Source: Acididesulfobacillus acetoxydans (GTDB lineage Bacteria > Bacillota > Desulfitobacteriia > Desulfitobacteriales > Desulfitobacteriaceae). From it: a DNA stretch of 64,000 nt. The notes under the pieces were generated by a model, which was not told where the DNA came from, ran no database searches, and saw only the letters and a list, made by a program, of their open reading frames with translations. Both the position numbers and the translations under genes were made by a program. Positions 1 through 64,000 of the stretch are shown here, piece by piece. The stretch is taken from the NCBI RefSeq assembly GCF_902729405.1, contig NZ_LR746496.1, positions 248,001 to 312,000 on the forward strand, in the 5' to 3' direction. Every line of letters begins with the position of its first letter. The stretch's first letter is position 1.

Positions 1-399
1 GGTTTGGGTCAGAACTTGTGAATACTGGATATCTTTACGCACGAATCCTGCCAGAAATAGCTTCGGGGTATCGGACGGCTGACCGCTTGCAATAGGGGGA
101 ATAGTGTTAAAGAACCTGCATTGGGTGATCTTTACGTTTTTGGTAACCCTCTTGATTTCCAGGGCCAAGGTTGGCAAAGTGAAAATCGCTTCCGCCGGAA
201 TGGAAACGGTGACAAAAACGTCGGTTCCGCTTTGCGTCACGGCCAGGGGAGTACACTGCCCCAGGGATGCCGTGGAGGGAAAAGCCGGGTTCGGATCAAG
301 CGTTGAGCTTGGATTTGTGCAGCCAACGTTGCAGCTGGTCGCATCAGGTTGCATAGTTAGGGGCTGTTGTGTCCAAACATGCGGAATTTGGTTAGTCAT
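1..399 (-). CDS. SPOCS/CsxC-like spore coat protein, 3' part outside window
   Basis: Reading the minus strand from an ATG at 397-399 gives an open frame that runs off the left edge of the window, so only about the first 133 codons are present. The translation is clearly paralogous to the complete gene at 1234-2046. Shared blocks include MPHVWTQQ-like and NPAFPSTASLG segments near the N-terminus, then the core VTKNVKITQCRFFN followed by PKLFL and an FVRKDIQYS segment. That core resembles the SPOCS (DUF3794) and CsxC-like proteins of clostridial spore coats and exosporia. A GGAGAGGAG ribosome site lies about 10 bases upstream. The upstream block at 423-511 is conserved with the other paralog, which suggests shared control. 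Family assignment is from remembered motif similarity and is moderate; a gene here is well supported by the paralogy. Confidence 0.72.
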   Translation of the reverse strand, partial: MTNQIPHVWTQQPLTMQPDATSCNVGCTNPSSTLDPNPAFPSTASLGQCTPLAVTQSGTDVFVTVSIPAEAIFTLPTLALEIKRVTKNVKITQCRFFNTIPPIASGQPSDTPKLFLAGFVRKDIQYSQVLTQT

Positions 400-422
400 C
401 TTAGGTTTGCTCCTCTCCTTCG

Positions 423-511
423 TCAAAATACGCCGTGACCCGTCTTCGTTACACTACGTTTTTTCCGGGTAGTTGTGCCAGTACACGGCTTTGGCTTTTA
501 TAAAAGACAGA
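423..511 (-). promoter_or_regulatory. Conserved upstream block of the spore-coat-like paralogs, copy 1
   Basis: This block upstream of the gene ending at 399 matches 2070-2155 upstream of its paralog. It includes TTGTGCCAGTACACGGCTT and an AAATACGCCGTG element on the plus strand. Most of the neighbouring noncoding DNA is not conserved, so the block probably holds the promoter and a regulator site. A sporulation sigma factor would fit the product, but I could not align a convincing -35/-10 pair. Confidence 0.5.
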
Positions 512-1084
512 TTAACATGGCCGTTTACCGGCCAGAGCCTCCGCTACACCCGGGAGCGGAATCTTGTTATCTCCCGGCGGCCTCCTCGCCTCGCTGTCCC
601 CCCTTGTACTAGCAATATATGTCAGTTTATGGGAAATGTCCCCATCTCCCCGGAAAGTTTCGTCTCTTTCCCTCAGATATGTGTGACTTCCCTGGTTTAA
701 CATAACTTGCGAGAAGTTCCCCGTCCTTTATAGGCCACTATAGGCGGGGGATAAATCGCTATACGGACATTCACAGAAGAGCCTGCAGTATTTGGTAAAT
801 CGTTCAGCTATAATGCAGTCAGTCGTAGATGCAATAAGGGACTGATTCTGTGAATGGAATTGGCGCGGATCGGCCCTTTCCCCCGAACAGAAAAAAGATC
901 GGAGAAGGCCGCAGGTGCTTCGCAAAAGTTCCTGCGGCCGAACAACGCGGCGGTAGCAATCTCCCAGCACCCGACCTCAAATTTCGTAAGCATTCCTGCG
1001 GCCGAGCGGCCCCATCTGGCCTCAATCCCGGGGTATCCTTGAGGTATTTCCGGCGAACAGAATGAAGAAGCAACGACCCGAACC
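512..1084. other. Gene-free region with IS-end-like sequence
   Basis: No convincing gene is present. The stretch holds the hairpin repeat at 706-776, which also occurs at 62219-62278. Beyond the repeat, both loci continue with a loosely similar AT-richer segment containing CAGTCGTA and a GGGACTGATTCTG-type sequence. At 62 kb this segment precedes a TnpB remnant, but here no tnpB coding sequence follows. From about 850 to 1084 the sequence has two CCTGCGGCCGA copies and nothing else that I recognise. Confidence 0.4.
706..776 (+). repeat. Dispersed hairpin repeat, copy 1 (IS200/IS605-end-like)
   Basis: The sequence starts CTTGCGAGAAGT, forms a C-rich/G-rich hairpin around CCCCGTCCT and CGGGGGAT, and ends with ACATTCACA. 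It matches 62219-62278 except for a few substitutions and a 10-base insertion that duplicates CACTATAGG. A C/G hairpin of this kind is typical of the ends of IS200/IS605-type elements, and the second copy does sit beside a tnpB remnant. Confidence 0.6.
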
Positions 1085-1159
1085 CGAATCTCCCCCTGGC
1101 TAAAGCCGGCTAAAACCAGGCTAAAACCGGGGGCACACGGCTGAGCCTCTTGGTCACAA
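1085..1159. repeat. Intergenic 75-bp repeat, copy 1
   Basis: The segment carries stacked GGCTAAAGCC-type units (CTGGCTAAAGCCGGCTAAAA), a G-rich stretch and CGGCTGAGCCTCTTGGTCA. It matches 4517-4590 with scattered substitutions. The repeat lies just downstream of the spore-coat-like gene; its other copy overlaps the end of a dead Uma2 gene. The units can fold into small hairpins. No coding capacity is apparent. Confidence 0.65.
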
Positions 1160-1233
1160 GACGAGAACCGTGAAATCATCTCAATGGACAACTACAGCGT
1201 AAATCCCATCTCCACACCCGAATTATCTCCGTC

Positions 1234-2046
1234 TCAACTACCGTATGGGAATGTTTTGATCTTCAATTTTATCTGAATGACAACGACCATCTTCTCCTGC
1301 AAAGTCCTGAAGATTCCTTCTTCAAAAGGTCCGCCGGGCAACGGCACCCGATCCAACGCTTCGTCCATTTCATTGATTTGACTGTAGACCAGAGTGCAGG
1401 TGGGCAGTGGGTTCAGGAACTCACTGCTTAACACATTGAACTCCGAGAGATCGGCCGCTAACAGCTTGTCTTTGGCCGCGAATCCGGCCGGCAGAGAGGT
1501 GCTGGTCGCGAATTCATAGACTTGCTGTTGGCTGAGCCCGGTGGCCGGTAAGATCAGGCCGGTGCCCAAATTGAGGACACACGAAATGGGAATATCAATC
1601 ACGAAGTCTTTGATCGTGCCTTGCACGGAGGTCGCGGTCTGGGTTACAACTTCCGAATACTGAATGTTTTTGCGTACATACCCCCCCAGGAAGAGCTTCG
1701 GAGTATCCTGAGGCTGGCCCGGGCATAGAGGCGGAATCGCGTTGAAAAACCTGCATTGCGTGATTTTTACGTTTTTCGTGACTTTTTTGATTTCTAGGGC
1801 AAAAGTCGGCAAAGTGATAATCGCTTCCGCGGGAATAGAAGCGGTCACAAAGATATCCTCTCCGTTTTGGGTCACGGCCAGGGGAGTACACATCCCCAAA
1901 GATGCCGTGGAGGGAAAAGCCGGATTCGTAGTTACTGGTGGCGGTGGGCATGAGTTTAGAGCCGAGAAATTAGAACCGCTGTTATTCGGTTGCTGATAAA
2001 GCGCTTGCTGCGTCCACACATGGGGCATAGGGGCCTGATTTGCCAT
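1234..2046 (-). CDS. SPOCS/CsxC-like spore coat protein
   Basis: The 270-residue product begins MANQAPMPHVWTQQAL and has no signal peptide or membrane segment. Residues about 75-160 form the conserved core (VTKNVKITQCRFFN, PKLFLGGYVRKNIQYSE, FVIDIPISCVLNL). This resembles the SPOCS/DUF3794 and CsxC-like proteins that assemble in clostridial spore coats or exosporia, so a structural role on the spore surface is likely. The N-terminal 50 residues are rich in Gln, Asn and Pro. The start is fixed by AAAGGAGC eleven bases upstream of ATG. The partial gene at 1-399 is a paralog in the same orientation, with a conserved upstream block. The gene is monocistronic as far as I can see. The family call rests on motif resemblance; a cytoplasmic SPOCS protein unrelated to spores is the alternative. 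Confidence 0.75.
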   Translation of the reverse strand: MANQAPMPHVWTQQALYQQPNNSGSNFSALNSCPPPPVTTNPAFPSTASLGMCTPLAVTQNGEDIFVTASIPAEAIITLPTFALEIKKVTKNVKITQCRFFNAIPPLCPGQPQDTPKLFLGGYVRKNIQYSEVVTQTATSVQGTIKDFVIDIPISCVLNLGTGLILPATGLSQQQVYEFATSTSLPAGFAAKDKLLAADLSEFNVLSSEFLNPLPTCTLVYSQINEMDEALDRVPLPGGPFEEGIFRTLQEKMVVVIQIKLKIKTFPYGS

Positions 2047-2069
2047 GTTATAGCTGCTCCTTTCTTCAG

Positions 2070-2155
2070 TTGAAATACGCCGTGCTCCTGTTTCATTAAA
2101 CTACGCCTCCGCAAAACAATTGTGCCAGTACACGGCTTCCGGTCACAAAAGACGG
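2070..2155 (-). promoter_or_regulatory. Conserved upstream block of the spore-coat-like paralogs, copy 2
   Basis: This is the counterpart of 423-511, at almost the same distance from its start codon. The strongest shared pieces are TTGTGCCAGTACACGGCTT at 2120-2138 and AAATACGCCGTG at 2073-2084. A promoter/operator unit is the simplest reading, but no consensus sigma site was confirmed. Confidence 0.5.
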
Positions 2156-2376
2156 ATACGGACAGGCACATCACTGAGCTTCCGTATACTCGGGCAAGTC
2201 GAAACGTGTCCCGCCGCTGACTCCTCGACCCGATGTCCTCCCTTAATGGTAATATATGTATGCCTATCAGGAATGTCCCTGTGTTCAGGCAAGGGCCGGT
2301 TTTGTCCTCTCAGCCATGAGAAACTGGGTTAGGCACATAAGGGGCGTCGACCATGGCAAAAGCTGCGCCCCGCCCG

Positions 2377-2415
2377 TTAAAAAGAGCTCCCGAAGGCTGA
2401 CTTCGAAAGCTCTTA
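2377..2415 (-). terminator. Rho-independent terminator of the S41 protease gene
   Basis: On the minus strand AAGAGCTTTCGAAG pairs with CTTCGGGAGCTCTT across a short loop, with a two-base internal mismatch, and is followed by TTTTTAA. It lies about 60 bases past the stop codon of the protease gene. Confidence 0.75.
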
Positions 2416-2470
2416 ACTGTGCAGACCCTGATTCCATTCATGCCGCCCCGGCGTCCGCAGGATGTTACTC

Positions 2471-4402
2471 CTACTTCGGATTAGGGGGTACAAAGGTCCG
2501 AATTTGCATTATCTGCCGGGCACTTGCCGACAGTCCGGCTTGGTCCGCTCCGCCGCCGGTCCCACCGATAAGCCAGTATGTCTTGCCCGCCTGCAACGGC
2601 GCAAGCGGTGTCACCCGCACGGTTTCCGAACCCTGCGCCTTGACCACGGTGGGAATAACCGTACCCTTCGCGGCATCCAGCAGTTCTGCCGAAGTCCCCG
2701 GGCTGCCGGCGTTCACCGGCTGGGAAAAGGTCAGGGTATACGAACGGGCGAGCGGCGGATTATCCACTTCCCCTGCGAGCCGGCTGCCCGGAAAATACAA
2801 AGGCCACTTCTCCCGTACTTCGGCCCGGGGAACCGAAGCCCAGCCGCCTTGGCCCTTGATCATGAATTGCGCCTGTTGGGGAGCGCCCGTCAGAATGTCC
2901 CGCCAGACTTGCCAATATTTGCTCGATCTGGCCATGTCCAAAGGAACGGTGAAGATCCGCCCCTGAGTATAGAAGCGCGCTTCCTCTCCGCCCCGAAAGA
3001 TCTGCCCGGTCTCCGCCAGTCCGTCGGCGCTTGCTCCGTCCTTCCCCAGTCCGTATGGGCTCACTCCGTCCTTCCCCAGTCCGTTTGTGCTCACTCTGTC
3101 CTGCCCCAGTCCGTTTGCGCCCACTCTGTCCTGCCCTTGTCCGCCTGATCCACTTAGTCTGTCATTCTCCGGGCCAACCGTCATGCTCGGCCCGACTTTC
3201 CCCGCTCCGCTCAGGGCAGGCTTCTGGGTATTCACAGTAGGTTGTGCCAGCAGAAGCTCTGCCGCTTCTTTGGCCAGGGCAGGATCAACGCTGAGATCGG
3301 GTTTAATGCCCACTTGATTAATGGGATGCCCCGCCGGTGAAAAGAAATGGGCAATGGTCATTTTCAGGGCGGCCCCGTCGGCAAAAGGATAGATTTGCTG
3401 CACTGATCCCTTGCCGAAGGTCTTTTCTCCGAGGACAAAGGCCGCGTCATGGTCTTTGAGTGCCGCCGTCAGTACTTCGGAAGCACTGGCCGAGTTCTCA
3501 TCGGTCAGGAGGATCACCGGGCCGTGAATTCGAACCAACCCTTTTTGGGAAGCAACGAGAGTCTGAGTGCCGCCGGTCCGTGTCTGCACCCGAACGACGG
3601 CTTCACCCGGTATGAAATCCGCGGCCAAGGCCAGTGCGGCCGCCAGGTAGCCGCCCGGATTTTCGCGCAGATCCACAATCCAGGCATCCGCCCCCTTCTT
3701 CTGCAAACCACTCGCCGCCTGAGCAAAAGCCTGCGGCACTGCGCTGCCAAAGACACTCACTTGCAGATAGCCTATATGCCCGTCCAAAAGCTGCCCTGTC
3801 ACCTCCGGCTCGGACAGCGCGGCACGGGTGACAGGCAGGAAAAGAATCGCGCACCCGCGCCTGACGGCCAGCTGAACCGTCGTACCGGCGGGACCGCGCA
3901 GGAGCGCGGCCGCCTCGCCGGATGACAAACCGCTTAAGGGCCGGGCGTCCGCCCGGGTAACAATATCCCCCGGCTTCAGGCCGGCCTTTTCCGCGGGCGA
4001 CCCCGCAATCACGGACGCCACTTCAACCCCGGACGGAGTCATGACCATATGGATGCCGATGCCGGAAAACTGATTATTCAGCGAATCCTGAAAGTCCTTG
4101 TACTCGGACGGAGAAAAATAATCTGTGTAAGGATCCCCCAGCCGGCCAAGCATGGTGTCCATCGTCGGGGCATTGAGGACATCTTGGGGCACGGGATCGA
4201 CATAACCTTGATCCAGGAGGGCGCGTACTTGCGCCAGGTCCGCCGCGCTGCTTTCAGCCGCCGCTGCCGGGACCGCCGGGGAAACGGTCAGCATTATGAC
4301 GAGCAGGATGAGAAACCAGGTCCGCGCCGCCATCCTAAGGCCGGCAGTTTCTTTGCGGTAAACGCGGTGGCCGAAAGCGTCGGCCAAAAAACGGCCTGTC
4401 AA
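2471..4402 (-). CDS. Secreted carboxy-terminal processing protease (S41, PDZ)
   Basis: This is a C-terminal processing peptidase (CtpA/CtpB type). Residues 24-50 form a signal peptide ending AVPAAAA. A PDZ domain spans about 105-195 (FSGIGIHM, PAEKAGLKPGD). The S41 domain follows, with the NSASASE motif (catalytic Ser near 306) and the GKGSVQ lysine near 331, 25 residues later as in the family. Residues about 415-470 are a linker of near-identical 10-residue repeats (GLGQDRVSTN, GLGKDGVSPY). The last ~110 residues look like an Ig-like (Big_5/SbsA) domain. The first start is a TTG with a weakly placed AGAGGAAAGG site; ATG at 4331-4333 would start exactly at the signal peptide but lacks a clear ribosome site. 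It probably trims or degrades exported proteins at the wall. Sporulation signalling, as for CtpB, is possible but unproven. Confidence 0.9.
   Translation of the reverse strand: MTGRFLADAFGHRVYRKETAGLRMAARTWFLILLVIMLTVSPAVPAAAAESSAADLAQVRALLDQGYVDPVPQDVLNAPTMDTMLGRLGDPYTDYFSPSEYKDFQDSLNNQFSGIGIHMVMTPSGVEVASVIAGSPAEKAGLKPGDIVTRADARPLSGLSSGEAAALLRGPAGTTVQLAVRRGCAILFLPVTRAALSEPEVTGQLLDGHIGYLQVSVFGSAVPQAFAQAASGLQKKGADAWIVDLRENPGGYLAAALALAADFIPGEAVVRVQTRTGGTQTLVASQKGLVRIHGPVILLTDENSASASEVLTAALKDHDAAFVLGEKTFGKGSVQQIYPFADGAALKMTIAHFFSPAGHPINQVGIKPDLSVDPALAKEAAELLLAQPTVNTQKPALSGAGKVGPSMTVGPENDRLSGSGGQGQDRVGANGLGQDRVSTNGLGKDGVSPYGLGKDGASADGLAETGQIFRGGEEARFYTQGRIFTVPLDMARSSKYWQVWRDILTGAPQQAQFMIKGQGGWASVPRAEVREKWPLYFPGSRLAGEVDNPPLARSYTLTFSQPVNAGSPGTSAELLDAAKGTVIPTVVKAQGSETVRVTPLAPLQAGKTYWLIGGTGGGADQAGLSASARQIMQIRTFVPPNPK
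3017..3155 (-). repeat. 30-bp tandem repeat in the protease linker
   Basis: Four full 30-bp units (3036-3065, 3066-3095, 3096-3125, 3126-3155) plus a partial one encode the 10-residue linker repeats. Units differ by a few substitutions. Being a multiple of three, unit gain or loss keeps the frame. Confidence 0.85.
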
Positions 4403-4516
4403 AAGAAATCATCGCCTTTCCTCTTAACCTCATTACAGAGTGTGCGCGCCAAAAAACGGGGCCCATCTAAGCTGAATGGTTTCCGCTTGTCGAGTCTCAA
4501 CTCAGGGAGAATGCCT

Positions 4517-4590
4517 GAATCCCCCCCTGGCTAAAGCCGGCTAAAGCCAGCCTAAAGCCACGGGGCATGCGGCTAATCCTCCTGGTCAGA
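4517..4590. repeat. Intergenic 75-bp repeat, copy 2
   Basis: This matches 1085-1159: stacked GGCTAAAGCC units, a G-rich piece, then CGGCTAATCCTCCTGGTCA. Its right end overlaps the stop codon of the Uma2 pseudogene. Confidence 0.65.
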
Positions 4591-4872
4591 TATTTGCAAA
4601 TACCGATTTGAGCCCTATCCTCAGCTCCTTAAAAATGCTGACCTGGATTTGGTCCTCTTCCGAATATACCTCTTGTCTCCCGTAACGCCCATTGTTCTCC
4701 AGCACAAAAACGCTGACTATTTTTCAATCAATTCCCTCGATATAGCCTGATGCTGCCATGTCGGAGCTGCCTACAGATGAGGCACGCCGTCAATAAGTTC
4801 CCACCTCTCATCCTCCGGCCACGTCAGATAATCCGCATAGGTGTATTTCTTACCGACGGCCGGACGGGACAT
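4586..4872 (-). pseudogene. Internally deleted Uma2-family (DUF820) endonuclease gene
   Basis: From the ATG at 4870-4872, behind AAGGAG, the minus strand reads MSRPAVGKKYTYADYLTWPE then DERWELIDGV, the hallmark N-terminus of Uma2 (DUF820) proteins. The frame soon stops, and a second piece in another frame reads EVYSEEDQIQVSIFKELRI and ends at 4586, the typical Uma2 C-terminus. The middle of the protein, including most of the PD-(D/E)XK core, is missing. A normal Uma2 gene is about 570-600 bases, as in the intact copy at 22162-22752, which shares the motif YxxxDYLxWPEDERWE. This is a dead copy. Confidence 0.8.
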
Positions 4873-5021
4873 AGCCCCAACTCCTTTTCAAGATCTTTGC
4901 CGGGAACTCCCCTGACGTGTGTCAAGAGAGTTCGCAGTTCACCCTTCCCGCTTACTATGAACTATTTTACTATGTCCGGAAAAGGATGGCAACGATAAGG
5001 CGCCGCGGACCCGGGGAAACC

Positions 5022-7529
5022 TTACTGCAGCGGGAAAACATAACCGGAGTTTTCCAGGCCGTTTTCCTGGCTGGGGAAGTTTCCCGCTTCACCGATGTAA
5101 GTCCCCGGGGCAGTCGTTTCCGCGTTGTAATAGTTTGTGCCGCCGTCTCTGAAGTAGACCAAGCCGTCAAGACCTGGAATCAGAGGGATCTGGCTGTCTT
5201 TCAAAGCGACGCCCACCGTCATATGTCCGGCGCTCGTCCCGGGCACGGGCAGGAAAGAAATCAGGGCCGCCTTATAACCCGCGGCCTTGAGAAGATCGGC
5301 CAGCAGAATAGAAGTGTCCTTGCAATCCCCGTTGTCCGCCAAGGTCTGAGCGGGCATTTCCGGGACTGCCGTGATTTGGTAAGGAATCGCTCCCCCCACA
5401 AAGCTGAGGAAGAAATTGGCCTCACCATAGGTGTCATCCCCGTCCGCCTTAGCCGTGGCGGCCAGAGCTTTAGCCAAGGTCTGCACGAAAGCGGTATTGT
5501 CCGGATCCTCCGCCCAGGGGCGATAATCTCCGTCGTTTTGCACCGTACAGGATTGGATGAGCGTCCGCTCCGAGTTGGAAGCTTTAGTCAGCATCTCCTG
5601 CTGACCCGCGGCATCGCTCGAGAAAAAGCGGGCCACATAGGCGCTCTCCTGCCGATCCTCTTGTAGGAGGTCCGACGGAATCTCGACCGTCCAGAGATAA
5701 GTTAAGCCACCATATTGCCACTGAAATTTCCGGGTCACCGTCTGCACCCCGGCCGGATAAAGAACGGAGGGCACGGTTTCCGTGCCGGACGCCGAGGCCT
5801 GAGGAGCCTCGCTCACATAAGTCTGAGAAGAAGTGGCACTGAAACCCCCGATCGTCAGCGTCAGCGGCACCGCCTTGACTCCCCCTTGGGCGGTCAAAGG
5901 CGCCGTAAAAGTAACGATATAAGTGTTGTCACCCGAACCCGCAGCCGGGAGCGTCAGGGTGGCCAAAAGGGGCAGGGCAGAGGAGCCGGTTCCCCAATTG
6001 ACCACGGGCACACCGCTCAGAGGAGCGGGATTACCGGATGCATCCAGCGGAACTAACGCGATCGTATACGTACTTCCCGCCACCAGTGTGGACGGGGAGG
6101 GGAAGTCCACGGACGTCCGGTTGGGGTCCGCCACATTGGCATTACCGACGGTAAAAGAGGGACTGCTGAGCGGCTGCGAATCTTTGTAGGCGACCGTGTA
6201 CACCACTGTTTGCACCTGTGCGGCCGGCTGCACCTGCGGCACCGTCAGGGTCACTGTGGTCCCGTCGACGGCAACCGTTTGCGGAACTACGACTGCGGCC
6301 GTTCCTCCGTTGACGGTCTCTTCCAGCTTAAAATCCGTGACGTCCGGAGTGGAGGCCGGAGCCCGGCTCATCGTGACGGAAATCCGGCCGTTGACCGCAT
6401 TCACGGCGATCACGTGGTTCCCGGCCTGCCCCAGTAAGCCGCTGAGGCTCGTGACCAAACTATCCGGCAGGGCCCCCGTCCCGCCGATAACGGTCAGAGG
6501 CAGAGAAGGCAAGGCTGCCAGGTATCCGTCCAAGTCGGGGGGCGGATTGTTCAAGCTTGGATCGAGCAAAACCAGGGGAGCCCCGTTTTGAGCCGCCGGA
6601 ACACTCCCCGTCAGGGCATCCGCATAATCCGCTCCCGTAGCGAGATAGAGCCCCGCCGGGTGGGGCGCGTAGCGATTCAGAAGCAGACTCTCGGTCGCAT
6701 AGGCACTGTCCCCCGCCAAAACGTGCACTTTGCCGGGGTCCGCCTGCTCGACCTGATTCACCGGCGCCGGGGACAAAGCTCCGGGACTGGCCACCACTTG
6801 GACCAAAGAAGGCCGCTCCTGCTTGAGGTAGGCCGCAACCGTGGCGGGCAGACTGTTACGGTTCACAAGCAGCAAGGGATACCCCTTGGCGGCTGCCAAG
6901 GAGGACACCGCCAGAGCGTCGAAAAAGCTGTCGCCGGAAGTGATAAAAACCGGCGTGCCGGCGGCCGCTCCCTCTGCCCGCGCCACCAGGACGGAGGTCG
7001 CGTAGCGATCCACTCCCCCGATCTGCGAGATTTGGGCCGCCGCCACACCCAGACTCATCAGGGCCTGACGGAAATCGCTGCCGATCACCCCGGTCCCGCC
7101 CACCAAGTAAACGTGTCCGGAAGCACCCGCGATGCCCGCCGCCCGCCGCAGGGTCTCCATGCTGGCGGCCGCCGTCCTGTCCAAGAGTAAAATGGGGGCG
7201 CTCTTCTCCGCCGCCAACGTCCCCGCCGACAAGGCATCGGGGAAGTTATAGCCTATCGTTAAGACAACATTGCCCGTTCCGTGGCCTTTGACGGTGGCTG
7301 CGACCTGTTCCGCCGTCGCATAACGGTCAGTGCCGCCAAGGCGGACGATTGAGCCCGCGCCCGCGGCCAGTGCGGAACCGGGCAGCAGCAATTGCAAAGC
7401 CAAAAAGAAGATCAGGAGAACCGCAAGGCCGGTGCGTGCGGTTCCCGCGCGCGTTTTCATGAACATCTTACGCTGCGGGGACTCTTGTCCGTGACTTCCT
7501 CTGTAGTTTCTCAGATCCTGTTTCTTCAT
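5022..7529 (-). CDS. Cell-wall-anchored CW_binding_2 protein with transglutaminase-like domain
   Basis: The 835-residue protein has a long signal peptide (positive stretch to about residue 30, hydrophobic to about 55, cleavage near ALAAG). Three CW_binding_2 repeats occupy about 60-355 (RLGGTDRYATAEQV, IGGVDRYATS, VIGGTGALPDSL), the module that fixes proteins to the walls of clostridia. Two or more Ig-like segments follow, to about 580. The C-terminal third carries a transglutaminase-like fold: NGDCKDTS with Cys736, GHMTVGV with His769, and a YYNAETT segment where the third triad residue would be expected. Such domains act as peptidases or cross-linking enzymes. AGGAGGG seven bases before ATG supports the start. 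It stands alone between long noncoding regions. I infer a secreted wall enzyme; substrate and reaction direction are unknown. Confidence 0.88.
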   Translation of the reverse strand: MKKQDLRNYRGSHGQESPQRKMFMKTRAGTARTGLAVLLIFFLALQLLLPGSALAAGAGSIVRLGGTDRYATAEQVAATVKGHGTGNVVLTIGYNFPDALSAGTLAAEKSAPILLLDRTAAASMETLRRAAGIAGASGHVYLVGGTGVIGSDFRQALMSLGVAAAQISQIGGVDRYATSVLVARAEGAAAGTPVFITSGDSFFDALAVSSLAAAKGYPLLLVNRNSLPATVAAYLKQERPSLVQVVASPGALSPAPVNQVEQADPGKVHVLAGDSAYATESLLLNRYAPHPAGLYLATGADYADALTGSVPAAQNGAPLVLLDPSLNNPPPDLDGYLAALPSLPLTVIGGTGALPDSLVTSLSGLLGQAGNHVIAVNAVNGRISVTMSRAPASTPDVTDFKLEETVNGGTAAVVVPQTVAVDGTTVTLTVPQVQPAAQVQTVVYTVAYKDSQPLSSPSFTVGNANVADPNRTSVDFPSPSTLVAGSTYTIALVPLDASGNPAPLSGVPVVNWGTGSSALPLLATLTLPAAGSGDNTYIVTFTAPLTAQGGVKAVPLTLTIGGFSATSSQTYVSEAPQASASGTETVPSVLYPAGVQTVTRKFQWQYGGLTYLWTVEIPSDLLQEDRQESAYVARFFSSDAAGQQEMLTKASNSERTLIQSCTVQNDGDYRPWAEDPDNTAFVQTLAKALAATAKADGDDTYGEANFFLSFVGGAIPYQITAVPEMPAQTLADNGDCKDTSILLADLLKAAGYKAALISFLPVPGTSAGHMTVGVALKDSQIPLIPGLDGLVYFRDGGTNYYNAETTAPGTYIGEAGNFPSQENGLENSGYVFPLQ

Positions 7530-7913
7530 CCTTTTCCCTCCTATCCTCTCTGCTCAGCCCCCGTGGGCCGCAGTCGCGTCCCAAACCGTCTCACTGTCGG
7601 CTGTGTTCCTAAATTTACTGCCGTGGCCTTTTCTTCCGTTTACCCTCATCCGTGCTTGCTGTTCTCTGACGCAGGCTTCTCTAAGTTCAACTATCGTGCG
7701 CATACTTTCTACCATCGCTTCCATCGCTAATTTAATTTCGACAAAATCCGCGATCTTCCTGCCGCTAAACCAATGAACCCGCTTCCATCTGCCCGTCTGT
7801 CCTTTCTTTCTCCAAAAAGTTAATACGCCGGCCGCCTCTCCTTTCGGTAGCTCCCCCCCATTTTAGCAGGCCTGCCTGAATCCAAGCTGAGAAGGGGTCG
7901 CCCTTTTAGGGCA
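7530..7913. other. Gene-free region
   Basis: This is the upstream region of the transglutaminase-like gene plus the space to the next terminator. It is rich in pyrimidines on the plus strand. I see no gene, no clear consensus promoter and no strong inverted repeat in it. Confidence 0.4.
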
Positions 7914-7948
7914 GCAAAAGACCCCGATGGGATTTCTCCAACCGGGGC
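7914..7948 (-). terminator. Terminator of the lipoprotein HlyD gene
   Basis: On the minus strand GGCCCCGGTTGG and CCCATCGGGGTC form a stem with small bulges, followed by TTTTG. It lies about 45 bases past the stop of the adaptor gene at 7992. Confidence 0.6.
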
Positions 7949-7991
7949 CCCTGCCCTCTCTATGGAATCTGAAATAGAACCCGGAACCGAA

Positions 7992-9779
7992 TCAGCCGTG
8001 GGACGCGGCCACGGGCGTCGTGATGACCACCTTATCCCCGTTGAGCAGGTGATTTTGCCCCTGGATCACCACCTGATCCCCGTCCTTGAGGCCGCTCATG
8101 ACAGGATAGTCCGCTCCGCCGGCAGATTCAAGATTCGTAAGCTGTCCCAGCTTCACCGTGACACTGCGGGCCGTACCGTTTTGGACCACGAAGACCTCGC
8201 CTTGATCATTCCGGATGTTAAGGACGCTGTTGGCCGGAACAAGCACCACTTTCTGAGCCGGGTTCACCTCATGAGCCTCGACCCGCATGCCGGAGAGAAG
8301 CCCCGCCGCCGGCTGTTTGATCAGCACGTCCACCGGGTAATTGCTGTTCCCATTGTCCAGGACGGCATTCCCCGTATCCAGGGCCGGGTGAATGGCACTC
8401 ACCGTTCCGGGATAGGTCTTGCCGGTCGCGGCTACATAGATATCCATTTCCGCGCCCACTTTGACTTGGCTGATCTGGGCCTCCGGCACATCCACCGTCG
8501 CCTGGAGAGGATTCATGGAAGAGATCACGATAAATCCGCCCTGTGGACCCACCGCCTGCCCGACCTGGGCATTTACGGCCTGAACATAGCCCCCGATAGG
8601 AGATTTGATCTGCCCTTTATCAATGTTGGTCTGAATCGTCTGCAAGGATGCTTGGGCAGCCTGGATCTGGGCGTCGTTAACCTGCAGGGCAGGATTATTC
8701 AAAGCCGTCTGATAGGCCGTCTGGGCTTGGCCCACCTGTGCTTCGGCTGATTTTACCGCGCTCGCGGCGCCGGCTTCGGCTGCGCTCAGGGCCTGCTGCG
8801 CCTGGTTGACGGCAGCCTGAGCCACCTGAACATCCTTCCCGCTCTGGGCCGCCGCCAGGGCGCTCTGGGCTGTCTGCACCTGACTCTGGGCCGCCTGCAG
8901 CGCGCTCTGCGCCTGGTTGTAAGCCGCTTGCGCCACGCTGACACTCTTGTCGGCCTGAGCCGCCTGCAGAGCACCTAAGGCCCCTTGGTAACCTATGGCC
9001 GCTTGGTCGTAGGCAGCCTGCGCCGCCAGCAGTCCGGGATCCGTCGAAGAGTGGGCTGCCTGTTGGGCATGTTGCAGGGCCGTTTGGGCCGTATTCATGG
9101 CATCCTGCGCCTTCGTCACATTTTCCTGGGCAATTTGCAAGTCGGACGCCGTCAGGCTCTGGGCAGCTGTCAGTCGAGCCTGAGCGGCCGCCACGGCGCT
9201 TTGGGCCTGGTTCACCCCGTCTTGAGCCTGAGCCAAGCCATCCTGAGCTTGAGTCACCCCGTTTTGCGTACCCGTCTGAGCCTTACTCAGATTGGCCTCA
9301 GCCGCAGCCAGAGCTTTCTGAGCGGCCCCCACTTGGTTTTTTCCCTGGGTTTGTGCGCTATTCAGACCCGCTTGGGCCGTCTTCAGGGCGGCTTGCGCAT
9401 TCTGGACCGTGAGACCCGTCTGCTCCCCGGCCGCCGCCCTCTGAGCTTGAGCCACTTGAACACCGGTCGCGGCTTGATTCGCCTGGGCCTGGAGCTGGTC
9501 GGTGTTCAGCGTCGCCAAAACCTGCCCCGCCGTGATTTTATCGCCCGGCCGGACATTGACCGTTTGCAGAATCCCGGAAATGGCGGGTGCAACACTGGTC
9601 TGCACAAATGGGGTCACCACACCCAGAAATGTGTCCCCGACCGGCATAGCCACCTGCTGGGCCGCCTCCACACTCACTTTTTCCGGCAATGCACCGGCTG
9701 TACCCGCCGCGCCGCACCCCGAAACCAGACCGAGGAAGAGCGCGCCCACGGCCAACCCGGCCGTCCATCTAGCCTTCAT
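7992..9779 (-). CDS. Lipoprotein HlyD/RND-type efflux adaptor with long coiled coil
   Basis: A membrane fusion protein (periplasmic adaptor family). The N-terminus is a lipoprotein signal with the lipobox LVSGCG, so it should be lipid-anchored outside the membrane. The first half of the barrel-sandwich (lipoyl-like) domain lies near residues 60-90 (VRPGDKITAGQVLATL). A very long Ala/Gln-rich helical hairpin follows, about 95-390, made of AQxAL-type heptads. The second half of the sandwich (IKSPIGGYVQAVNAQVGQAV) and a beta-barrel domain end near 590. AGGGGGA lies seven bases before ATG. It follows the MFS pump gene at 10073, so it may serve that pump. The protein at 17805-19667 has the same architecture and is paired with an RND pump, so partner choice is uncertain. 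Confidence 0.88.
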   Translation of the reverse strand: MKARWTAGLAVGALFLGLVSGCGAAGTAGALPEKVSVEAAQQVAMPVGDTFLGVVTPFVQTSVAPAISGILQTVNVRPGDKITAGQVLATLNTDQLQAQANQAATGVQVAQAQRAAAGEQTGLTVQNAQAALKTAQAGLNSAQTQGKNQVGAAQKALAAAEANLSKAQTGTQNGVTQAQDGLAQAQDGVNQAQSAVAAAQARLTAAQSLTASDLQIAQENVTKAQDAMNTAQTALQHAQQAAHSSTDPGLLAAQAAYDQAAIGYQGALGALQAAQADKSVSVAQAAYNQAQSALQAAQSQVQTAQSALAAAQSGKDVQVAQAAVNQAQQALSAAEAGAASAVKSAEAQVGQAQTAYQTALNNPALQVNDAQIQAAQASLQTIQTNIDKGQIKSPIGGYVQAVNAQVGQAVGPQGGFIVISSMNPLQATVDVPEAQISQVKVGAEMDIYVAATGKTYPGTVSAIHPALDTGNAVLDNGNSNYPVDVLIKQPAAGLLSGMRVEAHEVNPAQKVVLVPANSVLNIRNDQGEVFVVQNGTARSVTVKLGQLTNLESAGGADYPVMSGLKDGDQVVIQGQNHLLNGDKVVITTPVAASHG

Positions 9780-10072
9780 AATTGTTCCCCCTTCTCGACG
9801 CTATTTGCCTAAACCGTTTTCCGCCGAACCAGTGATCGACGCCGTCTGAATCTCCCGCGGCTCGGAGTCGGCAGTCCCCCGCATACCTTACCCGAGCCGA
9901 TACTCTTACTCGAAACTGTGCCCTCGCGTGCTTTTGTGCGGAACAGCCTTCGCATACTCTCACTCGAAATTGTGCCTCCACATGCCCTCATCCGCAACCG
10001 GTACTCCCACGGCCGCACCGTATAAGTAACGAATGCGACCGCACCGTCTCAGGTAACGAACGCGGCCTCCGC
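9780..10072. other. Intergenic region with degenerate direct repeat
   Basis: Two similar segments about 56 bases apart (around 9900 and 9956) share ATACTC then ACTCGAAA then TGTGCC. Shorter pieces of the same sequence recur to about 10060. No gene or clear promoter is visible. It fits the pattern of locus-specific repeats seen at other junctions here. Confidence 0.4.
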
Positions 10073-11611
10073 TTACTCCGCCATCACGTGCGGAGCCTCG
10101 CCGCTTTTACTGAATTGTTGTTTCTTACCGATAGTCAGGGCCGCCAGCAGGGCGATCGACGTTATAACAACGGATATCTTGAGCGCGTACTGCGTGCCGG
10201 TCTGGAACGCCAATTGCTGCAAGGAAAGATACAAGCTCAAGTATTGCTGCGGGTTGGTCAGCCCGAAGACCGAGGGGGTTACCCCAAAGGACGAAATTTG
10301 CCCCGCCGCGTGATTGCTCACATTTTGCAAGTAACTGTTAAAAGCGTAGTTGGTATGGTTTTGCATCATCGTGCTGAGAACCGCGGTCCCAATCGAACCC
10401 GCCACATTGCGCAGAGTGCTCTGCAGGGCCGTGGCCCGGCTGATTAAGGGAGGAGGCACTGCGTTCATGCCCGCCGTTGAAATCGGCATGTTGCTTAAGC
10501 CCATGCCGGCGGAGCGGATCATGTAAACCAGCATAATTGATAAGAAAGACCACTGCAGGTTCAGATTGGTCAGGAGCAAAGAGGCCAGGAACATGATCGC
10601 CAGCCCCAAGACCGCCACCGGGCGGGCGCCGAAACGGTCAAAGAGGTTGCCGCTCACCGGCATGAGAAAGCCTGTGACGATAGCCCCCGGCATGGTCAGC
10701 AGGCCCGTTTGCAGCGGGGAGAGGCCCAGCCCGTTCTGCAGAAAAACCGGCAGCACAAAGAGCGCTCCCAGCATAGCCATGCTGAGCAGGGACATGGAGG
10801 CAGACGACACAAGAAATTTCCTGATCTTAAGCAGCCTCAGGTCAAGCATGGGATTGGGCGTCGTTAATTCCACCACCACGAAGAGAGCGAGGAAAACACC
10901 CGAAGCGACCAAGAGGGATATGATCTCCAAAGAGTTCCAACCCACGTTGGGGGCGTCAGAAAGAGCGTAGAGCAGGCAGAAAAAGCCGATGATGGAGGTG
11001 GCGAATCCCGGAAAGTCAAACTTATCCGCCGGCCGCGGCTCAAAATGCGGAATGTACAAATAAGACATGAAAAGGTTAATAATCCCCACCGGAACATTGA
11101 TGTAAAAAATCAGGCGCCAGTCGAGATACTCCACGATATACCCGCTCAAGGTCGGGCCGAAGGCCGGGGCAAACATGATGGCAATTCCCCAGATACCCAT
11201 CATGGCACCGCGTTTCTCCGGTTTGGAAAGACTGAAGAGAATGGACATACTGATCGGCATGAGCATAGCCCCGCCCACCGCCTGAATCACGCGAAAGGCG
11301 ATCATGGCCTGCACATTCCAGGCGGCTCCGCAGAGAGCCGAACCGGAAGTGAAAATGACCAAAGCGATGAGGTAAATCTTCTTATAGCCGAAGCGATCCC
11401 CGAGATAGCCGCTCACAGGTGTCAGCATACCGGTCGCCAGCAAATATACCGTGATGACCCAGGAAATAGTGTTCTGAGTGGTGGCAAAGACGGCCATCAT
11501 CTTGGGAATAGCCACATTGACCACGCTGGAATCCAGGATAGCCATAAAGACCCCCAAGACCACGCTGATGACTGTCAAACCGGGCACCCCGAACTTTTCC
11601 TCAAAAGACAT
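10073..11611 (-). CDS. DHA2-family MFS drug efflux transporter (EmrB type)
   Basis: A 14-helix drug:H+ antiporter of the DHA2 family. The first helix carries LDSSVVNVAIP, the hallmark motif of this family. The loop between helices 2 and 3 has GYLGDRFGYKK (motif A), and GFRVIQAVGG-like and GPTLSGYIVEYLDWRLIFYIN segments match motifs B and C. I chose ATG at 11609-11611 because GGAAAGGGGGGG lies just upstream and the helix begins soon after; a start 48 bases further upstream is possible. The gene follows two HlyD adaptors and a TetR regulator in the same orientation, the usual layout of an EmrAB-like efflux operon. Substrates cannot be deduced. Confidence 0.92.
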   Translation of the reverse strand: MSFEEKFGVPGLTVISVVLGVFMAILDSSVVNVAIPKMMAVFATTQNTISWVITVYLLATGMLTPVSGYLGDRFGYKKIYLIALVIFTSGSALCGAAWNVQAMIAFRVIQAVGGAMLMPISMSILFSLSKPEKRGAMMGIWGIAIMFAPAFGPTLSGYIVEYLDWRLIFYINVPVGIINLFMSYLYIPHFEPRPADKFDFPGFATSIIGFFCLLYALSDAPNVGWNSLEIISLLVASGVFLALFVVVELTTPNPMLDLRLLKIRKFLVSSASMSLLSMAMLGALFVLPVFLQNGLGLSPLQTGLLTMPGAIVTGFLMPVSGNLFDRFGARPVAVLGLAIMFLASLLLTNLNLQWSFLSIMLVYMIRSAGMGLSNMPISTAGMNAVPPPLISRATALQSTLRNVAGSIGTAVLSTMMQNHTNYAFNSYLQNVSNHAAGQISSFGVTPSVFGLTNPQQYLSLYLSLQQLAFQTGTQYALKISVVITSIALLAALTIGKKQQFSKSGEAPHVMAE

Positions 11612-11816
11612 TGAATCCCCCCCTTTCCGAACAGGTTTGCCGGCATCTATGCAGACCATGGTTGCGCTTTGCTCGAACCCAACCGGTCTTGCGGTTTATC
11701 CACCATAGCCAGGCTTACCGCGCCCGGAACCACAGCCGAATACGACGCCGCTGCCGCGGATGATGCCGATGCCGCTGATGTCGCAGGCATTCCGGTTTGC
11801 CTGCCGCCAAGCGAAT

Positions 11817-12539
11817 CTAACGCAAATAGATCTTAACCTCGGCGTTCATACCGGGAACCAGGGTTTGTTTAGCCAAGTGCGGATCTTGGAAATTGATCAC
11901 CACCGGAACTCTCTGCGCCACTTTGGTGTACGAGCCGGAAGCGGCCGTGACGTTGGGAATCAGGGAAAATACCGACAGCGTATACTCGCCGATCCGGGCC
12001 ACCCGGCCGTGCAAAACCGTCCCGGGCAGCCCATCCACCGTAACGTCCGCCTGCTGCCCCACATGTACCTTGCGGATTTTTGTTTCATAAATATTTGCCG
12101 TCACCTGCAGGTGATTTTCATTCTCTACTTGGGCCAAAACCATGCCCGGTTGAACCCCCTGGCCCACACTGGCATTACATTGCACGATCAACCCGCTGAT
12201 GGGAGAGCGTATGATCTCCCTGTCCGCTAGACGCTGAGCCAGCGCGGGATTGCCTTGAACCATTGGAATAAGACCGCTGTTGGCCGCCAGGACCGACTGA
12301 TTGGACTCCTCCCCGATGATCTGGCCCTGGTTAACTCGGCTGTTAGGCTTAACCAGCCAGCTCTTCAAACGCCCGCCGAAAGCCACCGTGATCGGCACCG
12401 TCGGTCCGTCCGCCGTAATCTGGGCATCATCCGTGCTGATAAAACCGCTGCTCCACCGGTAGTACGTATAGCCACCGGCCGCCGCCAGAACCAGCACCAC
12501 AATAAGGATCACCCGGATGACTTTTTTCTTGTCTGACAC
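11817..12539 (-). CDS. HlyD/EmrA-like membrane fusion protein
   Basis: The 240-residue protein has one N-terminal membrane anchor (residues about 8-26), then STDDAQITADG, which in EmrA-type adaptors marks entry into the barrel-sandwich domain. The two sandwich halves are near 35-75 and 100-145 (IRSPISGLIVQCNASVGQGV), followed by a beta-barrel. The usual long coiled-coil hairpin is nearly absent, so it is a short form. The start is GTG. It lies 24 bases after a second short adaptor and upstream of the MFS pump, so it is probably a subunit of that pump. Confidence 0.88.
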   Translation of the reverse strand: MSDKKKVIRVILIVVLVLAAAGGYTYYRWSSGFISTDDAQITADGPTVPITVAFGGRLKSWLVKPNSRVNQGQIIGEESNQSVLAANSGLIPMVQGNPALAQRLADREIIRSPISGLIVQCNASVGQGVQPGMVLAQVENENHLQVTANIYETKIRKVHVGQQADVTVDGLPGTVLHGRVARIGEYTLSVFSLIPNVTAASGSYTKVAQRVPVVINFQDPHLAKQTLVPGMNAEVKIYLR

Positions 12540-12563
12540 CGCTGATCACCCACTTTCCTCACA

Positions 12564-13220
12564 TTAATGCCGATGGATGGCAACCGCAGCGGAGAAACCC
12601 GGAACCAGATGCACCCCGTAGAGCCTGTCGATCGAGATGTAGACAGGCACCCGTTCCGTGACCTTGTCGAACACTCCGCTCAGATTGATATTCGGGATCG
12701 CGTTGACGATCATCGAGGTGGCCGTGCCAATCCGGGTCACGGTTCCGGGAAAAGTTTTTCCCGGATAGGCGTCAACTGTGATATCCACCTTTCGCCCGAC
12801 TTGCACCTTACTGATGTCCCCTTCATCAATGTTGGCTACCACCTGAAGGTGATTCAGATCTACCATGTAGCCCAGGTTCTGTCCCGGCAGAACCACTTGC
12901 CCATTCACCGTGTCGTTCTGCAGGACGGTCCCCGTAATGGGCGCCCGGATTTGGGTGGAACCGACCAAACCATCCACCTCGCCGACGATCTGGCCCTGGC
13001 TGAAAGTCATACCCTCCGTCGGTGTCCAATTTTTCACATAGCCGTCACCGGTGGAGGTCAGGGGAACCACCGCACCCTGAAGATCCGTTCCTTGCACAGT
13101 GGCATTATCTGTGCTCACATAGTTGGCTTGCTGATAAAAGTACCAGCCCCCGCCCCCGAACACCACAATGGCGGCCAGGATCAAAACAACAGCGATCCCG
13201 GTCTTTCTCGAAAGCGCCAT
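12564..13220 (-). CDS. Short HlyD-like membrane fusion protein
   Basis: The product is about 218 residues: an N-terminal membrane anchor (about 5-25), YVSTDNATVQG at the sandwich entry, IRAPITGTVLQNDTVNGQVV in the second lipoyl half, and a beta-barrel ending VPGFSAAVAIHRH. No helical hairpin is present. The ATG at 13218-13220 is preceded by AGGAGGGGG at normal distance; a TTG two codons earlier sits too close to that site. It resembles its neighbour at 11817-12539 in size and layout but differs greatly in sequence, so the two may form a mixed adaptor or serve different partners. Confidence 0.88.
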   Translation of the reverse strand: MALSRKTGIAVVLILAAIVVFGGGGWYFYQQANYVSTDNATVQGTDLQGAVVPLTSTGDGYVKNWTPTEGMTFSQGQIVGEVDGLVGSTQIRAPITGTVLQNDTVNGQVVLPGQNLGYMVDLNHLQVVANIDEGDISKVQVGRKVDITVDAYPGKTFPGTVTRIGTATSMIVNAIPNINLSGVFDKVTERVPVYISIDRLYGVHLVPGFSAAVAIHRH

Positions 13221-13466
13221 CTCCAACCCCCTCCTAACATTCCGTCACAATCTTACAACAGCTATCATCTGTCGGGCACAATTCTGAGCTCCGACCCGGA
13301 ATCTATCGTTCGGTACGCAGTCTTCACTCCGGCCCGAGGCCCGGATCCTATCCGTGGGCACGCAGTCTTTGCGCCGGCGCATTCTGTCCGGCGCGCCGGA
13401 TGATGAGCCTTCGCACGCATCGTCAGCACCATTCACCTGGGCTCGGATCCTGCTGACGACCGCTTC

Positions 13467-13499
13467 ATCTATATTAGATAACTTCATCTATACTTAGAT
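13467..13499. promoter_or_regulatory. Tandem ATCTA-N(3/4)-TAGAT palindromes, candidate operator
   Basis: Two imperfect palindromes, ATCTATATTAGAT (13467-13479) and ATCTATACTTAGAT (13486-13499), lie about 19-20 bases apart, two helical turns. They sit between the TetR gene and the first adaptor gene of the efflux operon, in an otherwise GC-rich stretch. TetR proteins bind such palindromes as pairs of dimers, so this is a plausible site for the adjacent regulator. Confidence 0.5.
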
Positions 13500-13554
13500 A
13501 TATCAGACAACTGGGGACCATGCTGGGGCAAGGCCGCCGGCCCCGGCCGCACCG

Positions 13555-14202
13555 CTAGTCCTGATCTTTACTCTCTTCCCCCTCTCCTCCCTCAGGCTCC
13601 GCCCCGTAAGCACAGGCAATTCCGTTCACTAAACAGGCGAGAACCTCTTCGTCCTTGAGGTCCCGGCTCACTTTTTCCGGAGCCCTCCGTTTCACCATAA
13701 CTAAAGAGTAAACCGCTGACAAAACAATGTGGGCCAGGACGCTGAAATTCGTCTCCCGAAGTTTGCCCGCGCTGTGCATTTGGCGGAAATACTCCGCCAG
13801 GTTGACGCGGTTTTGCCAGGCGTAGCTCTTGAAGAGTTCCGCCATCTGGGGCTGAGCAAAGGATTCAGACATACCCAGCGTGAAAAGGTCGGTCTGGCCG
13901 CCTGGCATCTCCAGGTAAGCACCGATGAACTTGCTCAAACTTGCCCGCAACGGAAGGCGCAAATATTCCTCACCGGGAATCGGGATGCTCAGCTCCTGAA
14001 AAGCCTGCTCAGCCGCCGCCCGCAGCAATTCGGATTTGCAGCCGAAGTGCCGGAAAATCGTCACCTCATTGACCCCGGCCCTTTCCGCGATACGCTTCGT
14101 ACTCGTTCCCTTGTAGCCCCACAGGTAAAACTCCTCCAGGGCAGCTCGCATGACCCGGCTGCGCGTGTCTGCTTCACTCTGGGCCCGCACTTCTTCAGAC
14201 AT
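13555..14202 (-). CDS. TetR/AcrR-family transcriptional regulator
   Basis: The N-terminal helix-turn-helix domain is clear: RSRVMRAALEEFYLWGYKGT, then TKRIAERAGVNEVTIFRHFG, covering about residues 10-60. The C-terminal part is an all-helical ligand domain. I start at ATG 14200-14202 (MSEEVRAQS) because AGAGGTG lies eight bases upstream; ATG at 14218-14220 is an alternative, and a much longer upstream frame lacks support. The gene is first in a same-strand series of two adaptors, a DHA2 pump and a lipoprotein adaptor. I infer that it represses this efflux operon and is released by a pump substrate. Candidate operator repeats lie just downstream of it. Confidence 0.93.
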   Translation of the reverse strand: MSEEVRAQSEADTRSRVMRAALEEFYLWGYKGTSTKRIAERAGVNEVTIFRHFGCKSELLRAAAEQAFQELSIPIPGEEYLRLPLRASLSKFIGAYLEMPGGQTDLFTLGMSESFAQPQMAELFKSYAWQNRVNLAEYFRQMHSAGKLRETNFSVLAHIVLSAVYSLVMVKRRAPEKVSRDLKDEEVLACLVNGIACAYGAEPEGGEGEESKDQD

Positions 14203-14305
14203 GGGCAGAGCACCTCTCATACTTAGAATCGTGCCCCCAGGGGCCGGAACGCGGAGGAAGGCTTTCGTGCATGCAATTGATTGCTTGCCTTGACGAACAC
14301 AACAA

Positions 14306-14334
14306 AGTATAGCATGCGAAGTATGTTCTGACAA
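14306..14334 (-). promoter_or_regulatory. Sigma-A-like promoter of the tetR gene
   Basis: On the minus strand TTGTCA (14329-14334) and TATACT (14306-14311) are separated by exactly 17 bases. An ATACTT direct repeat overlaps the spacer and -10 region and could bind a regulator. Transcription would begin about 100 bases before the TetR start codon. Confidence 0.7.
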
Positions 14335-14367
14335 GAGATTTTTTTAGCAAAGGGAGTTCACTTTTAA

Positions 14368-14399
14368 GGCCCCAGGGGGGACTTTCCCTCCCGGGGCCC
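14368..14399 (-). terminator. Probable terminator after the RND pump gene
   Basis: On the minus strand GGCCCCGGGAGGG and CCCCCCTGGGGCC form a strong hairpin followed by TTAAAAG. It lies about 190 bases past the RND stop codon and just before the tetR promoter. The T-tract is short. Confidence 0.5.
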
Positions 14400-14442
14400 A
14401 GCTCCCGGATTTTCACTTGCACCTTCCCGTTCGTCTCACGAC

Positions 14443-14556
14443 ATTCCGAAGCTCTTCCGGTATCCGAAGCTGCTTCCGATATTCACAACTACTTCGACTA
14501 TCCCAAACTTCCTTCGATATCCCCAAGTGCTTCCGGCATTCACGGCTCAGCCGACA
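14443..14556. repeat. Degenerate 19-bp tandem repeat, about 6 units
   Basis: Units begin ATTCC, ATCC, ATTC, ATCC, ATCC and ATTC every 19 bases, with the common core AAGCTGCTTCCGAT and considerable divergence. The repeat fills the gap between the RND pump stop codon and the terminator before tetR. It has no spacers and no coding role. Confidence 0.6.
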
Positions 14557-14589
14557 CTCAGAAATTACCCTGCGCTCCGCCGAACCGCC

Positions 14590-17500
14590 TCAACCTGCCG
14601 GACTCACGGGTCCACTCGGATGGGGACCAAGCGGAGCACGGCTATCCTCATGCGCCGCATTCTCCGGACCCTGAGGTTTCTTGCGGTCATGAGGCCGGAC
14701 TTTCCCGATCAGCCACTCCATATTCACGTACATAACCGGGACCAAGACCAAGGTGACCAAGGTGGACAGAGTGAGACCGAAGGTGATGACGGCCGCCATC
14801 GAAGCCAAGGTCTCCGTCCCTGTGCCGCCGAGAATGAGCAGGGGCAGCATGGCCGCGACATTGGTCACTGTCGTCAGCAGAATCGGACGCAGGCGGACCG
14901 GACCGGCCTGCATGAGGGCTTCCCGCAGGGACAGCCCCTTGGCTTTCAGTTGGTTCGTATAGTCCACCAGGACGATGGCGTTGTTCGTGACCAGGCCGAT
15001 GAGCATGACCAACCCCATTAAGGAGTTCATGTTCAGGGTCTTATGGGTGAGGAAGAGGCCGAGGACCGCGCCCACCAGCGTCGGCGGCAAGGAGAACATG
15101 ATCACGAAGGGTGTGAGTAAGGATTCGAACATTCCCGCCATGACCATGTACACCAAGGCCACCGAGGAGAAGAGCGCGACGCCCAAGGACCGGAAGGCCT
15201 CCGCCTGGAAGCGGGCATACTGGCCGAAGCCCAGCTCGTATCCCTTCGGTATCCGGATGGATTTAAAGAGCTGGGTCAATTCAGCCTGGGCCTGGCCTGT
15301 GGATACACCCGAGACATTGGCTTGGACATAGACCGTGCGAATCCCCCCCACATGGGTCACCATGGTGGGCTCCTGCGTCAGGATCGTCTTGGCCACCTGA
15401 GTCAGGGGAATGGATTGTCCCGCGGAATTCATGACCGTCACTTCCGAAAGCTTGGTGATATCCCGGGAATACCCTTCCGGGAAGCGAACCACGACATCAT
15501 AGCCGTTGTCGCCCTGGTAATAAGTGCCGGCCGTACTGCCTTGGAAAGCCGTGCGCAGGGCGCTGACAACCTGGCCCTCCGTCAGACCGTTTTGTACCAG
15601 GGCGCTCTGGCTCAGTTTCAATTCATAATCCGGCTGCCCCGTGGAGAGCTCATTGTCCACGTAACTCAGATAAGGCTGTTTCTGCATGATCCGGGCCGCC
15701 TGATTGCTGAGATCGGCCAGGGTATTGAGATCCGGGCCGGTGATCTGCACCTGGACCGTCCCGCCGGCGGGCCCTTGCGCCAGGCTGTCGGACTGGACGA
15801 TGACTTTGGCCCCGGGAATATTGTCGACGTACGGCTGCAGATCATTGGCGGCGCCGGTCGCGGATTCGTTTCCGCTCAGATTAAGGGTCACGATCAGGCT
15901 GGAACTGTTGGTCGAATCGGCGCTGAAACCGGCCACCGTACCGATCTGGGCGTAGATCGAAGCCACATTCGCCAGGTGCTGCCGGATCCTATTCTCCACT
16001 TCCTGAGTCACGCGGGCGGTCTCATCCAGACTGGTCCCGGCCGGCAAAGTGAGCGTGACATTGATCTGGTTGTTAGTGACGGACGGCATCAACTCCGTAC
16101 CCACCCGGGACAGAAGCGGAATCACTGCCAGGAAGAGCACCACCGCCAGCACCACCACCGTTTTCCGGTGCTTGAGACTCCAGCCCAGAACCCGGGTATA
16201 GGCAGCCGTCAAATCATGCATGCCGCGGCCGAACCAGTCAAAAGGTGCCCAGGGGCGGAAGGGGGCCGTTTTGCCCGGAATCGTGTCTTCCTGAGCGAAG
16301 CGGGAACCCACCAGAAGCTTGGAAGCGAGCATAGGTGTGAGGGTGAGGGCCACGATCAGAGCGACCAGGTGCGAGAAGGTAACGGTCAGGGCCATCGGGC
16401 CGAACAATTGGCCGGCTATGCCCCCGGTGAAGAGAGAAGGCCCGAAGACGAAGATCTGGGCCATGGCCGCAACCATGACCGCCGTCCCCACCTCTGCGGT
16501 GCCCGCTCCTGCCGCCTCTTTCGGCCCCAAGCCCCGCTGCCTGGCCCGGAAAATACTTTCCAGGACGACCACGGAAAAGTCCACCAGGGAACCCAGGGCG
16601 ATCCCGAGGCTGCCCAGAGTAATCATGTTAATCGTGAGGTGGTTAAGATACATAAGAATAAAAGTGGTGAGGATGGAAATGGGAATGGCAACCCCGATCA
16701 CGACTGTGGAGCGCACACTGCGCAGGATGAGAAGCATGAGCAGGATGCCCAGGATAAAACCGATCAGGGTATGCTCCACCACCACGTTGATCGCGTCCTT
16801 AATCCCCTGAGCCGAATCGCTCACCACGGTTAGGTGCATGCCGGAGGGCAGATTTTTGACCAAGTCCTGCAAAGCCTGGTGCACCCCGGCGGAGACTTTC
16901 ACCGTATTGGCTCCGCTCGCTTGCTTGATGCTGAAGCCGACAGACGCCTGGCCGTTGAAGTTGGCGATGAGGGTCACATCTTTATAATTGTCTTTGACCT
17001 GAGCGACGTCCCCCACGGACAGGTTCTGAATCCCCGCGCTGATCGGAACTTTGAGCAGCTCCTGGGGAGAGGTGAACTGGCCGTTGACTTTGAGCGGGAT
17101 CAGCTGACTGCCGCGCACGGCCTGGCCGACGTCGGCGGAATAATTGGCGGAGGAGACGGCCTGCTCCACCTGGCTGATGGACAGATGGTAATAAGCCAGT
17201 TTGCCCGGGTCCACTTCCACTGTGATCTGGCGCGTCAGACCGCCGACGGTGTCGACATTGGCCACCCCGTTCACATGCTGCAGAGCCGGCTGGATAATGT
17301 TCTTGGCCTCATCGGAAAGAGCGGCCAAAGACTGCCCGCCGGAGAGGGTCACGGTCATGATCGGCTGGTCTGCCGGATTGAACTGCTGCACGACGGGAGT
17401 AGTGGCATCCTTAGGCAGGGTGCCGCTCATCTGGTTGACCGCACTGCGCATATCTTCCAGTTTTTGTGCCATGTTAACGCTATAGTCGAACTGAACCACC

Positions 17501-17772
17501 ACGACGCCCACGTTCTGCAATGAGGTCGAATCAATCTCCTGAACCCCGGAGAGACTCTGCAGGGCTTCTTCCACCGGTTTCGAGATCTGCTGCTCGACTT
17601 CCGTCGGGGTGGCGCCCGGCAGCGTGGTCACGACCACGGCATAGGGCAGGTCCATCTTCGGGTAAATATCCAAGGGCAAGCTGAGCATGGCGATAATTCC
17701 GACAAACAGCGCACCCAGCATGATCATGGCGATCGTCACCGGACGGCGAATGGATATGTCCGCTATTTTCAA
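14590..17772 (-). CDS. RND-family efflux pump (AcrB/SwrC type)
   Basis: A resistance-nodulation-division inner-membrane transporter of full length (1060 residues). It starts KIADISIRRPVTIAMIMLGA, the usual first helix. Two repeats of six helices flank two large external loops. Helix 4 carries LVDFSVVVLE, where the proton-relay acidic residue of the family lies, and the second half has the matching NNAIVLVDYTNQLKAKG segment. The TTG start has GGCGGGAG upstream. It lies 32 bases after the lipoprotein HlyD gene at 17805, forming a pump-adaptor operon. RND pumps of Gram-positives such as SwrC export lipopeptides and hydrophobic drugs; the substrate here is unknown. The last ~30 residues are Pro/Gly-rich and unconserved. 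Confidence 0.94.
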   Translation of the reverse strand: MKIADISIRRPVTIAMIMLGALFVGIIAMLSLPLDIYPKMDLPYAVVVTTLPGATPTEVEQQISKPVEEALQSLSGVQEIDSTSLQNVGVVVVQFDYSVNMAQKLEDMRSAVNQMSGTLPKDATTPVVQQFNPADQPIMTVTLSGGQSLAALSDEAKNIIQPALQHVNGVANVDTVGGLTRQITVEVDPGKLAYYHLSISQVEQAVSSANYSADVGQAVRGSQLIPLKVNGQFTSPQELLKVPISAGIQNLSVGDVAQVKDNYKDVTLIANFNGQASVGFSIKQASGANTVKVSAGVHQALQDLVKNLPSGMHLTVVSDSAQGIKDAINVVVEHTLIGFILGILLMLLILRSVRSTVVIGVAIPISILTTFILMYLNHLTINMITLGSLGIALGSLVDFSVVVLESIFRARQRGLGPKEAAGAGTAEVGTAVMVAAMAQIFVFGPSLFTGGIAGQLFGPMALTVTFSHLVALIVALTLTPMLASKLLVGSRFAQEDTIPGKTAPFRPWAPFDWFGRGMHDLTAAYTRVLGWSLKHRKTVVVLAVVLFLAVIPLLSRVGTELMPSVTNNQINVTLTLPAGTSLDETARVTQEVENRIRQHLANVASIYAQIGTVAGFSADSTNSSSLIVTLNLSGNESATGAANDLQPYVDNIPGAKVIVQSDSLAQGPAGGTVQVQITGPDLNTLADLSNQAARIMQKQPYLSYVDNELSTGQPDYELKLSQSALVQNGLTEGQVVSALRTAFQGSTAGTYYQGDNGYDVVVRFPEGYSRDITKLSEVTVMNSAGQSIPLTQVAKTILTQEPTMVTHVGGIRTVYVQANVSGVSTGQAQAELTQLFKSIRIPKGYELGFGQYARFQAEAFRSLGVALFSSVALVYMVMAGMFESLLTPFVIMFSLPPTLVGAVLGLFLTHKTLNMNSLMGLVMLIGLVTNNAIVLVDYTNQLKAKGLSLREALMQAGPVRLRPILLTTVTNVAAMLPLLILGGTGTETLASMAAVITFGLTLSTLVTLVLVPVMYVNMEWLIGKVRPHDRKKPQGPENAAHEDSRAPLGPHPSGPVSPAG

Positions 17773-17804
17773 ATTGCTCCCGCCTTTCTCCCCCTGTCAG
17801 GGCT

Positions 17805-19667
17805 TCACTTTCCTGAAGAGCCGTTGGCCCCCGCTGCCTCGGGAGCCGAAGCGGAAGCACGGGGCTGCTTTTTCTGAGCGCCGGCGGCCGAATTGCCCGG
17901 AATCACCTGCACGGCATCCCCGTCCGAGAGGAGCGTCTGCCCTTTGACCACGACCTCGTCTCCGACCTTGAGCCCCCCGGTGACTTGGTAAACCGAACCC
18001 GTCATGGCGCCCAGCTGAATCATGATCTGTTTCGCCTTACCGCTCTTGACGATAAAGACAGACTGGGCCCCGCTTTGCAGGGTAATCACGCTGTCGGCGG
18101 GAACGGTGATCCCTTTCTTGCCCTCGTTGACCAGATGCGCCTCCACCTGCATTCCGGGCAGAACTTGCGTCTTTCCCGCCTGCAAAGCCACGTCGACCGA
18201 ATATTTTTTACTGTTCGGATCGGGCGCCGGGTGGACCGCGCTGACGCTTCCCTGCAGAGATTCCTCCGTCGCCGGCACGAAGACACTCATCTTTTCTCCG
18301 ACTTTCATCTTGGCTATCAGGTCTTCCGGCACGTCCACCGTCGCCTGCAGGGGGGTCATGGAAGCGATCGTGATAAAGCCGCCCTGCGGTCCCACCGCCT
18401 GCCCCACTTGGGCATTGACCGCCGTAACATAGCCCCCGACCGGGGCGACCACGCTCCCGTTGTCGATTTGGGCCTGAATGACTTGAACTCCGGTCTGGGC
18501 CGCCTGCACCTGGGCCGCGCTCACCTGAAGCTGGGGATTGCTGAGCAAGGTCTGGTAAGCTGTCTGCTGCTGGTTGAGAGCCGCCTGAGCCGCCGCCACA
18601 CCGTTGCTCCCCGAGGTCTGGGCATTTTGCTGGGCGGCCTGAGCCTGGGCCACCCCGGCTTGGGCCTGGTCGACTTGGGCTTGGGCTTGGGCCACCTGGG
18701 CCTGGGCTGTCTGAACGGTCTTGGCCGCCTGGGCGGCTTGCATGGCGGCCTGGGCCGCCTCAAGAGCGGACTGGGCCCGCGTCACTCCGGCGTTGGCATT
18801 GGCCGCCGCACCCTGGGCGCCTTGCAAACCGATATTGGCCTGGTCAAAAGCCGCCTGCGCCGCCAAGAGATTCGGATCCGTCGTGGAATGGGCCATCTGC
18901 TCGGCCCGCTTCAGCCCGGTCTGGGCCGTATCATAGGCCGCCTGAGCGCCGGCAAGGCTATTAGCCGCTGTCTGGGCCTGGACCCGGGCCGCGTCCAGGG
19001 CGGCTTGCGCTTGATTCACTCCGGCTTGAGCCTGCTTGACAGAATTGTCATATTGAACCTGGGCGTTGGCCAGCTGGGTCCGGCTCGTAGCCAAAGCCTT
19101 CTCCGCACCTTCCACAGCCTTTTGAGCCGATACCACGCCCTGTTCCCCACCGGCTGCCGCGGCATCCGCACTGGCTTTGGCGTTGGCCAGGTTCGTTTCC
19201 GCTGTCTTCACGGCCGCCGCCGCTTGGGTCAGCGAATCGCCCGAGCCCTGATTGGCGGCGGCTAATTGAGCCTGAGCCACGCCAACCTCGGCCGCGGCCT
19301 GACCTTTCTGCGCCTGAAGGGCGGAGGTGTCAATCGTCGCTAAAGTTTGGCCCGCTTGGACAACATCCCCGGTGCGCACATTTACGGCCCTGAGGACTCC
19401 CGAGAGCGAGGGCGAAAGGACCGTTTGTATGTAGGGAGTCACTGTTCCGAGAAAGCTCTCCGCCGTGGGCAAGGGCGTGAGCTCCACTTTCTCAGTGGCT
19501 ACCGGCACCGCCGCGGCTTTGGCGGCAGTCTTGGCCGCCGTCCCGCAGCCGGCGGTGCCGCCCAAGAGCAGGACTACCCCCAACAGGGCGAAGCCCCGCC
19601 GGGAGCGGGGTCTCGCCCCCGGCCCGCCCGGACGGCGCAAACCTTTCGGGAAAATGAGACTGAACAC
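17805..19667 (-). CDS. Lipoprotein HlyD/RND adaptor with long coiled coil
   Basis: The partner adaptor of the RND pump immediately downstream. I start at GTG 19665-19667, six bases after AGAGGTG; the frame stays open 21 codons further up without a ribosome site. The signal peptide ends in the lipobox GGTAGCG. The first sandwich half (VRTGDVVQAGQTLATIDTSA) is followed by roughly 300 residues of Ala/Gln-rich heptads. Among these are two almost identical hairpin segments shared with the adaptor at 7992 (AHSTTDPNLLAAQAAFDQAN). The second sandwich half reads VVAPVGGYVTAVNAQVGQAV. A beta-barrel and C-terminal tail follow. The tail is Ala/Ser/Lys-rich and low in complexity. Without an outer membrane it probably gates or stabilises the pump. 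Confidence 0.9.
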   Translation of the reverse strand: MFSLIFPKGLRRPGGPGARPRSRRGFALLGVVLLLGGTAGCGTAAKTAAKAAAVPVATEKVELTPLPTAESFLGTVTPYIQTVLSPSLSGVLRAVNVRTGDVVQAGQTLATIDTSALQAQKGQAAAEVGVAQAQLAAANQGSGDSLTQAAAAVKTAETNLANAKASADAAAAGGEQGVVSAQKAVEGAEKALATSRTQLANAQVQYDNSVKQAQAGVNQAQAALDAARVQAQTAANSLAGAQAAYDTAQTGLKRAEQMAHSTTDPNLLAAQAAFDQANIGLQGAQGAAANANAGVTRAQSALEAAQAAMQAAQAAKTVQTAQAQVAQAQAQVDQAQAGVAQAQAAQQNAQTSGSNGVAAAQAALNQQQTAYQTLLSNPQLQVSAAQVQAAQTGVQVIQAQIDNGSVVAPVGGYVTAVNAQVGQAVGPQGGFITIASMTPLQATVDVPEDLIAKMKVGEKMSVFVPATEESLQGSVSAVHPAPDPNSKKYSVDVALQAGKTQVLPGMQVEAHLVNEGKKGITVPADSVITLQSGAQSVFIVKSGKAKQIMIQLGAMTGSVYQVTGGLKVGDEVVVKGQTLLSDGDAVQVIPGNSAAGAQKKQPRASASAPEAAGANGSSGK

Positions 19668-19873
19668 TGTAAACACCTCTTTCTTCCTTGTGCTCCGAGT
19701 GACCCCAAAGTTATATACGTCCGAGCTCACCTCAAAGTTGCCTCTCTTCTTTCCCCGTGAAATATTTCTCTAAGCCGCTCGGGACTCATTCCGCTTGCGG
19801 GTGAGGCCCGGCAAAAGTTCTGGTCTGGCAGGCATCGGCCCCCACCGGGACAAATTTCCAGCCGGCCCTTTTG

Positions 19874-19903
19874 ATTATAATGAGTCCATTCCTGGCTTGG
19901 CAA
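19874..19903 (-). promoter_or_regulatory. Sigma-A-like promoter of the HlyD-RND operon
   Basis: On the minus strand TTGCCA (19898-19903) and TATAAT (19874-19879) are 18 bases apart, placing the transcript start about 200 bases before the GTG start at 19667. The rest of the 478-base divergent region up to the MFS gene has no gene; a weak plus-strand TTGACC/TGTAAA pair near 19980-20010 may serve the MFS gene. Confidence 0.65.
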
Positions 19904-20145
19904 TAGGGCTGTGGAATTTTTACGTATTCCTAATAAATAGCCTCCGCTGCGTTCAGCACCCTTAAGGCGGCCTGAGAATTGACCACCTCGATCATCTTCG
20001 TCTGTAAACACTAAGCTGCCTTGTGTTGATAAACCCTCATTGGTCCGCCCATCATCAAGGCGCGCTCACCCAGGCTTTAATTCCGGCACGAAATGCTTTA
20101 CAATGTCTTATATCAACATCGCAGCGGAAGGAGCTTGGCCAAACC

Positions 20146-21585
20146 GTGAACATAACCGAAAATATTAAAAACTCGCCTCACATACGCTGGTTTATCCTGG
20201 CCAACGTCGCTTTAGGGACCTTCATGTCCACCCTCGATGCCAGCATAGTCAACGTCGCGCTCCCGACCATGGCAATTAAGCTCCACGCCGGCCTGGCGGT
20301 CCTGCAATGGGTGGTCACCGCTTACCTTCTGACCATTTCCAGCCTTCTCCCCATCTTCGGCAAATTGGCCGATATTTGGGGCAGGGGCCGGCTCTATCTG
20401 GGCGGGTTCGTTCTCTTCACCCTGGGCTCGGCTCTCTGCGGCCTGACAAATAACATCTGGGTCCTGGTCGGCATGCGGGTCCTGCAGGCCGTCGGAGCCT
20501 CCATGCTCATGGCCAACAGCCAGGCCCTGATCGTGGCCGCCTTCCCGCTTGAGGAGCGGGGCCGGGCTCTGGGCCTCAGCGGGACCATGGTCGCGCTCGG
20601 CTCCCTCACGGGCCCGGCTCTGGGGGGGATTCTCGTGGGCCTCATCAGCTGGCGGGCCATTTTCTATGTCAACGTACCCATCGGCATTATCGCCTTTCTC
20701 GGCGCCCTCGTCATTCTGCCGAATGATAATGCCAAGGGGGACTCCGTCCGTTTTGACTCCGCCGGCGCCCTTCTCTTCGCCCTCGGCATGATCAGCCTGC
20801 TCTACGCCCTCAATAACGGCCAGGACGCGGGCTGGGATTCCGCCGGAATCCTGGGGGCTTTCGCTCTGGGCCTTCTCTTGCTGGTTGGATTCGTCTGGGC
20901 GGAGCGCCGCACTTCCGACCCCATCATCGACTTCGACATTTACAGAAACATTCCTTTTCTCATCGGCAACCTTTCCGCCTTTCTTTCTTTTGCCGGCCAG
21001 TTCACCTACACCATGCTCATGCCCTTCTACCTGCAGACCGTCCTGAACTACTCCGCCACCCAAGTGGGCATTCTCATGACCGCCTTTCCCCTGGCCATGG
21101 CCATAGCCGCCCCTCTGAGCGGCTACGCTTCCGATAAACACGGTCCGGTCGCCCTGACCACCGGCGGCTTGGCGACGATGGCCGCCGGCATCTTTTACCT
21201 TGTCCTGCTGACGCCGCATTCCCCCTTCTGGCAGATCGTTCCCGGACCCCTGCTCATGGGCATTGGGGCGGGGATGTTCAATTCTCCCAATAACAGCAGT
21301 GTCATGAGTTCCGTACCGAAAAGCAAACTCGGCATCGCCGGCGGCCTCAACGCTCTGGTGCGCAATGTCGGCATGATCGTAGGGACCACCCTCTCCGTGA
21401 CTCTCTTTGAAATTCGGCAGGCGGGCCTCCTGGCCGGAGTCCTGCATCCCACAGCCAGCCAATCCGCCCAGGCCTTTATGACCTCCTTCCGTACGGTCCT
21501 GGTCGTGGGCGGTGTCGTTCTCCTCGCCGCTGCCGCCGTCTCCATCAACCGCCGAGGCTATGTGAGTTCGCTCCGGTCGCTTTAA
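20146..21585 (+). CDS. DHA2-family MFS drug efflux transporter
   Basis: A second 14-helix DHA2 antiporter, on the plus strand and divergent from the HlyD-RND operon. The family signature STLDASIVNVALPTMA lies in helix 1, motif A-like GKLADIWGRGRLY in loop 2-3, VLVGMRVLQAVGASMLMANS in helix 4 and SWRAIFYVNVPIG in helix 6. I start at GTG 20146 (VNITENIKN), after GGAAGGAG, because the earlier in-frame ATG at 20023 would add 40 residues unlike any transporter. The last 77 codons are duplicated at 22793-23022. Neighbouring pumps suggest a drug- or metabolite-export island. Substrate unknown. Confidence 0.93.
   Translation: MNITENIKNSPHIRWFILANVALGTFMSTLDASIVNVALPTMAIKLHAGLAVLQWVVTAYLLTISSLLPIFGKLADIWGRGRLYLGGFVLFTLGSALCGLTNNIWVLVGMRVLQAVGASMLMANSQALIVAAFPLEERGRALGLSGTMVALGSLTGPALGGILVGLISWRAIFYVNVPIGIIAFLGALVILPNDNAKGDSVRFDSAGALLFALGMISLLYALNNGQDAGWDSAGILGAFALGLLLLVGFVWAERRTSDPIIDFDIYRNIPFLIGNLSAFLSFAGQFTYTMLMPFYLQTVLNYSATQVGILMTAFPLAMAIAAPLSGYASDKHGPVALTTGGLATMAAGIFYLVLLTPHSPFWQIVPGPLLMGIGAGMFNSPNNSSVMSSVPKSKLGIAGGLNALVRNVGMIVGTTLSVTLFEIRQAGLLAGVLHPTASQSAQAFMTSFRTVLVVGGVVLLAAAAVSINRRGYVSSLRSL
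21347..21577 (+). repeat. MFS 3'-end duplication, parent copy
   Basis: This 231-base segment inside the MFS gene is nearly identical to 22793-23022, starting at TCAACGCTC and ending at AGTTCGCNCCGG. The two copies are direct repeats flanking a 1.2-kb segment with an Rpn remnant and the intact Uma2 gene. Confidence 0.9.
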
Positions 21586-21646
21586 AGAAAGCGAAACGTA
21601 TTTGATGGCATTTTTCGCATTGTCGAAGAGCGAAGCGAACCCTTCC

Positions 21647-21866
21647 TCATTTGCTAGGGTCGCCCACCTTTTCATCCTTACTGAGTATCTCTGAATCCAT
21701 TAGTTTGGACATCTCGAGAAAATGGACCTCTATGATGTCAGTCAATCGGCAGCCTGTTTCGTCTTCCGTCAAAGGGCAGCTGGAGTAGAGCTTTCGGAGT
21801 GGGGTGCATTTGAAATCAACGATGTTGATGGTGATGCATTTCTTGAGCGTTTGCAGCGAGTTCCGG
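21647..21866 (-). pseudogene. C-terminal fragment of an Rpn/PDDEXK-family nuclease
   Basis: The minus-strand frame ending at 21647 reads NSLQTLKKCITINIVDFKC, then LTDIIEVHFLEMSKL. This resembles the end of the nuclease core of Rpn-type (COG5464) recombination-promoting nucleases, where the LTDxxEIHFxExPKL segment is conserved. The upstream part of the frame, above 21866, is low-complexity and not Rpn-like, so the N-terminal catalytic half is missing. The last codons (DPSK-stop) recur just before the MNT gene at 23757-23778, suggesting another lost copy. An intact relative lies at 36169-37002. Confidence 0.6.
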
Positions 21867-21971
21867 GGGGAAACGCTAAAAGCCCCGGAGAGGCTTTCGC
21901 CCTCCGAAGCCCTTTCTCCGGAACTTCGTCCGTAATTGTCCGAATTGATCCCCATTGTGTGGGGGACTGAC

Positions 21972-22007
21972 CCTGACACAATTCCTGACACAATTCCTGA
22001 CACAATT
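21972..22007 (+). repeat. Three tandem 12-bp units
   Basis: CCTGACACAATT is repeated three times without change, in the gap before the Uma2 gene. No hairpin or gene is associated. Confidence 0.9.
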
Positions 22008-22063
22008 CCCTCTTGCCATGATACGAGGAAGTGTAAAACCGGAAGGAAATGTCAGCTGTTTTG

Positions 22064-22072
22064 TGCTATAAT
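22064..22072 (+). promoter_or_regulatory. Extended -10 promoter of the Uma2 gene
   Basis: TGCTATAAT is a consensus extended -10 element. No good -35 hexamer is present, as is common for this class. It is 90 bases upstream of the Uma2 start codon. Confidence 0.55.
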
Positions 22073-22161
22073 AAAAAGTAGGGTACGGATGCAGCGGTAT
22101 TCCAAGGCTTGCCGCAAAACCCAATCCCGGGGAAGAGCAAAAGACAAGGCAGGTGGTCAAA

Positions 22162-22752
22162 ATGCCGATCCCTAATGAACAACGGGAATACACTTTCGAG
22201 GATTATTTAAACTGGCCCGAAGATGAAAGATGGGAAATCATCGACGGTATCGCTTATTGTCAGGCCACTCCTTCACCGGTTCATCAGAACATATCAATGA
22301 ATTTGAGTCGCATCTTGTCCAATTACTTTTTAGATAAAGAGTGCAAGGTTTTCGCTGCCCCTTTTACGGTAAGACTTCCAATGAAGGAGGGGCAAACTGA
22401 CGAAAAGAAAAATAACAGAATAGTCAAACCCGATTTGTCGGTTATTTGTGACAAGGGCAGATTAGATAAAAACGGCTATAGCGGAGCGCCAACCTTAATT
22501 GTTGAAATAGTCTCCAGAAGTTCCGCGAAAAAGGATAATATAATTAAAGTCAGTAAATATGAACAGGCTGGTGTTAAGGAGTATTGGATAGTTACACCAG
22601 AGACCGAGACGATTATGAGTTATGTTTTGGATGAGCATGGAGAGTTTCCTCGGCCCGAAATGTATGTGCTCGGTGAAGATGAAGAAATCGTTTCCAAAGT
22701 ATTTACTGATTTAACAATCAAATTGGAAAACATATTTGAAACTTGGATTTAG
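22162..22752 (+). CDS. Uma2-family (DUF820) PD-(D/E)XK endonuclease-like protein
   Basis: The 196-residue product has the whole Uma2 layout: REYTFEDYLNWPEDERWEII at the N-terminus, HQNISMNLSRIL, then the PD-(D/E)XK core with VKPDLSVICD (Asp) and PTLIVEIVSRSS (Glu), and KVSKYEQAGVKEYWIV at the C-terminal side. ATG at 22162 is chosen because AGGTGG lies five bases upstream. Base composition is visibly more AT-rich than the flanking transporter genes, suggesting separate origin. It sits between two copies of the MFS 3' end. Uma2 proteins are restriction-endonuclease-like and often found in many copies; their cellular role is not established. Confidence 0.9.
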   Translation: MPIPNEQREYTFEDYLNWPEDERWEIIDGIAYCQATPSPVHQNISMNLSRILSNYFLDKECKVFAAPFTVRLPMKEGQTDEKKNNRIVKPDLSVICDKGRLDKNGYSGAPTLIVEIVSRSSAKKDNIIKVSKYEQAGVKEYWIVTPETETIMSYVLDEHGEFPRPEMYVLGEDEEIVSKVFTDLTIKLENIFETWI

Positions 22753-22792
22753 CTCGGCAGAGTTGAGTATCCTAAGAGTGAATCTTCATTTA

Positions 22793-23031
22793 TCAACGCT
22801 CCGGTGCGCAATGTCGGCATGATCGTAGGGACGACCCTCTCCGTGACTCTCTTTGAAATTCGGCAGGCGGGTCTCCTGGCCGGAGTCCTGCATCCCACGG
22901 CCGGCCAATCCGCCCAGGCCTTTATGACTTCCTTCCGTACGGTCATGCTCCTGGGCGGTGTCGTTCTCCTCGCCGCTGCCGCCGTCTCCATCAACCGCCG
23001 AGGCTATGTGAGTTCGCCCCGGCCAACGTAG
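22793..23031 (+). pseudogene. Orphan 3' end of a duplicated MFS transporter gene
   Basis: Reading on from the junction at 22793, the sequence encodes RNVGMIVGTTLSVTLFEIRQ and the rest of the last 77 residues of the transporter at 20146-21585, with only a few changes (for example AGQ for ASQ, VMLLGG for VLVVGG). Nothing of the first 400 residues is present. It has no start or promoter of its own. It is best explained as the leftover of a tandem duplication or unequal recombination. Confidence 0.9.
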
Positions 23032-23053
23032 AAAGCCAAAGCCGGGATGTTCA

Positions 23054-23455
23054 TCATGGGGTCCAGTGTGTCCGTTTTGCCAATTCTTCTAGCAGCTCAG
23101 CCATTAGCTTGGAATAACCCGGTATTGTTTTGGCAATCTCGACAGCCAATGCTTCATTGTAGGTATGGACCGTCGAATTTCTCGCTTCGACCATGCCCAG
23201 AAATTCTCTTGTTGCACTCTCCGTCAGAAGCCCGACTGCAAATGCTTCACGAATGACCGCTTTCGGAGAGTTCGCGATAATACCCTCATGTTCGTCCAAA
23301 AACAGTTTAAGGGCCTTCCAAACCGCTTCAAAGGTAAACTCAAAACGCTGTATCGCGGCGTCCCGCAAAACCGCGTTGTCCCCAAAGTCCGATACTTCGC
23401 TTAGAGCTTTCAAGGCCTTTTGCGCGGATAAGATTCCTAAAGTCAGCCTTTCCAA
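23054..23455 (-). CDS. HEPN-domain toxin, nucleotidyltransferase substrate-binding family
   Basis: The 133-residue product is of the HI0074 (nucleotidyltransferase substrate-binding) type: an all-alpha protein with FEFTFEAVWKALKLFLDEHE in the middle and the HEPN RNase motif R-x4-H as RNSTVH. The TTG start lies five bases after GGAAGGAGC and overlaps the last 13 bases of the upstream gene, so the two are translationally coupled. In HEPN/MNT modules the HEPN protein is an RNase toxin and the MNT partner AMPylates it. That role is known for related pairs and inferred here. Confidence 0.92.
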   Translation of the reverse strand: MERLTLGILSAQKALKALSEVSDFGDNAVLRDAAIQRFEFTFEAVWKALKLFLDEHEGIIANSPKAVIREAFAVGLLTESATREFLGMVEARNSTVHTYNEALAVEIAKTIPGYSKLMAELLEELAKRTHWTP

Positions 23456-23748
23456 ACAATCGCTCCTTCCATGGCATGCTCATAGAATTCCCGTGAAACA
23501 TGAGTCATGTCCACCAAATCAACTTTGAAGGGCAAATTCAAGTTGTCAACTGCATCCCTCAATTCAGAAAGCAACGGAAAAGGAATTGCCTCAACCCCCT
23601 TGATCCCAATATCAATATCGGAGACCGGGCTGGCATTTCCCCGCGCCCTCGAACCAAACAGGAGAAGCTGATATCCACTTAACCCTAAGCGGTCCAGTTC
23701 CCGGGACAATACGCGCTTTAAGGGTATTTCCCAATCCACGCCGGCCAT
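23443..23748 (-). CDS. MNT-family minimal nucleotidyltransferase (antitoxin)
   Basis: The product (101 residues from ATG at 23746-23748; GTG three codons earlier is less likely) has the polymerase-beta nucleotidyltransferase signature GSRARG, then SDIDIG with the two metal-binding Asp residues, and a third acidic strand in KVDLVDM. AGGAAGG is placed nine bases before ATG. It overlaps the HEPN gene and comes first in the operon, the normal order for an MNT antitoxin. Its promoter at 23808-23836 is good. It probably transfers AMP to the HEPN partner. Confidence 0.92.
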   Translation of the reverse strand: MAGVDWEIPLKRVLSRELDRLGLSGYQLLLFGSRARGNASPVSDIDIGIKGVEAIPFPLLSELRDAVDNLNLPFKVDLVDMTHVSREFYEHAMEGAIVWKG

Positions 23749-23807
23749 AATTAGCACCCTTCCTCATTTGCTGGGGTCTATCGCTTTGTTATCCCGTCCG
23801 TCACCAT

Positions 23808-23836
23808 ATTATACCATGAGCAGGCTTGCACGTGAA
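23808..23836 (-). promoter_or_regulatory. Promoter of the MNT-HEPN operon
   Basis: On the minus strand TTCACG (23831-23836) and TATAAT (23808-23813) are separated by 17 bases. The start point would be about 55 bases before the MNT ATG. Confidence 0.65.
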
Positions 23837-23981
23837 GCCAACCTCGCGCTTTCGTTCTGCTGAGCTCGCTTAGCCACCATCTGTCGCCAATCGCGAGAGC
23901 CTCGATCTAAGCGTATCTAAAGAAGCCCGGAAGCGGGCGCACAGGCGGCGCCCGGCATGGTCGGCATCGCGCACGACACCC

Positions 23982-24578
23982 CTACTTGATTGTTTTTGCG
24001 TACGCCTCCAGTCGCGCATACTGAGGGGATGACTTAGGCACCTTCTTCAAGCCCTCAGACAGCACGCTTTTCGCCTCTGATTTTTTGCCCTCGGCGACGT
24101 AGAAGCGACCGAGGAGGAACCAGCCGTCCCCATACGTCGGGTCCAGTTGGACCGCCTTCCGGTAGTAGGACTCTGCCAGCGCGGGATTATTGAGACCCCA
24201 GAAGTAGACGTTCCCCAAGTAGGCCGGATATTGGGCGTTCTTCGGATCCAAAGCAATAGCTTTTTTGTAGTAGGTGACCGCGTCCGTGTACTTCTTGTTC
24301 ACAAACGATGCCACAGCCGCGTCGACCTGGGCCGCAGCGTCCTTCGGGTTCCCTTCGGCCTTCTTCACGTAATTTTTCCAAGCGGTGTCTCCTGCGTATT
24401 TTTCTGCCCCCGGAGAGGCGATTGTATACGGATGCTGTGAGGAACCCCCGGCGCTCACCCCAGGTGTCTTCTGCGTCGCTGGGGCGTTTCCCTGCGGCTG
24501 CCGCCCATAGAAACCCCAAACCAGCCCCAACGCAAGAACGACTATTAAGGCGCCAAGACTCCATTTCCATTTGCCCAA
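23982..24578 (-). CDS. Membrane-anchored TPR protein
   Basis: The 198-residue product starts with a signal anchor (WSLGALIVVLALGLVWGFYG, residues 6-25), then a Pro/Gly/Ser-rich stretch to about 50. The rest contains two or three tetratricopeptide repeats, at about 88-190: KYTDAVTYYKKAIALDPKNA, NPALAESYYRKAVQLDPTYG and KKSEAKSVLSEGLKKVPKSS. The repeats face outward if the anchor orientation is normal. The start is TTG after AGAAAGGTG. It lies downstream of the Wzy-like gene at 24904, separated by a terminator, so it is transcribed alone. A scaffold for secretion or wall assembly is possible; no specific function can be assigned. Confidence 0.82.
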   Translation of the reverse strand: MGKWKWSLGALIVVLALGLVWGFYGRQPQGNAPATQKTPGVSAGGSSQHPYTIASPGAEKYAGDTAWKNYVKKAEGNPKDAAAQVDAAVASFVNKKYTDAVTYYKKAIALDPKNAQYPAYLGNVYFWGLNNPALAESYYRKAVQLDPTYGDGWFLLGRFYVAEGKKSEAKSVLSEGLKKVPKSSPQYARLEAYAKTIK

Positions 24579-24714
24579 AACACGTCACACCTTTCTCACG
24601 GAGTGTTTCTTACCCTCGCCCTATAGATTAGCAGACCTTGCCCCCCGCTGCAAATTCCAATTTAAGTTACCACCCCGCTGTTTCCCACCCACCATGAGTC
24701 AAACTCGGACGCAA

Positions 24715-24748
24715 AGAGGGGGCACCCGCCAATAACGCCGGTGCCCCC
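24715..24748 (-). terminator. Terminator of the Wzy-like TPR protein gene
   Basis: On the minus strand GGGGGCACCGGC and GGCGGGTGCCCCC form a strong stem followed by TCTTTG. It separates the Wzy-like gene at 24904 from the TPR gene. The rest of the 325-base gap is featureless. Confidence 0.7.
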
Positions 24749-24903
24749 AACAACCTTTTCAACCGTCAGCCATTCATCTTCCTTCACCTATCTTCGCAGG
24801 AATTCACGGCGACCATGCAACTTCCCATCCATGCCCATCTGAAAGCTGCGCCTTTTTACCTGTCCCCTCATTCCTTGAACCCGCTGCTCCCTGGGTGTCT
24901 CGC

Positions 24904-27366
24904 TCACCCCTTTGCCAGAGACCCGATCTGCTTCGCCAGATCGCCGACGGACGTTCGCTGCTGAGGGTTGAGCCCTTGGAGCATCGGCTCCGCCGCGCGC
25001 GAGTTACCCTCCGATATCAGGACCGCAGCCAGCCACAGCCTGGCCTGCGGTCCGACCGTCTTGTCGCTCGTAAGTGCCTTCAAATCGGACGCCACCTGCT
25101 TGTCTCCCAAAAGCAGGTCTGCCTCGTCCGCCTGAAGACGAATCGTCGGAGTAGCCTCAAGCTTCTGCGGGACGATCCAGTTGCGCTTGAAGAATGGATT
25201 CAGATTATCTACTTTTACCTTTATTTTCTCCGGAATCCCTGCCACCGATTCACAGACCGCTATCGCCGCCTCCTTCTTCCCCTCCTGCAGCGAAGTTAAA
25301 GCATAGTCCATAGCCACCGCTCCATACGCCTCATAAGAGCTGTTCAAGAACGGCGCTAAGGGGATGATATGCTGCGCGGCAGCGTAAGCTCCGGCTGCGT
25401 GCCCGGAGTTGACCAGGATCCCCGCTTTCATCCTCCACAGCGAGGGATCATCCTGCGCCAAAGAGATAGCCCGGTCGATATCCGATACAGCGGCCTTGCT
25501 GCTTCCCTGGGCCGACCCCGACAAGGCCAGGTACATGTTGGCTTCTGCCGCCTGCGACCAGGGGTAAGCCTCAAACGGGAAGCTATGGGTTGCCCTCTCC
25601 GCTTGTTGAAGGGCCACACTGTAGTTTCTCGCCCCCAAGGCTTGCCCCGCCGCGTCGGCCGCGCCCATCGCGCTTCGAATCGCAAAGGGCACCACCGCGG
25701 TTACGGCGGCCGCCAGGAGCAGTACTGCCAGCACCACGCTTCCCAGGAGACTATTCCCCCCGTCCTGCTTCACCCTATTTTCCCCGGCCTTCAATCTTTC
25801 CTTGCCCCTGCCGGGCACCCCGGCCTTCCCACTTTCTTTCCTTCCATCCTTCTTTTTCTTCTCGGCCCGGATCTCCTTTCTCGAGCGACCCTCATCCCTA
25901 GGCGGGTGCTCTCTTAAGGCTCCTCCGCCTTTTGCGCCAGCCCGCTCCCCTTGCAGACTGAACGCCCTCAGGGCAGCGATATTACTCCATAGCACAAGGG
26001 AAACAGTCCCCTCTGACAAGTCAAAGTCGATCAGGGCATGCGCACCGATGGCGGCCGCAGACAATGCCAAGGCCAGCAGATAAGTTCGCTCCCCTGCCTG
26101 GCGACCCTTCAGCGCCCTCCAAGTTCGGTACACAGACCGTCCCAGCGAGACCAGTAGTGCGATGAAAACAGCTATGCCTAAGGCTCCGGCCTCAACCATC
26201 ACCTGCGCAGCGATACTGTGGGTCTCCGTGCTGTTGTACAGGTAACTCTGAAAGCCCCGGTACGCTGCGTTCCAACCCCCTCCACCGTAGCCAAGCCACG
26301 GCCTCTGCAAGAACATACGCCACGCGTCCCAATAGAAAGTGAACCGCTCTTCCACACTGTGATTATGCAGATTGATCCGCCTGATCGTCCCCAGCACGTC
26401 TCCACCGTGGCGCAGGAAAGCCCAGCCGCCCACAACCAGCGCCAGTGCAAGAACCCCTCCGAAAGCCCACTTCATTGTTCGTGCCGGGAGCCTGTCGGAT
26501 ATCCGGCCCCACCGCAGTTTCGCCAAAGTAAGAGCTATGGCCCAGAGACAACCGGCGACGAGAATCAGGACGGACAGGAGTGTTGATTTGCCGTTCACCG
26601 CCCGGAGGAAACGTCCCCATAAGAAGAATCCGGCAAACATGTTGAGAACCGCCAGCCATACCATGCGTTTCCTGCCCAACGGATAGATGACGAACATCCC
26701 GACAACCGCCGCCAGGAAGACCAGGTACCCGCCCCGGGACTGCGTCCCCCCGAGGGCGAAACCCATTAAGAGAAGCCCCGCACCGTAGAGGCTCCCCGCC
26801 CAGAACCTCTCGCTTTCCAGCCAGAAGTAAGCGGCCAGCACCATGATCCCAACCAAAAACGCGGCAAAGGCATTGTGGTACTGGAAGGTCGAACTCAGCA
26901 CACTATTCCAAGAATTGCTATAGCTCACCCAGCCCGGAACCGTCATGATCCCCCACACGGCGAGCACACCGCCGACCAGCACCAAGCCTTGCGACAGAAA
27001 GCGCATCCGAACCCGGCCCTCCAAGGAGCGGCTCAGAATGAAATAATACAGAACATAAGTCCAAACGCGAAGGCACTGTTCTATCGCGTCTCCTGTACTG
27101 ACTGCCGCTAAGACTGCGAGTGAATACGACAATCCGAAGGAGAGTACGGCTCCATCCAGGAGATCGAACTTTAGGCCTGTCCTCTCTGGTAGCACGGGCA
27201 GTGCCGTAAGGCCCAGGACACCTACTACGATGTTAACCACCAGAAAATCCTGGGGAAAATAAAGTCCTCGAAACCAGGCCCCCACCCCAACGAGCAACAA
27301 AGCCGCAACGACATTAAACCAGAGAAGGTTCTGCCTACTCTGCGAGCTGAGTCTCCAGTGAGCCAT
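24904..27366 (-). CDS. O-antigen ligase/Wzy-like membrane protein with TPR tail
   Basis: The 820-residue protein has about 12 membrane helices in its first 460 residues. The large loop between helices contains the Wzy_C/WaaL signature (RFTFYWDAWRMFLQRPWLGY, GWNAAYRGFQSYLY and THSIAAQVMVEAGALG). Residues about 470-535 are a highly charged Lys/Arg/Glu/Gly linker. Another membrane segment (about 540-565) is followed by roughly 250 residues of TPR-like helices (AERATHSFPFEAYPWSQAAE, AISLAQDDPSLWRMKAGILV). This layout is known for glycan ligases and pilin or S-layer glycosyltransferases of the PglL/Wzy superfamily. It may attach or polymerise surface glycan on the outer face. It is 10 kb away from the main polysaccharide cluster. 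GGAAGGTGG supports the ATG. Confidence 0.85.
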   Translation of the reverse strand: MAHWRLSSQSRQNLLWFNVVAALLLVGVGAWFRGLYFPQDFLVVNIVVGVLGLTALPVLPERTGLKFDLLDGAVLSFGLSYSLAVLAAVSTGDAIEQCLRVWTYVLYYFILSRSLEGRVRMRFLSQGLVLVGGVLAVWGIMTVPGWVSYSNSWNSVLSSTFQYHNAFAAFLVGIMVLAAYFWLESERFWAGSLYGAGLLLMGFALGGTQSRGGYLVFLAAVVGMFVIYPLGRKRMVWLAVLNMFAGFFLWGRFLRAVNGKSTLLSVLILVAGCLWAIALTLAKLRWGRISDRLPARTMKWAFGGVLALALVVGGWAFLRHGGDVLGTIRRINLHNHSVEERFTFYWDAWRMFLQRPWLGYGGGGWNAAYRGFQSYLYNSTETHSIAAQVMVEAGALGIAVFIALLVSLGRSVYRTWRALKGRQAGERTYLLALALSAAAIGAHALIDFDLSEGTVSLVLWSNIAALRAFSLQGERAGAKGGGALREHPPRDEGRSRKEIRAEKKKKDGRKESGKAGVPGRGKERLKAGENRVKQDGGNSLLGSVVLAVLLLAAAVTAVVPFAIRSAMGAADAAGQALGARNYSVALQQAERATHSFPFEAYPWSQAAEANMYLALSGSAQGSSKAAVSDIDRAISLAQDDPSLWRMKAGILVNSGHAAGAYAAAQHIIPLAPFLNSSYEAYGAVAMDYALTSLQEGKKEAAIAVCESVAGIPEKIKVKVDNLNPFFKRNWIVPQKLEATPTIRLQADEADLLLGDKQVASDLKALTSDKTVGPQARLWLAAVLISEGNSRAAEPMLQGLNPQQRTSVGDLAKQIGSLAKG

Positions 27367-27773
27367 TCCCGTTCCACCTTCCCTTTACACCATGCTGTCC
27401 GGCCGCCAGCCACCCGGACTTTATACCGTCAATTGCGATTTATCTCCTCAGAGACCATCCACGCCCCGAGAGTTGCTTTCCTAAGGATCGCTCCCTTCAA
27501 ACGAATTTGCTTGACCGCAACTCCCTCTTCTAGGAGCGCTCCCGCTTCCCGCATGCGCCTGGAAGCCTCCGTGCAATCAAGCCTTCTTTTCGCGATACAC
27601 CCCAGGTTATGACGTGTGCTCCCCTGCTCCCTAGTTGGACCCAGGAACACTTTCCCGCAAACTCGTTGCAGGCGCTACTTCTCTCAAGCAACCCCTTCCG
27701 AACGAGCAAATCGGCAGCCGATACGCCCACGCCAAGCTAAAACACCTGACTACACTTCGGCCAAACATAGAGG
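27367..27773. other. Gene-free region upstream of the Wzy-like gene
   Basis: I find no convincing gene. Open frames on both strands are short and lack ribosome sites. The upstream region of the Wzy-like gene must hold its promoter, but no consensus pair stands out. No repeat was recognised. Confidence 0.35.
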
Positions 27774-27801
27774 GAGACCCCTGGGTTTCCCCAAGGGTCT
27801 C
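27774..27801 (-). terminator. Terminator of the S-layer-like gene
   Basis: On the minus strand GAGACCCTTGGG and CCCAGGGGTCTC pair across GAAA, with one or two bulges, followed by CCTCTATGTTT. It lies 20 bases past the stop codon of the large surface protein. Confidence 0.7.
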
Positions 27802-27821
27802 AGGGTCACGAGCCACTAAGG

Positions 27822-30800
27822 CTATTGAACGTTAACACTAGCGGAGCCAATCGTCTTGGTGAAGGAAGGGGTATTACTGAATTCGAGGCTGCCGGTCGCG
27901 CTGGAAATCGAGTTTCCAGAGTCAAGAGACAAGACCGACGGCGTCCCGTTGTTCCAGTACTGCACGTTCCCATCTTGCAAGGTGATGCTGACCGTTCCGC
28001 TAACGCCGGTCTGCAGCGCAGCATACGGCGTACTACCATTGTTCAGGTTGTAAGCTGAAATGCTGCCTGACACGTAAACGTTGTTGTATGCGGGCACGGT
28101 GCCGCTGTAGGTGAAGAGAGGAACAGGAGCATTCACCGTTTGGAAGTTAGAGCTGGTACCAGTAGCCCCTGGTCCACCAAGGTTTACGTTTTGCTGAATA
28201 GCGGTGCCGTTAACCTGAGTGATCCACAAGCCTTGGGTCCCAATACCCTTAACGTAAACAGTAGCGTTCTGCAACGGCACGCCATATTGGTCAACCGCAG
28301 TAATCGTAAGCGTCTGTGAACCACCCAAAGCGAAGTTCACTGAGGCAGGAGTTGTTGCGGCTGCGGTGGGTCCACCGCCGGTAGCGCTGGATGAGGTAAA
28401 GTTCGCGGTCGCAGTCGCCGTTTGACTGTTGACAGAGTTGGTAACAGTGATCGTCGGAGACTCTGCATAAGCATCGCTAGCATAGACAGTCGCCATCTGC
28501 ACAGGAGTCAAGGTCTGACCGGCTACGGCCGCCAAGGCTGTAGCATTATTATTCGCCGTAAGCTTAACTCCGGCCGTTCCCAAACTGGCACTGTCCAACA
28601 GGCTGAGCAGATTGGAGCTAGAATCGATACTAAAGCCCATGTAGCCTTCATACCCGGCGGCCAAGTTCGCGCTCGGAACCGTCCAGGATGCAATAACTGT
28701 GGAGGTATCTGCCGCGTTGTAAAGTGTAAACGTTGTGTTGTTTGACCCCGTACCTTGGGTTAGCACATAAGTTGTCGGCAACGAGCTAGTGATATTCCCC
28801 GTGATCGGCGTCGTGTAATAACCGACTACGTTCTGACCACTAGGCACGGTCCAAAGCGAATGGTTGTTAACGCTTACCAAGCCGTTGGCCTGAATGCTGA
28901 CCTGGGCGGTCTGCGGCGCGGCCTGAAGAACGTAACCGTCTATCAGCCGAAGCTTCGAGCTCTTGTTGCCCGTAACCGAGTAGGTCAAGCCCTGCGTAGG
29001 AATCGTTGCCACGGACACATAGTTGTTGAAGGGAGCCACGACAAAGGTTGCATTGTTGTCCATGCTGGGATTGTCGTCAGCCGTTCCGGCAACCGTTATG
29101 GTGTTGGCCGGAGCCGCATTAGTCTGCTGCAACGGATAGTAACCGGCTATCTGACCAATGTTTCCGCCGAGGCCAAGAGAGGCGATGGCGTCGGAGCCCG
29201 TGAAGGTTCCGGCAACACTGGCACTGGCAGCGCCTTGCGCGCTCAGTGAGCTGGCGTCAGTCCAGTCCCCATTTACATTGTTGTAGGCAGATACGCTGAC
29301 ATTGATTGAACCGGACGTCGACCCCGATGTCGCAGCTACTTTGAACTTCAATTGTCCGCTGCCGTCGTAGGCTGACGGATCGCTGACAGGACTCGCTTGG
29401 GTGGTGCCGCCATTGTTGACCGACTCAAGATAGAGTGTGTCACCGACATAATGGAGGTCTGCCTGGGATACCGCATTCGCTGCCAGGCCCGTGTACCCGG
29501 CAATCGTGTTGATCGCCGTGTTACCAATCTTTTCAATATACATGCCGGACGGCACCGAAATGTTAAAGTCAAGGCCGTAGCCAGCAAACTGGTTGCCTGC
29601 ATTCCCCACGACGGTCGGAGCAATGAGCTGGGCATTTTGGTTATAACCGCCTACGTAGATACTTTGGTCGCTTCCCTGTACATCACTGAAGGTGACGTTG
29701 GAAGTCGGCACTTTGGTCAAATCGCTGTACTGTGACAAGAGGGAACCCGTGCCAACTCCTACGGCCTGAAGCGTTTGCCCCTGCTGCCATACGACGTCAA
29801 CATAGTTGCCACTGTGATTGTTGCCGACAAAGCTCAGCGACGTGATGCTGTTGTCGCTGGGTAGGCTCTGCCCATTGGCTATAGCAACCGTGGCGGGCAC
29901 GTAGTACAGATAGTACTTGGTTATGCTGTTGTACACTGTCTGGGTGACAGGTACGTTGGCAGTAACCGTGAACGAGAAGTTACCGTTGCTGTCCGTGGTA
30001 ACCGTCGGGTAGGCGGTTGCGCTGAACAGTGTCGAGGTGCCGTTTTGGACAAAGGCATCATTCTGAATGTTGTTGGAGCTTCCGCTCTGCACGTTGTAAT
30101 CCTGCATCGCCAGAGTGGCATTGGGAACAGGATTTCCCGCTGCATCTTCAACTGTCCCACTGATGGTCAGCTGCGAGCCGGAAGAAGCAGTTTCCGCGCT
30201 TGAGTTAACAACCGTCTGGGTGTCGCTAGTAATGCCGGTCGTATTGAGCATGGCGCTCGGGCTCAGGTTGGCAATTTTGGTCGCCTGAGCTACGGACTTC
30301 CATTGATAGTAACCGGTGCCGCTGACACCGCCGCCGTTAACGAGCTGGGCCTGAACGCCAACTGTGATGCTCGCAGCCATGTTGGCCACACCGTTAGTGG
30401 AGGGTTGGTTGGCATTGACATAAACCAGCGCCTGGCCGTTGCTACCTGTTGTCACGACATAGGTTGCTGAGCCGACGCCATTACCAACAGATGCATTTTG
30501 AGCAACCATGGTCGTGCCGTTGGCATCCGTGAAATATGCGGTGGCGCTGTTCGGCAAAGAAGTATTCATCGTAAATTTAACAGACTGTCCACTCACCGGC
30601 GTCGTAGCGCCTGATACCGGCAGAAGTGTCGCAACGACTGCAACCAGGCCTTTCGTCGGGGCACCAGAGCTTGAGAAATTCAAGCTGTCCGGAGCGGATG
30701 AGGTATAGATCGGGCTCAAAACGAGAGTTCCCGGAACGCCCCATTGCATCCGAGCTTCATTCGACTTGACAGGCTGGCCGTTGTTGCTGAACGGAGCTTC

Positions 30801-32120
30801 AACTACAACATTGAACGTCTGGGTCGAGCTGGCAGTGGAAGTGAAGGTAGCGCTGACGTTTCCTTGAGAATCACTCGGAACCGTGTAAGACGCATTGAAC
30901 GTGTCATTGCCGATGATAACTGGGCTGTTCAGGGTCGTCGCGGTCAAGGTGTTGCCATTGGCATCCTTGGCCGTGATGTTGCTGGAGCTGGAAACCAGGT
31001 AAAGCATGCTGGCATTGGCAGCGGAAGTGCCGCTGACCGTCGTGCTGACTTTCACTGCGGTGTTGATGGGAGCGACAGCGGGAGCGCTGGCAGAGCCGTC
31101 ACCAACGGTTTGCCCGCTCACGTTCAGGTTCGCAATGCTCACGTTGCTCGGAGGAGTCACGGACCCTTGACCGTTAGCAACCAGGGTCACCATGCTGTCA
31201 GGCACAACACCGGTGCCGCCGAGGGCGATGACGTTGGTGCTGGAGGTGATGTTACCGGCAATGGCCGAAGCGGCCGGAGCGGCAACGGTATTGTTTAAGG
31301 TGTTGCCCAGAACGATCGGGGCATTCGTCTGCGCGGCCAGGGAGGATCCTGCCAAAGCGTCGACGAGAGTTTCACCGTTGGCTACGTATACGTTGTTGTA
31401 TTTGTAGCTGAGCGTGGTGAGCACCTGGGTGTTCGTGCCATAGCGGTCTGTGCCGGCCAGGCGGGTGGCACCCGAGATGTCTTGAACCAGGGTCGGGCCG
31501 CCGAGGACGTAGGTCTTGCTCCCGTAAATCTTTTCAGATGAGGGAACGGTTCCGTCCGGATTGGCCACTACGATAGCGTAATCATTCGCCGCTGCATAGG
31601 AAGCGACGGACAGGGCGTCCGGTAAGCCGTTGTAACCAACGACGAACGTGCCGGCGGGGTTAGTCAGCTGAGCGCTGATGTCGGCCGCGGTGTTGGTGCG
31701 GTCAGCCCCTTGGAGCACGGTCACGGTCACGCCGCTGATCGCTTTCAGCTGGCTGATAACCGTGGAGCTCAGGGCACCTACGGCATAGATCTTGGTAGCC
31801 TTCAGAGTGGCGATCTCCGTTTGCACCCTGGAGGACAGGGAAGCTTTGTAGGTCAGGAGGATAGGAGCTTTGAGCTGGCCCGCCAAAGGAGCCACGGCCA
31901 AAGCGTCAACCAGATTCGCATCGTCGGCAGGTGCGACGATGACATTCGCCGCGCCGCTGGCCCAGCCTTGTTGGGCAACAGCCAGAGCTGTCCCGATGCG
32001 GTCGGTGCCGGCCAGGCGGGATGTCGCTGTCGTTGTACCGGCGAAGGCCTGGACAGGTACCAGCATGAGGACCATGGCGACGATGGCCAAGATGGCTAAG
32101 GTCTTCTTAGACTTTCTCAT
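27822..32120 (-). CDS. S-layer-like CW_binding_2 surface protein
   Basis: The 1432-residue secreted protein has a classic signal peptide (MRKSKKTLAILAIVAMVLML, cleavage near AFAG). Three CW_binding_2 repeats span about 33-320 (RLAGTDRIGTALAVAQQGW, LQGADRTNTAADISAQL, RLAGTDRYGTNTQVL). These bind wall polymers and anchor the protein. The remaining 1100 residues are Ser/Thr/Asn/Gly-rich and Cys-free, with several Ig-like (Big_1-like) modules: for example the segment around 630-720 with GNPVPNATLAMQDY, and near 1300 with DQYGVPLQNATVYVKGIG. Composition, size and anchoring match an S-layer or major surface protein. GAGAGGAG lies 11 bases before ATG. An unusually long upstream region with a structured leader suggests strong, regulated expression. 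The sequence is less GC-biased than the enzymes nearby. Confidence 0.88.
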   Translation of the reverse strand: MRKSKKTLAILAIVAMVLMLVPVQAFAGTTTATSRLAGTDRIGTALAVAQQGWASGAANVIVAPADDANLVDALAVAPLAGQLKAPILLTYKASLSSRVQTEIATLKATKIYAVGALSSTVISQLKAISGVTVTVLQGADRTNTAADISAQLTNPAGTFVVGYNGLPDALSVASYAAANDYAIVVANPDGTVPSSEKIYGSKTYVLGGPTLVQDISGATRLAGTDRYGTNTQVLTTLSYKYNNVYVANGETLVDALAGSSLAAQTNAPIVLGNTLNNTVAAPAASAIAGNITSSTNVIALGGTGVVPDSMVTLVANGQGSVTPPSNVSIANLNVSGQTVGDGSASAPAVAPINTAVKVSTTVSGTSAANASMLYLVSSSSNITAKDANGNTLTATTLNSPVIIGNDTFNASYTVPSDSQGNVSATFTSTASSTQTFNVVVEAPFSNNGQPVKSNEARMQWGVPGTLVLSPIYTSSAPDSLNFSSSGAPTKGLVAVVATLLPVSGATTPVSGQSVKFTMNTSLPNSATAYFTDANGTTMVAQNASVGNGVGSATYVVTTGSNGQALVYVNANQPSTNGVANMAASITVGVQAQLVNGGGVSGTGYYQWKSVAQATKIANLSPSAMLNTTGITSDTQTVVNSSAETASSGSQLTISGTVEDAAGNPVPNATLAMQDYNVQSGSSNNIQNDAFVQNGTSTLFSATAYPTVTTDSNGNFSFTVTANVPVTQTVYNSITKYYLYYVPATVAIANGQSLPSDNSITSLSFVGNNHSGNYVDVVWQQGQTLQAVGVGTGSLLSQYSDLTKVPTSNVTFSDVQGSDQSIYVGGYNQNAQLIAPTVVGNAGNQFAGYGLDFNISVPSGMYIEKIGNTAINTIAGYTGLAANAVSQADLHYVGDTLYLESVNNGGTTQASPVSDPSAYDGSGQLKFKVAATSGSTSGSINVSVSAYNNVNGDWTDASSLSAQGAASASVAGTFTGSDAIASLGLGGNIGQIAGYYPLQQTNAAPANTITVAGTADDNPSMDNNATFVVAPFNNYVSVATIPTQGLTYSVTGNKSSKLRLIDGYVLQAAPQTAQVSIQANGLVSVNNHSLWTVPSGQNVVGYYTTPITGNITSSLPTTYVLTQGTGSNNTTFTLYNAADTSTVIASWTVPSANLAAGYEGYMGFSIDSSSNLLSLLDSASLGTAGVKLTANNNATALAAVAGQTLTPVQMATVYASDAYAESPTITVTNSVNSQTATATANFTSSSATGGGPTAAATTPASVNFALGGSQTLTITAVDQYGVPLQNATVYVKGIGTQGLWITQVNGTAIQQNVNLGGPGATGTSSNFQTVNAPVPLFTYSGTVPAYNNVYVSGSISAYNLNNGSTPYAALQTGVSGTVSITLQDGNVQYWNNGTPSVLSLDSGNSISSATGSLEFSNTPSFTKTIGSASVNVQ

Positions 32121-32282
32121 GTAGTGATTTTCTCCTCTCTTTCTTTTTGGGACTTGTCTGTCTTGGAGGACTCACGCGGGAAATTCTCTTTCTCGATCCG
32201 CTTGCGCCTCTCACCGTGTTGTCCTACGCTTTATCCCTCACCCCCTTAAAGTTCCGCAAAATCTTTAGACATTGCGCAATAT

Positions 32283-32360
32283 CTAAAGGCACCCACCCGA
32301 TGTCTTGTCGGGGGCGTCCCCCCTTTGAGAAGAAACTCTCATGGGTGGCTTACCCTTTAG
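32283..32360 (-). promoter_or_regulatory. Structured mRNA leader of the S-layer-like gene
   Basis: On the minus strand a 78-base segment can fold into a multibranched structure. CTAAAGG (5' end, 32354-32360) closes with CCTTTAG (32283-32289). CCACCC pairs with GGGTGG inside that. TGAGA/TCTCA and GGGGG-ACG-CCCCC make two inner hairpins. It sits 165 bases before the start codon. It matches no riboswitch class that I can name with confidence; an mRNA-stabilising leader, as on other S-layer transcripts, or an unknown regulatory RNA are both possible. Confidence 0.35.
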
Positions 32361-32376
32361 ACGGCAATAATGAAGA

Positions 32377-32391
32377 AACCTATAATAGGTT
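32377..32391. promoter_or_regulatory. Perfect palindrome AACCTA-TAA-TAGGTT
   Basis: A 6-base perfect inverted repeat around three bases, just upstream of the structured leader. It overlaps AT-rich promoter-like sequence and could be an operator. Confidence 0.35.
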
Positions 32392-32939
32392 CTACATTCG
32401 CTATAAGTATTCTTTGGCAAAACGAATATTCCTGCCGTGCCCGAAAATTTTCCGCAAAAGACTTTCTCCCCTTGCGGCGATCCAAAACCAAAACTCGAAG
32501 CCAGTGGCTTGAAACCCATTGTCCGGAACCCGGGGCCCGAAGCTTCGGGGAAAGGCAATCCGCCGGGCGGTTCCTCCGGGCGCGCTATGAGCCCCAAACC
32601 CGTAATCAGTGTACCTTAAAACCGGGTCTTTTTCCAGAGCTTTTGGCTTAAAACTGGTAAAAATTTGTCTCTCTTCGGTGAAGAAGATGTTAAGGAGTTG
32701 TGGGCTGTCGGATTTCGCAGGACCGCTTGACCCGCTTATAGCATTCGACAGGTCTGTCCCCGGTTCCTGCCGGAAAAAGAAAAAGTGAGCAGGAACTTTT
32801 ACCCCTCTTTTCCTTTCGTATCCAAACTAATCGGTTCCTTATTATATTATTCATTATGCGGTCCCAGCCCTTGGCGTCCTAAGCGCCCAGTCCGGACAAA
32901 GTACGGGCTCCGCCGAGGTTCCGGCACCCCGCCCCCTCT
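32392..32939. other. Gene-free region upstream of the S-layer-like gene
   Basis: No gene is visible. Several hairpins occur, including CCGCAA/TTGCGG near 32450-32478 and a perfect GTTCCTGC/GCAGGAAC stem at about 32763-32796. The latter, with the neighbouring GACAGGTC sequence, resembles REP/MITE-like ends, but I cannot assign it. An AT-rich stretch near 32835-32860 may contain a promoter. Confidence 0.35.
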
Positions 32940-33400
32940 TCAGGCCCCTTTGTAGGCCAGGATTCCCTGATAAATCCCCTCGGCGGCCTGCTGCCGGAAG
33001 GCGGGAGTACCGAGGAGTTTTTCTTCCTTGGGATTGGAGATGAAGGCCACTTCAATGAGTACCGCCGGCATTGAGGTGTGTTAAGCGTTCCCGGTCGGGG
33101 GTGCGTCCCCCGACCGGGTGAGAACGACCTTGGCCCCGGCCGCCCGCAGTGAATCCACCAGGTCCAGACCGATCGCCAGGGTGTTGTTTTTCTCCGGCGT
33201 CCCGGCCGGACCCACCGCGCCGGCATCCGCTCCGCCGTGACCGGGGTCCAGCGCGACGGTCACTCCCGCCAGAAGGTAGGGCAACGATATCTTTCCTTCC
33301 ACCATACCCGCACCCTGTCCGAAAGCACGTTGGTTCCTCCGACCAGGGTCACCTCCAAGCCATTCGCCGCAGCCTCTTCCATAGCAGAATACGTTGGCGC
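32940..33400 (-). pseudogene. Frameshifted N-acetylmuramoyl-L-alanine amidase (amidase_3)
   Basis: Three pieces in different frames line up as one amidase. The first, near 33310-33400, reads NGLEVTLVGGTNVLSDRVRV. The second, about 33081-33305, reads LAGVTVALDPGHGGADAGAV, containing the zinc-binding LDPGHGG motif of amidase_3, then a LTRSGD segment. The third, ending at 32940, reads MPAVLIEVAFISNPKEEKLL, the motif with the catalytic Glu region, to a normal C-terminus. About 70 residues between the second and third pieces, including the second zinc His region, are missing. The gene is therefore dead. It lies between two CW_binding_2 genes, where a wall hydrolase is expected. Confidence 0.85.
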
Positions 33401-33802
33401 GGGCAGACTTTGAGAGGCCGAGAGGAAAAGAGGCGCGTTTGGGAATCTGTCGTATTAGCTTTCGACGGCTTTCTCCCGAATCCTCTCTCCCCGCCGGAAC
33501 TTCCTCATTAAGAATAGCTTAATTCCCCACTTTCTCTAAATCCACCTTTTTCCTGAGGCATTTCGACCAGGGATCTCTCCTATCAGTGGCGAATAATAAG
33601 TACCCGGGAGGTCCTTCCCGGGACAGCGGCTGTAACGCCGGCAGCGGGAGTTACGCCCTGCCTGTCGGCCCGCGGGAATCTCCGAGAAGATCGGGGACAT
33701 GATCCCAAGGATGATCCCAAGTTCCCGAGAACGGCTCCGAGGATAACCCCAAATCCCAAAGGATGATCCTGAGTGTGAATTTTAAGAATGAAAGGAGAAC
33801 TT

Positions 33803-35911
33803 ATGAAAAGTTTGTTTCGGCCCTGTGGTCCTTCCGAGTTTATCCCTAAACGCACAAGCCGTTTCCGCAAGGTATCCCTTCTCCTCGTCTGCACCCTGAC
33901 TCTCCTCCTGGGCCGGACTCTGATCCTCCCCCCGCCGGGTCAGGCGGCCACCGTGCTCAACCCGGTCTTCTCCCGCTTGGCAGGCGTCGATCGCTACGCC
34001 ACGGCTGCCCGGATCGCGGAGACGGGCTGGACCCAGGCCAATACGGTAATTCTGGCCCGGGGAGATGATTATCCCGATGCCCTGGCTGGGGGAGTCTTGG
34101 CCCGGACCATGGACGCTCCCCTTCTTCTCAGCGATCCCCATGCCCTTCCCGCGGTGACCCTCTCGGCCATCCATGACCTGCAGGCGAAAAGGGTCTTTCT
34201 CCTCGGCGGCTCGGGAGCCCTCGGCCCTCAAGTGGAAAGCAGCCTCATGTCCCTCGGCCTCTCGGTTCAGCGCCTGGCCGGGACGGACCGCTACGGGACC
34301 GCCGCGGCTGTGGCGGAAGCGGCCGTCAGCCATACCTCCCAGGCCTTCCTGGCATCGGGCTCCTCTTTTGCGGACGCGCTCAGCGTTTCGTCTTATGCCG
34401 CGGCTCAGGGAATCCCTCTCCTGCTCACGGACAGCAATGCGCTGCCTGACGTGACTCTCCAGGCCCTGCGCAACTTAGGCGTAAGCTCCGTCACGTTGAT
34501 CGGAGGAACCGGCGCCATCGCCCCGAGCGTGGAAAATGCCCTGGAAGCCGCGCATTTCACAGTCAAGCGCCTGGCCGGACCGGACCGCTACACCACAAAC
34601 ATGGCGGTGGTGAGCGCTCTCAACTTCACGGGCTCGCAGGTCTACGTGGCGACAGGAGAAACTTTCCCCGACGCTCTGGCCGGAGCCCCGCTCGCCGCTC
34701 AAACCAACAGCCCGGTGGTCCTCGTCCCTCCGCAGCCCCTTCCGCCCGCCACCCTCTCTTACATCTCCGCCCGCCGCAGTGCCGGCGCCTCTTTCATCCT
34801 CTTGGGGGGCTGGGGGGCGATTCCCTACGGTACGGAGAGCATCCTGCGCACAGGCTCCCTCCAGCCGCGTCTTTCTCTTCAATATGTCCAGGGCTCGAGC
34901 TTTGCGGGGGAAGAGAGCCAGGTCAATATCATCCCGCACCCGGCCACTTCCTACGCGGATGTGGTCGCACCGGGCTGGTATTATCTCAATGACCCTCCGG
35001 CAGGGTCCTCGAGTGCCGACGGCTCGCTCTCGGGCATCTGGGACAGCTCGACCGCCGACGGACAGTACGTCCAGTTTGTCAGCCTGGCTCACAGCCGCGG
35101 TCTCAAAGTCTTTCCCACCCTGACCGGGGGTTCGGGAACGGACAGTGTGCTCACTTCCGACACGGCCCGGGCCAAGCTGGTCCGCCAAATTGTCGGCCGT
35201 CTTCAAGCCACGGGGGCGGACGGAATCGTGGTAGATCTGGAGAGTATGCGGGCAAGCTCGGGCCCTGGCCTGACGGAGCTCGTCCAGGCTCTCGCCGCCG
35301 CCCTGCACCCGCTCAACAAGCAGGTGGTGGTCGCCGTCATGTCCCGTACCGGGGCGGAGTCTTGGTACACCCAGTATAATTACCATGACCTGGCTCAAGC
35401 CGCCGATTATCTGGATCTCATGACCTATGATTTCAGCACCGCGACCCCCGGACCGGTCGCTCCTTTGGATTGGGTGAACGCCGTTCTCTCCTATACCCAA
35501 GGCCAAGGGGTGGATATGAGCAAGGTTCTCCTCGGCCTCCCCTATTACGCCCGGGACTGGACCGTGGTTCCGCCCCGGGGAGACCAACCGGCGACTTATA
35601 CGCATGTCCATTGGAACCTTTCGGACACGCTTAACCTGGCCAAAACCTACAACGCTTCCATTCAGCGTGACACTTCGTCCTATGTGGCGAACAGCACCTT
35701 CAAAGACACGGTGGGAATTCCCCACTTCACCTACACGGATGCCAACAAAGCCCAGCATATCGTCTACTTCGACGATCCCCAGAGCTGGAACGCCAAACTC
35801 GGCCTCTTGGACCAATACCATCTGGGCGGCGTCGCCGACTGGTCTCTCTACTGGGTCGACAGTGACACCGCCAAACAGCTTTTCCCGCTCTTGCAGGAAC
35901 ATTTACGCTGA
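33803..35911 (+). CDS. CW_binding_2 protein with GH18 glycoside hydrolase domain
   Basis: The 703-residue secreted protein has a signal peptide (positive to about 30, hydrophobic to about 48, cleavage near QAA). Three CW_binding_2 repeats span about 55-345 (RLAGVDRYATAARIAETGW, RLAGTDRYGTAAAVAEAAV, RLAGPDRYTTNMAVVSALN). The C-terminal half is a glycoside hydrolase family 18 domain related to spore cortex/peptidoglycan hydrolases (YaaH/SleL type). The active-site strand reads GADGIVVDLES, with Asp478 and catalytic Glu480. LDLMTYDF, VLLGLPYYARDW and GGVADWSLYW are the other GH18 landmarks. I chose ATG at 33803 because AAAGGAG precedes it at six bases; ATG at 33788 overlaps that site. It probably cleaves peptidoglycan or chitin-like glycan at the wall. 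It is the only long plus-strand gene near here. Confidence 0.9.
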   Translation: MKSLFRPCGPSEFIPKRTSRFRKVSLLLVCTLTLLLGRTLILPPPGQAATVLNPVFSRLAGVDRYATAARIAETGWTQANTVILARGDDYPDALAGGVLARTMDAPLLLSDPHALPAVTLSAIHDLQAKRVFLLGGSGALGPQVESSLMSLGLSVQRLAGTDRYGTAAAVAEAAVSHTSQAFLASGSSFADALSVSSYAAAQGIPLLLTDSNALPDVTLQALRNLGVSSVTLIGGTGAIAPSVENALEAAHFTVKRLAGPDRYTTNMAVVSALNFTGSQVYVATGETFPDALAGAPLAAQTNSPVVLVPPQPLPPATLSYISARRSAGASFILLGGWGAIPYGTESILRTGSLQPRLSLQYVQGSSFAGEESQVNIIPHPATSYADVVAPGWYYLNDPPAGSSSADGSLSGIWDSSTADGQYVQFVSLAHSRGLKVFPTLTGGSGTDSVLTSDTARAKLVRQIVGRLQATGADGIVVDLESMRASSGPGLTELVQALAAALHPLNKQVVVAVMSRTGAESWYTQYNYHDLAQAADYLDLMTYDFSTATPGPVAPLDWVNAVLSYTQGQGVDMSKVLLGLPYYARDWTVVPPRGDQPATYTHVHWNLSDTLNLAKTYNASIQRDTSSYVANSTFKDTVGIPHFTYTDANKAQHIVYFDDPQSWNAKLGLLDQYHLGGVADWSLYWVDSDTAKQLFPLLQEHLR

Positions 35912-36006
35912 TATAGGCAGAGCCTTTCAGGTCTTCCTTCCTTTGCTCCATCTATAATTTTCGATGTGTGATTCTATCTGTAATTTTCGACGTATGAGTT
36001 CTTCAT

Positions 36007-36066
36007 GCAACCGTGAGACTGCCGCTTCCACAAGTCTTCTCCAAGTGGGAGGGGGTCTCACGTTGC
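36007..36066. repeat. Large imperfect hairpin
   Basis: GCAAC-CGTGAGAC on the left pairs with GTCTCACG-TTGC on the right, with CCAC/GTGG inside. There is no T-tract, so it is not an ordinary terminator. The right part (AGTGGGAGGGGGTCTCAC-GTTG) resembles AAGTGGAAGTCTCACAGTTG near 55462. Both may be decayed ends of IS200/IS605-type elements. Confidence 0.45.
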
Positions 36067-36168
36067 GATGTGTTAGCTCCTAATATTTCTTCTAGGCGGC
36101 ACCCTGATAATTCTTCATTTTTGTTCCTTCCAGCGATATAATGATATCAAAGAGAGGGGATAACAAGC

Positions 36169-37002
36169 TTGGGAAGCAAAGAGATACCCTATCAGCACAA
36201 GGATATTCTCTTCAAATCCTTAACCGAAATATTTTCCAACCGTGTCCTAAACTTCTATGACATTAATACCGCTCCGATTGTTCGGGCTGAGCCGGCAAAT
36301 CTCCCAGCCATCAAGGTTCAACAGAAGACGATGGATTTTGTGTTCTATTTGGCTGATGACAGTTATCTGCATTTGGAGTTTCAAAACGGCCAAGGCCCCA
36401 AGGAATTGGAGCGGTTTCTGGAGTACGACGTAGCTCTTTACCGCAAACGCGGAAAGCCAGTCCATACCTATGTAGTCTACGCTGCCGGCATCACACAGGC
36501 GGCAGAGGTTCTGGACTGTGGTTCCATCTCATATTGTGCCAGGGCCGTCTATATGCACGGCTACGACGGGGACAGCATTATTGAGGATTTAAGAAAGAAA
36601 ATCTTACGAGGTGATCCCCTGGAGGAACTGGACCCGTTAAAATTCGCATTTTTGCCTTTGATGAAGAGTTCCAAGTCAAGGGCGGAACGCGCTGTCGAAG
36701 CCGTCGAACTGGCTGGCAAGATCCAAGATAAGGTGCAAAGGGCGTTTCTCATGGGCTGTGTGATTGCCATATCAGACAATTTTATCGATCAGGCGTATGT
36801 CCGAAAGATACTGGAGGTGTTAAGGATGAGCAAGGTCCTGCGGGCACTGGAAGAAGAAGCTAAAGATGAAGGCCGCAAGGAGGGCCGCAAGGAGGCTCTT
36901 AAAACAATGGCCAAGAAACTCCTGCTCAAAGGTATGAACATCGATGAGGTGGCGGAACTCACCGGCCTCCCAAAGGAAGAGATCCGGAACCTAGCCAGGT
37001 AA
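36169..37002 (+). CDS. Rpn-family (PDDEXK) recombination-promoting nuclease-like protein
   Basis: The 277-residue product belongs to the Rpn/PDDEXK_2 'transposase-like' nucleases. The N-terminus has YQHKDILFKSLTEIFSNRVL. The nuclease core is KTMDFVFYLAD (Asp) and YLHLEFQNGQG (Glu and Gln), followed by RFLEYDVALYRKRGKPVHTY. The C-terminus is a charged helix with duplicated EGRKEGRKEA and a final helix-turn-helix-like segment (MNIDEVAELTGLPKEEIRNL) common to this family. The TTG start has GAGGGG eight bases upstream. TATAAT at 36137-36142 suggests a promoter. It stands alone and is followed by a bidirectional terminator. Rpn proteins cut DNA and promote recA-independent recombination; the role here is inferred from family. 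Confidence 0.85.
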   Translation: MGSKEIPYQHKDILFKSLTEIFSNRVLNFYDINTAPIVRAEPANLPAIKVQQKTMDFVFYLADDSYLHLEFQNGQGPKELERFLEYDVALYRKRGKPVHTYVVYAAGITQAAEVLDCGSISYCARAVYMHGYDGDSIIEDLRKKILRGDPLEELDPLKFAFLPLMKSSKSRAERAVEAVELAGKIQDKVQRAFLMGCVIAISDNFIDQAYVRKILEVLRMSKVLRALEEEAKDEGRKEGRKEALKTMAKKLLLKGMNIDEVAELTGLPKEEIRNLAR

Positions 37003-37051
37003 GCCGGCCGGCAGGATGTTTTCAAGGCCGGTATGCACAAAAAGGCAGCCC

Positions 37052-37096
37052 AAAAACCGGTGATCCTTTGACAGAACCCAGGATCACCGGTTTTTC
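37052..37096. terminator. Bidirectional terminator
   Basis: AAAAACCGGTGATCCT and AGGATCACCGGTTTTT form a perfect 16-base stem around a 12-base loop, with A-tract and T-tract on the two sides. It lies between the convergent Rpn-like gene and the sugar transferase gene and serves both. Confidence 0.95.
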
Positions 37097-37109
37097 ATGT
37101 CCCAGAATC

Positions 37110-37820
37110 TCAATACGCCCCTCTCCCGCTAAACACCACGCTGACTGTCTTAAGCAAAATCTTAAGATCCAAACCCAAACTCCAGCGCCGCACATACTCC
37201 AGGTCGTAGGTCATGGTTTCACCCAAGGTGAGTTCACTGCGCCCGTTAACCTGGGCCAGCCCGGTCACCCCGGGGGGAACCTTGAGGCGGAGGCGCTGCT
37301 CGGGGGTATAGAGCCGGACGATTTCCGGCACTTCGGGGCGCGGACCCACTAGGCTCATATCTCCTTTGAGGATGTTCAGAAGCTGGGGCAGTTCATCGAG
37401 GCTGGTCTTGCGCAGGAGCCGGCCGCTGCGGGTAATGCGAGGGTCGTCTTTCTGCTGGAAGACAAAACCCTCCAGCTCCCGCACCTGCTCCAAGGCGGGC
37501 CGCATGAGCCTCTCCGCGTCCACGATCATGGTGCGGAACTTATAGATGGTATAGGGCTCTCCCTCCCGGCCAATCCGGGTCTGCCGGAAGAGGGCCGGTC
37601 CGGGGGAATCGCCCTTGATCCACAGGACAACTATGAGCCACAAAGGCGAGAGCAAGATGAGGAGCGGCGCCGCCACCAGGATGTCCAAGCCGCGTTTTGC
37701 TCTGAGCTGCCAAGCCGGATAGGCCGGTACAGCCTCCGCATGCGCCTGGGAGGACCCGGCCGTTGTCTTCTCATGTAGGTCTCGTATGTCACGATCCATG
37801 GCTGCAGGGCTTTTCCCCAT
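37110..37820 (-). CDS. Initiating sugar-phosphate transferase (undecaprenyl-phosphate)
   Basis: A bacterial sugar transferase (PF02397) that loads the first sugar-1-phosphate onto undecaprenyl phosphate on the inner membrane face. After a 40-residue soluble tail, one membrane hairpin lies at about 43-69 ([20 protein letters not shown]). The catalytic domain follows, with [44 protein letters not shown] and [13 protein letters not shown], all typical of WecP/PglC/RfbP C-terminal domains. At 236 residues it is a monotopic short form, like PglC, lacking the four extra helices of WbaP. GGGAGG lies 11 bases before ATG. It is last in the polysaccharide cluster. With the PglF-like dehydratase and PglE-like aminotransferase nearby, an amino-sugar such as a bacillosamine derivative is a plausible substrate. 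Confidence 0.92.
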
Positions 37821-38103
37821 AACCCACTGTTCCTCCCACCTTTATGCCGAAGCGCCCTTTCCGTAAATCGGAATCCTTCGCCGGGCACAGACATTAGCGC
37901 AATCGCGCTCATTAAAATTAACCAAGGCCTCAATACGCAGCTTCGGATTCTCAAGCATTTTCCGAATCAGTCAACAAGGCTTACCTGCCGTCTTCCTGCT
38001 TTGGCCCTCTCCCTTCTTGAAAACTCCTTGCTTTCTCCTTCTCACCGCAAGGGCCCAAGTTCTTTCTCGCTGCGTTAAGGGATGCCGAAATCCATCCTTC
38101 TCT

Positions 38104-38112
38104 ATTGTATCA
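38104..38112 (-). promoter_or_regulatory. Possible extended -10 before the sugar transferase gene
   Basis: On the minus strand TGATACAAT matches an extended -10 element. It lies immediately after the aminotransferase stop codon and 285 bases before the sugar transferase start. No good -35 is seen. The remaining 37821-38100 region shows no gene. Confidence 0.3.
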
Positions 38113-38140
38113 CATATGCCCTCGCAATTTGCCGCCCGGT

Positions 38141-39304
38141 TCAGCGCCGCGAATGCTCCACAACCGTCTGGACCGCCTCGATAACATCCCGGATATCCTG
38201 ATCCGTCATCCTTGGATAGAGCGGCAGGGAAATGATGCGCCCGAACACGGCTTCCGCCTGAGGATAATCCCCGGGCTTATAGCCGAAGGTATCCCGGTAA
38301 TAGGGGTGGAAATGCACCGGAATGAAATGTACGCTCGTGCCGATATTTTGCCCTTTTAGTTCTTCAATAAACCGGGCCCTGTCAATCGTAAGCCGATCCA
38401 GGTTGAGCTTGATGATATAGAGGTGCCAGGCGTGCCGGGCATACTCCAGCTCGACCGGCGTTTCCAGTTCGGGCAGGCGGCCGAAGGCTTCGTTGTAACG
38501 GGCAGCGATCTCTTCCCGCCTGCCCTGCATTCTTTCCAGTTTAGCCAGTTGAGTCAACCCCAATCCCGCCTGGATATCCGTCATGTTGTCCTTATAGCCG
38601 GGATAGAGGACCTCGTAGTACCAGGAACCCGCGGAACTATAGCGGTTCCAAGCCGTGTGGTTCATCCCGTGCAGGCTCATGATCCGGATCTTCTCCGCCA
38701 GGGCTTCGTCATCCGTGGTGACCATGCCCCCTTCACCGGTGGCCAGGTTCTTCGTGGCATAAAAAGAGAAACTGGTGGCATTTCCGAGAGTGCCGATGAG
38801 TTTTCCTTTGTACTTGGTGTAGACGGCATGGGCCGCATCTTCCAGCACAAATAGATGGTGTTTCCCGGCCAAGGCCAAAATTTCATCCATCGGACAGGGG
38901 TGCCCGGCGATATGCACGGGAATAATGGCCTTAGTGCGCGGAGTAAGGACCGCCTCAATCTTGTTCACATCCAGGCACATCGTCACGGGATCAATATCAA
39001 CAAAGACCGGCTTGGCCCCGCAGTGGAGTACCACGTTGGCCGAAGCGACGAAAGTCATGGGCGTGGTGATAACCTCATCCCCCGGTCCGATGCCCGCCGC
39101 CACCAGGGAGAGATAGAGTCCGGCCGTGCAGGAATTGACGGCCACGGCGTGTTTAGCTCCCACATATTCGGCAAAACGGCGCTCGAACTCCGCGGTCTTG
39201 GGACCTTTGCTGATCCAGTTGGATTTAAGGCTGTCCACCACTTCGGCAATATCATCCTCTTCGATCAACGGCAAAGCATAAGGTAAAAACTCTTGACGAG
39301 GCAT
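38141..39304 (-). CDS. DegT/DnrJ/EryC1/StrS aminotransferase (PglE/PseC-like)
   Basis: A PLP-dependent sugar aminotransferase of 387 residues. The N-terminus has LPYALPLIEEDDIAEVVDSL and NWISKGPKTAEFERRFAEYV. PLP-contact motifs follow: EVITTPMTFVASANV, IIPVHIAGHPCPMD and LEDAAHAVYTKYKG. The PLP lysine is in SFYATKNLATGEGG (about residue 184). Such enzymes convert a UDP-4-keto-6-deoxy sugar into the 4-amino sugar using glutamate. The PglF/CapD-like 4,6-dehydratase at 59952 could provide the substrate, and the sugar transferase at 37110 could use the product. AAAGGAG lies ten bases before ATG. It is distinct from the aminotransferase at 53083, which fits the Wbp pathway. Confidence 0.92.
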   Translation of the reverse strand: MPRQEFLPYALPLIEEDDIAEVVDSLKSNWISKGPKTAEFERRFAEYVGAKHAVAVNSCTAGLYLSLVAAGIGPGDEVITTPMTFVASANVVLHCGAKPVFVDIDPVTMCLDVNKIEAVLTPRTKAIIPVHIAGHPCPMDEILALAGKHHLFVLEDAAHAVYTKYKGKLIGTLGNATSFSFYATKNLATGEGGMVTTDDEALAEKIRIMSLHGMNHTAWNRYSSAGSWYYEVLYPGYKDNMTDIQAGLGLTQLAKLERMQGRREEIAARYNEAFGRLPELETPVELEYARHAWHLYIIKLNLDRLTIDRARFIEELKGQNIGTSVHFIPVHFHPYYRDTFGYKPGDYPQAEAVFGRIISLPLYPRMTDQDIRDVIEAVQTVVEHSRR

Positions 39305-39551
39305 AAGACAAGACTCCTTTCAAGTAAAACCATACTTTTCTCCAAACCGCCAATTCCGGCCGGCCCCGGCTCCCTTATCCGAGAGGAACCCCCGCCTGTG
39401 CCGCTGCCGCCCCCACCCCATCCTCGCTTTCAGAGTTCAGTGCTATTGTGTTTCCCGGCACTCTTTTCATACCTCAAGCACATCACTGCGCCTTCCAAGA
39501 GGACGCGGTAAGGAAGCGCTTATGGGGCCATTCGGATTATATACCGGCTCC

Positions 39552-40799
39552 CTAACCCAGGAGCCTCCTGTACACCCGCTCCATTTGTGAGACGTTCTCC
39601 ATCCAGTTATACTTCGCCAAAACAAAACGTCTTCCTGCCTCGCCAAAGCGCCGACGCTCCGCGGGATGCCTGACCATGTACTCCATGGCGGCGCTGAGTT
39701 CCCGTACATTCCCAGGCGGAATGAGGAGGCCTGTTTCATGATCGGTCACCACCTCCGGCAGCCCGCCTACTTTGCTGGCAATGATCGGGCGCCCGCAGGC
39801 AGATCCCTCTACGGCCGTCACCCCGAAACTCTCCTGATGTGAGGGGACGACCACCACGTCCAACTCCCGGTAGAAGGCGGCTACTCTGCGGTTGGGAATG
39901 AGTCCGGACCATTCCACTTTGGACCAAACCTCCAGGTGCTTGGCCAGCTTGTGCAGCCGGTTTTTGTCCGGCCCGTCCCCGGCGATCCGGAGTACGGCCC
40001 GGCCCGGCAGCCTCCGTTCGAGTTCGGCGAAGGCCCTGAGCAAAACATCCAGCCCGTAGACCGGCTGCAGGTACTTCGCGACTCCGAAGGCGACCGGGTG
40101 CTCGGAACGACCACCCGGCTCGGGATCTCCCTCCGGGTGCGTGGGATCCACCCTTTCCCCTGCCGCAGCCCTTCCTTGCGGAACCGGAACCCCCATGTCC
40201 CGACCCGGAGCCGGCCCGTCCCGCTCCCTATCCACCGGTACGCAATCCAAATCTACCGGTTTGCGCTCCGAACCTACCGGGCCTTCCTGCCCCGGCCAAG
40301 TCCTGGGCGGGGTGAAGTACTCGACATCCACCCCGAAAGGAATAACCTCGATCTCCCGCTCCTCGCCCACGTAGCGCTGCATCTCCCGAGCCATGACCCG
40401 GCTGGTGGAACAGAGCACGTCCGCCCGTTTCAACGTCCATTCCAAGAGCTTGCGGTGTAAAATGGATTTACGGGGAAAGGAAAAAACGTCGCTGCCCCAA
40501 GCTGAGATGAGCAGAGGATGACGCCCGGCCAGAGCTCCCAGCAAGCCGAAACTGGTGGCATAATGGGCGTGCACCAGGTCCGGCCGGATACGGGCGATTT
40601 CTTTCTTGATCCAGCTGCGTCGGATGAGGACATCCGCCTTGGCTCCAAAAAACGGCGGGGTGACGTGCACTTTGACCGAAGGAATGGACGCCGGCAGGAA
40701 ACTGATGATCTCGACCTGCCAGCCCCGCCGGGCCAGCTCTGAGGCCCATTTTTCGGTATGAGGGCTTGCTGCATTGGCAAGCAGCACCAACTTCGCCAT
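39552..40799 (-). CDS. Family 4 glycosyltransferase with low-complexity linker insertion
   Basis: A GT-B fold glycosyltransferase. The N-terminal acceptor domain (1-160) has MAKLVLLANAASPHTEKWAS and RPDLVHAHYATSFGLLGALA. The C-terminal nucleotide-sugar domain (about 235-415) has VAFGVAKYLQPVYGLDVLLR, VVPSHQESFGVTAVEGSACG with the donor-binding E-x7-E, and LPEVVTDHETGLLIPPG. Between them, residues about 165-235 (DNA 40095-40305) are a Pro/Arg/Gly/Asp-rich stretch with no family counterpart (for example DRERDGPAPGRDMGVPVPQG). AAGGGGGGTG precedes the ATG. It is part of the minus-strand polysaccharide cluster and closely resembles the N-terminal half of the transferase at 45294. Donor and acceptor are unknown. 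Confidence 0.92.
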   Translation of the reverse strand: MAKLVLLANAASPHTEKWASELARRGWQVEIISFLPASIPSVKVHVTPPFFGAKADVLIRRSWIKKEIARIRPDLVHAHYATSFGLLGALAGRHPLLISAWGSDVFSFPRKSILHRKLLEWTLKRADVLCSTSRVMAREMQRYVGEEREIEVIPFGVDVEYFTPPRTWPGQEGPVGSERKPVDLDCVPVDRERDGPAPGRDMGVPVPQGRAAAGERVDPTHPEGDPEPGGRSEHPVAFGVAKYLQPVYGLDVLLRAFAELERRLPGRAVLRIAGDGPDKNRLHKLAKHLEVWSKVEWSGLIPNRRVAAFYRELDVVVVPSHQESFGVTAVEGSACGRPIIASKVGGLPEVVTDHETGLLIPPGNVRELSAAMEYMVRHPAERRRFGEAGRRFVLAKYNWMENVSQMERVYRRLLG

Positions 40800-40879
40800 T
40801 CCCTTTCACCCCCCTTATCGGAGGCCGGAGATCACAGGCCGGAGGCCGGAAGGCACTCCCTCCGGACCCAAACCCTGAC

Positions 40880-41065
40880 TCCAAACTCCAAACTGAACTC
40901 CAAACTGTGAACTCTGATAACTCTGAACCGCGAACTCTGACTCTACACCGCGAACTCTTATTCCAAAGCGCAAGTTCTAATTCCGAACCGCAAACTCTTA
41001 TTCCAAACCGCAAACTCTTATTTCAAACCGCAAGCCCTAATTCCGAACTGCAGGCCCTAATTCCG
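40880..41065. repeat. 21-bp tandem repeat in an intergenic gap
   Basis: About eight or nine units based on ACCGCAAACTCTTATTCCAA repeat every 21 bases, becoming more degenerate toward 40880. They fill the gap between two glycosyltransferase genes and come close to the stop codon of the upstream one. Confidence 0.75.
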
Positions 41066-41091
41066 CGGCCTCAAGCCCGCAGGATCGCGGT

Positions 41092-42447
41092 TCAGGGCTT
41101 CCGGTCTCCAACGTTACTCCCTAACTCCTGATCAATGACTCGCAGCTCTTGCTCACTGACTTCCGTTTCCCCACTGCTGACCCCTCTCTCCCGTCTCCCG
41201 GCTGCAGACTCCACTCTCCGGTCTCCCAGCAATCCCATCCCTTCCAGCCAGCGCCGGACGAGCGACTGCCAGTCATAATGCCTAATAACATATTCCCGGC
41301 CCCGCCGGCCCATTTCCTCACGCAGCCCCGGGTCGGACTTAAGCGTGAGTACCGCCTCCGCCAAGCGCTCCGGCTCCTCAGGCGGCAGGACCAGTCCGCC
41401 GCCGCTTTCGCGGATGATTTTCGCGCCTTCCCCTTCCCCCACATAAATTAGAGGTTTGGCGCTGGCTAGCCCCGGAAAAACCTTGGAGGGACGGACTCCT
41501 TCCGCCAATTTATAGCGTCGCAGCGTAGAGAGGCTAACATCCGCCAGGTTGTAGTAACGGTGGATCTCCCCGAGCGGCTGAAAGGGAACCCAGCGGATAT
41601 TATCAAGCCCCAGTTCCTGAGCCGTCTTCGCCAGCCGCGGCCGCTCTGAGCCGTCTCCGACGAAGAGAAAGACGACATCCCGTCCCTCTTCCTTTCTCCT
41701 CAGGATATCAGCCGCCCGCAGGGCCACCTCCAACCCGTGCGCATAACCCATCGTCCCGGCGTAAAGGATGACAAATTTGCCTTCCAGGTCCAGCTCTTGC
41801 ACTAATCTGCGTTCGGGGTCTCCCGGCTGAAAAAGAGCGGGATCCACCCCGTTGGGCAGTAAAACCAGTTTCTCCGCCGGAATCCCCCGTTCCTGCAAGG
41901 TCCGGACGATTCCTTCGGTCTGAGTAGAGATACGCCAGGAGATTTTGTAAAGATGTTCCTCCAGACGCGTCGTCAGCCCAATGAGGGTGTTATTCGTAAC
42001 GAGTCCCAGAGAAACCGCGGACTCCGGCCAGAGATCCGAGACATTGAAAATCACTTTTGCCCTTTTGACCCGTCTAGCGAACATCACAGTAAAGCCAATA
42101 AAGAGGGGAGGACTCTCGACAAAGAGGTAATCGGCCGGACCGGCCTTAAGAATCCCCCAAGCGGCAGAAAAGACAAAGGAAAAATAATTGAGCAACCGTT
42201 TCCAGAAGCTTCCTCTGGGCACCGGGTAGATCCAGGTGCGGTAAACGGGTATTCCCTCCACCTCGTCCCGTCGGAAAAATCTCCCGCGGTAGGGCGCAGG
42301 GATAATCCCTTCGGGGTGGTTGGGAAAGGCCGTGACCACTTCCACCTCGTGCCCCGCCGCCCGAATCCCCTTGGCGATTTCCAGCAGCCGGACTTGGGCC
42401 GCCCCGGTCTCCGGAGGGAAATATTGTGTCAGCATAAGAATACGCAC
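41092..42447 (-). CDS. Family 4 glycosyltransferase (WbuB/WcaI-like)
   Basis: A 451-residue GT-B enzyme. The N-terminus MLTQYFPPETGAAQVRLLEI and VTAFPNHPEGIIPAPYRGRF are typical of the WbuB/WcaI/WbpY-type GT4 group acting on amino sugars. The donor half has ILYAGTMGYAHGLEVALRAA, VGDGSERPRLAKTAQELGLD and VLPPEEPERLAEAVLTLKSD. The last ~45 residues (after WLEGMGLLGDRR) are a low-complexity Glu/Ser/Arg tail running toward the 21-bp repeats, so the C-terminus may have been extended by repeat growth. The GTG start follows AAGGAG. It lies 22 bases after the next upstream transferase, so both are in one operon. Confidence 0.92.
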   Translation of the reverse strand: MRILMLTQYFPPETGAAQVRLLEIAKGIRAAGHEVEVVTAFPNHPEGIIPAPYRGRFFRRDEVEGIPVYRTWIYPVPRGSFWKRLLNYFSFVFSAAWGILKAGPADYLFVESPPLFIGFTVMFARRVKRAKVIFNVSDLWPESAVSLGLVTNNTLIGLTTRLEEHLYKISWRISTQTEGIVRTLQERGIPAEKLVLLPNGVDPALFQPGDPERRLVQELDLEGKFVILYAGTMGYAHGLEVALRAADILRRKEEGRDVVFLFVGDGSERPRLAKTAQELGLDNIRWVPFQPLGEIHRYYNLADVSLSTLRRYKLAEGVRPSKVFPGLASAKPLIYVGEGEGAKIIRESGGGLVLPPEEPERLAEAVLTLKSDPGLREEMGRRGREYVIRHYDWQSLVRRWLEGMGLLGDRRVESAAGRRERGVSSGETEVSEQELRVIDQELGSNVGDRKP

Positions 42448-42469
42448 GACCGCATCTCCTTCAGTGAAC

Positions 42470-44035
42470 CTAGTCTTGCTTCCGGTTATCCCACTTAGCT
42501 TCAGCGACCCGGGCCGTGCTCTCTATCAGTTCGGCCAACTGTCCTGCTAAACTCACCCGACTGAACTCGGCACAGCGCTCGATCGAGTCGACGGACCGCA
42601 CGCCGTTGGCCCACTCATCATAATGTTTAGCTAAGGCGGCTTGGGCCTCCTCCACATCCCCGATCCCCACGACACTGCCGATCCCTTTCTCACGAATCAG
42701 GTCAGCGGCGACTCCTTGCGGCAGAAAACCAAGGATGGGTTTTTGCGCGCCGATATAGTCGAAGATTTTACCGCTGTAGGCCGCCTTCGTCTCGGGACTG
42801 TCGTCAAAAATCAACAGTTGCAGCTGAGCCCCGGCTAGGTAGTCCAGGCAAACGTTGTGCGGAACGTAAGGCCAGACCTGAAATAAATCGGCAACCGCGC
42901 TTTCCCTGAACATCTGCCGGAATTCCTCCGGAATGTAACCGACGAACACGACCTGAAGCTTATCCCTCAGCTCCGGGCGCTCTGACACCAAGCCCTCCAG
43001 TGCGCGGACCAACGTCTCGGGGCTGCGCTTCTTGCTCAGGATCCCGGTATGAATGAGGGTAAACTTGTCAAATTCATGAGGGACGACATGGGTAAAATCC
43101 TGTGGATCAAAGCCGTTCGTAATCGTGACAAACTTTTCCCTGTACTCGGGATAACGCGCTCGGTACATCTCGGTAATGCTCGGCGTTACGTTGACGACAT
43201 AAGAGGCGTTTTTTACAACTTTGCGTTCCAGCCAGGCATCGAGTTTTCTGCGAAGCGCGATGTCTTTAGCCATGGCTTCGTTTCCCACCCAAGGATCCCG
43301 GAAATCGGCGATCCAGGGACAACGGTGGACCTTCTGAACTAACAGAGCCATGATATGCACCGTGTACGGGTAGGAGGAGGAAAACAGGACGTCAACCTTC
43401 TCCCGACGCGCTGCCCTGCCGGAGGAGAGAAACCCCAGGGGCAGCCAGCGCACCTTAGAATCCGGGATGAACAGATAGTCGTCAATAAAATCAAAGATCC
43501 TCTGCTTCATCGTTCTGGGGGTGTTCTCCATCGCTCCTGCCGGGGCGCCGGATGCCCCCGCCTGTATGGAGGCGCCGGACGTTCCCGCCTGTATCGAAGC
43601 ACCTGGCACCTTCGCTTCTGCCCGAGCGTCGGGCTCCTGCGCTTCCGCCCGGGTGCCGGTCGCCTTTCCCTGGGCCTGAGCACCGATCGCGCCCGCCTGC
43701 ACCGGCGCGCCGGATACTCCCGCCGTGTCGGTTTCTCCTCGGGCGCCCCGCCCCCTGCGGGCTGCTTTCTCGATCACCTTACGCAGCCACAAAGTCTCCA
43801 GCGAGTTCGAACGAAAGACCCGGACCGAGGCCGGAACCTCCCCGAGCAAACTTTCATCGTAAGCAAAATTATGTCCGTTGCGCACTGTGCTTACCAGCGG
43901 TTGAACTCCAAATTGGGGCAGGTATTTTACAAATTTCAGGGTACGCTGGACTCCGCTTCCCCCCAAAGGTGGGAAGAAGTACGCAATGAACAAAACTTTC
44001 CTCGGTTTTTTCAGCGGCTCTCTCGGCTCGCCCAT
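42470..44035 (-). CDS. Glycosyltransferase with 27-bp-repeat linker
   Basis: A GT-B glycosyltransferase of the GT4 type. The N-terminus reads VLFIAYFFPPLGGSGVQRTL. Later come PWIADFRDPWVGNE, VVNVTPSITEMYRARYPEYR and ITNGFDP (about residues 235-310). The donor half has LIHTGILSKKRSPETLVRAL and SGKIFDYIGAQKPILGFLPQ. In the middle of the N-terminal domain, residues about 100-165, lies an Ala/Gly/Gln-rich insertion encoded by 27-bp repeats (GASIQAGTSGASIQAGASG). The ATG at 44033-44035 is preferred because GGAGG lies nine bases upstream; the ATG at 44042-44044 touches that site. It belongs to the polysaccharide operon. Substrates unknown. Confidence 0.9.
   Translation of the reverse strand: MGEPREPLKKPRKVLFIAYFFPPLGGSGVQRTLKFVKYLPQFGVQPLVSTVRNGHNFAYDESLLGEVPASVRVFRSNSLETLWLRKVIEKAARRGRGARGETDTAGVSGAPVQAGAIGAQAQGKATGTRAEAQEPDARAEAKVPGASIQAGTSGASIQAGASGAPAGAMENTPRTMKQRIFDFIDDYLFIPDSKVRWLPLGFLSSGRAARREKVDVLFSSSYPYTVHIMALLVQKVHRCPWIADFRDPWVGNEAMAKDIALRRKLDAWLERKVVKNASYVVNVTPSITEMYRARYPEYREKFVTITNGFDPQDFTHVVPHEFDKFTLIHTGILSKKRSPETLVRALEGLVSERPELRDKLQVVFVGYIPEEFRQMFRESAVADLFQVWPYVPHNVCLDYLAGAQLQLLIFDDSPETKAAYSGKIFDYIGAQKPILGFLPQGVAADLIREKGIGSVVGIGDVEEAQAALAKHYDEWANGVRSVDSIERCAEFSRVSLAGQLAELIESTARVAEAKWDNRKQD
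43545..43733 (-). repeat. 27-bp tandem repeat inside a glycosyltransferase gene
   Basis: About seven 27-bp units begin with GCGCCGGAT, GCGCCGGAC, GCACCTGGC, GCGTCGGGC, GTGCCGGTC, GCACCGATC and GCGCCGGAT. Each encodes nine residues of an Ala/Gly-rich linker. The length keeps frame. Confidence 0.8.
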
Positions 44036-44057
44036 CAACAACATCCTCCGGCTTCCT

Positions 44058-44215
44058 TATTCCATCGGGTTTCCCATTTCGTGTGGTTTCCCTCTTCCAT
44101 CGCACTTCCTATTCCATCGGGTTTCCCCATTCCATCGGGCTTCCCATTCCATCGGGCTTCCTATTCCATCGGGCTTCCCATTCCATCGGGCTTCCCTATT
44201 CCCCCGGGCTTCCCA
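44058..44215. repeat. 18-bp tandem repeat upstream of a glycosyltransferase gene
   Basis: Units of ATTCCATCGGGCTTCCCA (one-base length variation) repeat about eight times, most perfectly at 44130-44200. They occupy the gap between the C5-epimerase-like gene and the next glycosyltransferase gene. From 44216 to 44286 a different repeat based on GACCTCCGGCCTC continues into the end of the epimerase gene. Confidence 0.8.
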
Positions 44216-44286
44216 TGGTGGCCGCTCGCCTATTCCCGCTCTATTCTGACCTCCGGCCTCTCTTTGCCCCGTCGTCTACTCCGGGC

Positions 44287-45297
44287 CTATTCCGACCTCC
44301 GGCCTCTGACCTCTGACCTACGTTTCGCCACGTAGCTGCTCTGGCGTCTGATCGAAAGCTTGTGCCGTATTTTAGCCGCCGTAGCCAGCACATAGGTCAG
44401 GCGGCTTCGACGTCCTTTTTCCCAGCGGCGGGCCACTGTCGCAAAGACTTCCTCCCCGCTGAGCAGGAACATGGCCCTAAGCTGTTCTATTTGCAGTTTG
44501 TGATAAAAGATACTGGCAATGTCCGCCACCCGAAAGGGATAGAGGTCATAGAGCGACCATTTGAGCCGGCCGGCATCGAACTTCATCACATTCTTTTTCA
44601 GTGTCTGCAGCCCTTGCTCGTAGAACGCTTTAGCCTCGGGATTTTCCCCGGCCAGGAAGAACTCCCACAAACCCCACAGCGCGAAAATAAACCCGTTAAG
44701 AACATAAGACGGAATCGCAGAGGGATATTCCTCATAGAAGATTCCTCCCTCCAGCGTGGCTTGAACGCCTCCCTGCGCCCCGGGCACGGAAAACGCGCGC
44801 AGCGCCCTGTCGCCGCACTTTAGGTATTTCTCATCCTGGGTCGCCAGATGAGCCCGGGCCAGAACGGAGAGCGCCTGCCCCTGTGAGAGCGCGCTCAGCC
44901 AGGGGGCTTTGAGAGCATAGATCTCCTTATCGTGCTCATTGATCCAGCCCCAAAGACCCGGCCGAAGTTCCGCCTGGTTTTCGACCAGCCAATCAGCAGC
45001 GCAAAGAAATATAGTTTGATGAAGTTCCCCACCGTGATCAATATATTCGTCATAATGTCCCAAAGCCCATTGAGCGATGGTTACCGGCAGGTAACAGAGC
45101 TGCCCGTCGATCTCGACCAGGGGAATACCCCGGCTGTCGAATTCCCCGGAATAGTAGGCTTTGCTCCCCATGGCCACCGGATATTTGTCCACCTTCCCGG
45201 AATTCAGCTCGGCATTGGCCGGCATATCCGGGTGCCAATAATCCGTCTGGCCGAAAACCATGCCGCCATAAGCCCGAAACATTTGCCAGATGTTCAT
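44287..45297 (-). CDS. D-glucuronyl C5-epimerase C-terminal domain-like protein
   Basis: The 336-residue protein matches the C-terminal catalytic region of D-glucuronyl C5-epimerases (PF06662), alpha/alpha-barrel enzymes that convert glucuronate to iduronate within a polymer. Landmarks are YPVAMGSKAYYSGEFDSRGI (start), PVTIAQWALGHYDEYI, LKAPWLSALSQGQALSVLAR, GGIFYEEYPSAIPSYVLNGF and WSLYDLYPFRVADIASIFYH, the last close to the SxYDL/YH signature. The final ~12 residues (RRSEVRGRRSE) read into a tandem repeat and are probably not functional. AAAGGTGG precedes ATG, which overlaps the stop of the upstream glycosyltransferase by four bases. No signal peptide is seen, so it would act in the cytoplasm on lipid-linked glycan. 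With the uronic-acid route nearby, a modified uronic acid polymer is plausible. Confidence 0.85.
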   Translation of the reverse strand: MNIWQMFRAYGGMVFGQTDYWHPDMPANAELNSGKVDKYPVAMGSKAYYSGEFDSRGIPLVEIDGQLCYLPVTIAQWALGHYDEYIDHGGELHQTIFLCAADWLVENQAELRPGLWGWINEHDKEIYALKAPWLSALSQGQALSVLARAHLATQDEKYLKCGDRALRAFSVPGAQGGVQATLEGGIFYEEYPSAIPSYVLNGFIFALWGLWEFFLAGENPEAKAFYEQGLQTLKKNVMKFDAGRLKWSLYDLYPFRVADIASIFYHKLQIEQLRAMFLLSGEEVFATVARRWEKGRRSRLTYVLATAAKIRHKLSIRRQSSYVAKRRSEVRGRRSE

Positions 45298-46379
45298 GCT
45301 CCAGACCCACCTTTGTTGAAATTCAGCCGCAGCAAATCGCCGTATAAGCTCTGAACTTCGGCCATGTTATCCTCCCAAATCGCCCTCTCCCGGATCTTTT
45401 TCCGGTTGCGTTCAAACGCGCGCTCCCTCAACCCTTGATCCCGCAGGCCGCGGATCAGGGCCCCGGCCAGCGCCGCCGCGTCTTTAGCCGGCACGATCAG
45501 TCCGTTAATACCGTCGCTCACCCATTCCCGATTGGCGGGGAGATCGGATAACACCGGGAACGACCCGCAGGCCATGGCCTCGAGCAGGGAAACCGCCGTC
45601 GCGTCCGAGGAGGGAACACTCACCATAACAGCCGATTCATTCAAATAAGCCTCAACTTCACTGTGCGGCAGCTGCCCCACAAATCGGACAAAAGGCTCGA
45701 TCCCGAGCGAGGCCGCCAGAGCCTTAAGCTTAGGGGTCTCCTCCCCTTCCCCGGCCAGAACCAGCCTCGCTTTGGGCACCGCCCGCACGGTTTCCGGTAT
45801 CGCTTTCAGGATGATATCAATGTTATAGATAGGCTGGTGCCCCCTGAGGCTCAAGATCTGGGCCGGCTTCTTGTCCGCCGGCGTAATCCCGTCGAACCAA
45901 GCCTGGGAAACCCCCATGGTCACCGTCAACAGGCGTTTGGGAACCCTGTGCAGGAGCTCTTCCATCCGTCCGGACATGTACAGGGAGTCGGAGGTCAGTG
46001 CGTCCGCCCTCGGCAGGACACACTCGACCACCTTTCTCAGCCAGTAGGACCGTACCGGGGCAACCAGAACGTCGGAACCCCAAGCCGAGACGACCAGAGG
46101 GTGAAATTGGCTCATGATGCCCAGGAGGCCAAAGCTCGTGGCATAGTGGGCATGCAAAATGTCCGGGTTAATCCGGCGGACTATCCCCCTAACCTTGGTG
46201 AGGGCCTTCACGTAGGCCAGCCGTCCCTCGCGGCCGGAAGCCAGCAGGTGCACCTGAACGCCCTCGACCGGACAGTCCCGGAACGAGACAACATGAACCT
46301 CATGACCGAGGGAAACAAAATAGGTCAGCCAACGCTGCAAATGAATGCTGCCGGCATCGCCGAGAAAGCACAGGCGCAC
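45294..46379 (-). CDS. Family 4 glycosyltransferase
   Basis: A 361-residue GT-B enzyme without insertions. The N-terminus reads MRLCFLGDAGSIHLQRWLTY; INPDILHAHYATSFGLLGIM closely matches the same region of the transferase at 39552. The donor half has LRGHQPIYNIDIILKAIPET, RLVLAGEGEETPKLKALAAS, the E-x7-E-like VPSSDATAVSLLEAMACGSF and NGLIVPAKDAAALAGAL. The GTG start follows GGAGGTGA and touches the stop of the upstream O-antigen ligase-like gene (TAAGTG). The stop overlaps the epimerase start. Tight coupling of three genes points to one functional unit. Substrates unknown. Confidence 0.93.
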   Translation of the reverse strand: MRLCFLGDAGSIHLQRWLTYFVSLGHEVHVVSFRDCPVEGVQVHLLASGREGRLAYVKALTKVRGIVRRINPDILHAHYATSFGLLGIMSQFHPLVVSAWGSDVLVAPVRSYWLRKVVECVLPRADALTSDSLYMSGRMEELLHRVPKRLLTVTMGVSQAWFDGITPADKKPAQILSLRGHQPIYNIDIILKAIPETVRAVPKARLVLAGEGEETPKLKALAASLGIEPFVRFVGQLPHSEVEAYLNESAVMVSVPSSDATAVSLLEAMACGSFPVLSDLPANREWVSDGINGLIVPAKDAAALAGALIRGLRDQGLRERAFERNRKKIRERAIWEDNMAEVQSLYGDLLRLNFNKGGSGA

Positions 46380-47741
46380 TTAGGTCACCTCCCCCGCACC
46401 CGCCAGAGCCCCAAGCAACCCGAGAAGAATCCAAAGGTAGGGGTCTTCCCAGAAGCGGCCTTCCCCTTGGGCACTGACAAAGACGACGAAGACTCCCAGA
46501 ACGGCAAAGATCGTCAGCAGGGCCCGCGGGTAGCTTTCTGACCAGTCGCTTCCCACGCGCAGCCTGTGCCCCGCGCGCACAGCCCTGGCCAAGAGAACCA
46601 GCAGAAAAGCCAGCACGATACTTACGCCTATTATGCCCAACTCCGCCGCCGTAGTCATCAGGGCCGTGTGGGAAAGGCTCACTCCGTTGCGGATTACGGA
46701 GGCATAGCGGGTCAGCATCACCTTCTGGAAACCACCCAGACCTACACCGAAGAGGGGGTGTTTCACAAACATATCCCAGCCCGCTTGCCATAGATAGCTG
46801 CGTTCGGTTGAAGCTGCCAAGAGGCCATGGCGCAAATCCTGAATCCGGAGAAAAACGGCCGGGTCCACGAGCAAAACCACGCCCCCCAGGAGAATAGCCC
46901 CCGCGAGAATCACATAGACAGGTTTTCTGGGCACAAGGACAGCCAAGAGAATGAAAGCCAAGCCGCAGGCCGCCCAGCCTGTGCGTGAACCCGTGCCCAA
47001 AAGCGCCGCCAACTGAATTGCCAGCGCCAGATAACCGATGACCCGACCCGCACGCGGGACTGTGTTTAAGAGCCAAACCGAAGTGGCGAGCATGCCCAAG
47101 ACGAGAAAGCGCGCATAGATGTTGGCGTCCACAAACGTCGCGTTATAACGGTGCAAAACCTGGTAGATCTGCCCCAGCCAAAGGAAATGGCGGCTCACCA
47201 TTTCATAGACTCCCACTCCGGCCAAGGCCGTACCCACTGCCGCAAAGGACTGCGGCACCAGCCAGTAATCCCGCTCTTCAGTTAGGATACGGTAAACCGC
47301 CAGGCCTAAGACCCAGAGGAGTCCCAGCCGGACCACACCCGTTAGGGTATGCAGCCGGTCAACCGACCAGATCACCGAGAGGAGCCCGTAGAGAATATAG
47401 ATGCCTGAAAGGGAGAACAGCCGGTCCCGCCAACCCGCCCGGGACCTGTCAGGAAAGGTTCCCGCCCTGAAGGAATCCTGGAAGCCGCCGTAGCGGGCCC
47501 AGGGGCCGTGTGAACGCACTGTCGTATACAGAAAGTACAGAACCACGGCCAGGGCCATGATCCTGCCAAGATCAACCATTCCCACAAAAGTCCCCAGTTT
47601 CTCCAGATGCTTGAGCCGGGGAAACCAGGTGCGGGATATCTCCAGGGGCAAAGCGGCAATGAGCAGGGGAACCAGCAGACGCGGATAGCACCACCCCCCG
47701 ATGACCAGGGCCACGGCCAGGATGAGCAGAATCCAACTCAC
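46380..47741 (-). CDS. O-antigen ligase/polymerase family protein
   Basis: The 453-residue membrane protein has about 11 helices and the Wzy_C (WaaL/Wzy superfamily) central loop: HRYNATFVDANIYARFLVLG, GTGSRTGWAACGLAFILLAV and RSYLWQAGWDMFVKHPLFGV followed by GLGGFQKVM. NGVSLSHTALMTTAAELGII gives the conserved His. Such proteins polymerise lipid-linked repeat units or ligate glycans at the outer membrane face. The GTG start is behind AAGGAGG. Another member of the family lies in the same cluster at 51516, so one may be the polymerase and the other a ligase or terminal transferase. Confidence 0.88.
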   Translation of the reverse strand: MSWILLILAVALVIGGWCYPRLLVPLLIAALPLEISRTWFPRLKHLEKLGTFVGMVDLGRIMALAVVLYFLYTTVRSHGPWARYGGFQDSFRAGTFPDRSRAGWRDRLFSLSGIYILYGLLSVIWSVDRLHTLTGVVRLGLLWVLGLAVYRILTEERDYWLVPQSFAAVGTALAGVGVYEMVSRHFLWLGQIYQVLHRYNATFVDANIYARFLVLGMLATSVWLLNTVPRAGRVIGYLALAIQLAALLGTGSRTGWAACGLAFILLAVLVPRKPVYVILAGAILLGGVVLLVDPAVFLRIQDLRHGLLAASTERSYLWQAGWDMFVKHPLFGVGLGGFQKVMLTRYASVIRNGVSLSHTALMTTAAELGIIGVSIVLAFLLVLLARAVRAGHRLRVGSDWSESYPRALLTIFAVLGVFVVFVSAQGEGRFWEDPYLWILLGLLGALAGAGEVT

Positions 47742-47776
47742 AATGAACGCCTCCTTTTAGTTTTCCGCCGGCCCTG

Positions 47777-49435
47777 TCAGTGTTTAAACCTCTGCGACAA
47801 GGTCTGACGCATCAGTGCCAGATCCGCGCCTTTCAGGATGAGAACATCCTGCCACCTGCAGCGCGTATGCCGGACGTAGAAATACAGCGTGGTGAGCGTA
47901 AACGTGATATAGGAAAGGCTGGTTGCAATAGAAGCACCGTTGATCCCGATGCGCGGGATCAGGACAAAATCCAGCACCACCGTAACCACGCCGGATATGA
48001 CCGCGGAATAAATGTTCTTCTCCACCAGGCCAACCCCAGCCAGATAATTGGCCAGGATGTTGGAAATCGAGAAAATGGCCACACCGGGCAAGAGCCAGAG
48101 AAAAGCCTCAGCCGCCGGGGCAAAGGGGTAGGTAAACCACCAGATGATCAGCGGTCTGCTGATTATGCCCAGGACGAGCGAAAAAAGTGCAATCAGGGCC
48201 AAGCTCACCCGTGTCACTTGATTGGTAAATGTATCCAGTTCCCCTTGATTCGTCGCCGAGGACGCAACCGGCAGTATGACGGTGGCAATGCTCCCGGAAA
48301 CCGCCCAAAGGGTTTTCCCCAGCGTCACGGCGACCCAGTACATGCCGACCTGATTGAGCGGCAGAAAGTAGTTAACGATGAAGACGTCCAAACTATAATT
48401 AAGTCTCTGGATGAAATTTCCCACTTGAGCCTTCAGGCCATAGCCCAGCATCCGACCCATGAGAGGAAAATCAAGGCTGAATAAATAGCGCAGGGCACCG
48501 CTCCTCGACCACTTCCCTGGCTCCGGGATTTCTCTCTCCGGGATTTCTGTCCCCGGGATTTCTGTCTTCGAGATTTCTGTCCCCGAGATTTCTCTCCCCA
48601 AGCTTTCTCTCTCTGGGATTTCTCTCCCCAAGCTTTCCGTCTCCGAGATTTCTCTCCCCAAACTTTCTGTCTTCGAGATTTCTGTCCCCGAGATTTCTCT
48701 CCCCAAGCTTTCTCTCTCTGGGATTTCTCTCCCCAAGCTTTCCGTCTCCGAGATTTCTCTCCCCAAGCTTTCTCTCTCCGGGATTTCTGTCTTCAAGCTT
48801 TCTCTCTCCGGGATTTCTCTCCCCGGGACTTTTTCGAGAAAATCCCGCCGTCTGACAAGCCTGACCAAGATCGCCATCTCCCAGACGTTCACGATGACAG
48901 TGCCGGCCAGGGCCGCGAGAATCGCGGAAGAGGGGGAGGCCAGGTAGAAAAAGAGGGCCACCAGGAGTATGAGGTTGAGGACCTTGTCTCCGACATTAAC
49001 TCGATTATATGCCACAACATCCTGCAACCCAAGCAAAACATTGAGCAGAGATGCTTTTAAATTCATGAAAGGCACGGCGAGGAGCACCATCAGCATTTGC
49101 GCGTCGCTCACTCCGCGCAGAAACTGGAAATGAAAGCGGGTATTGAGATAGTAGAAGGGGACTAAAATAATGGCGCTGAGCAGAGTCAGAACGATATTAT
49201 TCCCAACGATGCCGCCTAAATCCCGCCTGTTCTTGCCCAGAAAGAAAACATTGGCAGCTGACAAGCCTAAACCCAAAATCAAAGTGCCAAAGGTGAGAAA
49301 ATTGCTGGCGACATTCCAGACCCCCGCTCCGGCCGGGCCCAACACCCGGGAAAGAAGTGTGGCCGAGATGAAAGAGAGCAGAAACAAAAACATATTGCTC
49401 AAAAATGTGATGGTAACGGATTTTGTAAAACCCAT
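47777..49435 (-). CDS. Wzx-like flippase with 5-residue repeat loop
   Basis: A MATE/MOP-superfamily oligosaccharide flippase moving undecaprenyl-linked repeat units across the membrane. The first six helices (1-200) start SVTITFLSNMFLFLLSFISA with LSRVLGPAGAGVWNVASNF; a second bundle of eight helices follows (about 320-550), with LNYSLDVFIVNYFLPLNQVG and the polysaccharide-synthesis C-terminal domain. The loop between bundles, about residues 201-305, is composed of 5-residue units (EIPER, ESLGR, EISET, EISGT) encoded by 15-bp repeats. It should be cytoplasmic, highly charged and extended. A typical flippase of this group is about 450 residues, so the extra ~100 is the repeat. AGAGGAG precedes ATG. 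Confidence 0.92.
   Translation of the reverse strand: MGFTKSVTITFLSNMFLFLLSFISATLLSRVLGPAGAGVWNVASNFLTFGTLILGLGLSAANVFFLGKNRRDLGGIVGNNIVLTLLSAIILVPFYYLNTRFHFQFLRGVSDAQMLMVLLAVPFMNLKASLLNVLLGLQDVVAYNRVNVGDKVLNLILLVALFFYLASPSSAILAALAGTVIVNVWEMAILVRLVRRRDFLEKVPGREIPERESLKTEIPERESLGREISETESLGREIPERESLGREISGTEISKTESLGREISETESLGREIPERESLGREISGTEISKTEIPGTEIPEREIPEPGKWSRSGALRYLFSLDFPLMGRMLGYGLKAQVGNFIQRLNYSLDVFIVNYFLPLNQVGMYWVAVTLGKTLWAVSGSIATVILPVASSATNQGELDTFTNQVTRVSLALIALFSLVLGIISRPLIIWWFTYPFAPAAEAFLWLLPGVAIFSISNILANYLAGVGLVEKNIYSAVISGVVTVVLDFVLIPRIGINGASIATSLSYITFTLTTLYFYVRHTRCRWQDVLILKGADLALMRQTLSQRFKH
48521..48832 (-). repeat. 15-bp tandem repeat inside the flippase gene
   Basis: About 20 units of 15 bp, such as GAGATTTCTCTCCCC and GGGATTTCTCTCTCC, arranged with a higher-order pattern of longer units. 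Encodes 5-residue units starting with Glu. Frame is kept if units are gained or lost. Confidence 0.9.
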
Positions 49436-49569
49436 GCGGTTTGTTCTCCTCTAAAAGCGGAAGTTGAGCCTCGGAGATCCGGAACTCGCTTCAGGAAGAA
49501 AACATCCGTTCACTTCCTCCGGCACAAATCGATTGAACGCTCGGGCCGCTCTCCGGACTCAGGGAAGAT

Positions 49570-51198
49570 TCACCCGGCCAGAGCATCCCGATAGACTCCC
49601 TTGAGTTCCTCCGCCAAAGCCCGGGGCCCGAAGTGTGTGTCGGCGTAGGCTCTGAGAACCGCCGGCTTGTATTGGGGAAGCCGCCGGGCCATCTCCCGCA
49701 TACCGTCGAGAAGAGCCTCGCTGCTGCCGGGCTTGACCAGGAGCCCGGTCTCGGCAGTCACCAGACTTTCCGGCCCTCCGCAGGCCGTGGCCAGTACCGG
49801 TATGCCCGAAGCCATGGCTTCGATCAAAACACAGCCGAAAGTCTCCTTTAAGGAAGAAAGGACGAGGAAATCAGCTTCCCGGTAGCGTTCGGGCATCTCT
49901 TCCGGCGGCAGCACTCCCCGGAACCGGCAGCTTCCCTCTATCCCCAGTTCCCGTGCCCGCGCTTCATAGTGTTGTCGCAAGGATCCATCTCCAATCAGTT
50001 CCAGGCGGAACCGGCGCTCCCGCGCCAAACCAGCCAGGGCCGGCAGCAGAAATTGCAACCCCTTGACTTCCGTCTCATCCATCCCGCCTACAAAGAGGAG
50101 TCTGAGCGGCGCAAGGCCCTGCTGTCCCTCTCTCTCCGGACGCCCGCGATCTGCCCCGCCGTGTCCGAGACCGTCCTCGTCCGGTCGAAGCCCAACCCCG
50201 GGGACCCCTCCGTCCCGTCGGGAATCTGCTCCGGTCTCTCCGGCACCTGCCCCGGTCTCTCCGACACCTGCCCCGGTCTCTCCGACACCTGCCCCGGTCT
50301 CTCCGGCACCTGCTCCGGTCTCTCCGGCACCTGCTCCGGTCTCTCCGGCACCTGCCCCGGTCTGTCCGGCACCTGCCCCGGTCTGTCCGGCACCTGCTCC
50401 GGTCTCTCCGGCACCTGCCCCGGTCTCTCCGGCACCTGCCCCGGTCTGTCCGGCACCTGCCCCGGTCTGTCCGGCACCTGCCCCGGTCTCTCCGGCACCT
50501 GCCCCGGTCTGTCCGGCACCTGCCCCGGTCTGTCCGACACCTGCCCCGGTCTCTCCGGCACCTGCCCCGGTCTGTCCGGCACCTGCTCCGGCCCCGCGCC
50601 CGCTGTCCGGCGTGAAACGCGAGGTGTCCACGACATTCGGCAGCACCCGCAGCTTCAGGTTCCAGCCGAAGCTTTCGATCTGCCCGGCCAAAGCCAGACT
50701 CACTGGGATAACCAGCCGTGCTTTTTGAAAAGCGGCCTTAAGAAGGATGCGGTGCTGCCACTTCGCGGTATAATCCCGGAGATAAGACATGTGTTCCGTG
50801 ATGACATAGGGCAATTTCCGCCTGCGGGTAAAAAAGTAAGCGAGGATTCCGGCGGGATAAGCGACATGCACATGCAGGATATCCGGTTGAAATTGCCCCG
50901 CCGCTTCCCGGAGCAACTTGAGCGCACTGCGGTAGCTGCCGAAACGGGCCCAACGGCGCCGGAACGGCTGGCGGGGATTTAGCGGACCGCCAAGAGAGTT
51001 CGCCCGCCAAGTTATGATCCCCTCTTCGTCGGTTCGGCGTACGCTGCCCGCCGGAACCTCCTCATCAAAAGGATAAACCACCCCCACTTCCAAACCGTAC
51101 GCCCTCAGAGCCCTGGCTTGCTCACGCACAAAAACTCCCTTGACCGGGTTCGGGGTGTTCGGATACCAACTGCTCAATATCAAGACCCGCAAACTCAA
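49570..51198 (-). CDS. Family 4 glycosyltransferase with 7-residue repeat linker
   Basis: A GT-B transferase. The N-terminal domain (1-195) has RVLILSSWYPNTPNPVKGVF, PDILHVHVAYPAGILAYFF and YVITEHMSYLRDY. Residues about 200-322 are 17 copies of TGAGAGQ/TGAGAGE, then an Asp/Gly-rich end. The C-terminal donor domain (about 350-540) has LFVGGMDETEVKGLQFLLPA, GDGSLRQHYEARARELGIE and LSSLKETFGCVLIEAMASGI, with the E-x7-E motif, and GPESLVTAETGLLVKPGS. Without the repeat, length is normal for GT4. The listed start is TTG; a TTG two codons later has better spacing from GAAGGTGG, a site lying in the upstream 18-bp repeat. The two domains would be held by a flexible 120-residue tether, which is unusual since they must close on the donor. 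Confidence 0.92.
   Translation of the reverse strand: MSLRVLILSSWYPNTPNPVKGVFVREQARALRAYGLEVGVVYPFDEEVPAGSVRRTDEEGIITWRANSLGGPLNPRQPFRRRWARFGSYRSALKLLREAAGQFQPDILHVHVAYPAGILAYFFTRRRKLPYVITEHMSYLRDYTAKWQHRILLKAAFQKARLVIPVSLALAGQIESFGWNLKLRVLPNVVDTSRFTPDSGRGAGAGAGQTGAGAGETGAGVGQTGAGAGQTGAGAGETGAGAGQTGAGAGQTGAGAGETGAGAGETGAGAGQTGAGAGQTGAGAGETGAGAGETGAGAGETGAGVGETGAGVGETGAGAGETGADSRRDGGVPGVGLRPDEDGLGHGGADRGRPEREGQQGLAPLRLLFVGGMDETEVKGLQFLLPALAGLARERRFRLELIGDGSLRQHYEARARELGIEGSCRFRGVLPPEEMPERYREADFLVLSSLKETFGCVLIEAMASGIPVLATACGGPESLVTAETGLLVKPGSSEALLDGMREMARRLPQYKPAVLRAYADTHFGPRALAEELKGVYRDALAG
50234..50595 (-). repeat. 21-bp tandem repeat inside a glycosyltransferase gene
   Basis: Seventeen nearly perfect 21-bp units built on CTCTCCGGCACCTGCCCCGGT, with a CTC/CTG alternation that makes Glu or Gln. 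The low divergence among units suggests recent amplification or homogenisation. Confidence 0.95.
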
Positions 51199-51207
51199 CC
51201 CACCTTC

Positions 51208-51441
51208 GCCATTGGGCCCCCCTTGTCACGGGGTCCGCCCCAGCCACAGGCTCCACCTTCGCCACGGGACCCCCCCTCGTCGCAGGGTCCGCCCAAGCCA
51301 CAGGCTCCGCTTTCGCCATTGGGCCCGCCCTCGTCGCAGGGTCCGCCCAAGCCATAGGCTCCACCTTCGCCGCGGGACCCCCTTGTCACGGGGGCCGCCC
51401 TCGTCGCAGACTCCACCCTTGCCACAGGCTCCACCCTCGCC
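51208..51441. repeat. 18-bp tandem repeat upstream of a glycosyltransferase gene
   Basis: About 13 units of 18 bp, for example GTCGCAGGGTCCGCCCAA, GCCACAGGCTCCGCTTTC and GCCATTGGGCCCGCCCTC. Three variants cycle to give a 54-bp higher-order unit. On the minus strand some units contain GAAGGTGG, and the last of these provides the ribosome site of the downstream glycosyltransferase gene. Confidence 0.85.
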
Positions 51442-51515
51442 ACAGAGACTCCCCGTGATAGCCTGTCCCCGCGCCCGAGGAGCATCCCGCCGCTCCCGGC
51501 GCCGGAGCAGCCTGC

Positions 51516-53033
51516 CTAAAGAGATCGTTCGAAGATCTCTCCTTTATCCTCCGCTAAGAATTTCTCACCTTTGTTGACCACGAGAACCGCCAGACTGAGT
51601 AAAAGCCACATTTCAGTAAAGTTGATCACCGAACTCGGGGCGAAAGAGGTGAGAATAAAACCCGCCAAGGCCGCCAGCAAACCTAGGTAGAGGAAACTCA
51701 TAAAACTGTAGGGGGCTCGGGTGCGGCTCAGACGGCACCTCTTGAGCAAGGCCCAAAGAAGACTCAGATAGATAAAGATCCAATACAAGAAAATCCCGAC
51801 ACCGAAATCCCCCAGAATTTCGAACCATAGACTGTGAACGTTCGTGATACCGAAAGTGTTTTCTTTGCTGCCGATATAAAAAGGCGTGTTGGCCACACCG
51901 AAGCCTTCCGGGTGCCCTTTGAGCAGCACTCCCTTAACTACATCCACCAGGATGGTATAACGTTCACTGGTCGAACCCTGGTCACCGTAAGCTACGATGG
52001 GCGTCGGGTGGTAAGAACCGTGAAAGCTCAGCTTGTTCAGAAACTCGGTATTATTAAACTTGCCGAAATAGACGTCAAGCTGCGGCACAAAGGAAAGGCT
52101 GTAGAAGACAACCAGAGTCACCAGGACCCAGGCAAACGCGCGTTTGCGCTTCTCTTTCTCCCGGGTAACGCTAAAGTAGATGAGAAACCCCAGCATGGTG
52201 ACCAGCATTGTGATATAGGCTGTCCGGGAAGTGGAAAAGATGATATTGATTAGGATTGCCACCTGCAGAATGCCCAGGCCCCAACGGATTTTCCTCTCTT
52301 TGGCAAAAGCAATTCCCGCTAAAATAAAGGACATGGCCAAAACGAGGAAGGTCCCGAAATTATTCGGGTTGTACCAGAAAACCGTAGGGATAGTCTTCAG
52401 GTAATAAGGACCTTTGGCATACCAGCCTTCATCAATAAAGATGTTGCGCACCGGCATGCGGATATCCAGGATCTCCAGCAGTCCCATAAACAAAGCCGGA
52501 ACCGTGAGGAAAAAAAGGAATTTCACGGTCTGCTTCAGTTTGGCCAGATTGGGGTTATAACGGTAAACCGCCAAGGCGAAGCAAATCATGATGGCATAAT
52601 CGACCATATACTTTAGGGCCGCTTTCAGGTGCGTCACCCAGAGCAAAGAAAGAATCATGTACAGGATAAAGATGCTCAGGAAAAGCAAATAGCGGTTTTG
52701 GGCCAGGCTTTTGAGGCTCCAGGTTTTTCTGCGGCGCATGAATTCGATGAACATGCTGACCGTCAGGATAAAAAGGGCGATATGCAGATAATAGACATTA
52801 AAATGGCCAACCGGCAGATTAAAGGTGAAGTCCATAATCGCAAACAGGAGCACAAAGTTGTAAAGGAGCTCCGACTTGCTCTCCCACTGCAGTTTGTTAA
52901 TAATCAGCAAGCCGAATACAAACGCGTAGAGATCAACAGCCCAGAGTTGCACGCCCAGCAGCAGATTGCCGAGGATGAACAAGCTGTAGATGGCACTGTA
53001 GGTAAGTTTCTTGTTGTCTCCGGTCCAATTCAA
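51516..53033 (-). CDS. O-antigen ligase/polymerase family membrane protein
   Basis: The 505-residue protein has about 12 membrane helices. The Wzy_C-type landmarks are TVFWYNPNNFGTFLVLAMSF, STSRTAYITMLVTMLGFLIY, STSERYTILVDVVKGVLLKG with a GHPEGFGVANTPFYIGS loop, and TNVHSLWFEILGDFGVGIFL with the conserved His. The TTG start follows GGAGGAGG. It is likely the repeat-unit polymerase or a glycan ligase. The gene is more AT-rich than its neighbours, common for Wzy genes. It lies between the UDP-sugar genes and the 18-bp repeat. Confidence 0.87.
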   Translation of the reverse strand: MNWTGDNKKLTYSAIYSLFILGNLLLGVQLWAVDLYAFVFGLLIINKLQWESKSELLYNFVLLFAIMDFTFNLPVGHFNVYYLHIALFILTVSMFIEFMRRRKTWSLKSLAQNRYLLFLSIFILYMILSLLWVTHLKAALKYMVDYAIMICFALAVYRYNPNLAKLKQTVKFLFFLTVPALFMGLLEILDIRMPVRNIFIDEGWYAKGPYYLKTIPTVFWYNPNNFGTFLVLAMSFILAGIAFAKERKIRWGLGILQVAILINIIFSTSRTAYITMLVTMLGFLIYFSVTREKEKRKRAFAWVLVTLVVFYSLSFVPQLDVYFGKFNNTEFLNKLSFHGSYHPTPIVAYGDQGSTSERYTILVDVVKGVLLKGHPEGFGVANTPFYIGSKENTFGITNVHSLWFEILGDFGVGIFLYWIFIYLSLLWALLKRCRLSRTRAPYSFMSFLYLGLLAALAGFILTSFAPSSVINFTEMWLLLSLAVLVVNKGEKFLAEDKGEIFERSL

Positions 53034-53082
53034 GTTAATCCTCCTCCCAAACCTATCTGGGCTTCCACACTAAACGGGAGAC

Positions 53083-54183
53083 CTAGGCCAAAGCTTTACG
53101 CATAACCCTGGCAATATGTTCCTGTTGCTCCCGTGTGAGCTCCGGATAGCAAGGTATGGCCACTGCCTCCCGGGCGGCGCCCTCCGCCACGGGGAAATCC
53201 CCCTCCCGGCAGCCAAGATTCCGCAGGGCTTTCTGTAAGTGAAGAGGCACAGGGTAATAAATCGCACTGGCAATGTCGGCCTCAGCCAGCCGCTCCATCA
53301 CCTGCTGCCTTTTCTCAGTCCTCACCACGTAGAGATGGTAAATCGGCTTAGCCTTCGGGTCCCGTCCCGGCAGGGTCAAGGGCAGATCTCCGAGCAGTTT
53401 GCCATATCCGGACGCCGCCTGACGGCGCGCTTCATTCCATTGATCAAGGTATCTGAACTTCACCCTCAAAATAGCGGCTTGAATCTCATCAAGACGGCTG
53501 TTGTGACCTACCTCTTCGTGATAATATTTTGTTCGGCAGCCATGAAAACGCAACATGCGCAGTTGAGCCGCCAGATGTTCGTCATCCGTGGTGATCATCC
53601 CGCCGTCTCCGTAAGCGCCCAGGTTTTTGGTCGGGAAGAAGCTGAAGGTACCGGCGTGCCCGATCGAACCCGCCTTTCTCCCGTTGTATTCGGCCCCTAT
53701 GGCCTGGGCCGCGTCCTCGATGACTTTTAGGTCATAGCGGGCGGCAATCTCCATCACCCGCTCCACATCCATCATCTGGCCAAAGATGTGCACGGGAATG
53801 ATGGCTTTGGTCTTAGCGGTAATTTTTTCTTCCAATTGAGTCAAATCCAGATTCAGAGTCACGGGATCGATATCCACAAAAACCGGCTTCGCCCCCAGGA
53901 GGGCCACCGTCTCAGCCGTAGCAAAGAAAGTGAAAGGCGTGGTGATCACTTCATCCCCGGCGCTGACACCCAAGGCTTCGAGCGTCAACAACAAGGCGTC
54001 CGTCCCGTTTCCGACCGCCACCGCTTCTTTGACTCCGCAATACTGAGCCATCTCCTGCTCGAGCGCTTTCATCTGCGGGCCGAAGATGAACCTGGCCGAA
54101 TCCAGAACGCTTTGAATCGCTGCGTCGATTTCCTCTTTAATCGTCAGATATTGAGCCTTTAGGTCCAACAGCGGAATAGCCAT
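53083..54183 (-). CDS. wbpE: DegT-family aminotransferase, WbpE-like
   Basis: A PLP-dependent sugar aminotransferase of 366 residues. Landmarks: IPLLDLKAQYLTIKEEIDAA, VGNGTDALLLTLEALGVSAG, EVITTPFTFFATAETVALLG, LKVIEDAAQAIGAEYNGRKA, and the PLP lysine in FSFFPTKNLGAYGDGG (about residue 187). VGHNSRLDEIQAAILRVK is near the C-terminal domain. The sequence pattern fits WbpE/WlbC, which aminates UDP-3-keto-GlcNAcA at C3. The start follows AAAGGAG, and the stop of the 2-epimerase gene lies four bases upstream. It sits with homologs of WbpA, WbpB, WbpD and WbpI, which strongly supports this role. The symbol is by pathway context; VioA- or FdtB-like specificity is the alternative. Confidence 0.88.
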   Translation of the reverse strand: MAIPLLDLKAQYLTIKEEIDAAIQSVLDSARFIFGPQMKALEQEMAQYCGVKEAVAVGNGTDALLLTLEALGVSAGDEVITTPFTFFATAETVALLGAKPVFVDIDPVTLNLDLTQLEEKITAKTKAIIPVHIFGQMMDVERVMEIAARYDLKVIEDAAQAIGAEYNGRKAGSIGHAGTFSFFPTKNLGAYGDGGMITTDDEHLAAQLRMLRFHGCRTKYYHEEVGHNSRLDEIQAAILRVKFRYLDQWNEARRQAASGYGKLLGDLPLTLPGRDPKAKPIYHLYVVRTEKRQQVMERLAEADIASAIYYPVPLHLQKALRNLGCREGDFPVAEGAAREAVAIPCYPELTREQQEHIARVMRKALA

Positions 54184-54187
54184 CCTT

Positions 54188-55252
54188 TCAATCTCCTTTC
54201 AAAATGCTGAGAAACTTTCCGGCCGCATCCCCGTCGCCGAAAATTTGAGGGCGCTCGGGTGGCGGCGCGAACTCGGTCACAGCCTTGAGAATAGACTGGG
54301 TATCGGCCCCGACCAAAACATTCCAGCCTGCCGCCACTGTCTCCGTCCATTCAGTTTCATCCCGCAGCGTGATACACGGAACTCCCGCGAAGTACGCCTC
54401 TTTCTGGACCCCTCCGGAATCGGTCAGGATCTTGCGGGCATTCTCTTCCAAACAAATCATGTCCAAGTAGCCAACCGGTTCGAGAATCCGCACATCCGAA
54501 CCCGCGAGCAAATCGCCCAATCCTTGATCGTCCATGACTTTTCGGGTGCGGGGATGCAGGGGCAGGATCACCGGTATGCCCGCTTGCCCCAGGGCCCGAA
54601 GGATTCCTTTCAGGCGCTTGGGATCATCCGTGTTCTCCGCCCGGTGGATAGTGCCCAGAATATAGCCCCCGGGGGGGAGCCCCAACTTCTCCGGCAGGGA
54701 AAGGCGCTGACGCGCCAGGCGGCTGTTATAGCGAAAAGCATCGTACATGACGTCGCCGCTGAGATGAACCCCCTTTTGGATACCTTCCGCCGACAAATTG
54801 TTCACCGCCGTCCGGGTCGGACAAAACAAGAGTGTGCTCAGATGATCTGTCAACACCCGGTTAATTTCTTCCGGCATCTCGCGGTTAAAGCTGCGCAGGC
54901 CCGCTTCGATATGAAAGACCGGGATATGCAATTTAGCGGCCGCCAGAGCCCCTCCCAGGGTAGAATTCGTGTCTCCGTAAACCAAAACGGCGTCCGGCTG
55001 CTCTTGCAAGAGCACTTCTTCCACAGCCTTCAAAATGGCTCCGGTTTGCTCGCCCTGGCGGCCGGAACCGACTCCGAGGTTATAGTCCGGACGGGGAATA
55101 TGCAGCTCAGTAAAAAAAATATCCGACATGTTGGAATCATAGTGCTGCCCGGTGTGAATGAGGACTTCCCGATACACGGAGCGCAGAGCTCTGGACACAG
55201 GAGCCGCCTTGATAAATTGGGGCCGCGCCCCCACTATGGTCGCTATCTTCAT
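54188..55252 (-). CDS. wbpI: UDP-N-acetylglucosamine 2-epimerase family, WbpI-like
   Basis: A non-hydrolysing UDP-HexNAc 2-epimerase (GT-B fold, 354 residues): KIATIVGARPQFIKAAPVSR, HTGQHYDSNMSDIFF, VLVYGDTNSTLGGALAAAKL, HIEAGLRSFNREMPEEINR, GTIHRAENTDD and LTDSGGVQKEAYFAGVPCI are all family motifs. Enzymes of this type make UDP-ManNAc (WecB/MnaA) or, as WbpI/WlbD, convert UDP-GlcNAc3NAcA to UDP-ManNAc3NAcA. The adjacent wbpA, B, D and E homologs favour the second. It is tightly linked to the aminotransferase downstream. The last residues (ILKGD) look intact. Confidence 0.93.
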   Translation of the reverse strand: MKIATIVGARPQFIKAAPVSRALRSVYREVLIHTGQHYDSNMSDIFFTELHIPRPDYNLGVGSGRQGEQTGAILKAVEEVLLQEQPDAVLVYGDTNSTLGGALAAAKLHIPVFHIEAGLRSFNREMPEEINRVLTDHLSTLLFCPTRTAVNNLSAEGIQKGVHLSGDVMYDAFRYNSRLARQRLSLPEKLGLPPGGYILGTIHRAENTDDPKRLKGILRALGQAGIPVILPLHPRTRKVMDDQGLGDLLAGSDVRILEPVGYLDMICLEENARKILTDSGGVQKEAYFAGVPCITLRDETEWTETVAAGWNVLVGADTQSILKAVTEFAPPPERPQIFGDGDAAGKFLSILKGD

Positions 55253-55352
55253 CGACAGATTAAACCCTTCCCGGCCCTAACCAACGCCGCAGCCACCTTT
55301 GCTTAGTCAAAGTTCCGGTTTCATGGCTGAAGTTCTTCCTCTCGGGGCCGAC

Positions 55353-55407
55353 AGTGAACTCGTTTAACTAAAGTTAAACATCACGATAGTGTCCTGTGGA
55401 CACTATC
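55353..55407 (+). repeat. 55-bp double-hairpin repeat, copy 1
   Basis: The element has two perfect hairpins: GTTTAACT-AA-AGTTAAAC and GATAGTGTCC-TGT-GGACACTATC. It is repeated in inverted orientation at 57970-58024, so the two copies flank the wbpD-like and wbpB-like genes. Most differences between copies fall in loops or are compensated across the stems. Downstream of this copy (55440-55490) there is another small hairpin, CCACTT-GCAG-AAGTGG, followed by AAGTCTCACAGTTG, which resembles ends of IS200/IS605-type elements. Confidence 0.85.
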
Positions 55408-55505
55408 GCCGAACCGCAAGCTTTCAAAGAATACTTGTACCCCAGCCCCACTTGCAGAAGTGGAAGTCTCACAGTTGGATGAAGAAGAACGAACTCCGCA
55501 GGCTT

Positions 55506-56624
55506 TCACGGCAGGAGTTCCTCCTCCGGCACGGGTCGGACGTCCCGGGCCGGAAACCCTTTGACCACGCGCCGGGCCTCCGTATTCTTACTGACCAAAG
55601 CTCCCGCCGCCACAAAGGTTTCTTCCGCGACCCTGACCCCGGGCAGGAGGATCGCTCCCCCGCCGACCCGGGCCGCACGCCCGATATGCGGACCCTTCAC
55701 CAATTTAAAACGCTTCTCAGTCCGTCCCATGAAATTGTCGTTGGTCGTTGTGACCATAGGAGCGATGAAAGCCCGCTCCTCGATTTCCATATAGGCCGTG
55801 ATATAGGATCCGGTCTGAATCTTGGTCCAGGCTCCGATCCGGGTGTCGTTTTCCACTGTGACACCGCTCCCGACAATTACCCCTTCACCGACAAGACAGC
55901 GTTCGCGGACGATAGCCCCGTCTCCGACGAAACTCCGCTCCCCAAACACAGTGCCGGCGTAGAGAACCGCCGCGCAGCCGACCGTACAAGCACAACCCAT
56001 GTTCAGCGGCGGCAGGTCCGCTTGTACTTTTACTGTGCTGGAAGCCGCCGGCCTGGGTCTGCGGCCCAGGGAGGAGTTGCCGCCGATAAAACAAGCCTCT
56101 CCCAACTCTGTGCCCTCATAGAGGGTACTGTGATCCCCGACCCGAACCCGCGCACCTAAATGTACGCCCCGGTGGACCGTGACATGGTGCCCGAGTTGGC
56201 AGCCGTCCCCGAGAACAGCTCCCTCCTCCAGAATACAGCCCGAGCCCAGAACCACTCCTTCGCCTAAAACCACACCCTCGCCAAGGGAACAAAAGGGACC
56301 CAGCGCCGCACTCTCCGGAATCACTGCCGTCGCCGCCACACAACTCAGCGGGCGGCCGTCCGCGGTGTTTCCGTCGCCGTCGGGCCCACAAGGACTTTCC
56401 GCCGCTCCGCCGCCGTGACCGGCCGGCCCCTGGGAATTTTCAACCGCCTCAGCGCCATGGCCCGCCGGCTCGTGAACATTGCCGGGCAATCCCCGGAAGT
56501 TGTCGGCTGCTTCGTCAGGCGGACCGCTTAACCCCCCCCAGGCGTTGCCGGCTGACCCGCCGTCGATACTTGCGGCCCTGCCCGGCTTACTTATCTCTTT
56601 CTTATAGTCGTGGTCATGTGCCAC
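55506..56624 (-). CDS. wbpD: Left-handed beta-helix N-acetyltransferase, WbpD-like
   Basis: A hexapeptide-repeat acyltransferase. After a 95-residue Gly/Ala/Asp-rich N-terminus with degenerate 14-residue repeats (EPAGHGAEAVENSQ, GPAGHGGGAAESPC), hexapeptide turns begin at about residue 100 (AVIPESAALGPFCSLGEGVV) and continue to about 345. Near the end, VTTTNDNFMGRTEKRFKLVK and GPHIGRAARVGGGAILLPGV match the active-site end of WbpD/WlbB, which acetylates the 3-amino group of UDP-GlcNAc3NA-A. The helix is roughly twice the usual ~190 residues because the hexapeptide block appears duplicated (about 100-190 and 225-345). The weak start is GTG after GGGTGAT. It lies between 55-bp inverted repeats with the wbpB-like gene. 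Confidence 0.85.
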   Translation of the reverse strand: MAHDHDYKKEISKPGRAASIDGGSAGNAWGGLSGPPDEAADNFRGLPGNVHEPAGHGAEAVENSQGPAGHGGGAAESPCGPDGDGNTADGRPLSCVAATAVIPESAALGPFCSLGEGVVLGEGVVLGSGCILEEGAVLGDGCQLGHHVTVHRGVHLGARVRVGDHSTLYEGTELGEACFIGGNSSLGRRPRPAASSTVKVQADLPPLNMGCACTVGCAAVLYAGTVFGERSFVGDGAIVRERCLVGEGVIVGSGVTVENDTRIGAWTKIQTGSYITAYMEIEERAFIAPMVTTTNDNFMGRTEKRFKLVKGPHIGRAARVGGGAILLPGVRVAEETFVAAGALVSKNTEARRVVKGFPARDVRPVPEEELLP

Positions 56625-56712
56625 CTTATCACCCGTCCTCAGCCTCGGGGCCCGAGCGGACCTTCGCCCGCAGCCCCCGCTCCTTCATGGTCTGCGATAT
56701 TCGGAGTTTCCC

Positions 56713-57777
56713 CTAATCCGCCGCGCTTTCCCGCAGCGGGAAGATTACGGGTTGTCCCGTCTCCTGACACTGGTAAATCGCCAGAATAATCTCCAGGGCC
56801 TTGCGGCCCTCCTCACCGGGGACGGCCGGAGTTCCGCCTTCCTTGACCGCTCGGATCATGTCCTGAATAATTTCGCGGTGGCCGAAACCATAAACTGTGG
56901 GGGGGTCACTTTCCTGAGAAGCAAAGAGTTCTTCTTTTTCTTTTTCGCCGCCCGGAAACTCCCAGGTTTCAATACGGTTGACCGCAATCCCGCCGATGAT
57001 GACGGAACCCGTCTCACCGAAGACATTTAACGTCTCCTCAATGTTGCGGGGATAAATCGTGGAAGCCGCCTCAATCAGCCCGATGGCGCCGTTCTTAAAC
57101 TTAATGACCGCACCGGCGACGTCTTCCATCTCTATCTTGCGCAAACGCGTAGCCGTATATCCGAAGACAGACTCCACCGGACCGAACGTCCACTGTAAGA
57201 GGTCGATATTGTGAATGGACTGATTCATTAAAACCCCGCCGTCCCGGAGCTTAGTTCCGCGCCAAGGGGCTTGGGCATAGTACTCATCATTGCGGTTCCA
57301 GCGGATCGTAGCCTGGCCGTGCGTCAGTTGACCGAAGCGGCCTTCTTCCAGAGCCCGGCGCATCGTCTTGACGGATTTGTTGAAGCGGTTTTGGTGGATG
57401 ACCGCCAGTTTGACCCCGGCTTCTTTACAGGCCGTAATCAGCTCATCCGCACTCTTTAAGGTCATCGCCATCGGTTTTTCCACCATAACATGCTTGCCGG
57501 CTTGGGCCGCCGCGATCCCGATGCGGGCATGGAGATCGCTCGGAGTCGCCACCGTAACCACGTCGATATCCGCCTCTCGCAGCATAGTCAGGTAATCGGT
57601 ATAAGGTTTTCCCCCGTATTTGTCGGCAAAAGCCCGGGCTTTCTCCGGAATGATATCGCAAACAGCGGCGAGTTCGGCCTCGGGCAGCGCCGCGATAGAT
57701 TCCGCATGCTTGGGCGCGATCCGTCCGCAGCCGATGATGGCAAATCTTAACGCTTTAATCTTATCCTTATCCTGCAA
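56713..57777 (-). CDS. wbpB: Gfo/Idh/MocA oxidoreductase, WbpB/WlbA-like
   Basis: An NAD-dependent dehydrogenase of the Gfo/Idh/MocA family. The Rossmann part starts LRFAIIGCGRIAPKHAESIA and includes the family hallmark HVMVEKPMA with the catalytic Lys. NRFNKSVKTMRRALEEGRFG, then WRGTKLRDGGVLMNQSIHNI with the catalytic His, match the WlbA/WbpB group, which oxidises UDP-GlcNAcA at C3. I chose TTG at 57775-57777 because AAAGGAG is ten bases upstream; the frame extends 11 codons further to 57810. It is followed by the WbpD-like gene and sits near the other pathway genes. Confidence 0.9.
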   Translation of the reverse strand: MQDKDKIKALRFAIIGCGRIAPKHAESIAALPEAELAAVCDIIPEKARAFADKYGGKPYTDYLTMLREADIDVVTVATPSDLHARIGIAAAQAGKHVMVEKPMAMTLKSADELITACKEAGVKLAVIHQNRFNKSVKTMRRALEEGRFGQLTHGQATIRWNRNDEYYAQAPWRGTKLRDGGVLMNQSIHNIDLLQWTFGPVESVFGYTATRLRKIEMEDVAGAVIKFKNGAIGLIEAASTIYPRNIEETLNVFGETGSVIIGGIAVNRIETWEFPGGEKEKEELFASQESDPPTVYGFGHREIIQDMIRAVKEGGTPAVPGEEGRKALEIILAIYQCQETGQPVIFPLRESAAD

Positions 57778-57969
57778 AAGTAATCCACTCCTTTTAACCT
57801 CTGCCCCCAACGCGGTCCGTCACTCAGGCCTTACGCTGCAAACCTGTCCGCAAAGAATATCATGATCTGGCCCGGCCGCAAGGATCCCTGCTCGTCTGCC
57901 CGCCTGCCACAGTCCGCTCCGAAACTACCGGAAACCGGCTTAGCGGCCTGCGCTCAGCTCATCCGTCCT

Positions 57970-58024
57970 GATAGTGTCCATAGGACACTATCAGGACGTT
58001 CAGCTTTAGCTAAACGAGTTCACT
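57970..58024 (-). repeat. 55-bp double-hairpin repeat, copy 2 (inverted)
   Basis: On the minus strand it reads AGTGAACTCGTTTAGCTAAA and continues to GGACACTATC, matching 55353-55407 over the full 55 bases. The first stem here is GTTTAGCT/AGCTGAAC, so an A-T pair of copy 1 has become G-C, a compensatory change. Next to it, 58030-58095 holds short degenerate repeats of TGACTGCGCTTAC type. Confidence 0.85.
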
Positions 58025-58111
58025 TGCTGACCGTGCTTGCTGACTCGGCCTCATGACTGCGCTCACTACTGCGCTTACTGACTGCGCCTGCGATTTCGCC
58101 GACGCCTTTCC

Positions 58112-59467
58112 TCAGATCTTGGCGATTTTTTCCCGGTTTTTCTTTACGTTCTTGGTCGCGTTCCGGGTATCCACGACCACCCGGGCCTGTTCAACCACGC
58201 GCTCATAATCCACCGAACTGTGGTCGGTGAGAATGAGCACACAATCCGCCTCCGCTAAGGCAGCGTCGCTGAGGGGTGTGCTTTCCAGACGCACAGTGCT
58301 GCCCCCGTGAGGTTCGATAACCGGGATAAAAGGATCGTGGTAGCTGACGGTGGCGCCTTCGCGGCGCAAAAGCTCCATAATTTTCAAAGCCGGAGATTCT
58401 CGGACATCGTCGATGTCTTTTTTGTAGGCGACCCCTAATACAAAAACCTTGGCGTCTTTCAAGCTTTTGTTCTCTGAGTTGAGAGCCCGGATGACCCGGT
58501 TGACCACATAGTAAGAAACTTCCACATTAATTTCCCCCGCCAGTTCGATAAAGCGAGTGTGGAAGTCGTATTCCCGGGCTTTCCAGGTGAGGTAGAAAGG
58601 ATCGATGGGTATGCAGTGTCCGCCGACGCCCGGACCCGGATAGAAAGTCTGAATGCCGAAAGGCTTGGTCCCGGCGGCTTCCACCACTTCCCAGATATCT
58701 AAGCCCATGCGATCACAGAGGAGCATGAGCTCGTTGACCAAAGCGATGTTCACGGCTCGGTAAGTATTTTCAAAAACCTTGGTGAGTTCGGCCGCGGCCG
58801 GAGAAGAGACGGGCACGACATTGACAATGGTCTGGGCGTAAAGGGTATACGCGATCTCCAAGCAGACAGGTGTCACACCGCCCACCACTTTAGAGGTATT
58901 CTTCGTGGAAAAACGTTTGTTTCCGGGATCGACGCGTTCGGGCGAGAAGGCGAGGAAGAAATCCTTACCGACTTCGAGCCCGCTCTCCGCCAAGAGAGGC
59001 AGAATAATTTCTTGGGTCGTCCCGGGATAAGTGGTGCTCTCCAAAGTCACGAGCTGCCCGGGGCGCAGATACTTGGCTATGGCCCGAGTCGAAGCCTCAA
59101 TATAGGAAATGTCCGGATCGCGGGTTATCGTTAAAGGTGTGGGCACACAGATGATGATGACGTCACATTCCGCCAACAGGGCAAAATCCGCCGTTGCTTT
59201 AAGAACCCCGCGCTGAACCAGATCCCCGAGTTCGATATCTTTCACGTCTCCTATGTAATTCTCGCCCGCGTTGACTTTGTCCACCCGTTTGGAGTTGATG
59301 TCAAACCCGATCACAGGAAAGCCGACTTTGCCTTTTTCCACCGCCAAGGGCAGACCGACATAGCCGAGCCCGATGACCCCGATTCGAGCCGTATGGCGTT
59401 CGATCTTATCTTTCAAAGCCTGAGCCAAAGTATCCCGGTCTGTGATGACCTGTTGAACCGTGATCAT
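58112..59467 (-). CDS. wbpA: UDP-N-acetyl-D-glucosamine 6-dehydrogenase, WbpA-like
   Basis: A UDP-sugar dehydrogenase that oxidises C6 of UDP-GlcNAc (or a related sugar) to the uronic acid with two NAD+. The NAD domain reads ARIGVIGLGYVGLPLAVEKG; the central helix region has PVSSPAAAELTKVFENTYRA and NIALVNELMLLCDRMGLDIW. The catalytic Cys is in PGPGVGGHCIPIDPFYL. The UDP-binding C-terminal domain has VLGVAYKKDIDDVRESPALK. Motifs fit the WbpA/WbpO/TviB group rather than UDP-glucose dehydrogenases. ATG at 59465-59467 is chosen because of AAGGGAG; the frame extends into the repeat zone upstream without a ribosome site. It provides the first step of the Wbp-type pathway. Confidence 0.92.
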   Translation of the reverse strand: MITVQQVITDRDTLAQALKDKIERHTARIGVIGLGYVGLPLAVEKGKVGFPVIGFDINSKRVDKVNAGENYIGDVKDIELGDLVQRGVLKATADFALLAECDVIIICVPTPLTITRDPDISYIEASTRAIAKYLRPGQLVTLESTTYPGTTQEIILPLLAESGLEVGKDFFLAFSPERVDPGNKRFSTKNTSKVVGGVTPVCLEIAYTLYAQTIVNVVPVSSPAAAELTKVFENTYRAVNIALVNELMLLCDRMGLDIWEVVEAAGTKPFGIQTFYPGPGVGGHCIPIDPFYLTWKAREYDFHTRFIELAGEINVEVSYYVVNRVIRALNSENKSLKDAKVFVLGVAYKKDIDDVRESPALKIMELLRREGATVSYHDPFIPVIEPHGGSTVRLESTPLSDAALAEADCVLILTDHSSVDYERVVEQARVVVDTRNATKNVKKNREKIAKI

Positions 59468-59610
59468 GAAATGCTGCTCCCTTCGAACAAAACTTTTCTT
59501 TCTCCCTGCCCCGGCTGCCGGGGGTGGCTCCCGCCTTGGCAACTGCCTGCCGACTTGCAAACCGCACTCTTTTCCCGCGGTTCAGCGGCACCACAAGGCG
59601 AACGTCCTTG

Positions 59611-59950
59611 TCGGCTGTACCCGTCTTTACCCGTCTTTACCCGTCTTTACTCGCCTTTATTTGCCTTTACTTGCCCTTACTCGTCTTTACTCGCCTTTAC
59701 TTGTCTCTGCTCGCCCTTACTCGTCTTTACTCGCCTTTACTTGTCTCTGCTCGCCTTTACTCGTCTTTACTCGCCTTTACTTGCCCTTACTCGTCTTTAC
59801 TCGTCTTTCCTTGTCTCTGCTCGCCTTTACTTGTCTCTGCTCGCCTTTACTTGTCTCTGCTCGCCTTTACTTGTCTCTGCTCGCCTTTACTTGCCTGTGC
59901 TCGCCTTTACTCGCCTTTACTTGCCTCTGCTCGTCTTTACTCGTCTTTAC
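59611..59950. repeat. 10-bp tandem repeat, 34 units, intergenic
   Basis: Thirty-four consecutive 10-bp units in strict phase. The main types are TCGCCTTTAC, TCGTCTTTAC and TTGTCTCTGC, which partly alternate to make 20-bp higher-order units between 59811 and 59890. The array starts directly after the stop codon of the 4,6-dehydratase gene (minus strand) and ends 140 bases before the dehydrogenase start. All units are pyrimidine-rich on the plus strand. The 10-base period is close to one DNA turn and is not a multiple of three. Confidence 0.95.
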
Positions 59951-59951
59951 T

Positions 59952-61823
59952 TTACTCTCCGCCCGCCCGGGCCACAACCCTGAGCGCGGGCCTCGGCGCG
60001 GACTTGCGGAACGTCGGTACAACGGTTTGCAATGCTCCGACAACCTCTTCTTTCGTCATGTAGGAACCCCGTTCTTTAATTGTTTGGATGAGTTCCTGCA
60101 GCTTTTTGACGTCGATGGTATTCGGCTTGGCTACGAAAATGCGCTTGTGTTTGGTGGCCGAGGTCCCCTCTTCGGCCGTGAGCAGCTCTTCATAGAGCTT
60201 TTCCCCGGGGCGCATACCGGTGAATTTGATCGGAATATCAACATCGGGCTCAAAGCCGGACAGGCGGATGAGGTCGCGGGCCAAGTCCAGGATTTTGACC
60301 GGTTTGCCCATGTCCAAAATAAAGATCTCCCCTCCGCGGGCCATGGCGCCGGCCTGGATCACCAGTTGCGCCGCTTCGGGAATGGTCATAAAGAAACGCA
60401 CCATTTCCGGATGCGTAACCGTTACCGGCCCGCCTTTGGCAATCTGGCGCTTGAAGGTCGGAATCACACTCCCCCGGCTGCCCAGGACGTTGCCGAAACG
60501 CACCGCCACAAACTTGGTTCCCGAACGCTTGTCCATGCTTTGAATGATCATCTCGCCCACCCGTTTGGTCGTACCCATGACACTGGTGGGATTGACGGCT
60601 TTGTCGGTGGAGATCATGACGAAAGTTTTGACCCCGACCGCGTCGGCGGCTTCGACCAAATTGTTCGTCCCAACAATATTGTTCTTCAGCGCTTCCTCCG
60701 GATTTTTCTCCATGAGCGGAACATGTTTGTGGGCCGCGGCGTGGTAAATAACTCCGGGCCGGTATTTCTGAAAGACGATCCCGACCTTTTCCCGGTCTTT
60801 GATGTCAAGGATTTCGGTCGCCAGCTCCAGTTCGGGATACTCTGAGCGCAGTTCCTGCTCGATATCAAAGACAGTATTCTCCCCGTGGCCGGCGATCACG
60901 AGTTTACCGGGACTGAATTTCGCCACCTGGCGGCAGATCTCGGAGCCGATGGAACCGCCCCCTCCGGTGACGAGGATCGTCTCCCCGCTTAAATACCCCG
61001 AAACCTCTTCCAGGTCCACGCTAACCGGTTCCCGGCCCAGAAGATCCTCTACCTGGACCTGCCGGATGGCAGCGGTGTTCACCCTATCGCTCAGCATGTC
61101 GTAGACTCCCGGCATAATCTTGAGCCCGACACCTGTCTTTTCACAAATCTGGACAATGTCCCTGACGGCATCCCCCGAAGCCGAGGGCATAGCGATGATC
61201 ACTTCGTCAATGCTGTAGTTCTTGACGATCTTGGGAATGTCCTTGCGCATCCCCAAAATGGGCATCCCCATCAGGTGCAGTCTCTGTTTGGCCCGGTCGT
61301 CGTCAATGAAACCGACGGGACGCCCCTCGCGGAAGTTATGGTTTTTCAGTTCCCGTGCGGTGAGAACCCCGGCATCTCCCGCCCCGACGATTAAGACTTG
61401 TTTCTGTGAACCCGGCACATGCGGGGTGGCAATATTTTCGAGAACTATGCGCCAGGTAAAGCGGGAACCTCCTACCAACAGGACCGTCGTAAACCAAAGC
61501 AAAGCGGCCACCGAGTGAGGGAGACGCATGGGCGCCAGGAAGAAGACCGCGGTAACCGTCGCCAGGGTACTGACTGTGACAGCGAACAGGATGGATAGGA
61601 GTTCCCCCGTGCTGGCATACTGCCAGAGGCGATTATACAGACCAAAAACATAGAAAACCGCCAATGAAATCAATGTGGCGGCCCAAGCGGTATGGTAAAG
61701 TGTCAGATAGTATTCGCCCGGGATCGTCCCTTCAAAGCGGATATAAAAGCTCAAGAAGGCGGCCAGATTGACGAGCACTACGTCAATGAGCATGAGGAGA
61801 AGCGTTCGTTTACGCAAAATCAT
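59952..61823 (-). CDS. Membrane-bound UDP-GlcNAc 4,6-dehydratase-like protein (PglF/CapD/WbpM family)
   Basis: The 623-residue protein has four N-terminal helices (about 5-120), then a Rossmann-like domain with VLIVGAGDAGVLTARELKNH (about 142-165), and the catalytic extended SDR domain from about 280: ILVTGGGGSIGSEICRQVAK, YHAAAHKHVPLMEKNPEEAL and MISTDKAVNPTSVMGTTKRV. The last has Met in place of Tyr in the YxxxK motif, as is normal for this large-dehydratase family. The product is a UDP-4-keto-6-deoxy-HexNAc. ATG at 61821-61823 has AGGAAGGG upstream; the longer frame lacks a site. The aminotransferase at 38141 could use its product. The last 20 residues (SAPRPALRVVARAGGE) run up to the 10-bp repeat. 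Confidence 0.93.
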   Translation of the reverse strand: MILRKRTLLLMLIDVVLVNLAAFLSFYIRFEGTIPGEYYLTLYHTAWAATLISLAVFYVFGLYNRLWQYASTGELLSILFAVTVSTLATVTAVFFLAPMRLPHSVAALLWFTTVLLVGGSRFTWRIVLENIATPHVPGSQKQVLIVGAGDAGVLTARELKNHNFREGRPVGFIDDDRAKQRLHLMGMPILGMRKDIPKIVKNYSIDEVIIAMPSASGDAVRDIVQICEKTGVGLKIMPGVYDMLSDRVNTAAIRQVQVEDLLGREPVSVDLEEVSGYLSGETILVTGGGGSIGSEICRQVAKFSPGKLVIAGHGENTVFDIEQELRSEYPELELATEILDIKDREKVGIVFQKYRPGVIYHAAAHKHVPLMEKNPEEALKNNIVGTNNLVEAADAVGVKTFVMISTDKAVNPTSVMGTTKRVGEMIIQSMDKRSGTKFVAVRFGNVLGSRGSVIPTFKRQIAKGGPVTVTHPEMVRFFMTIPEAAQLVIQAGAMARGGEIFILDMGKPVKILDLARDLIRLSGFEPDVDIPIKFTGMRPGEKLYEELLTAEEGTSATKHKRIFVAKPNTIDVKKLQELIQTIKERGSYMTKEEVVGALQTVVPTFRKSAPRPALRVVARAGGE

Positions 61824-62117
61824 ACCGAATCCCTTCCTCTTTAATGTCATGCGGATAGTGTACCGCAGACAGTGTAATGCGGATGCCTTTCTATATGTAC
61901 AAATACGGTGAAACCGCACCTTTGTCCAAAATCACCGTCTTACAGTTTACTACAGTTTGCGCGCTTTTACAACATGACATACGTTCGCGTCAACGGCCGC
62001 CGCGGCGTAAGGGTGACTGTTCAGCGCTGAACAAAATTCCGGAAACGGCGGGTTCCGCTGCCGCCCCTTGTGGAAGCAAGAAAGAGCCGGGAGGCGGGAC
62101 GCGCGGCCCCCTTCCCA

Positions 62118-62196
62118 GCTCCCGTTCCCAAGCCCGTTCCCAAGTTCGTTCCCAAGTTCGTTCCCAAGTTCGTTCCCAAGTTCGTTCCCAAACCCG
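62118..62196. repeat. 12-bp tandem repeat, about 6-7 units
   Basis: GTTCCCAAGTTC units repeat in phase, with CCC variants at both ends. They lie in the gap between the TnpB remnant and the 4,6-dehydratase gene. Confidence 0.9.
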
Positions 62197-62218
62197 GCTT
62201 CCGGACTTTTTAATATGG

Positions 62219-62278
62219 CTTGCGAGAAGTCCCCCGTCCTCTATAGGCGGGGGATGAATCGCTATATATACATTCACA
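62219..62278 (+). repeat. Dispersed hairpin repeat, copy 2 (IS200/IS605-end-like)
   Basis: This matches 706-776 without the 10-base insertion: CTTGCGAGAAGT, the stem CCCCCGTCCTC/GGCGGGGG, and ACATTCACA. It sits just upstream of the TnpB remnant, in the left-end position. Confidence 0.7.
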
Positions 62279-62333
62279 AAAAAGCGTATAGTATCTCTAA
62301 TCAGTCGTATATAGAGTAGAGGGCTGATTTCTG

Positions 62334-62387
62334 GTGAGTGCTAAACTCATCTTAGAGCGTGGACTTAGCGCCATGGCCCAAACATAG
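62334..62387 (+). pseudogene. TnpB remnant: start codon fused to last codons
   Basis: GTG at 62334-62336 opens an 18-codon frame that reads MSAKLILERGLSAMAQT and stops with TAG at 62385-62387. The ILERGLSAMAQT ending is the usual C-terminus of IS200/IS605-type TnpB proteins. The whole 350-400-codon body is gone, an internal deletion joining the start region to the end. The left-end-like sequence with GGGCTGATTTCTG precedes it. Confidence 0.65.
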
Positions 62388-62505
62388 ATTTTCTGTAGGG
62401 CGGGAACCGCCCGAAGTTACGCCTGTGGAAATTGCGTAAGACCTAATCCAGCACTCAGAAACCTTGAGCGCTGGACGAGGGCAACGATTGATGGTGCCGG
62501 GCTGA
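62388..62505 (+). ncRNA. Omega-RNA-like 3' region of the TnpB remnant
   Basis: Immediately after the tnpB stop come GGGCGGGAACCGCCC, then GTTACGCCTGTGGAAATTGC, then paired segments CCAGCACTCAG/CTTGAGCGCTGG and CCGGGC-TGAT-GCCCGG. This order resembles the omega-RNA/right-end region of many IS605-family tnpB elements, where the hairpin followed by ACGCCTGTGGA is characteristic in my memory. In intact elements it yields the guide RNA scaffold of TnpB. Here the nuclease is deleted, so any RNA would be an orphan. The region ends against the stop codon of the next gene. Confidence 0.55.
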
Positions 62506-62522
62506 TGCCCGGTCCTCTCGCT

Positions 62523-63353
62523 TCAGACTTTCAGAGGGGTCTCACCGGTTATGATCCAACGCTGGTTCATCTTTACCAGGTTTACCCGGACGTGAACACT
62601 GTGATCCGTGGGAGCCCCGGTCGCCTGACCGTTTTTCAGACTGCAGTCGCCGGCCGTATAGCGATAGTCGGCCCGCAAGGTGGCCGTGTCGGCGTTGGCG
62701 TCTTCGACCGTGACACTGTCAAACGTTACACTCTGGACATCAAGACCCACGCCCTGTGTAATGTACGGTTCCGCTTGCTTAACATGGTTTTCGAGCACAG
62801 GACCGGCATACCCCTTGGCCAGTTCCGCTTTAAAGGCCTTGACATTTTGGCACTTCCAGGCATCAAACAAGATCCCGATATCCTGTTTATAATCGGCGAT
62901 GATGGCTTGCGTTCCGGCTGACGGGGATCCCTGACCGGGTCCCTGACCGGGTCCCTGACCGGTTGTGTCCGAAGACCCGGACAGCGTCGGCCCGGAACTG
63001 GGAGAGGGCACCGCGTCTGACCCGGAGGAAGGTGACACCGCACCGGGGTCGGAAGCGGAACCCGTGCCGGACGTACCCGCCCCATTGACCGCCGTGCCGC
63101 TGTTTCCCGGAGCGTTCAGAGATAGCTGCGGGCGCTCCGAGCCTGACGCTTGTGCCGTATCCGCCGGAGGAGTTTGGCCGCTGCCCGGCTGGCTCGTTGC
63201 GGTCAGGCTGCCCGTTCCGAAACGGAGCTTGGAGAACAGCCGGGCCGGGGAGGCGGAACTCGAAACGAGCAGGAAGCTCCCAATCCCGATGAGAATTCCC
63301 AAACCTAACGACGTGAGACTTACGACAAGGTGTTTCTTAACCATAAAGACCAT
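62523..63353 (-). CDS. Membrane-anchored extracellular protein of unknown function
   Basis: The 276-residue protein has an N-terminal signal anchor (HLVVSLTSLGLGILIGIGSF, about 8-30). A long Ser/Gly/Thr/Pro-rich linker follows (about 45-150), including GQGPGQGPGQG from 12-bp DNA repeats at 62924-62960. The C-terminal ~125 residues form a compact alpha+beta domain: AIIADYKQDIGILFDAWKCQ, then TLRADYRYTAGDC and VHVRVNLVKMNQRWIITGET. This resembles NTF2-like or IMS-type domains found outside membranes of Gram-positives. Two Cys (near 166 and 236) could form a disulphide. AAAGGGG precedes ATG. It is the first gene of the strand series leading into the polysaccharide cluster, but separated from it by 700 bases. 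No function can be assigned. Confidence 0.8.
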   Translation of the reverse strand: MVFMVKKHLVVSLTSLGLGILIGIGSFLLVSSSASPARLFSKLRFGTGSLTATSQPGSGQTPPADTAQASGSERPQLSLNAPGNSGTAVNGAGTSGTGSASDPGAVSPSSGSDAVPSPSSGPTLSGSSDTTGQGPGQGPGQGSPSAGTQAIIADYKQDIGILFDAWKCQNVKAFKAELAKGYAGPVLENHVKQAEPYITQGVGLDVQSVTFDSVTVEDANADTATLRADYRYTAGDCSLKNGQATGAPTDHSVHVRVNLVKMNQRWIITGETPLKV

Positions 63354-63443
63354 AATCCCCTTTACCAGGTTTTTTTACTCATAGAATAACCGGATAAAGG
63401 GAATCCTAGACATTCGGACTGAGGTGCAAGGCAAGAAAAAGCG

Positions 63444-63473
63444 AAAAAGCCCGTCATAATGACAGGCTTTTTG
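63444..63473. terminator. Bidirectional terminator hairpin
   Basis: AAAAAGCC and GGCTTTTT surround an inner GTCATAATGAC stem. A- and T-tracts on the two sides would stop transcription from either direction. No gene in the window clearly uses it; it may terminate a minus-strand gene lying to the right. Confidence 0.75.
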
Positions 63474-64000
63474 CGACCCCGCTCCGAGAGCTGAGCGGGA
63501 TACGGGGAATCGCGGCGGTCTTTTGTTTCCTTGCCGGGGAAACCGGCTGCCGTTTCGGAGAGTGAACGGGTTTTAGGGGAATGTTCGATGGAGACGGGAA
63601 GCGGGTGGCGCATAACCGGCGCTTGCCTGACACGGCCTTGGATGGTATAGGTGCGGTACTTTGTCCGCCCTGCGTTTCTCAGTCGCCCTATTTGATTTTG
63701 TCAGCGCTCTATTTAGTTTTTTCCTTCAGCCTTATTCAGTTTTCCTGCGCTCGCTGCGGTCTCTGCCCCGTTTGCAGCAGTCTCCCCCGCCTGACGCGGT
63801 TTCCGGGCCCGCTCGCCGCGCTTTCGTCCCGCTTGAGGCGGTTCTTTGTCTTGGCAATGCTTTTAACAACGTTCTCTTTCTTCCTATCTTTCGCTGCGCT
63901 CCTGCATTGCTTTCTTTCTCGAAGCTCACCCGTCACGCCGTGTCTGCGCTTCCCGGTTATACCCGCTCGATATATCCTTAGGCCAAGCCCCCTTTGTGCG
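63474..64000. other. Gene-free right end
   Basis: I see no convincing gene to the window edge. From about 63660 to 63860 the sequence is a degenerate repeat of TCAGTTTTCCTGCGCTCGCT and GCGGTCTCTGCC type pieces, similar in style to the repeats at other junctions. Confidence 0.35.

Follow-up and report, generated by a model that had tools for sequence, protein, structure and literature searches.

The long insert in the hinge of a glycosyltransferase (GT) of Acididesulfobacillus acetoxydans INE is, very probably, an intragenic minisatellite: a repeat that multiplied locally, was filtered by the reading frame and is tolerated in a floppy hinge. The gene lies in the window, a 64-kb stretch of the genome (64,000 nucleotides, contig positions 248001-312000), and consists of the following parts.

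49570-51198, minus strand: GT4-type (TuaC-like) glycosyltransferase gene, 542 aa, TTG start
50608-51192, minus strand: N-terminal (acceptor-side) GT-B half, residues 3-197 (Pfam PF13439/PF13579 at residues 22-194; alignment with nine orthologs)
50226-50591, minus strand: 21-bp x 17.4 minisatellite, 17 units of G(Q/E)TGAG(A/V), in the interdomain hinge (Tandem Repeats Finder and translation)
50110-50607, minus strand: whole interdomain linker, 166 residues, made up of the array and its degenerate flanks
49573-50109, minus strand: C-terminal (donor-side) GT-B half, residues 364-542, with E452-x7-E460 (Pfam PF13692/PF00534 and alignment)

Tandem Repeats Finder (TRF) placed the array at 50226-50591 (366 bp), with 17.4 copies of a 21-bp unit, 95% matches and a score of 627. 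An earlier note on this DNA had reported 17 copies of a 7-residue unit at 50234-50595; the array is real and those bounds were right to within 8 bases. When read on the minus strand, it comprises 17 consecutive 7-residue units in frame, namely seven GQTGAGA, six GETGAGA, three GETGAGV and one GETGADS. The description of a Gly/Ala tether encoded by nearly identical 21-bp units was also borne out, as the units are represented by five distinct 21-mers with a mean pairwise identity of 93% and the domains on either side are intact. Four of the five variable positions in the unit alter the amino acid. The unit variants are interspersed, the order Q-Q-E recurs within the array, and the frame is open throughout. 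No array with a score of at least 50 was found in a dinucleotide-shuffled window compared to 23 in the real one, and chance is therefore excluded as the source of the array. Searching the whole genome (a single 4,520,225-bp contig) with the unit at up to three mismatches gave 17 places at the locus and five elsewhere, while a reversed control pattern gave four places. The unit is private to its locus within the genome, which led us to reject a mobile or transposed origin.

The array separates the two domains of a GT-B type enzyme, as the earlier note had proposed. The Pfam halves, at residues 22-194 and 366-503, flank the array and are nearly full length (profile positions 6-170 of 170 for PF13439 and 3-139 of 142 for PF13692). 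The sequence KETFG(C/V)VL(I/L/V)EA, an EX7E-type donor-site motif, was present in all ten aligned GT sequences. The nearest NCBIfam model was TuaC (NF047684), with 104.2 bits against a cut-off of 550 bits. The protein thus resembles the family-4 GT-B enzymes in having both halves and the EX7E-type motif, but it falls under the TuaC cut-off and has a linker of 166 aa. AlphaFold2, run on an alignment of two sequences only, gave a low-confidence model (mean pLDDT 45.4, pTM 0.34) in which helices and strands alternate on both sides and residues 196-364 are predicted to be without structure. A sequence search against solved structures found, among the matches listed, the C-terminal half only. In GT-B enzymes the linker is one of two interdomain crossings and the C-terminal helix is the other. 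This helix is conserved in the alignment of orthologs. With two crossings, a floppy loop could therefore bulge out without parting the halves.

A plasmid collection gave two weak partial matches only. A search of 49400-51600 for sigma-70-like promoter sites was negative. No Rfam family reached its gathering score in 44000-60000, and an RNA element was rejected on this ground.

We searched the GT protein against 61 genomes. Among the loci fetched, nine besides INE had a clear ortholog (combined score above 200 bits), namely Peptococcaceae bacterium CEB3, the only congener of A. acetoxydans INE found, and eight more distant sequences at family or order level. The linker was short (~9-25 residues, judged by eye) in 8/8 of the distant orthologs, in agreement with the earlier note, which had called it normally short. 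At the same place, it is expanded to 166 residues in INE and to 71 in CEB3. A polymerase, the GT, a flippase and a second polymerase lie together in INE, CEB3, the sister genus G003 and G007, and the GT genes compared are therefore the same gene. The repeats in the CEB3 linker are different ones, with units of 42 and 21 bp. Unit number differs between the two genomes of the one genus, as do linker length and unit sequence. The 21-bp repeat of CEB3 is present in 2.2 copies and matches the INE unit at 16/21 positions, a match equalled by 5/964 random CEB3 intervals. Recent growth, which had been suggested from the homogeneity of the array, can accordingly be placed after the split from CEB3, where about two related 21-bp units are found. 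The INE-CEB3 dN/dS was 0.112 for the N-terminal half and 0.135 for the C-terminal half; both catalytic halves are under purifying selection.

The window holds ten arrays of score at least 80 in 64 kb. Further arrays of the window, and the neighbouring gene, are as follows.

51200-51445, minus strand: second array with an 18-bp unit, immediately 5' of the GT start codon, with an SD-like GAAGGTGG (CEB3 counterpart at L011 1401-1499)
47777-49435, minus strand: Wzx-type polysaccharide flippase, the next gene of the cluster
48523-48828, minus strand: flippase array, 15-bp-based with a 105-bp higher-order period, ~100 aa (CEB3, G003 and G007 lack it)
59618-59951, minus strand: intergenic array, 33 x 10 bp, with a short seed alone in CEB3
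44050-44216, minus strand: intergenic array with a 17-bp unit, its end lying 6 bp upstream of the ORF that starts at 44044
40896-41065, no strand assigned: array of a 20-bp-based unit between ORFs 39552-40799 and 41092-42447, with related arrays in CEB3

The flippase array adds 300 bp in INE relative to CEB3. Its absence from CEB3, G003 and G007 makes a gain on the INE lineage most likely. For the 59.6-kb array, the seed in CEB3 matched at 10/10 positions, and 0/962 random intervals were as good. The same test was weak for the flippase array (11/15 positions, with 58/958 random CEB3 intervals as good) and failed for the 44-kb array (11/17 positions, with 361/949 as good). Higher-order periods were observed in two arrays, 105 = 7 x 15 bp in the flippase and 110 = 11 x 10 bp in the 59.6-kb array. 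Together with the Q-Q-E order in the GT, these periods suggest multi-unit steps. The 18-bp array precedes the GT start codon in both INE and CEB3. As its unit holds the SD-like sequence, the ribosome-binding region of the GT itself seems to have been multiplied. The array at 44050-44216 likewise sits at a translation start region.

Arrays in genes and between genes were compared with respect to the reading frame. Among INE arrays of score at least 80, the period was a multiple of three in 14/15 coding arrays compared to 7/20 intergenic ones (Fisher p = 0.0006), although TRF may favour periods divisible by 3 in coding DNA. Genes for this statistic came from a codon-usage caller (353 genes, 77.9% coding), and three gene-edge arrays were excluded. 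Length differences between INE and CEB3 within the window were multiples of three in 8/8 cleanly delimited coding arrays (111, 0, 0, 0, -48, 300, 285 and -57, three of them zero) and in 5/12 intergenic arrays. From this comparison 41163-41227 was excluded, as the interval crosses a gene end; the arrays at 8973 and 63675 fell inside aligned segments. Such a pattern would be left by a process blind to the frame if frameshifts were then selected against. Of the 23 non-coding or edge arrays of score at least 80 in the INE sample and the window, 20 were rich in purines on the strand that carries the nearest gene; the mean purine fraction was 0.62, compared to 0.53 for coding sequence.

Arrays of this kind are abundant beyond the window. 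With overlapping TRF rows reduced to the best-scoring one, as in the other TRF counts, and the window itself left out, the 400-kb INE sample had 28 arrays of score at least 80 and 260 kb from CEB3 had 25; ten relatives, covering 937 kb, had 19. The CEB3 count came from 13 stretches, and four further CEB3 stretches served synteny alone. When INE and CEB3 were pooled, this gave 53 arrays in 660 kb versus 19 in 937 kb, or 8.0 versus 2.0 per 100 kb (Mann-Whitney on 33 versus 47 stretches, p = 7e-6, with stretches of the same genome not independent of one another). Arrays are thus about four times denser in Acididesulfobacillus than in the ten relatives. The densities of G003, nearly as rich at score 50 (14.1 per 100 kb) and with 2.3 per 100 kb at score 80, and of G014, which is not poor at score 80 (4.4 per 100 kb), count against a sharp genus boundary. 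Also against such a boundary, a stricter decamer criterion applied to small samples gave 22.5 per Mb for INE, 3.8 for CEB3, 25.0 for G014 and 11.3 for G003. The G+C content of INE and CEB3 (53-54%) is above that of the relatives (42-50%), yet hardly any arrays appear in shuffled sequences. The abundance is not explained by a simple loss of MutS1 or RecJ, both of which are present and nearly full length in the genome. In the mutS1 search, each Acididesulfobacillus genome (G000 and G001) gave two MutS-family matches. G003, G007, G012, G014 and G025 each gave at least one further MutS-like match with a frame of ~520-660 aa, which is interrupted by stops in G007 and, for G003, in one of its two pieces.

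Elsewhere in INE, the 400-kb sample has arrays in NusA (34 x 15 bp), IF-2 (29 x 27 bp) and RecG, and in a D-Ala-D-Ala carboxypeptidase. INE NusA (L055 16849-18759) carries a C-terminal tail of ~34 five-residue units after its KH domains, and in the INE RecG helicase (L056 4703-7162) a 39-bp array precedes the wedge domain, within the N-terminal region. The open frame of NusA has 660 residues in INE and 623 in CEB3; it is at most 525 in 35/36 other genomes and 528 in G039 (matches in 39/41 genomes, the weak G052 match being left out). Some relatives also have a long IF-2 frame (976-990 aa in G007, G012 and G025), and IF-2 alone is therefore no evidence for the genus.

The GT array belongs to an already known class, the in-frame coding minisatellites, having a unit above 10 bp that lies in frame in several copies (21 bp x 17.4). 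Subirana and Messeguer 2019 (PMC6749651) found, in the part available, densities above 4 satellites per Mb in just 18 of the 119 species of bacteria; amino-acid repeats are encoded by many of the satellites, with periods divisible by 3, and the satellite-rich prokaryote genomes carry unique, unrelated arrays at scattered places. By a rough re-coding of the criterion of that study, the INE sample gave 22.5 per Mb and INE would rank among the satellite-rich species, near the 23.0 per Mb that is the highest bacterial density in the part of the table available. The INE arrays are also like those minisatellites (as described in the same part) in being unique and scattered, with many in-frame and coding. 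They differ in that an orthologous sister genome, CEB3, shows low-copy or empty sites, and in that housekeeping enzymes carry arrays in their linkers and tails. The text of PMC6749651 contains no word beginning with desulf. We found no report of the GT array in a literature search on tandem repeats and Acididesulfobacillus. In two papers on the genus, the word "repeat" is absent from PMC10949509 and occurs once in PMC8982180, in a reference title, and tandem repeats are unmentioned.

Other explanations for the insert have to be weighed against this reading. The earlier note had raised the possibility of a contingency or tuning locus, in which the number of hinge units varies GT activity, and hence the surface polysaccharide, within a population. 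The array does lie in a polysaccharide cluster beside a flippase that also gained an array, and instability is expected to rise with the purity and length of a repeat (PMC3899988, available part). Like the simple-sequence contingency loci of phase variation, it is a tandem repeat inside a surface-glycan gene, but its unit is a multiple of three and switches no frame. At 50226-50591, inside the reading frame, it entails neither a frame shift nor a change in promoter spacing. An on/off switch is unsupported because 21-bp steps never shift the frame, and it was rejected on this arithmetic and on the genome-wide context; a change in unit number could therefore at most tune the enzyme. The purifying selection on both halves speaks against a contingency locus too, as does the occurrence of like arrays in NusA, RecG and intergenic DNA, which have no tie to surface glycans. 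No length variants of the array are known, and a literature search over titles and the openings of abstracts found no case of an in-frame array in a GT hinge. Taken together, we regard a contingency or tuning role as quite improbable.

A linker rich in Gly, Ala, Glu and Gln could also have been favoured as a functional tether, for instance for wider domain opening, partner binding or acid tolerance. The expansion in both sequenced members of the genus (166 and 71 aa), and in 0/8 other orthologs, would fit such a role, but the two linkers are unlike in length and in unit sequence, and most of the variable unit positions alter the amino acid. Selection for a tether therefore seems improbable to us. 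Lastly, tandem repeats are known to cause errors in assembly (PMC6868369, available part). The INE genome, according to the part of PMC8982180 available, was assembled from PacBio RSII reads and corrected with Illumina MiSeq reads, and the array is just 366 bp long. Its interspersed variants and open frame, as well as the repeat-bearing insert found independently at the same place in CEB3, further argue against a sequencing or assembly artefact, which is unlikely in the extreme.

We thus favour an intragenic minisatellite that arose by local multiplication. The common ancestor of INE and CEB3 would already have carried a short 21-bp direct repeat in the GT hinge. On the INE lineage, this repeat may then have been multiplied by replication slippage or unequal recombination, often by several units per step. 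Both processes are standard models for tandem repeats (PMC3899988, available part). A general hairpin-driven mechanism was rejected: as a single strand the GT array folds somewhat better than shuffled sequences (z -2.3), but this does not hold for the flippase array (z 0.2) or the 59.6-kb array (z 2.1). The GT array probably survived because 21 is a multiple of three, the residues are small and hydrophilic, and the hinge loop of the GT-B fold would tolerate a floppy insert. The linker would then be nearly neutral, and the two domains would fold on either side of it. The GT array is one case of the genus-level abundance, in which intergenic arrays take any period and genic arrays almost only periods in frame. 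Tentatively, and with some doubt, we suggest that the rate of tandem duplication is raised in Acididesulfobacillus, beyond a mere relaxation of selection, and that minisatellites of 10-60 bp are born chromosome-wide from short seeds.

The GT hinge may serve as a clean example of how a long disordered interdomain linker arises in a bacterial enzyme, based on the low-copy repeat in the sister genome, the long array in INE and the frame filter that separates coding from intergenic arrays. It also cautions against taking every repeat array in a surface-glycan gene for a contingency locus. The organism could be a model for the birth of minisatellites. If the rate of tandem duplication is indeed raised, enzymes of this genus would keep acquiring new disordered linkers and tails, and the INE-CEB3 pair would present arrays before and after birth.
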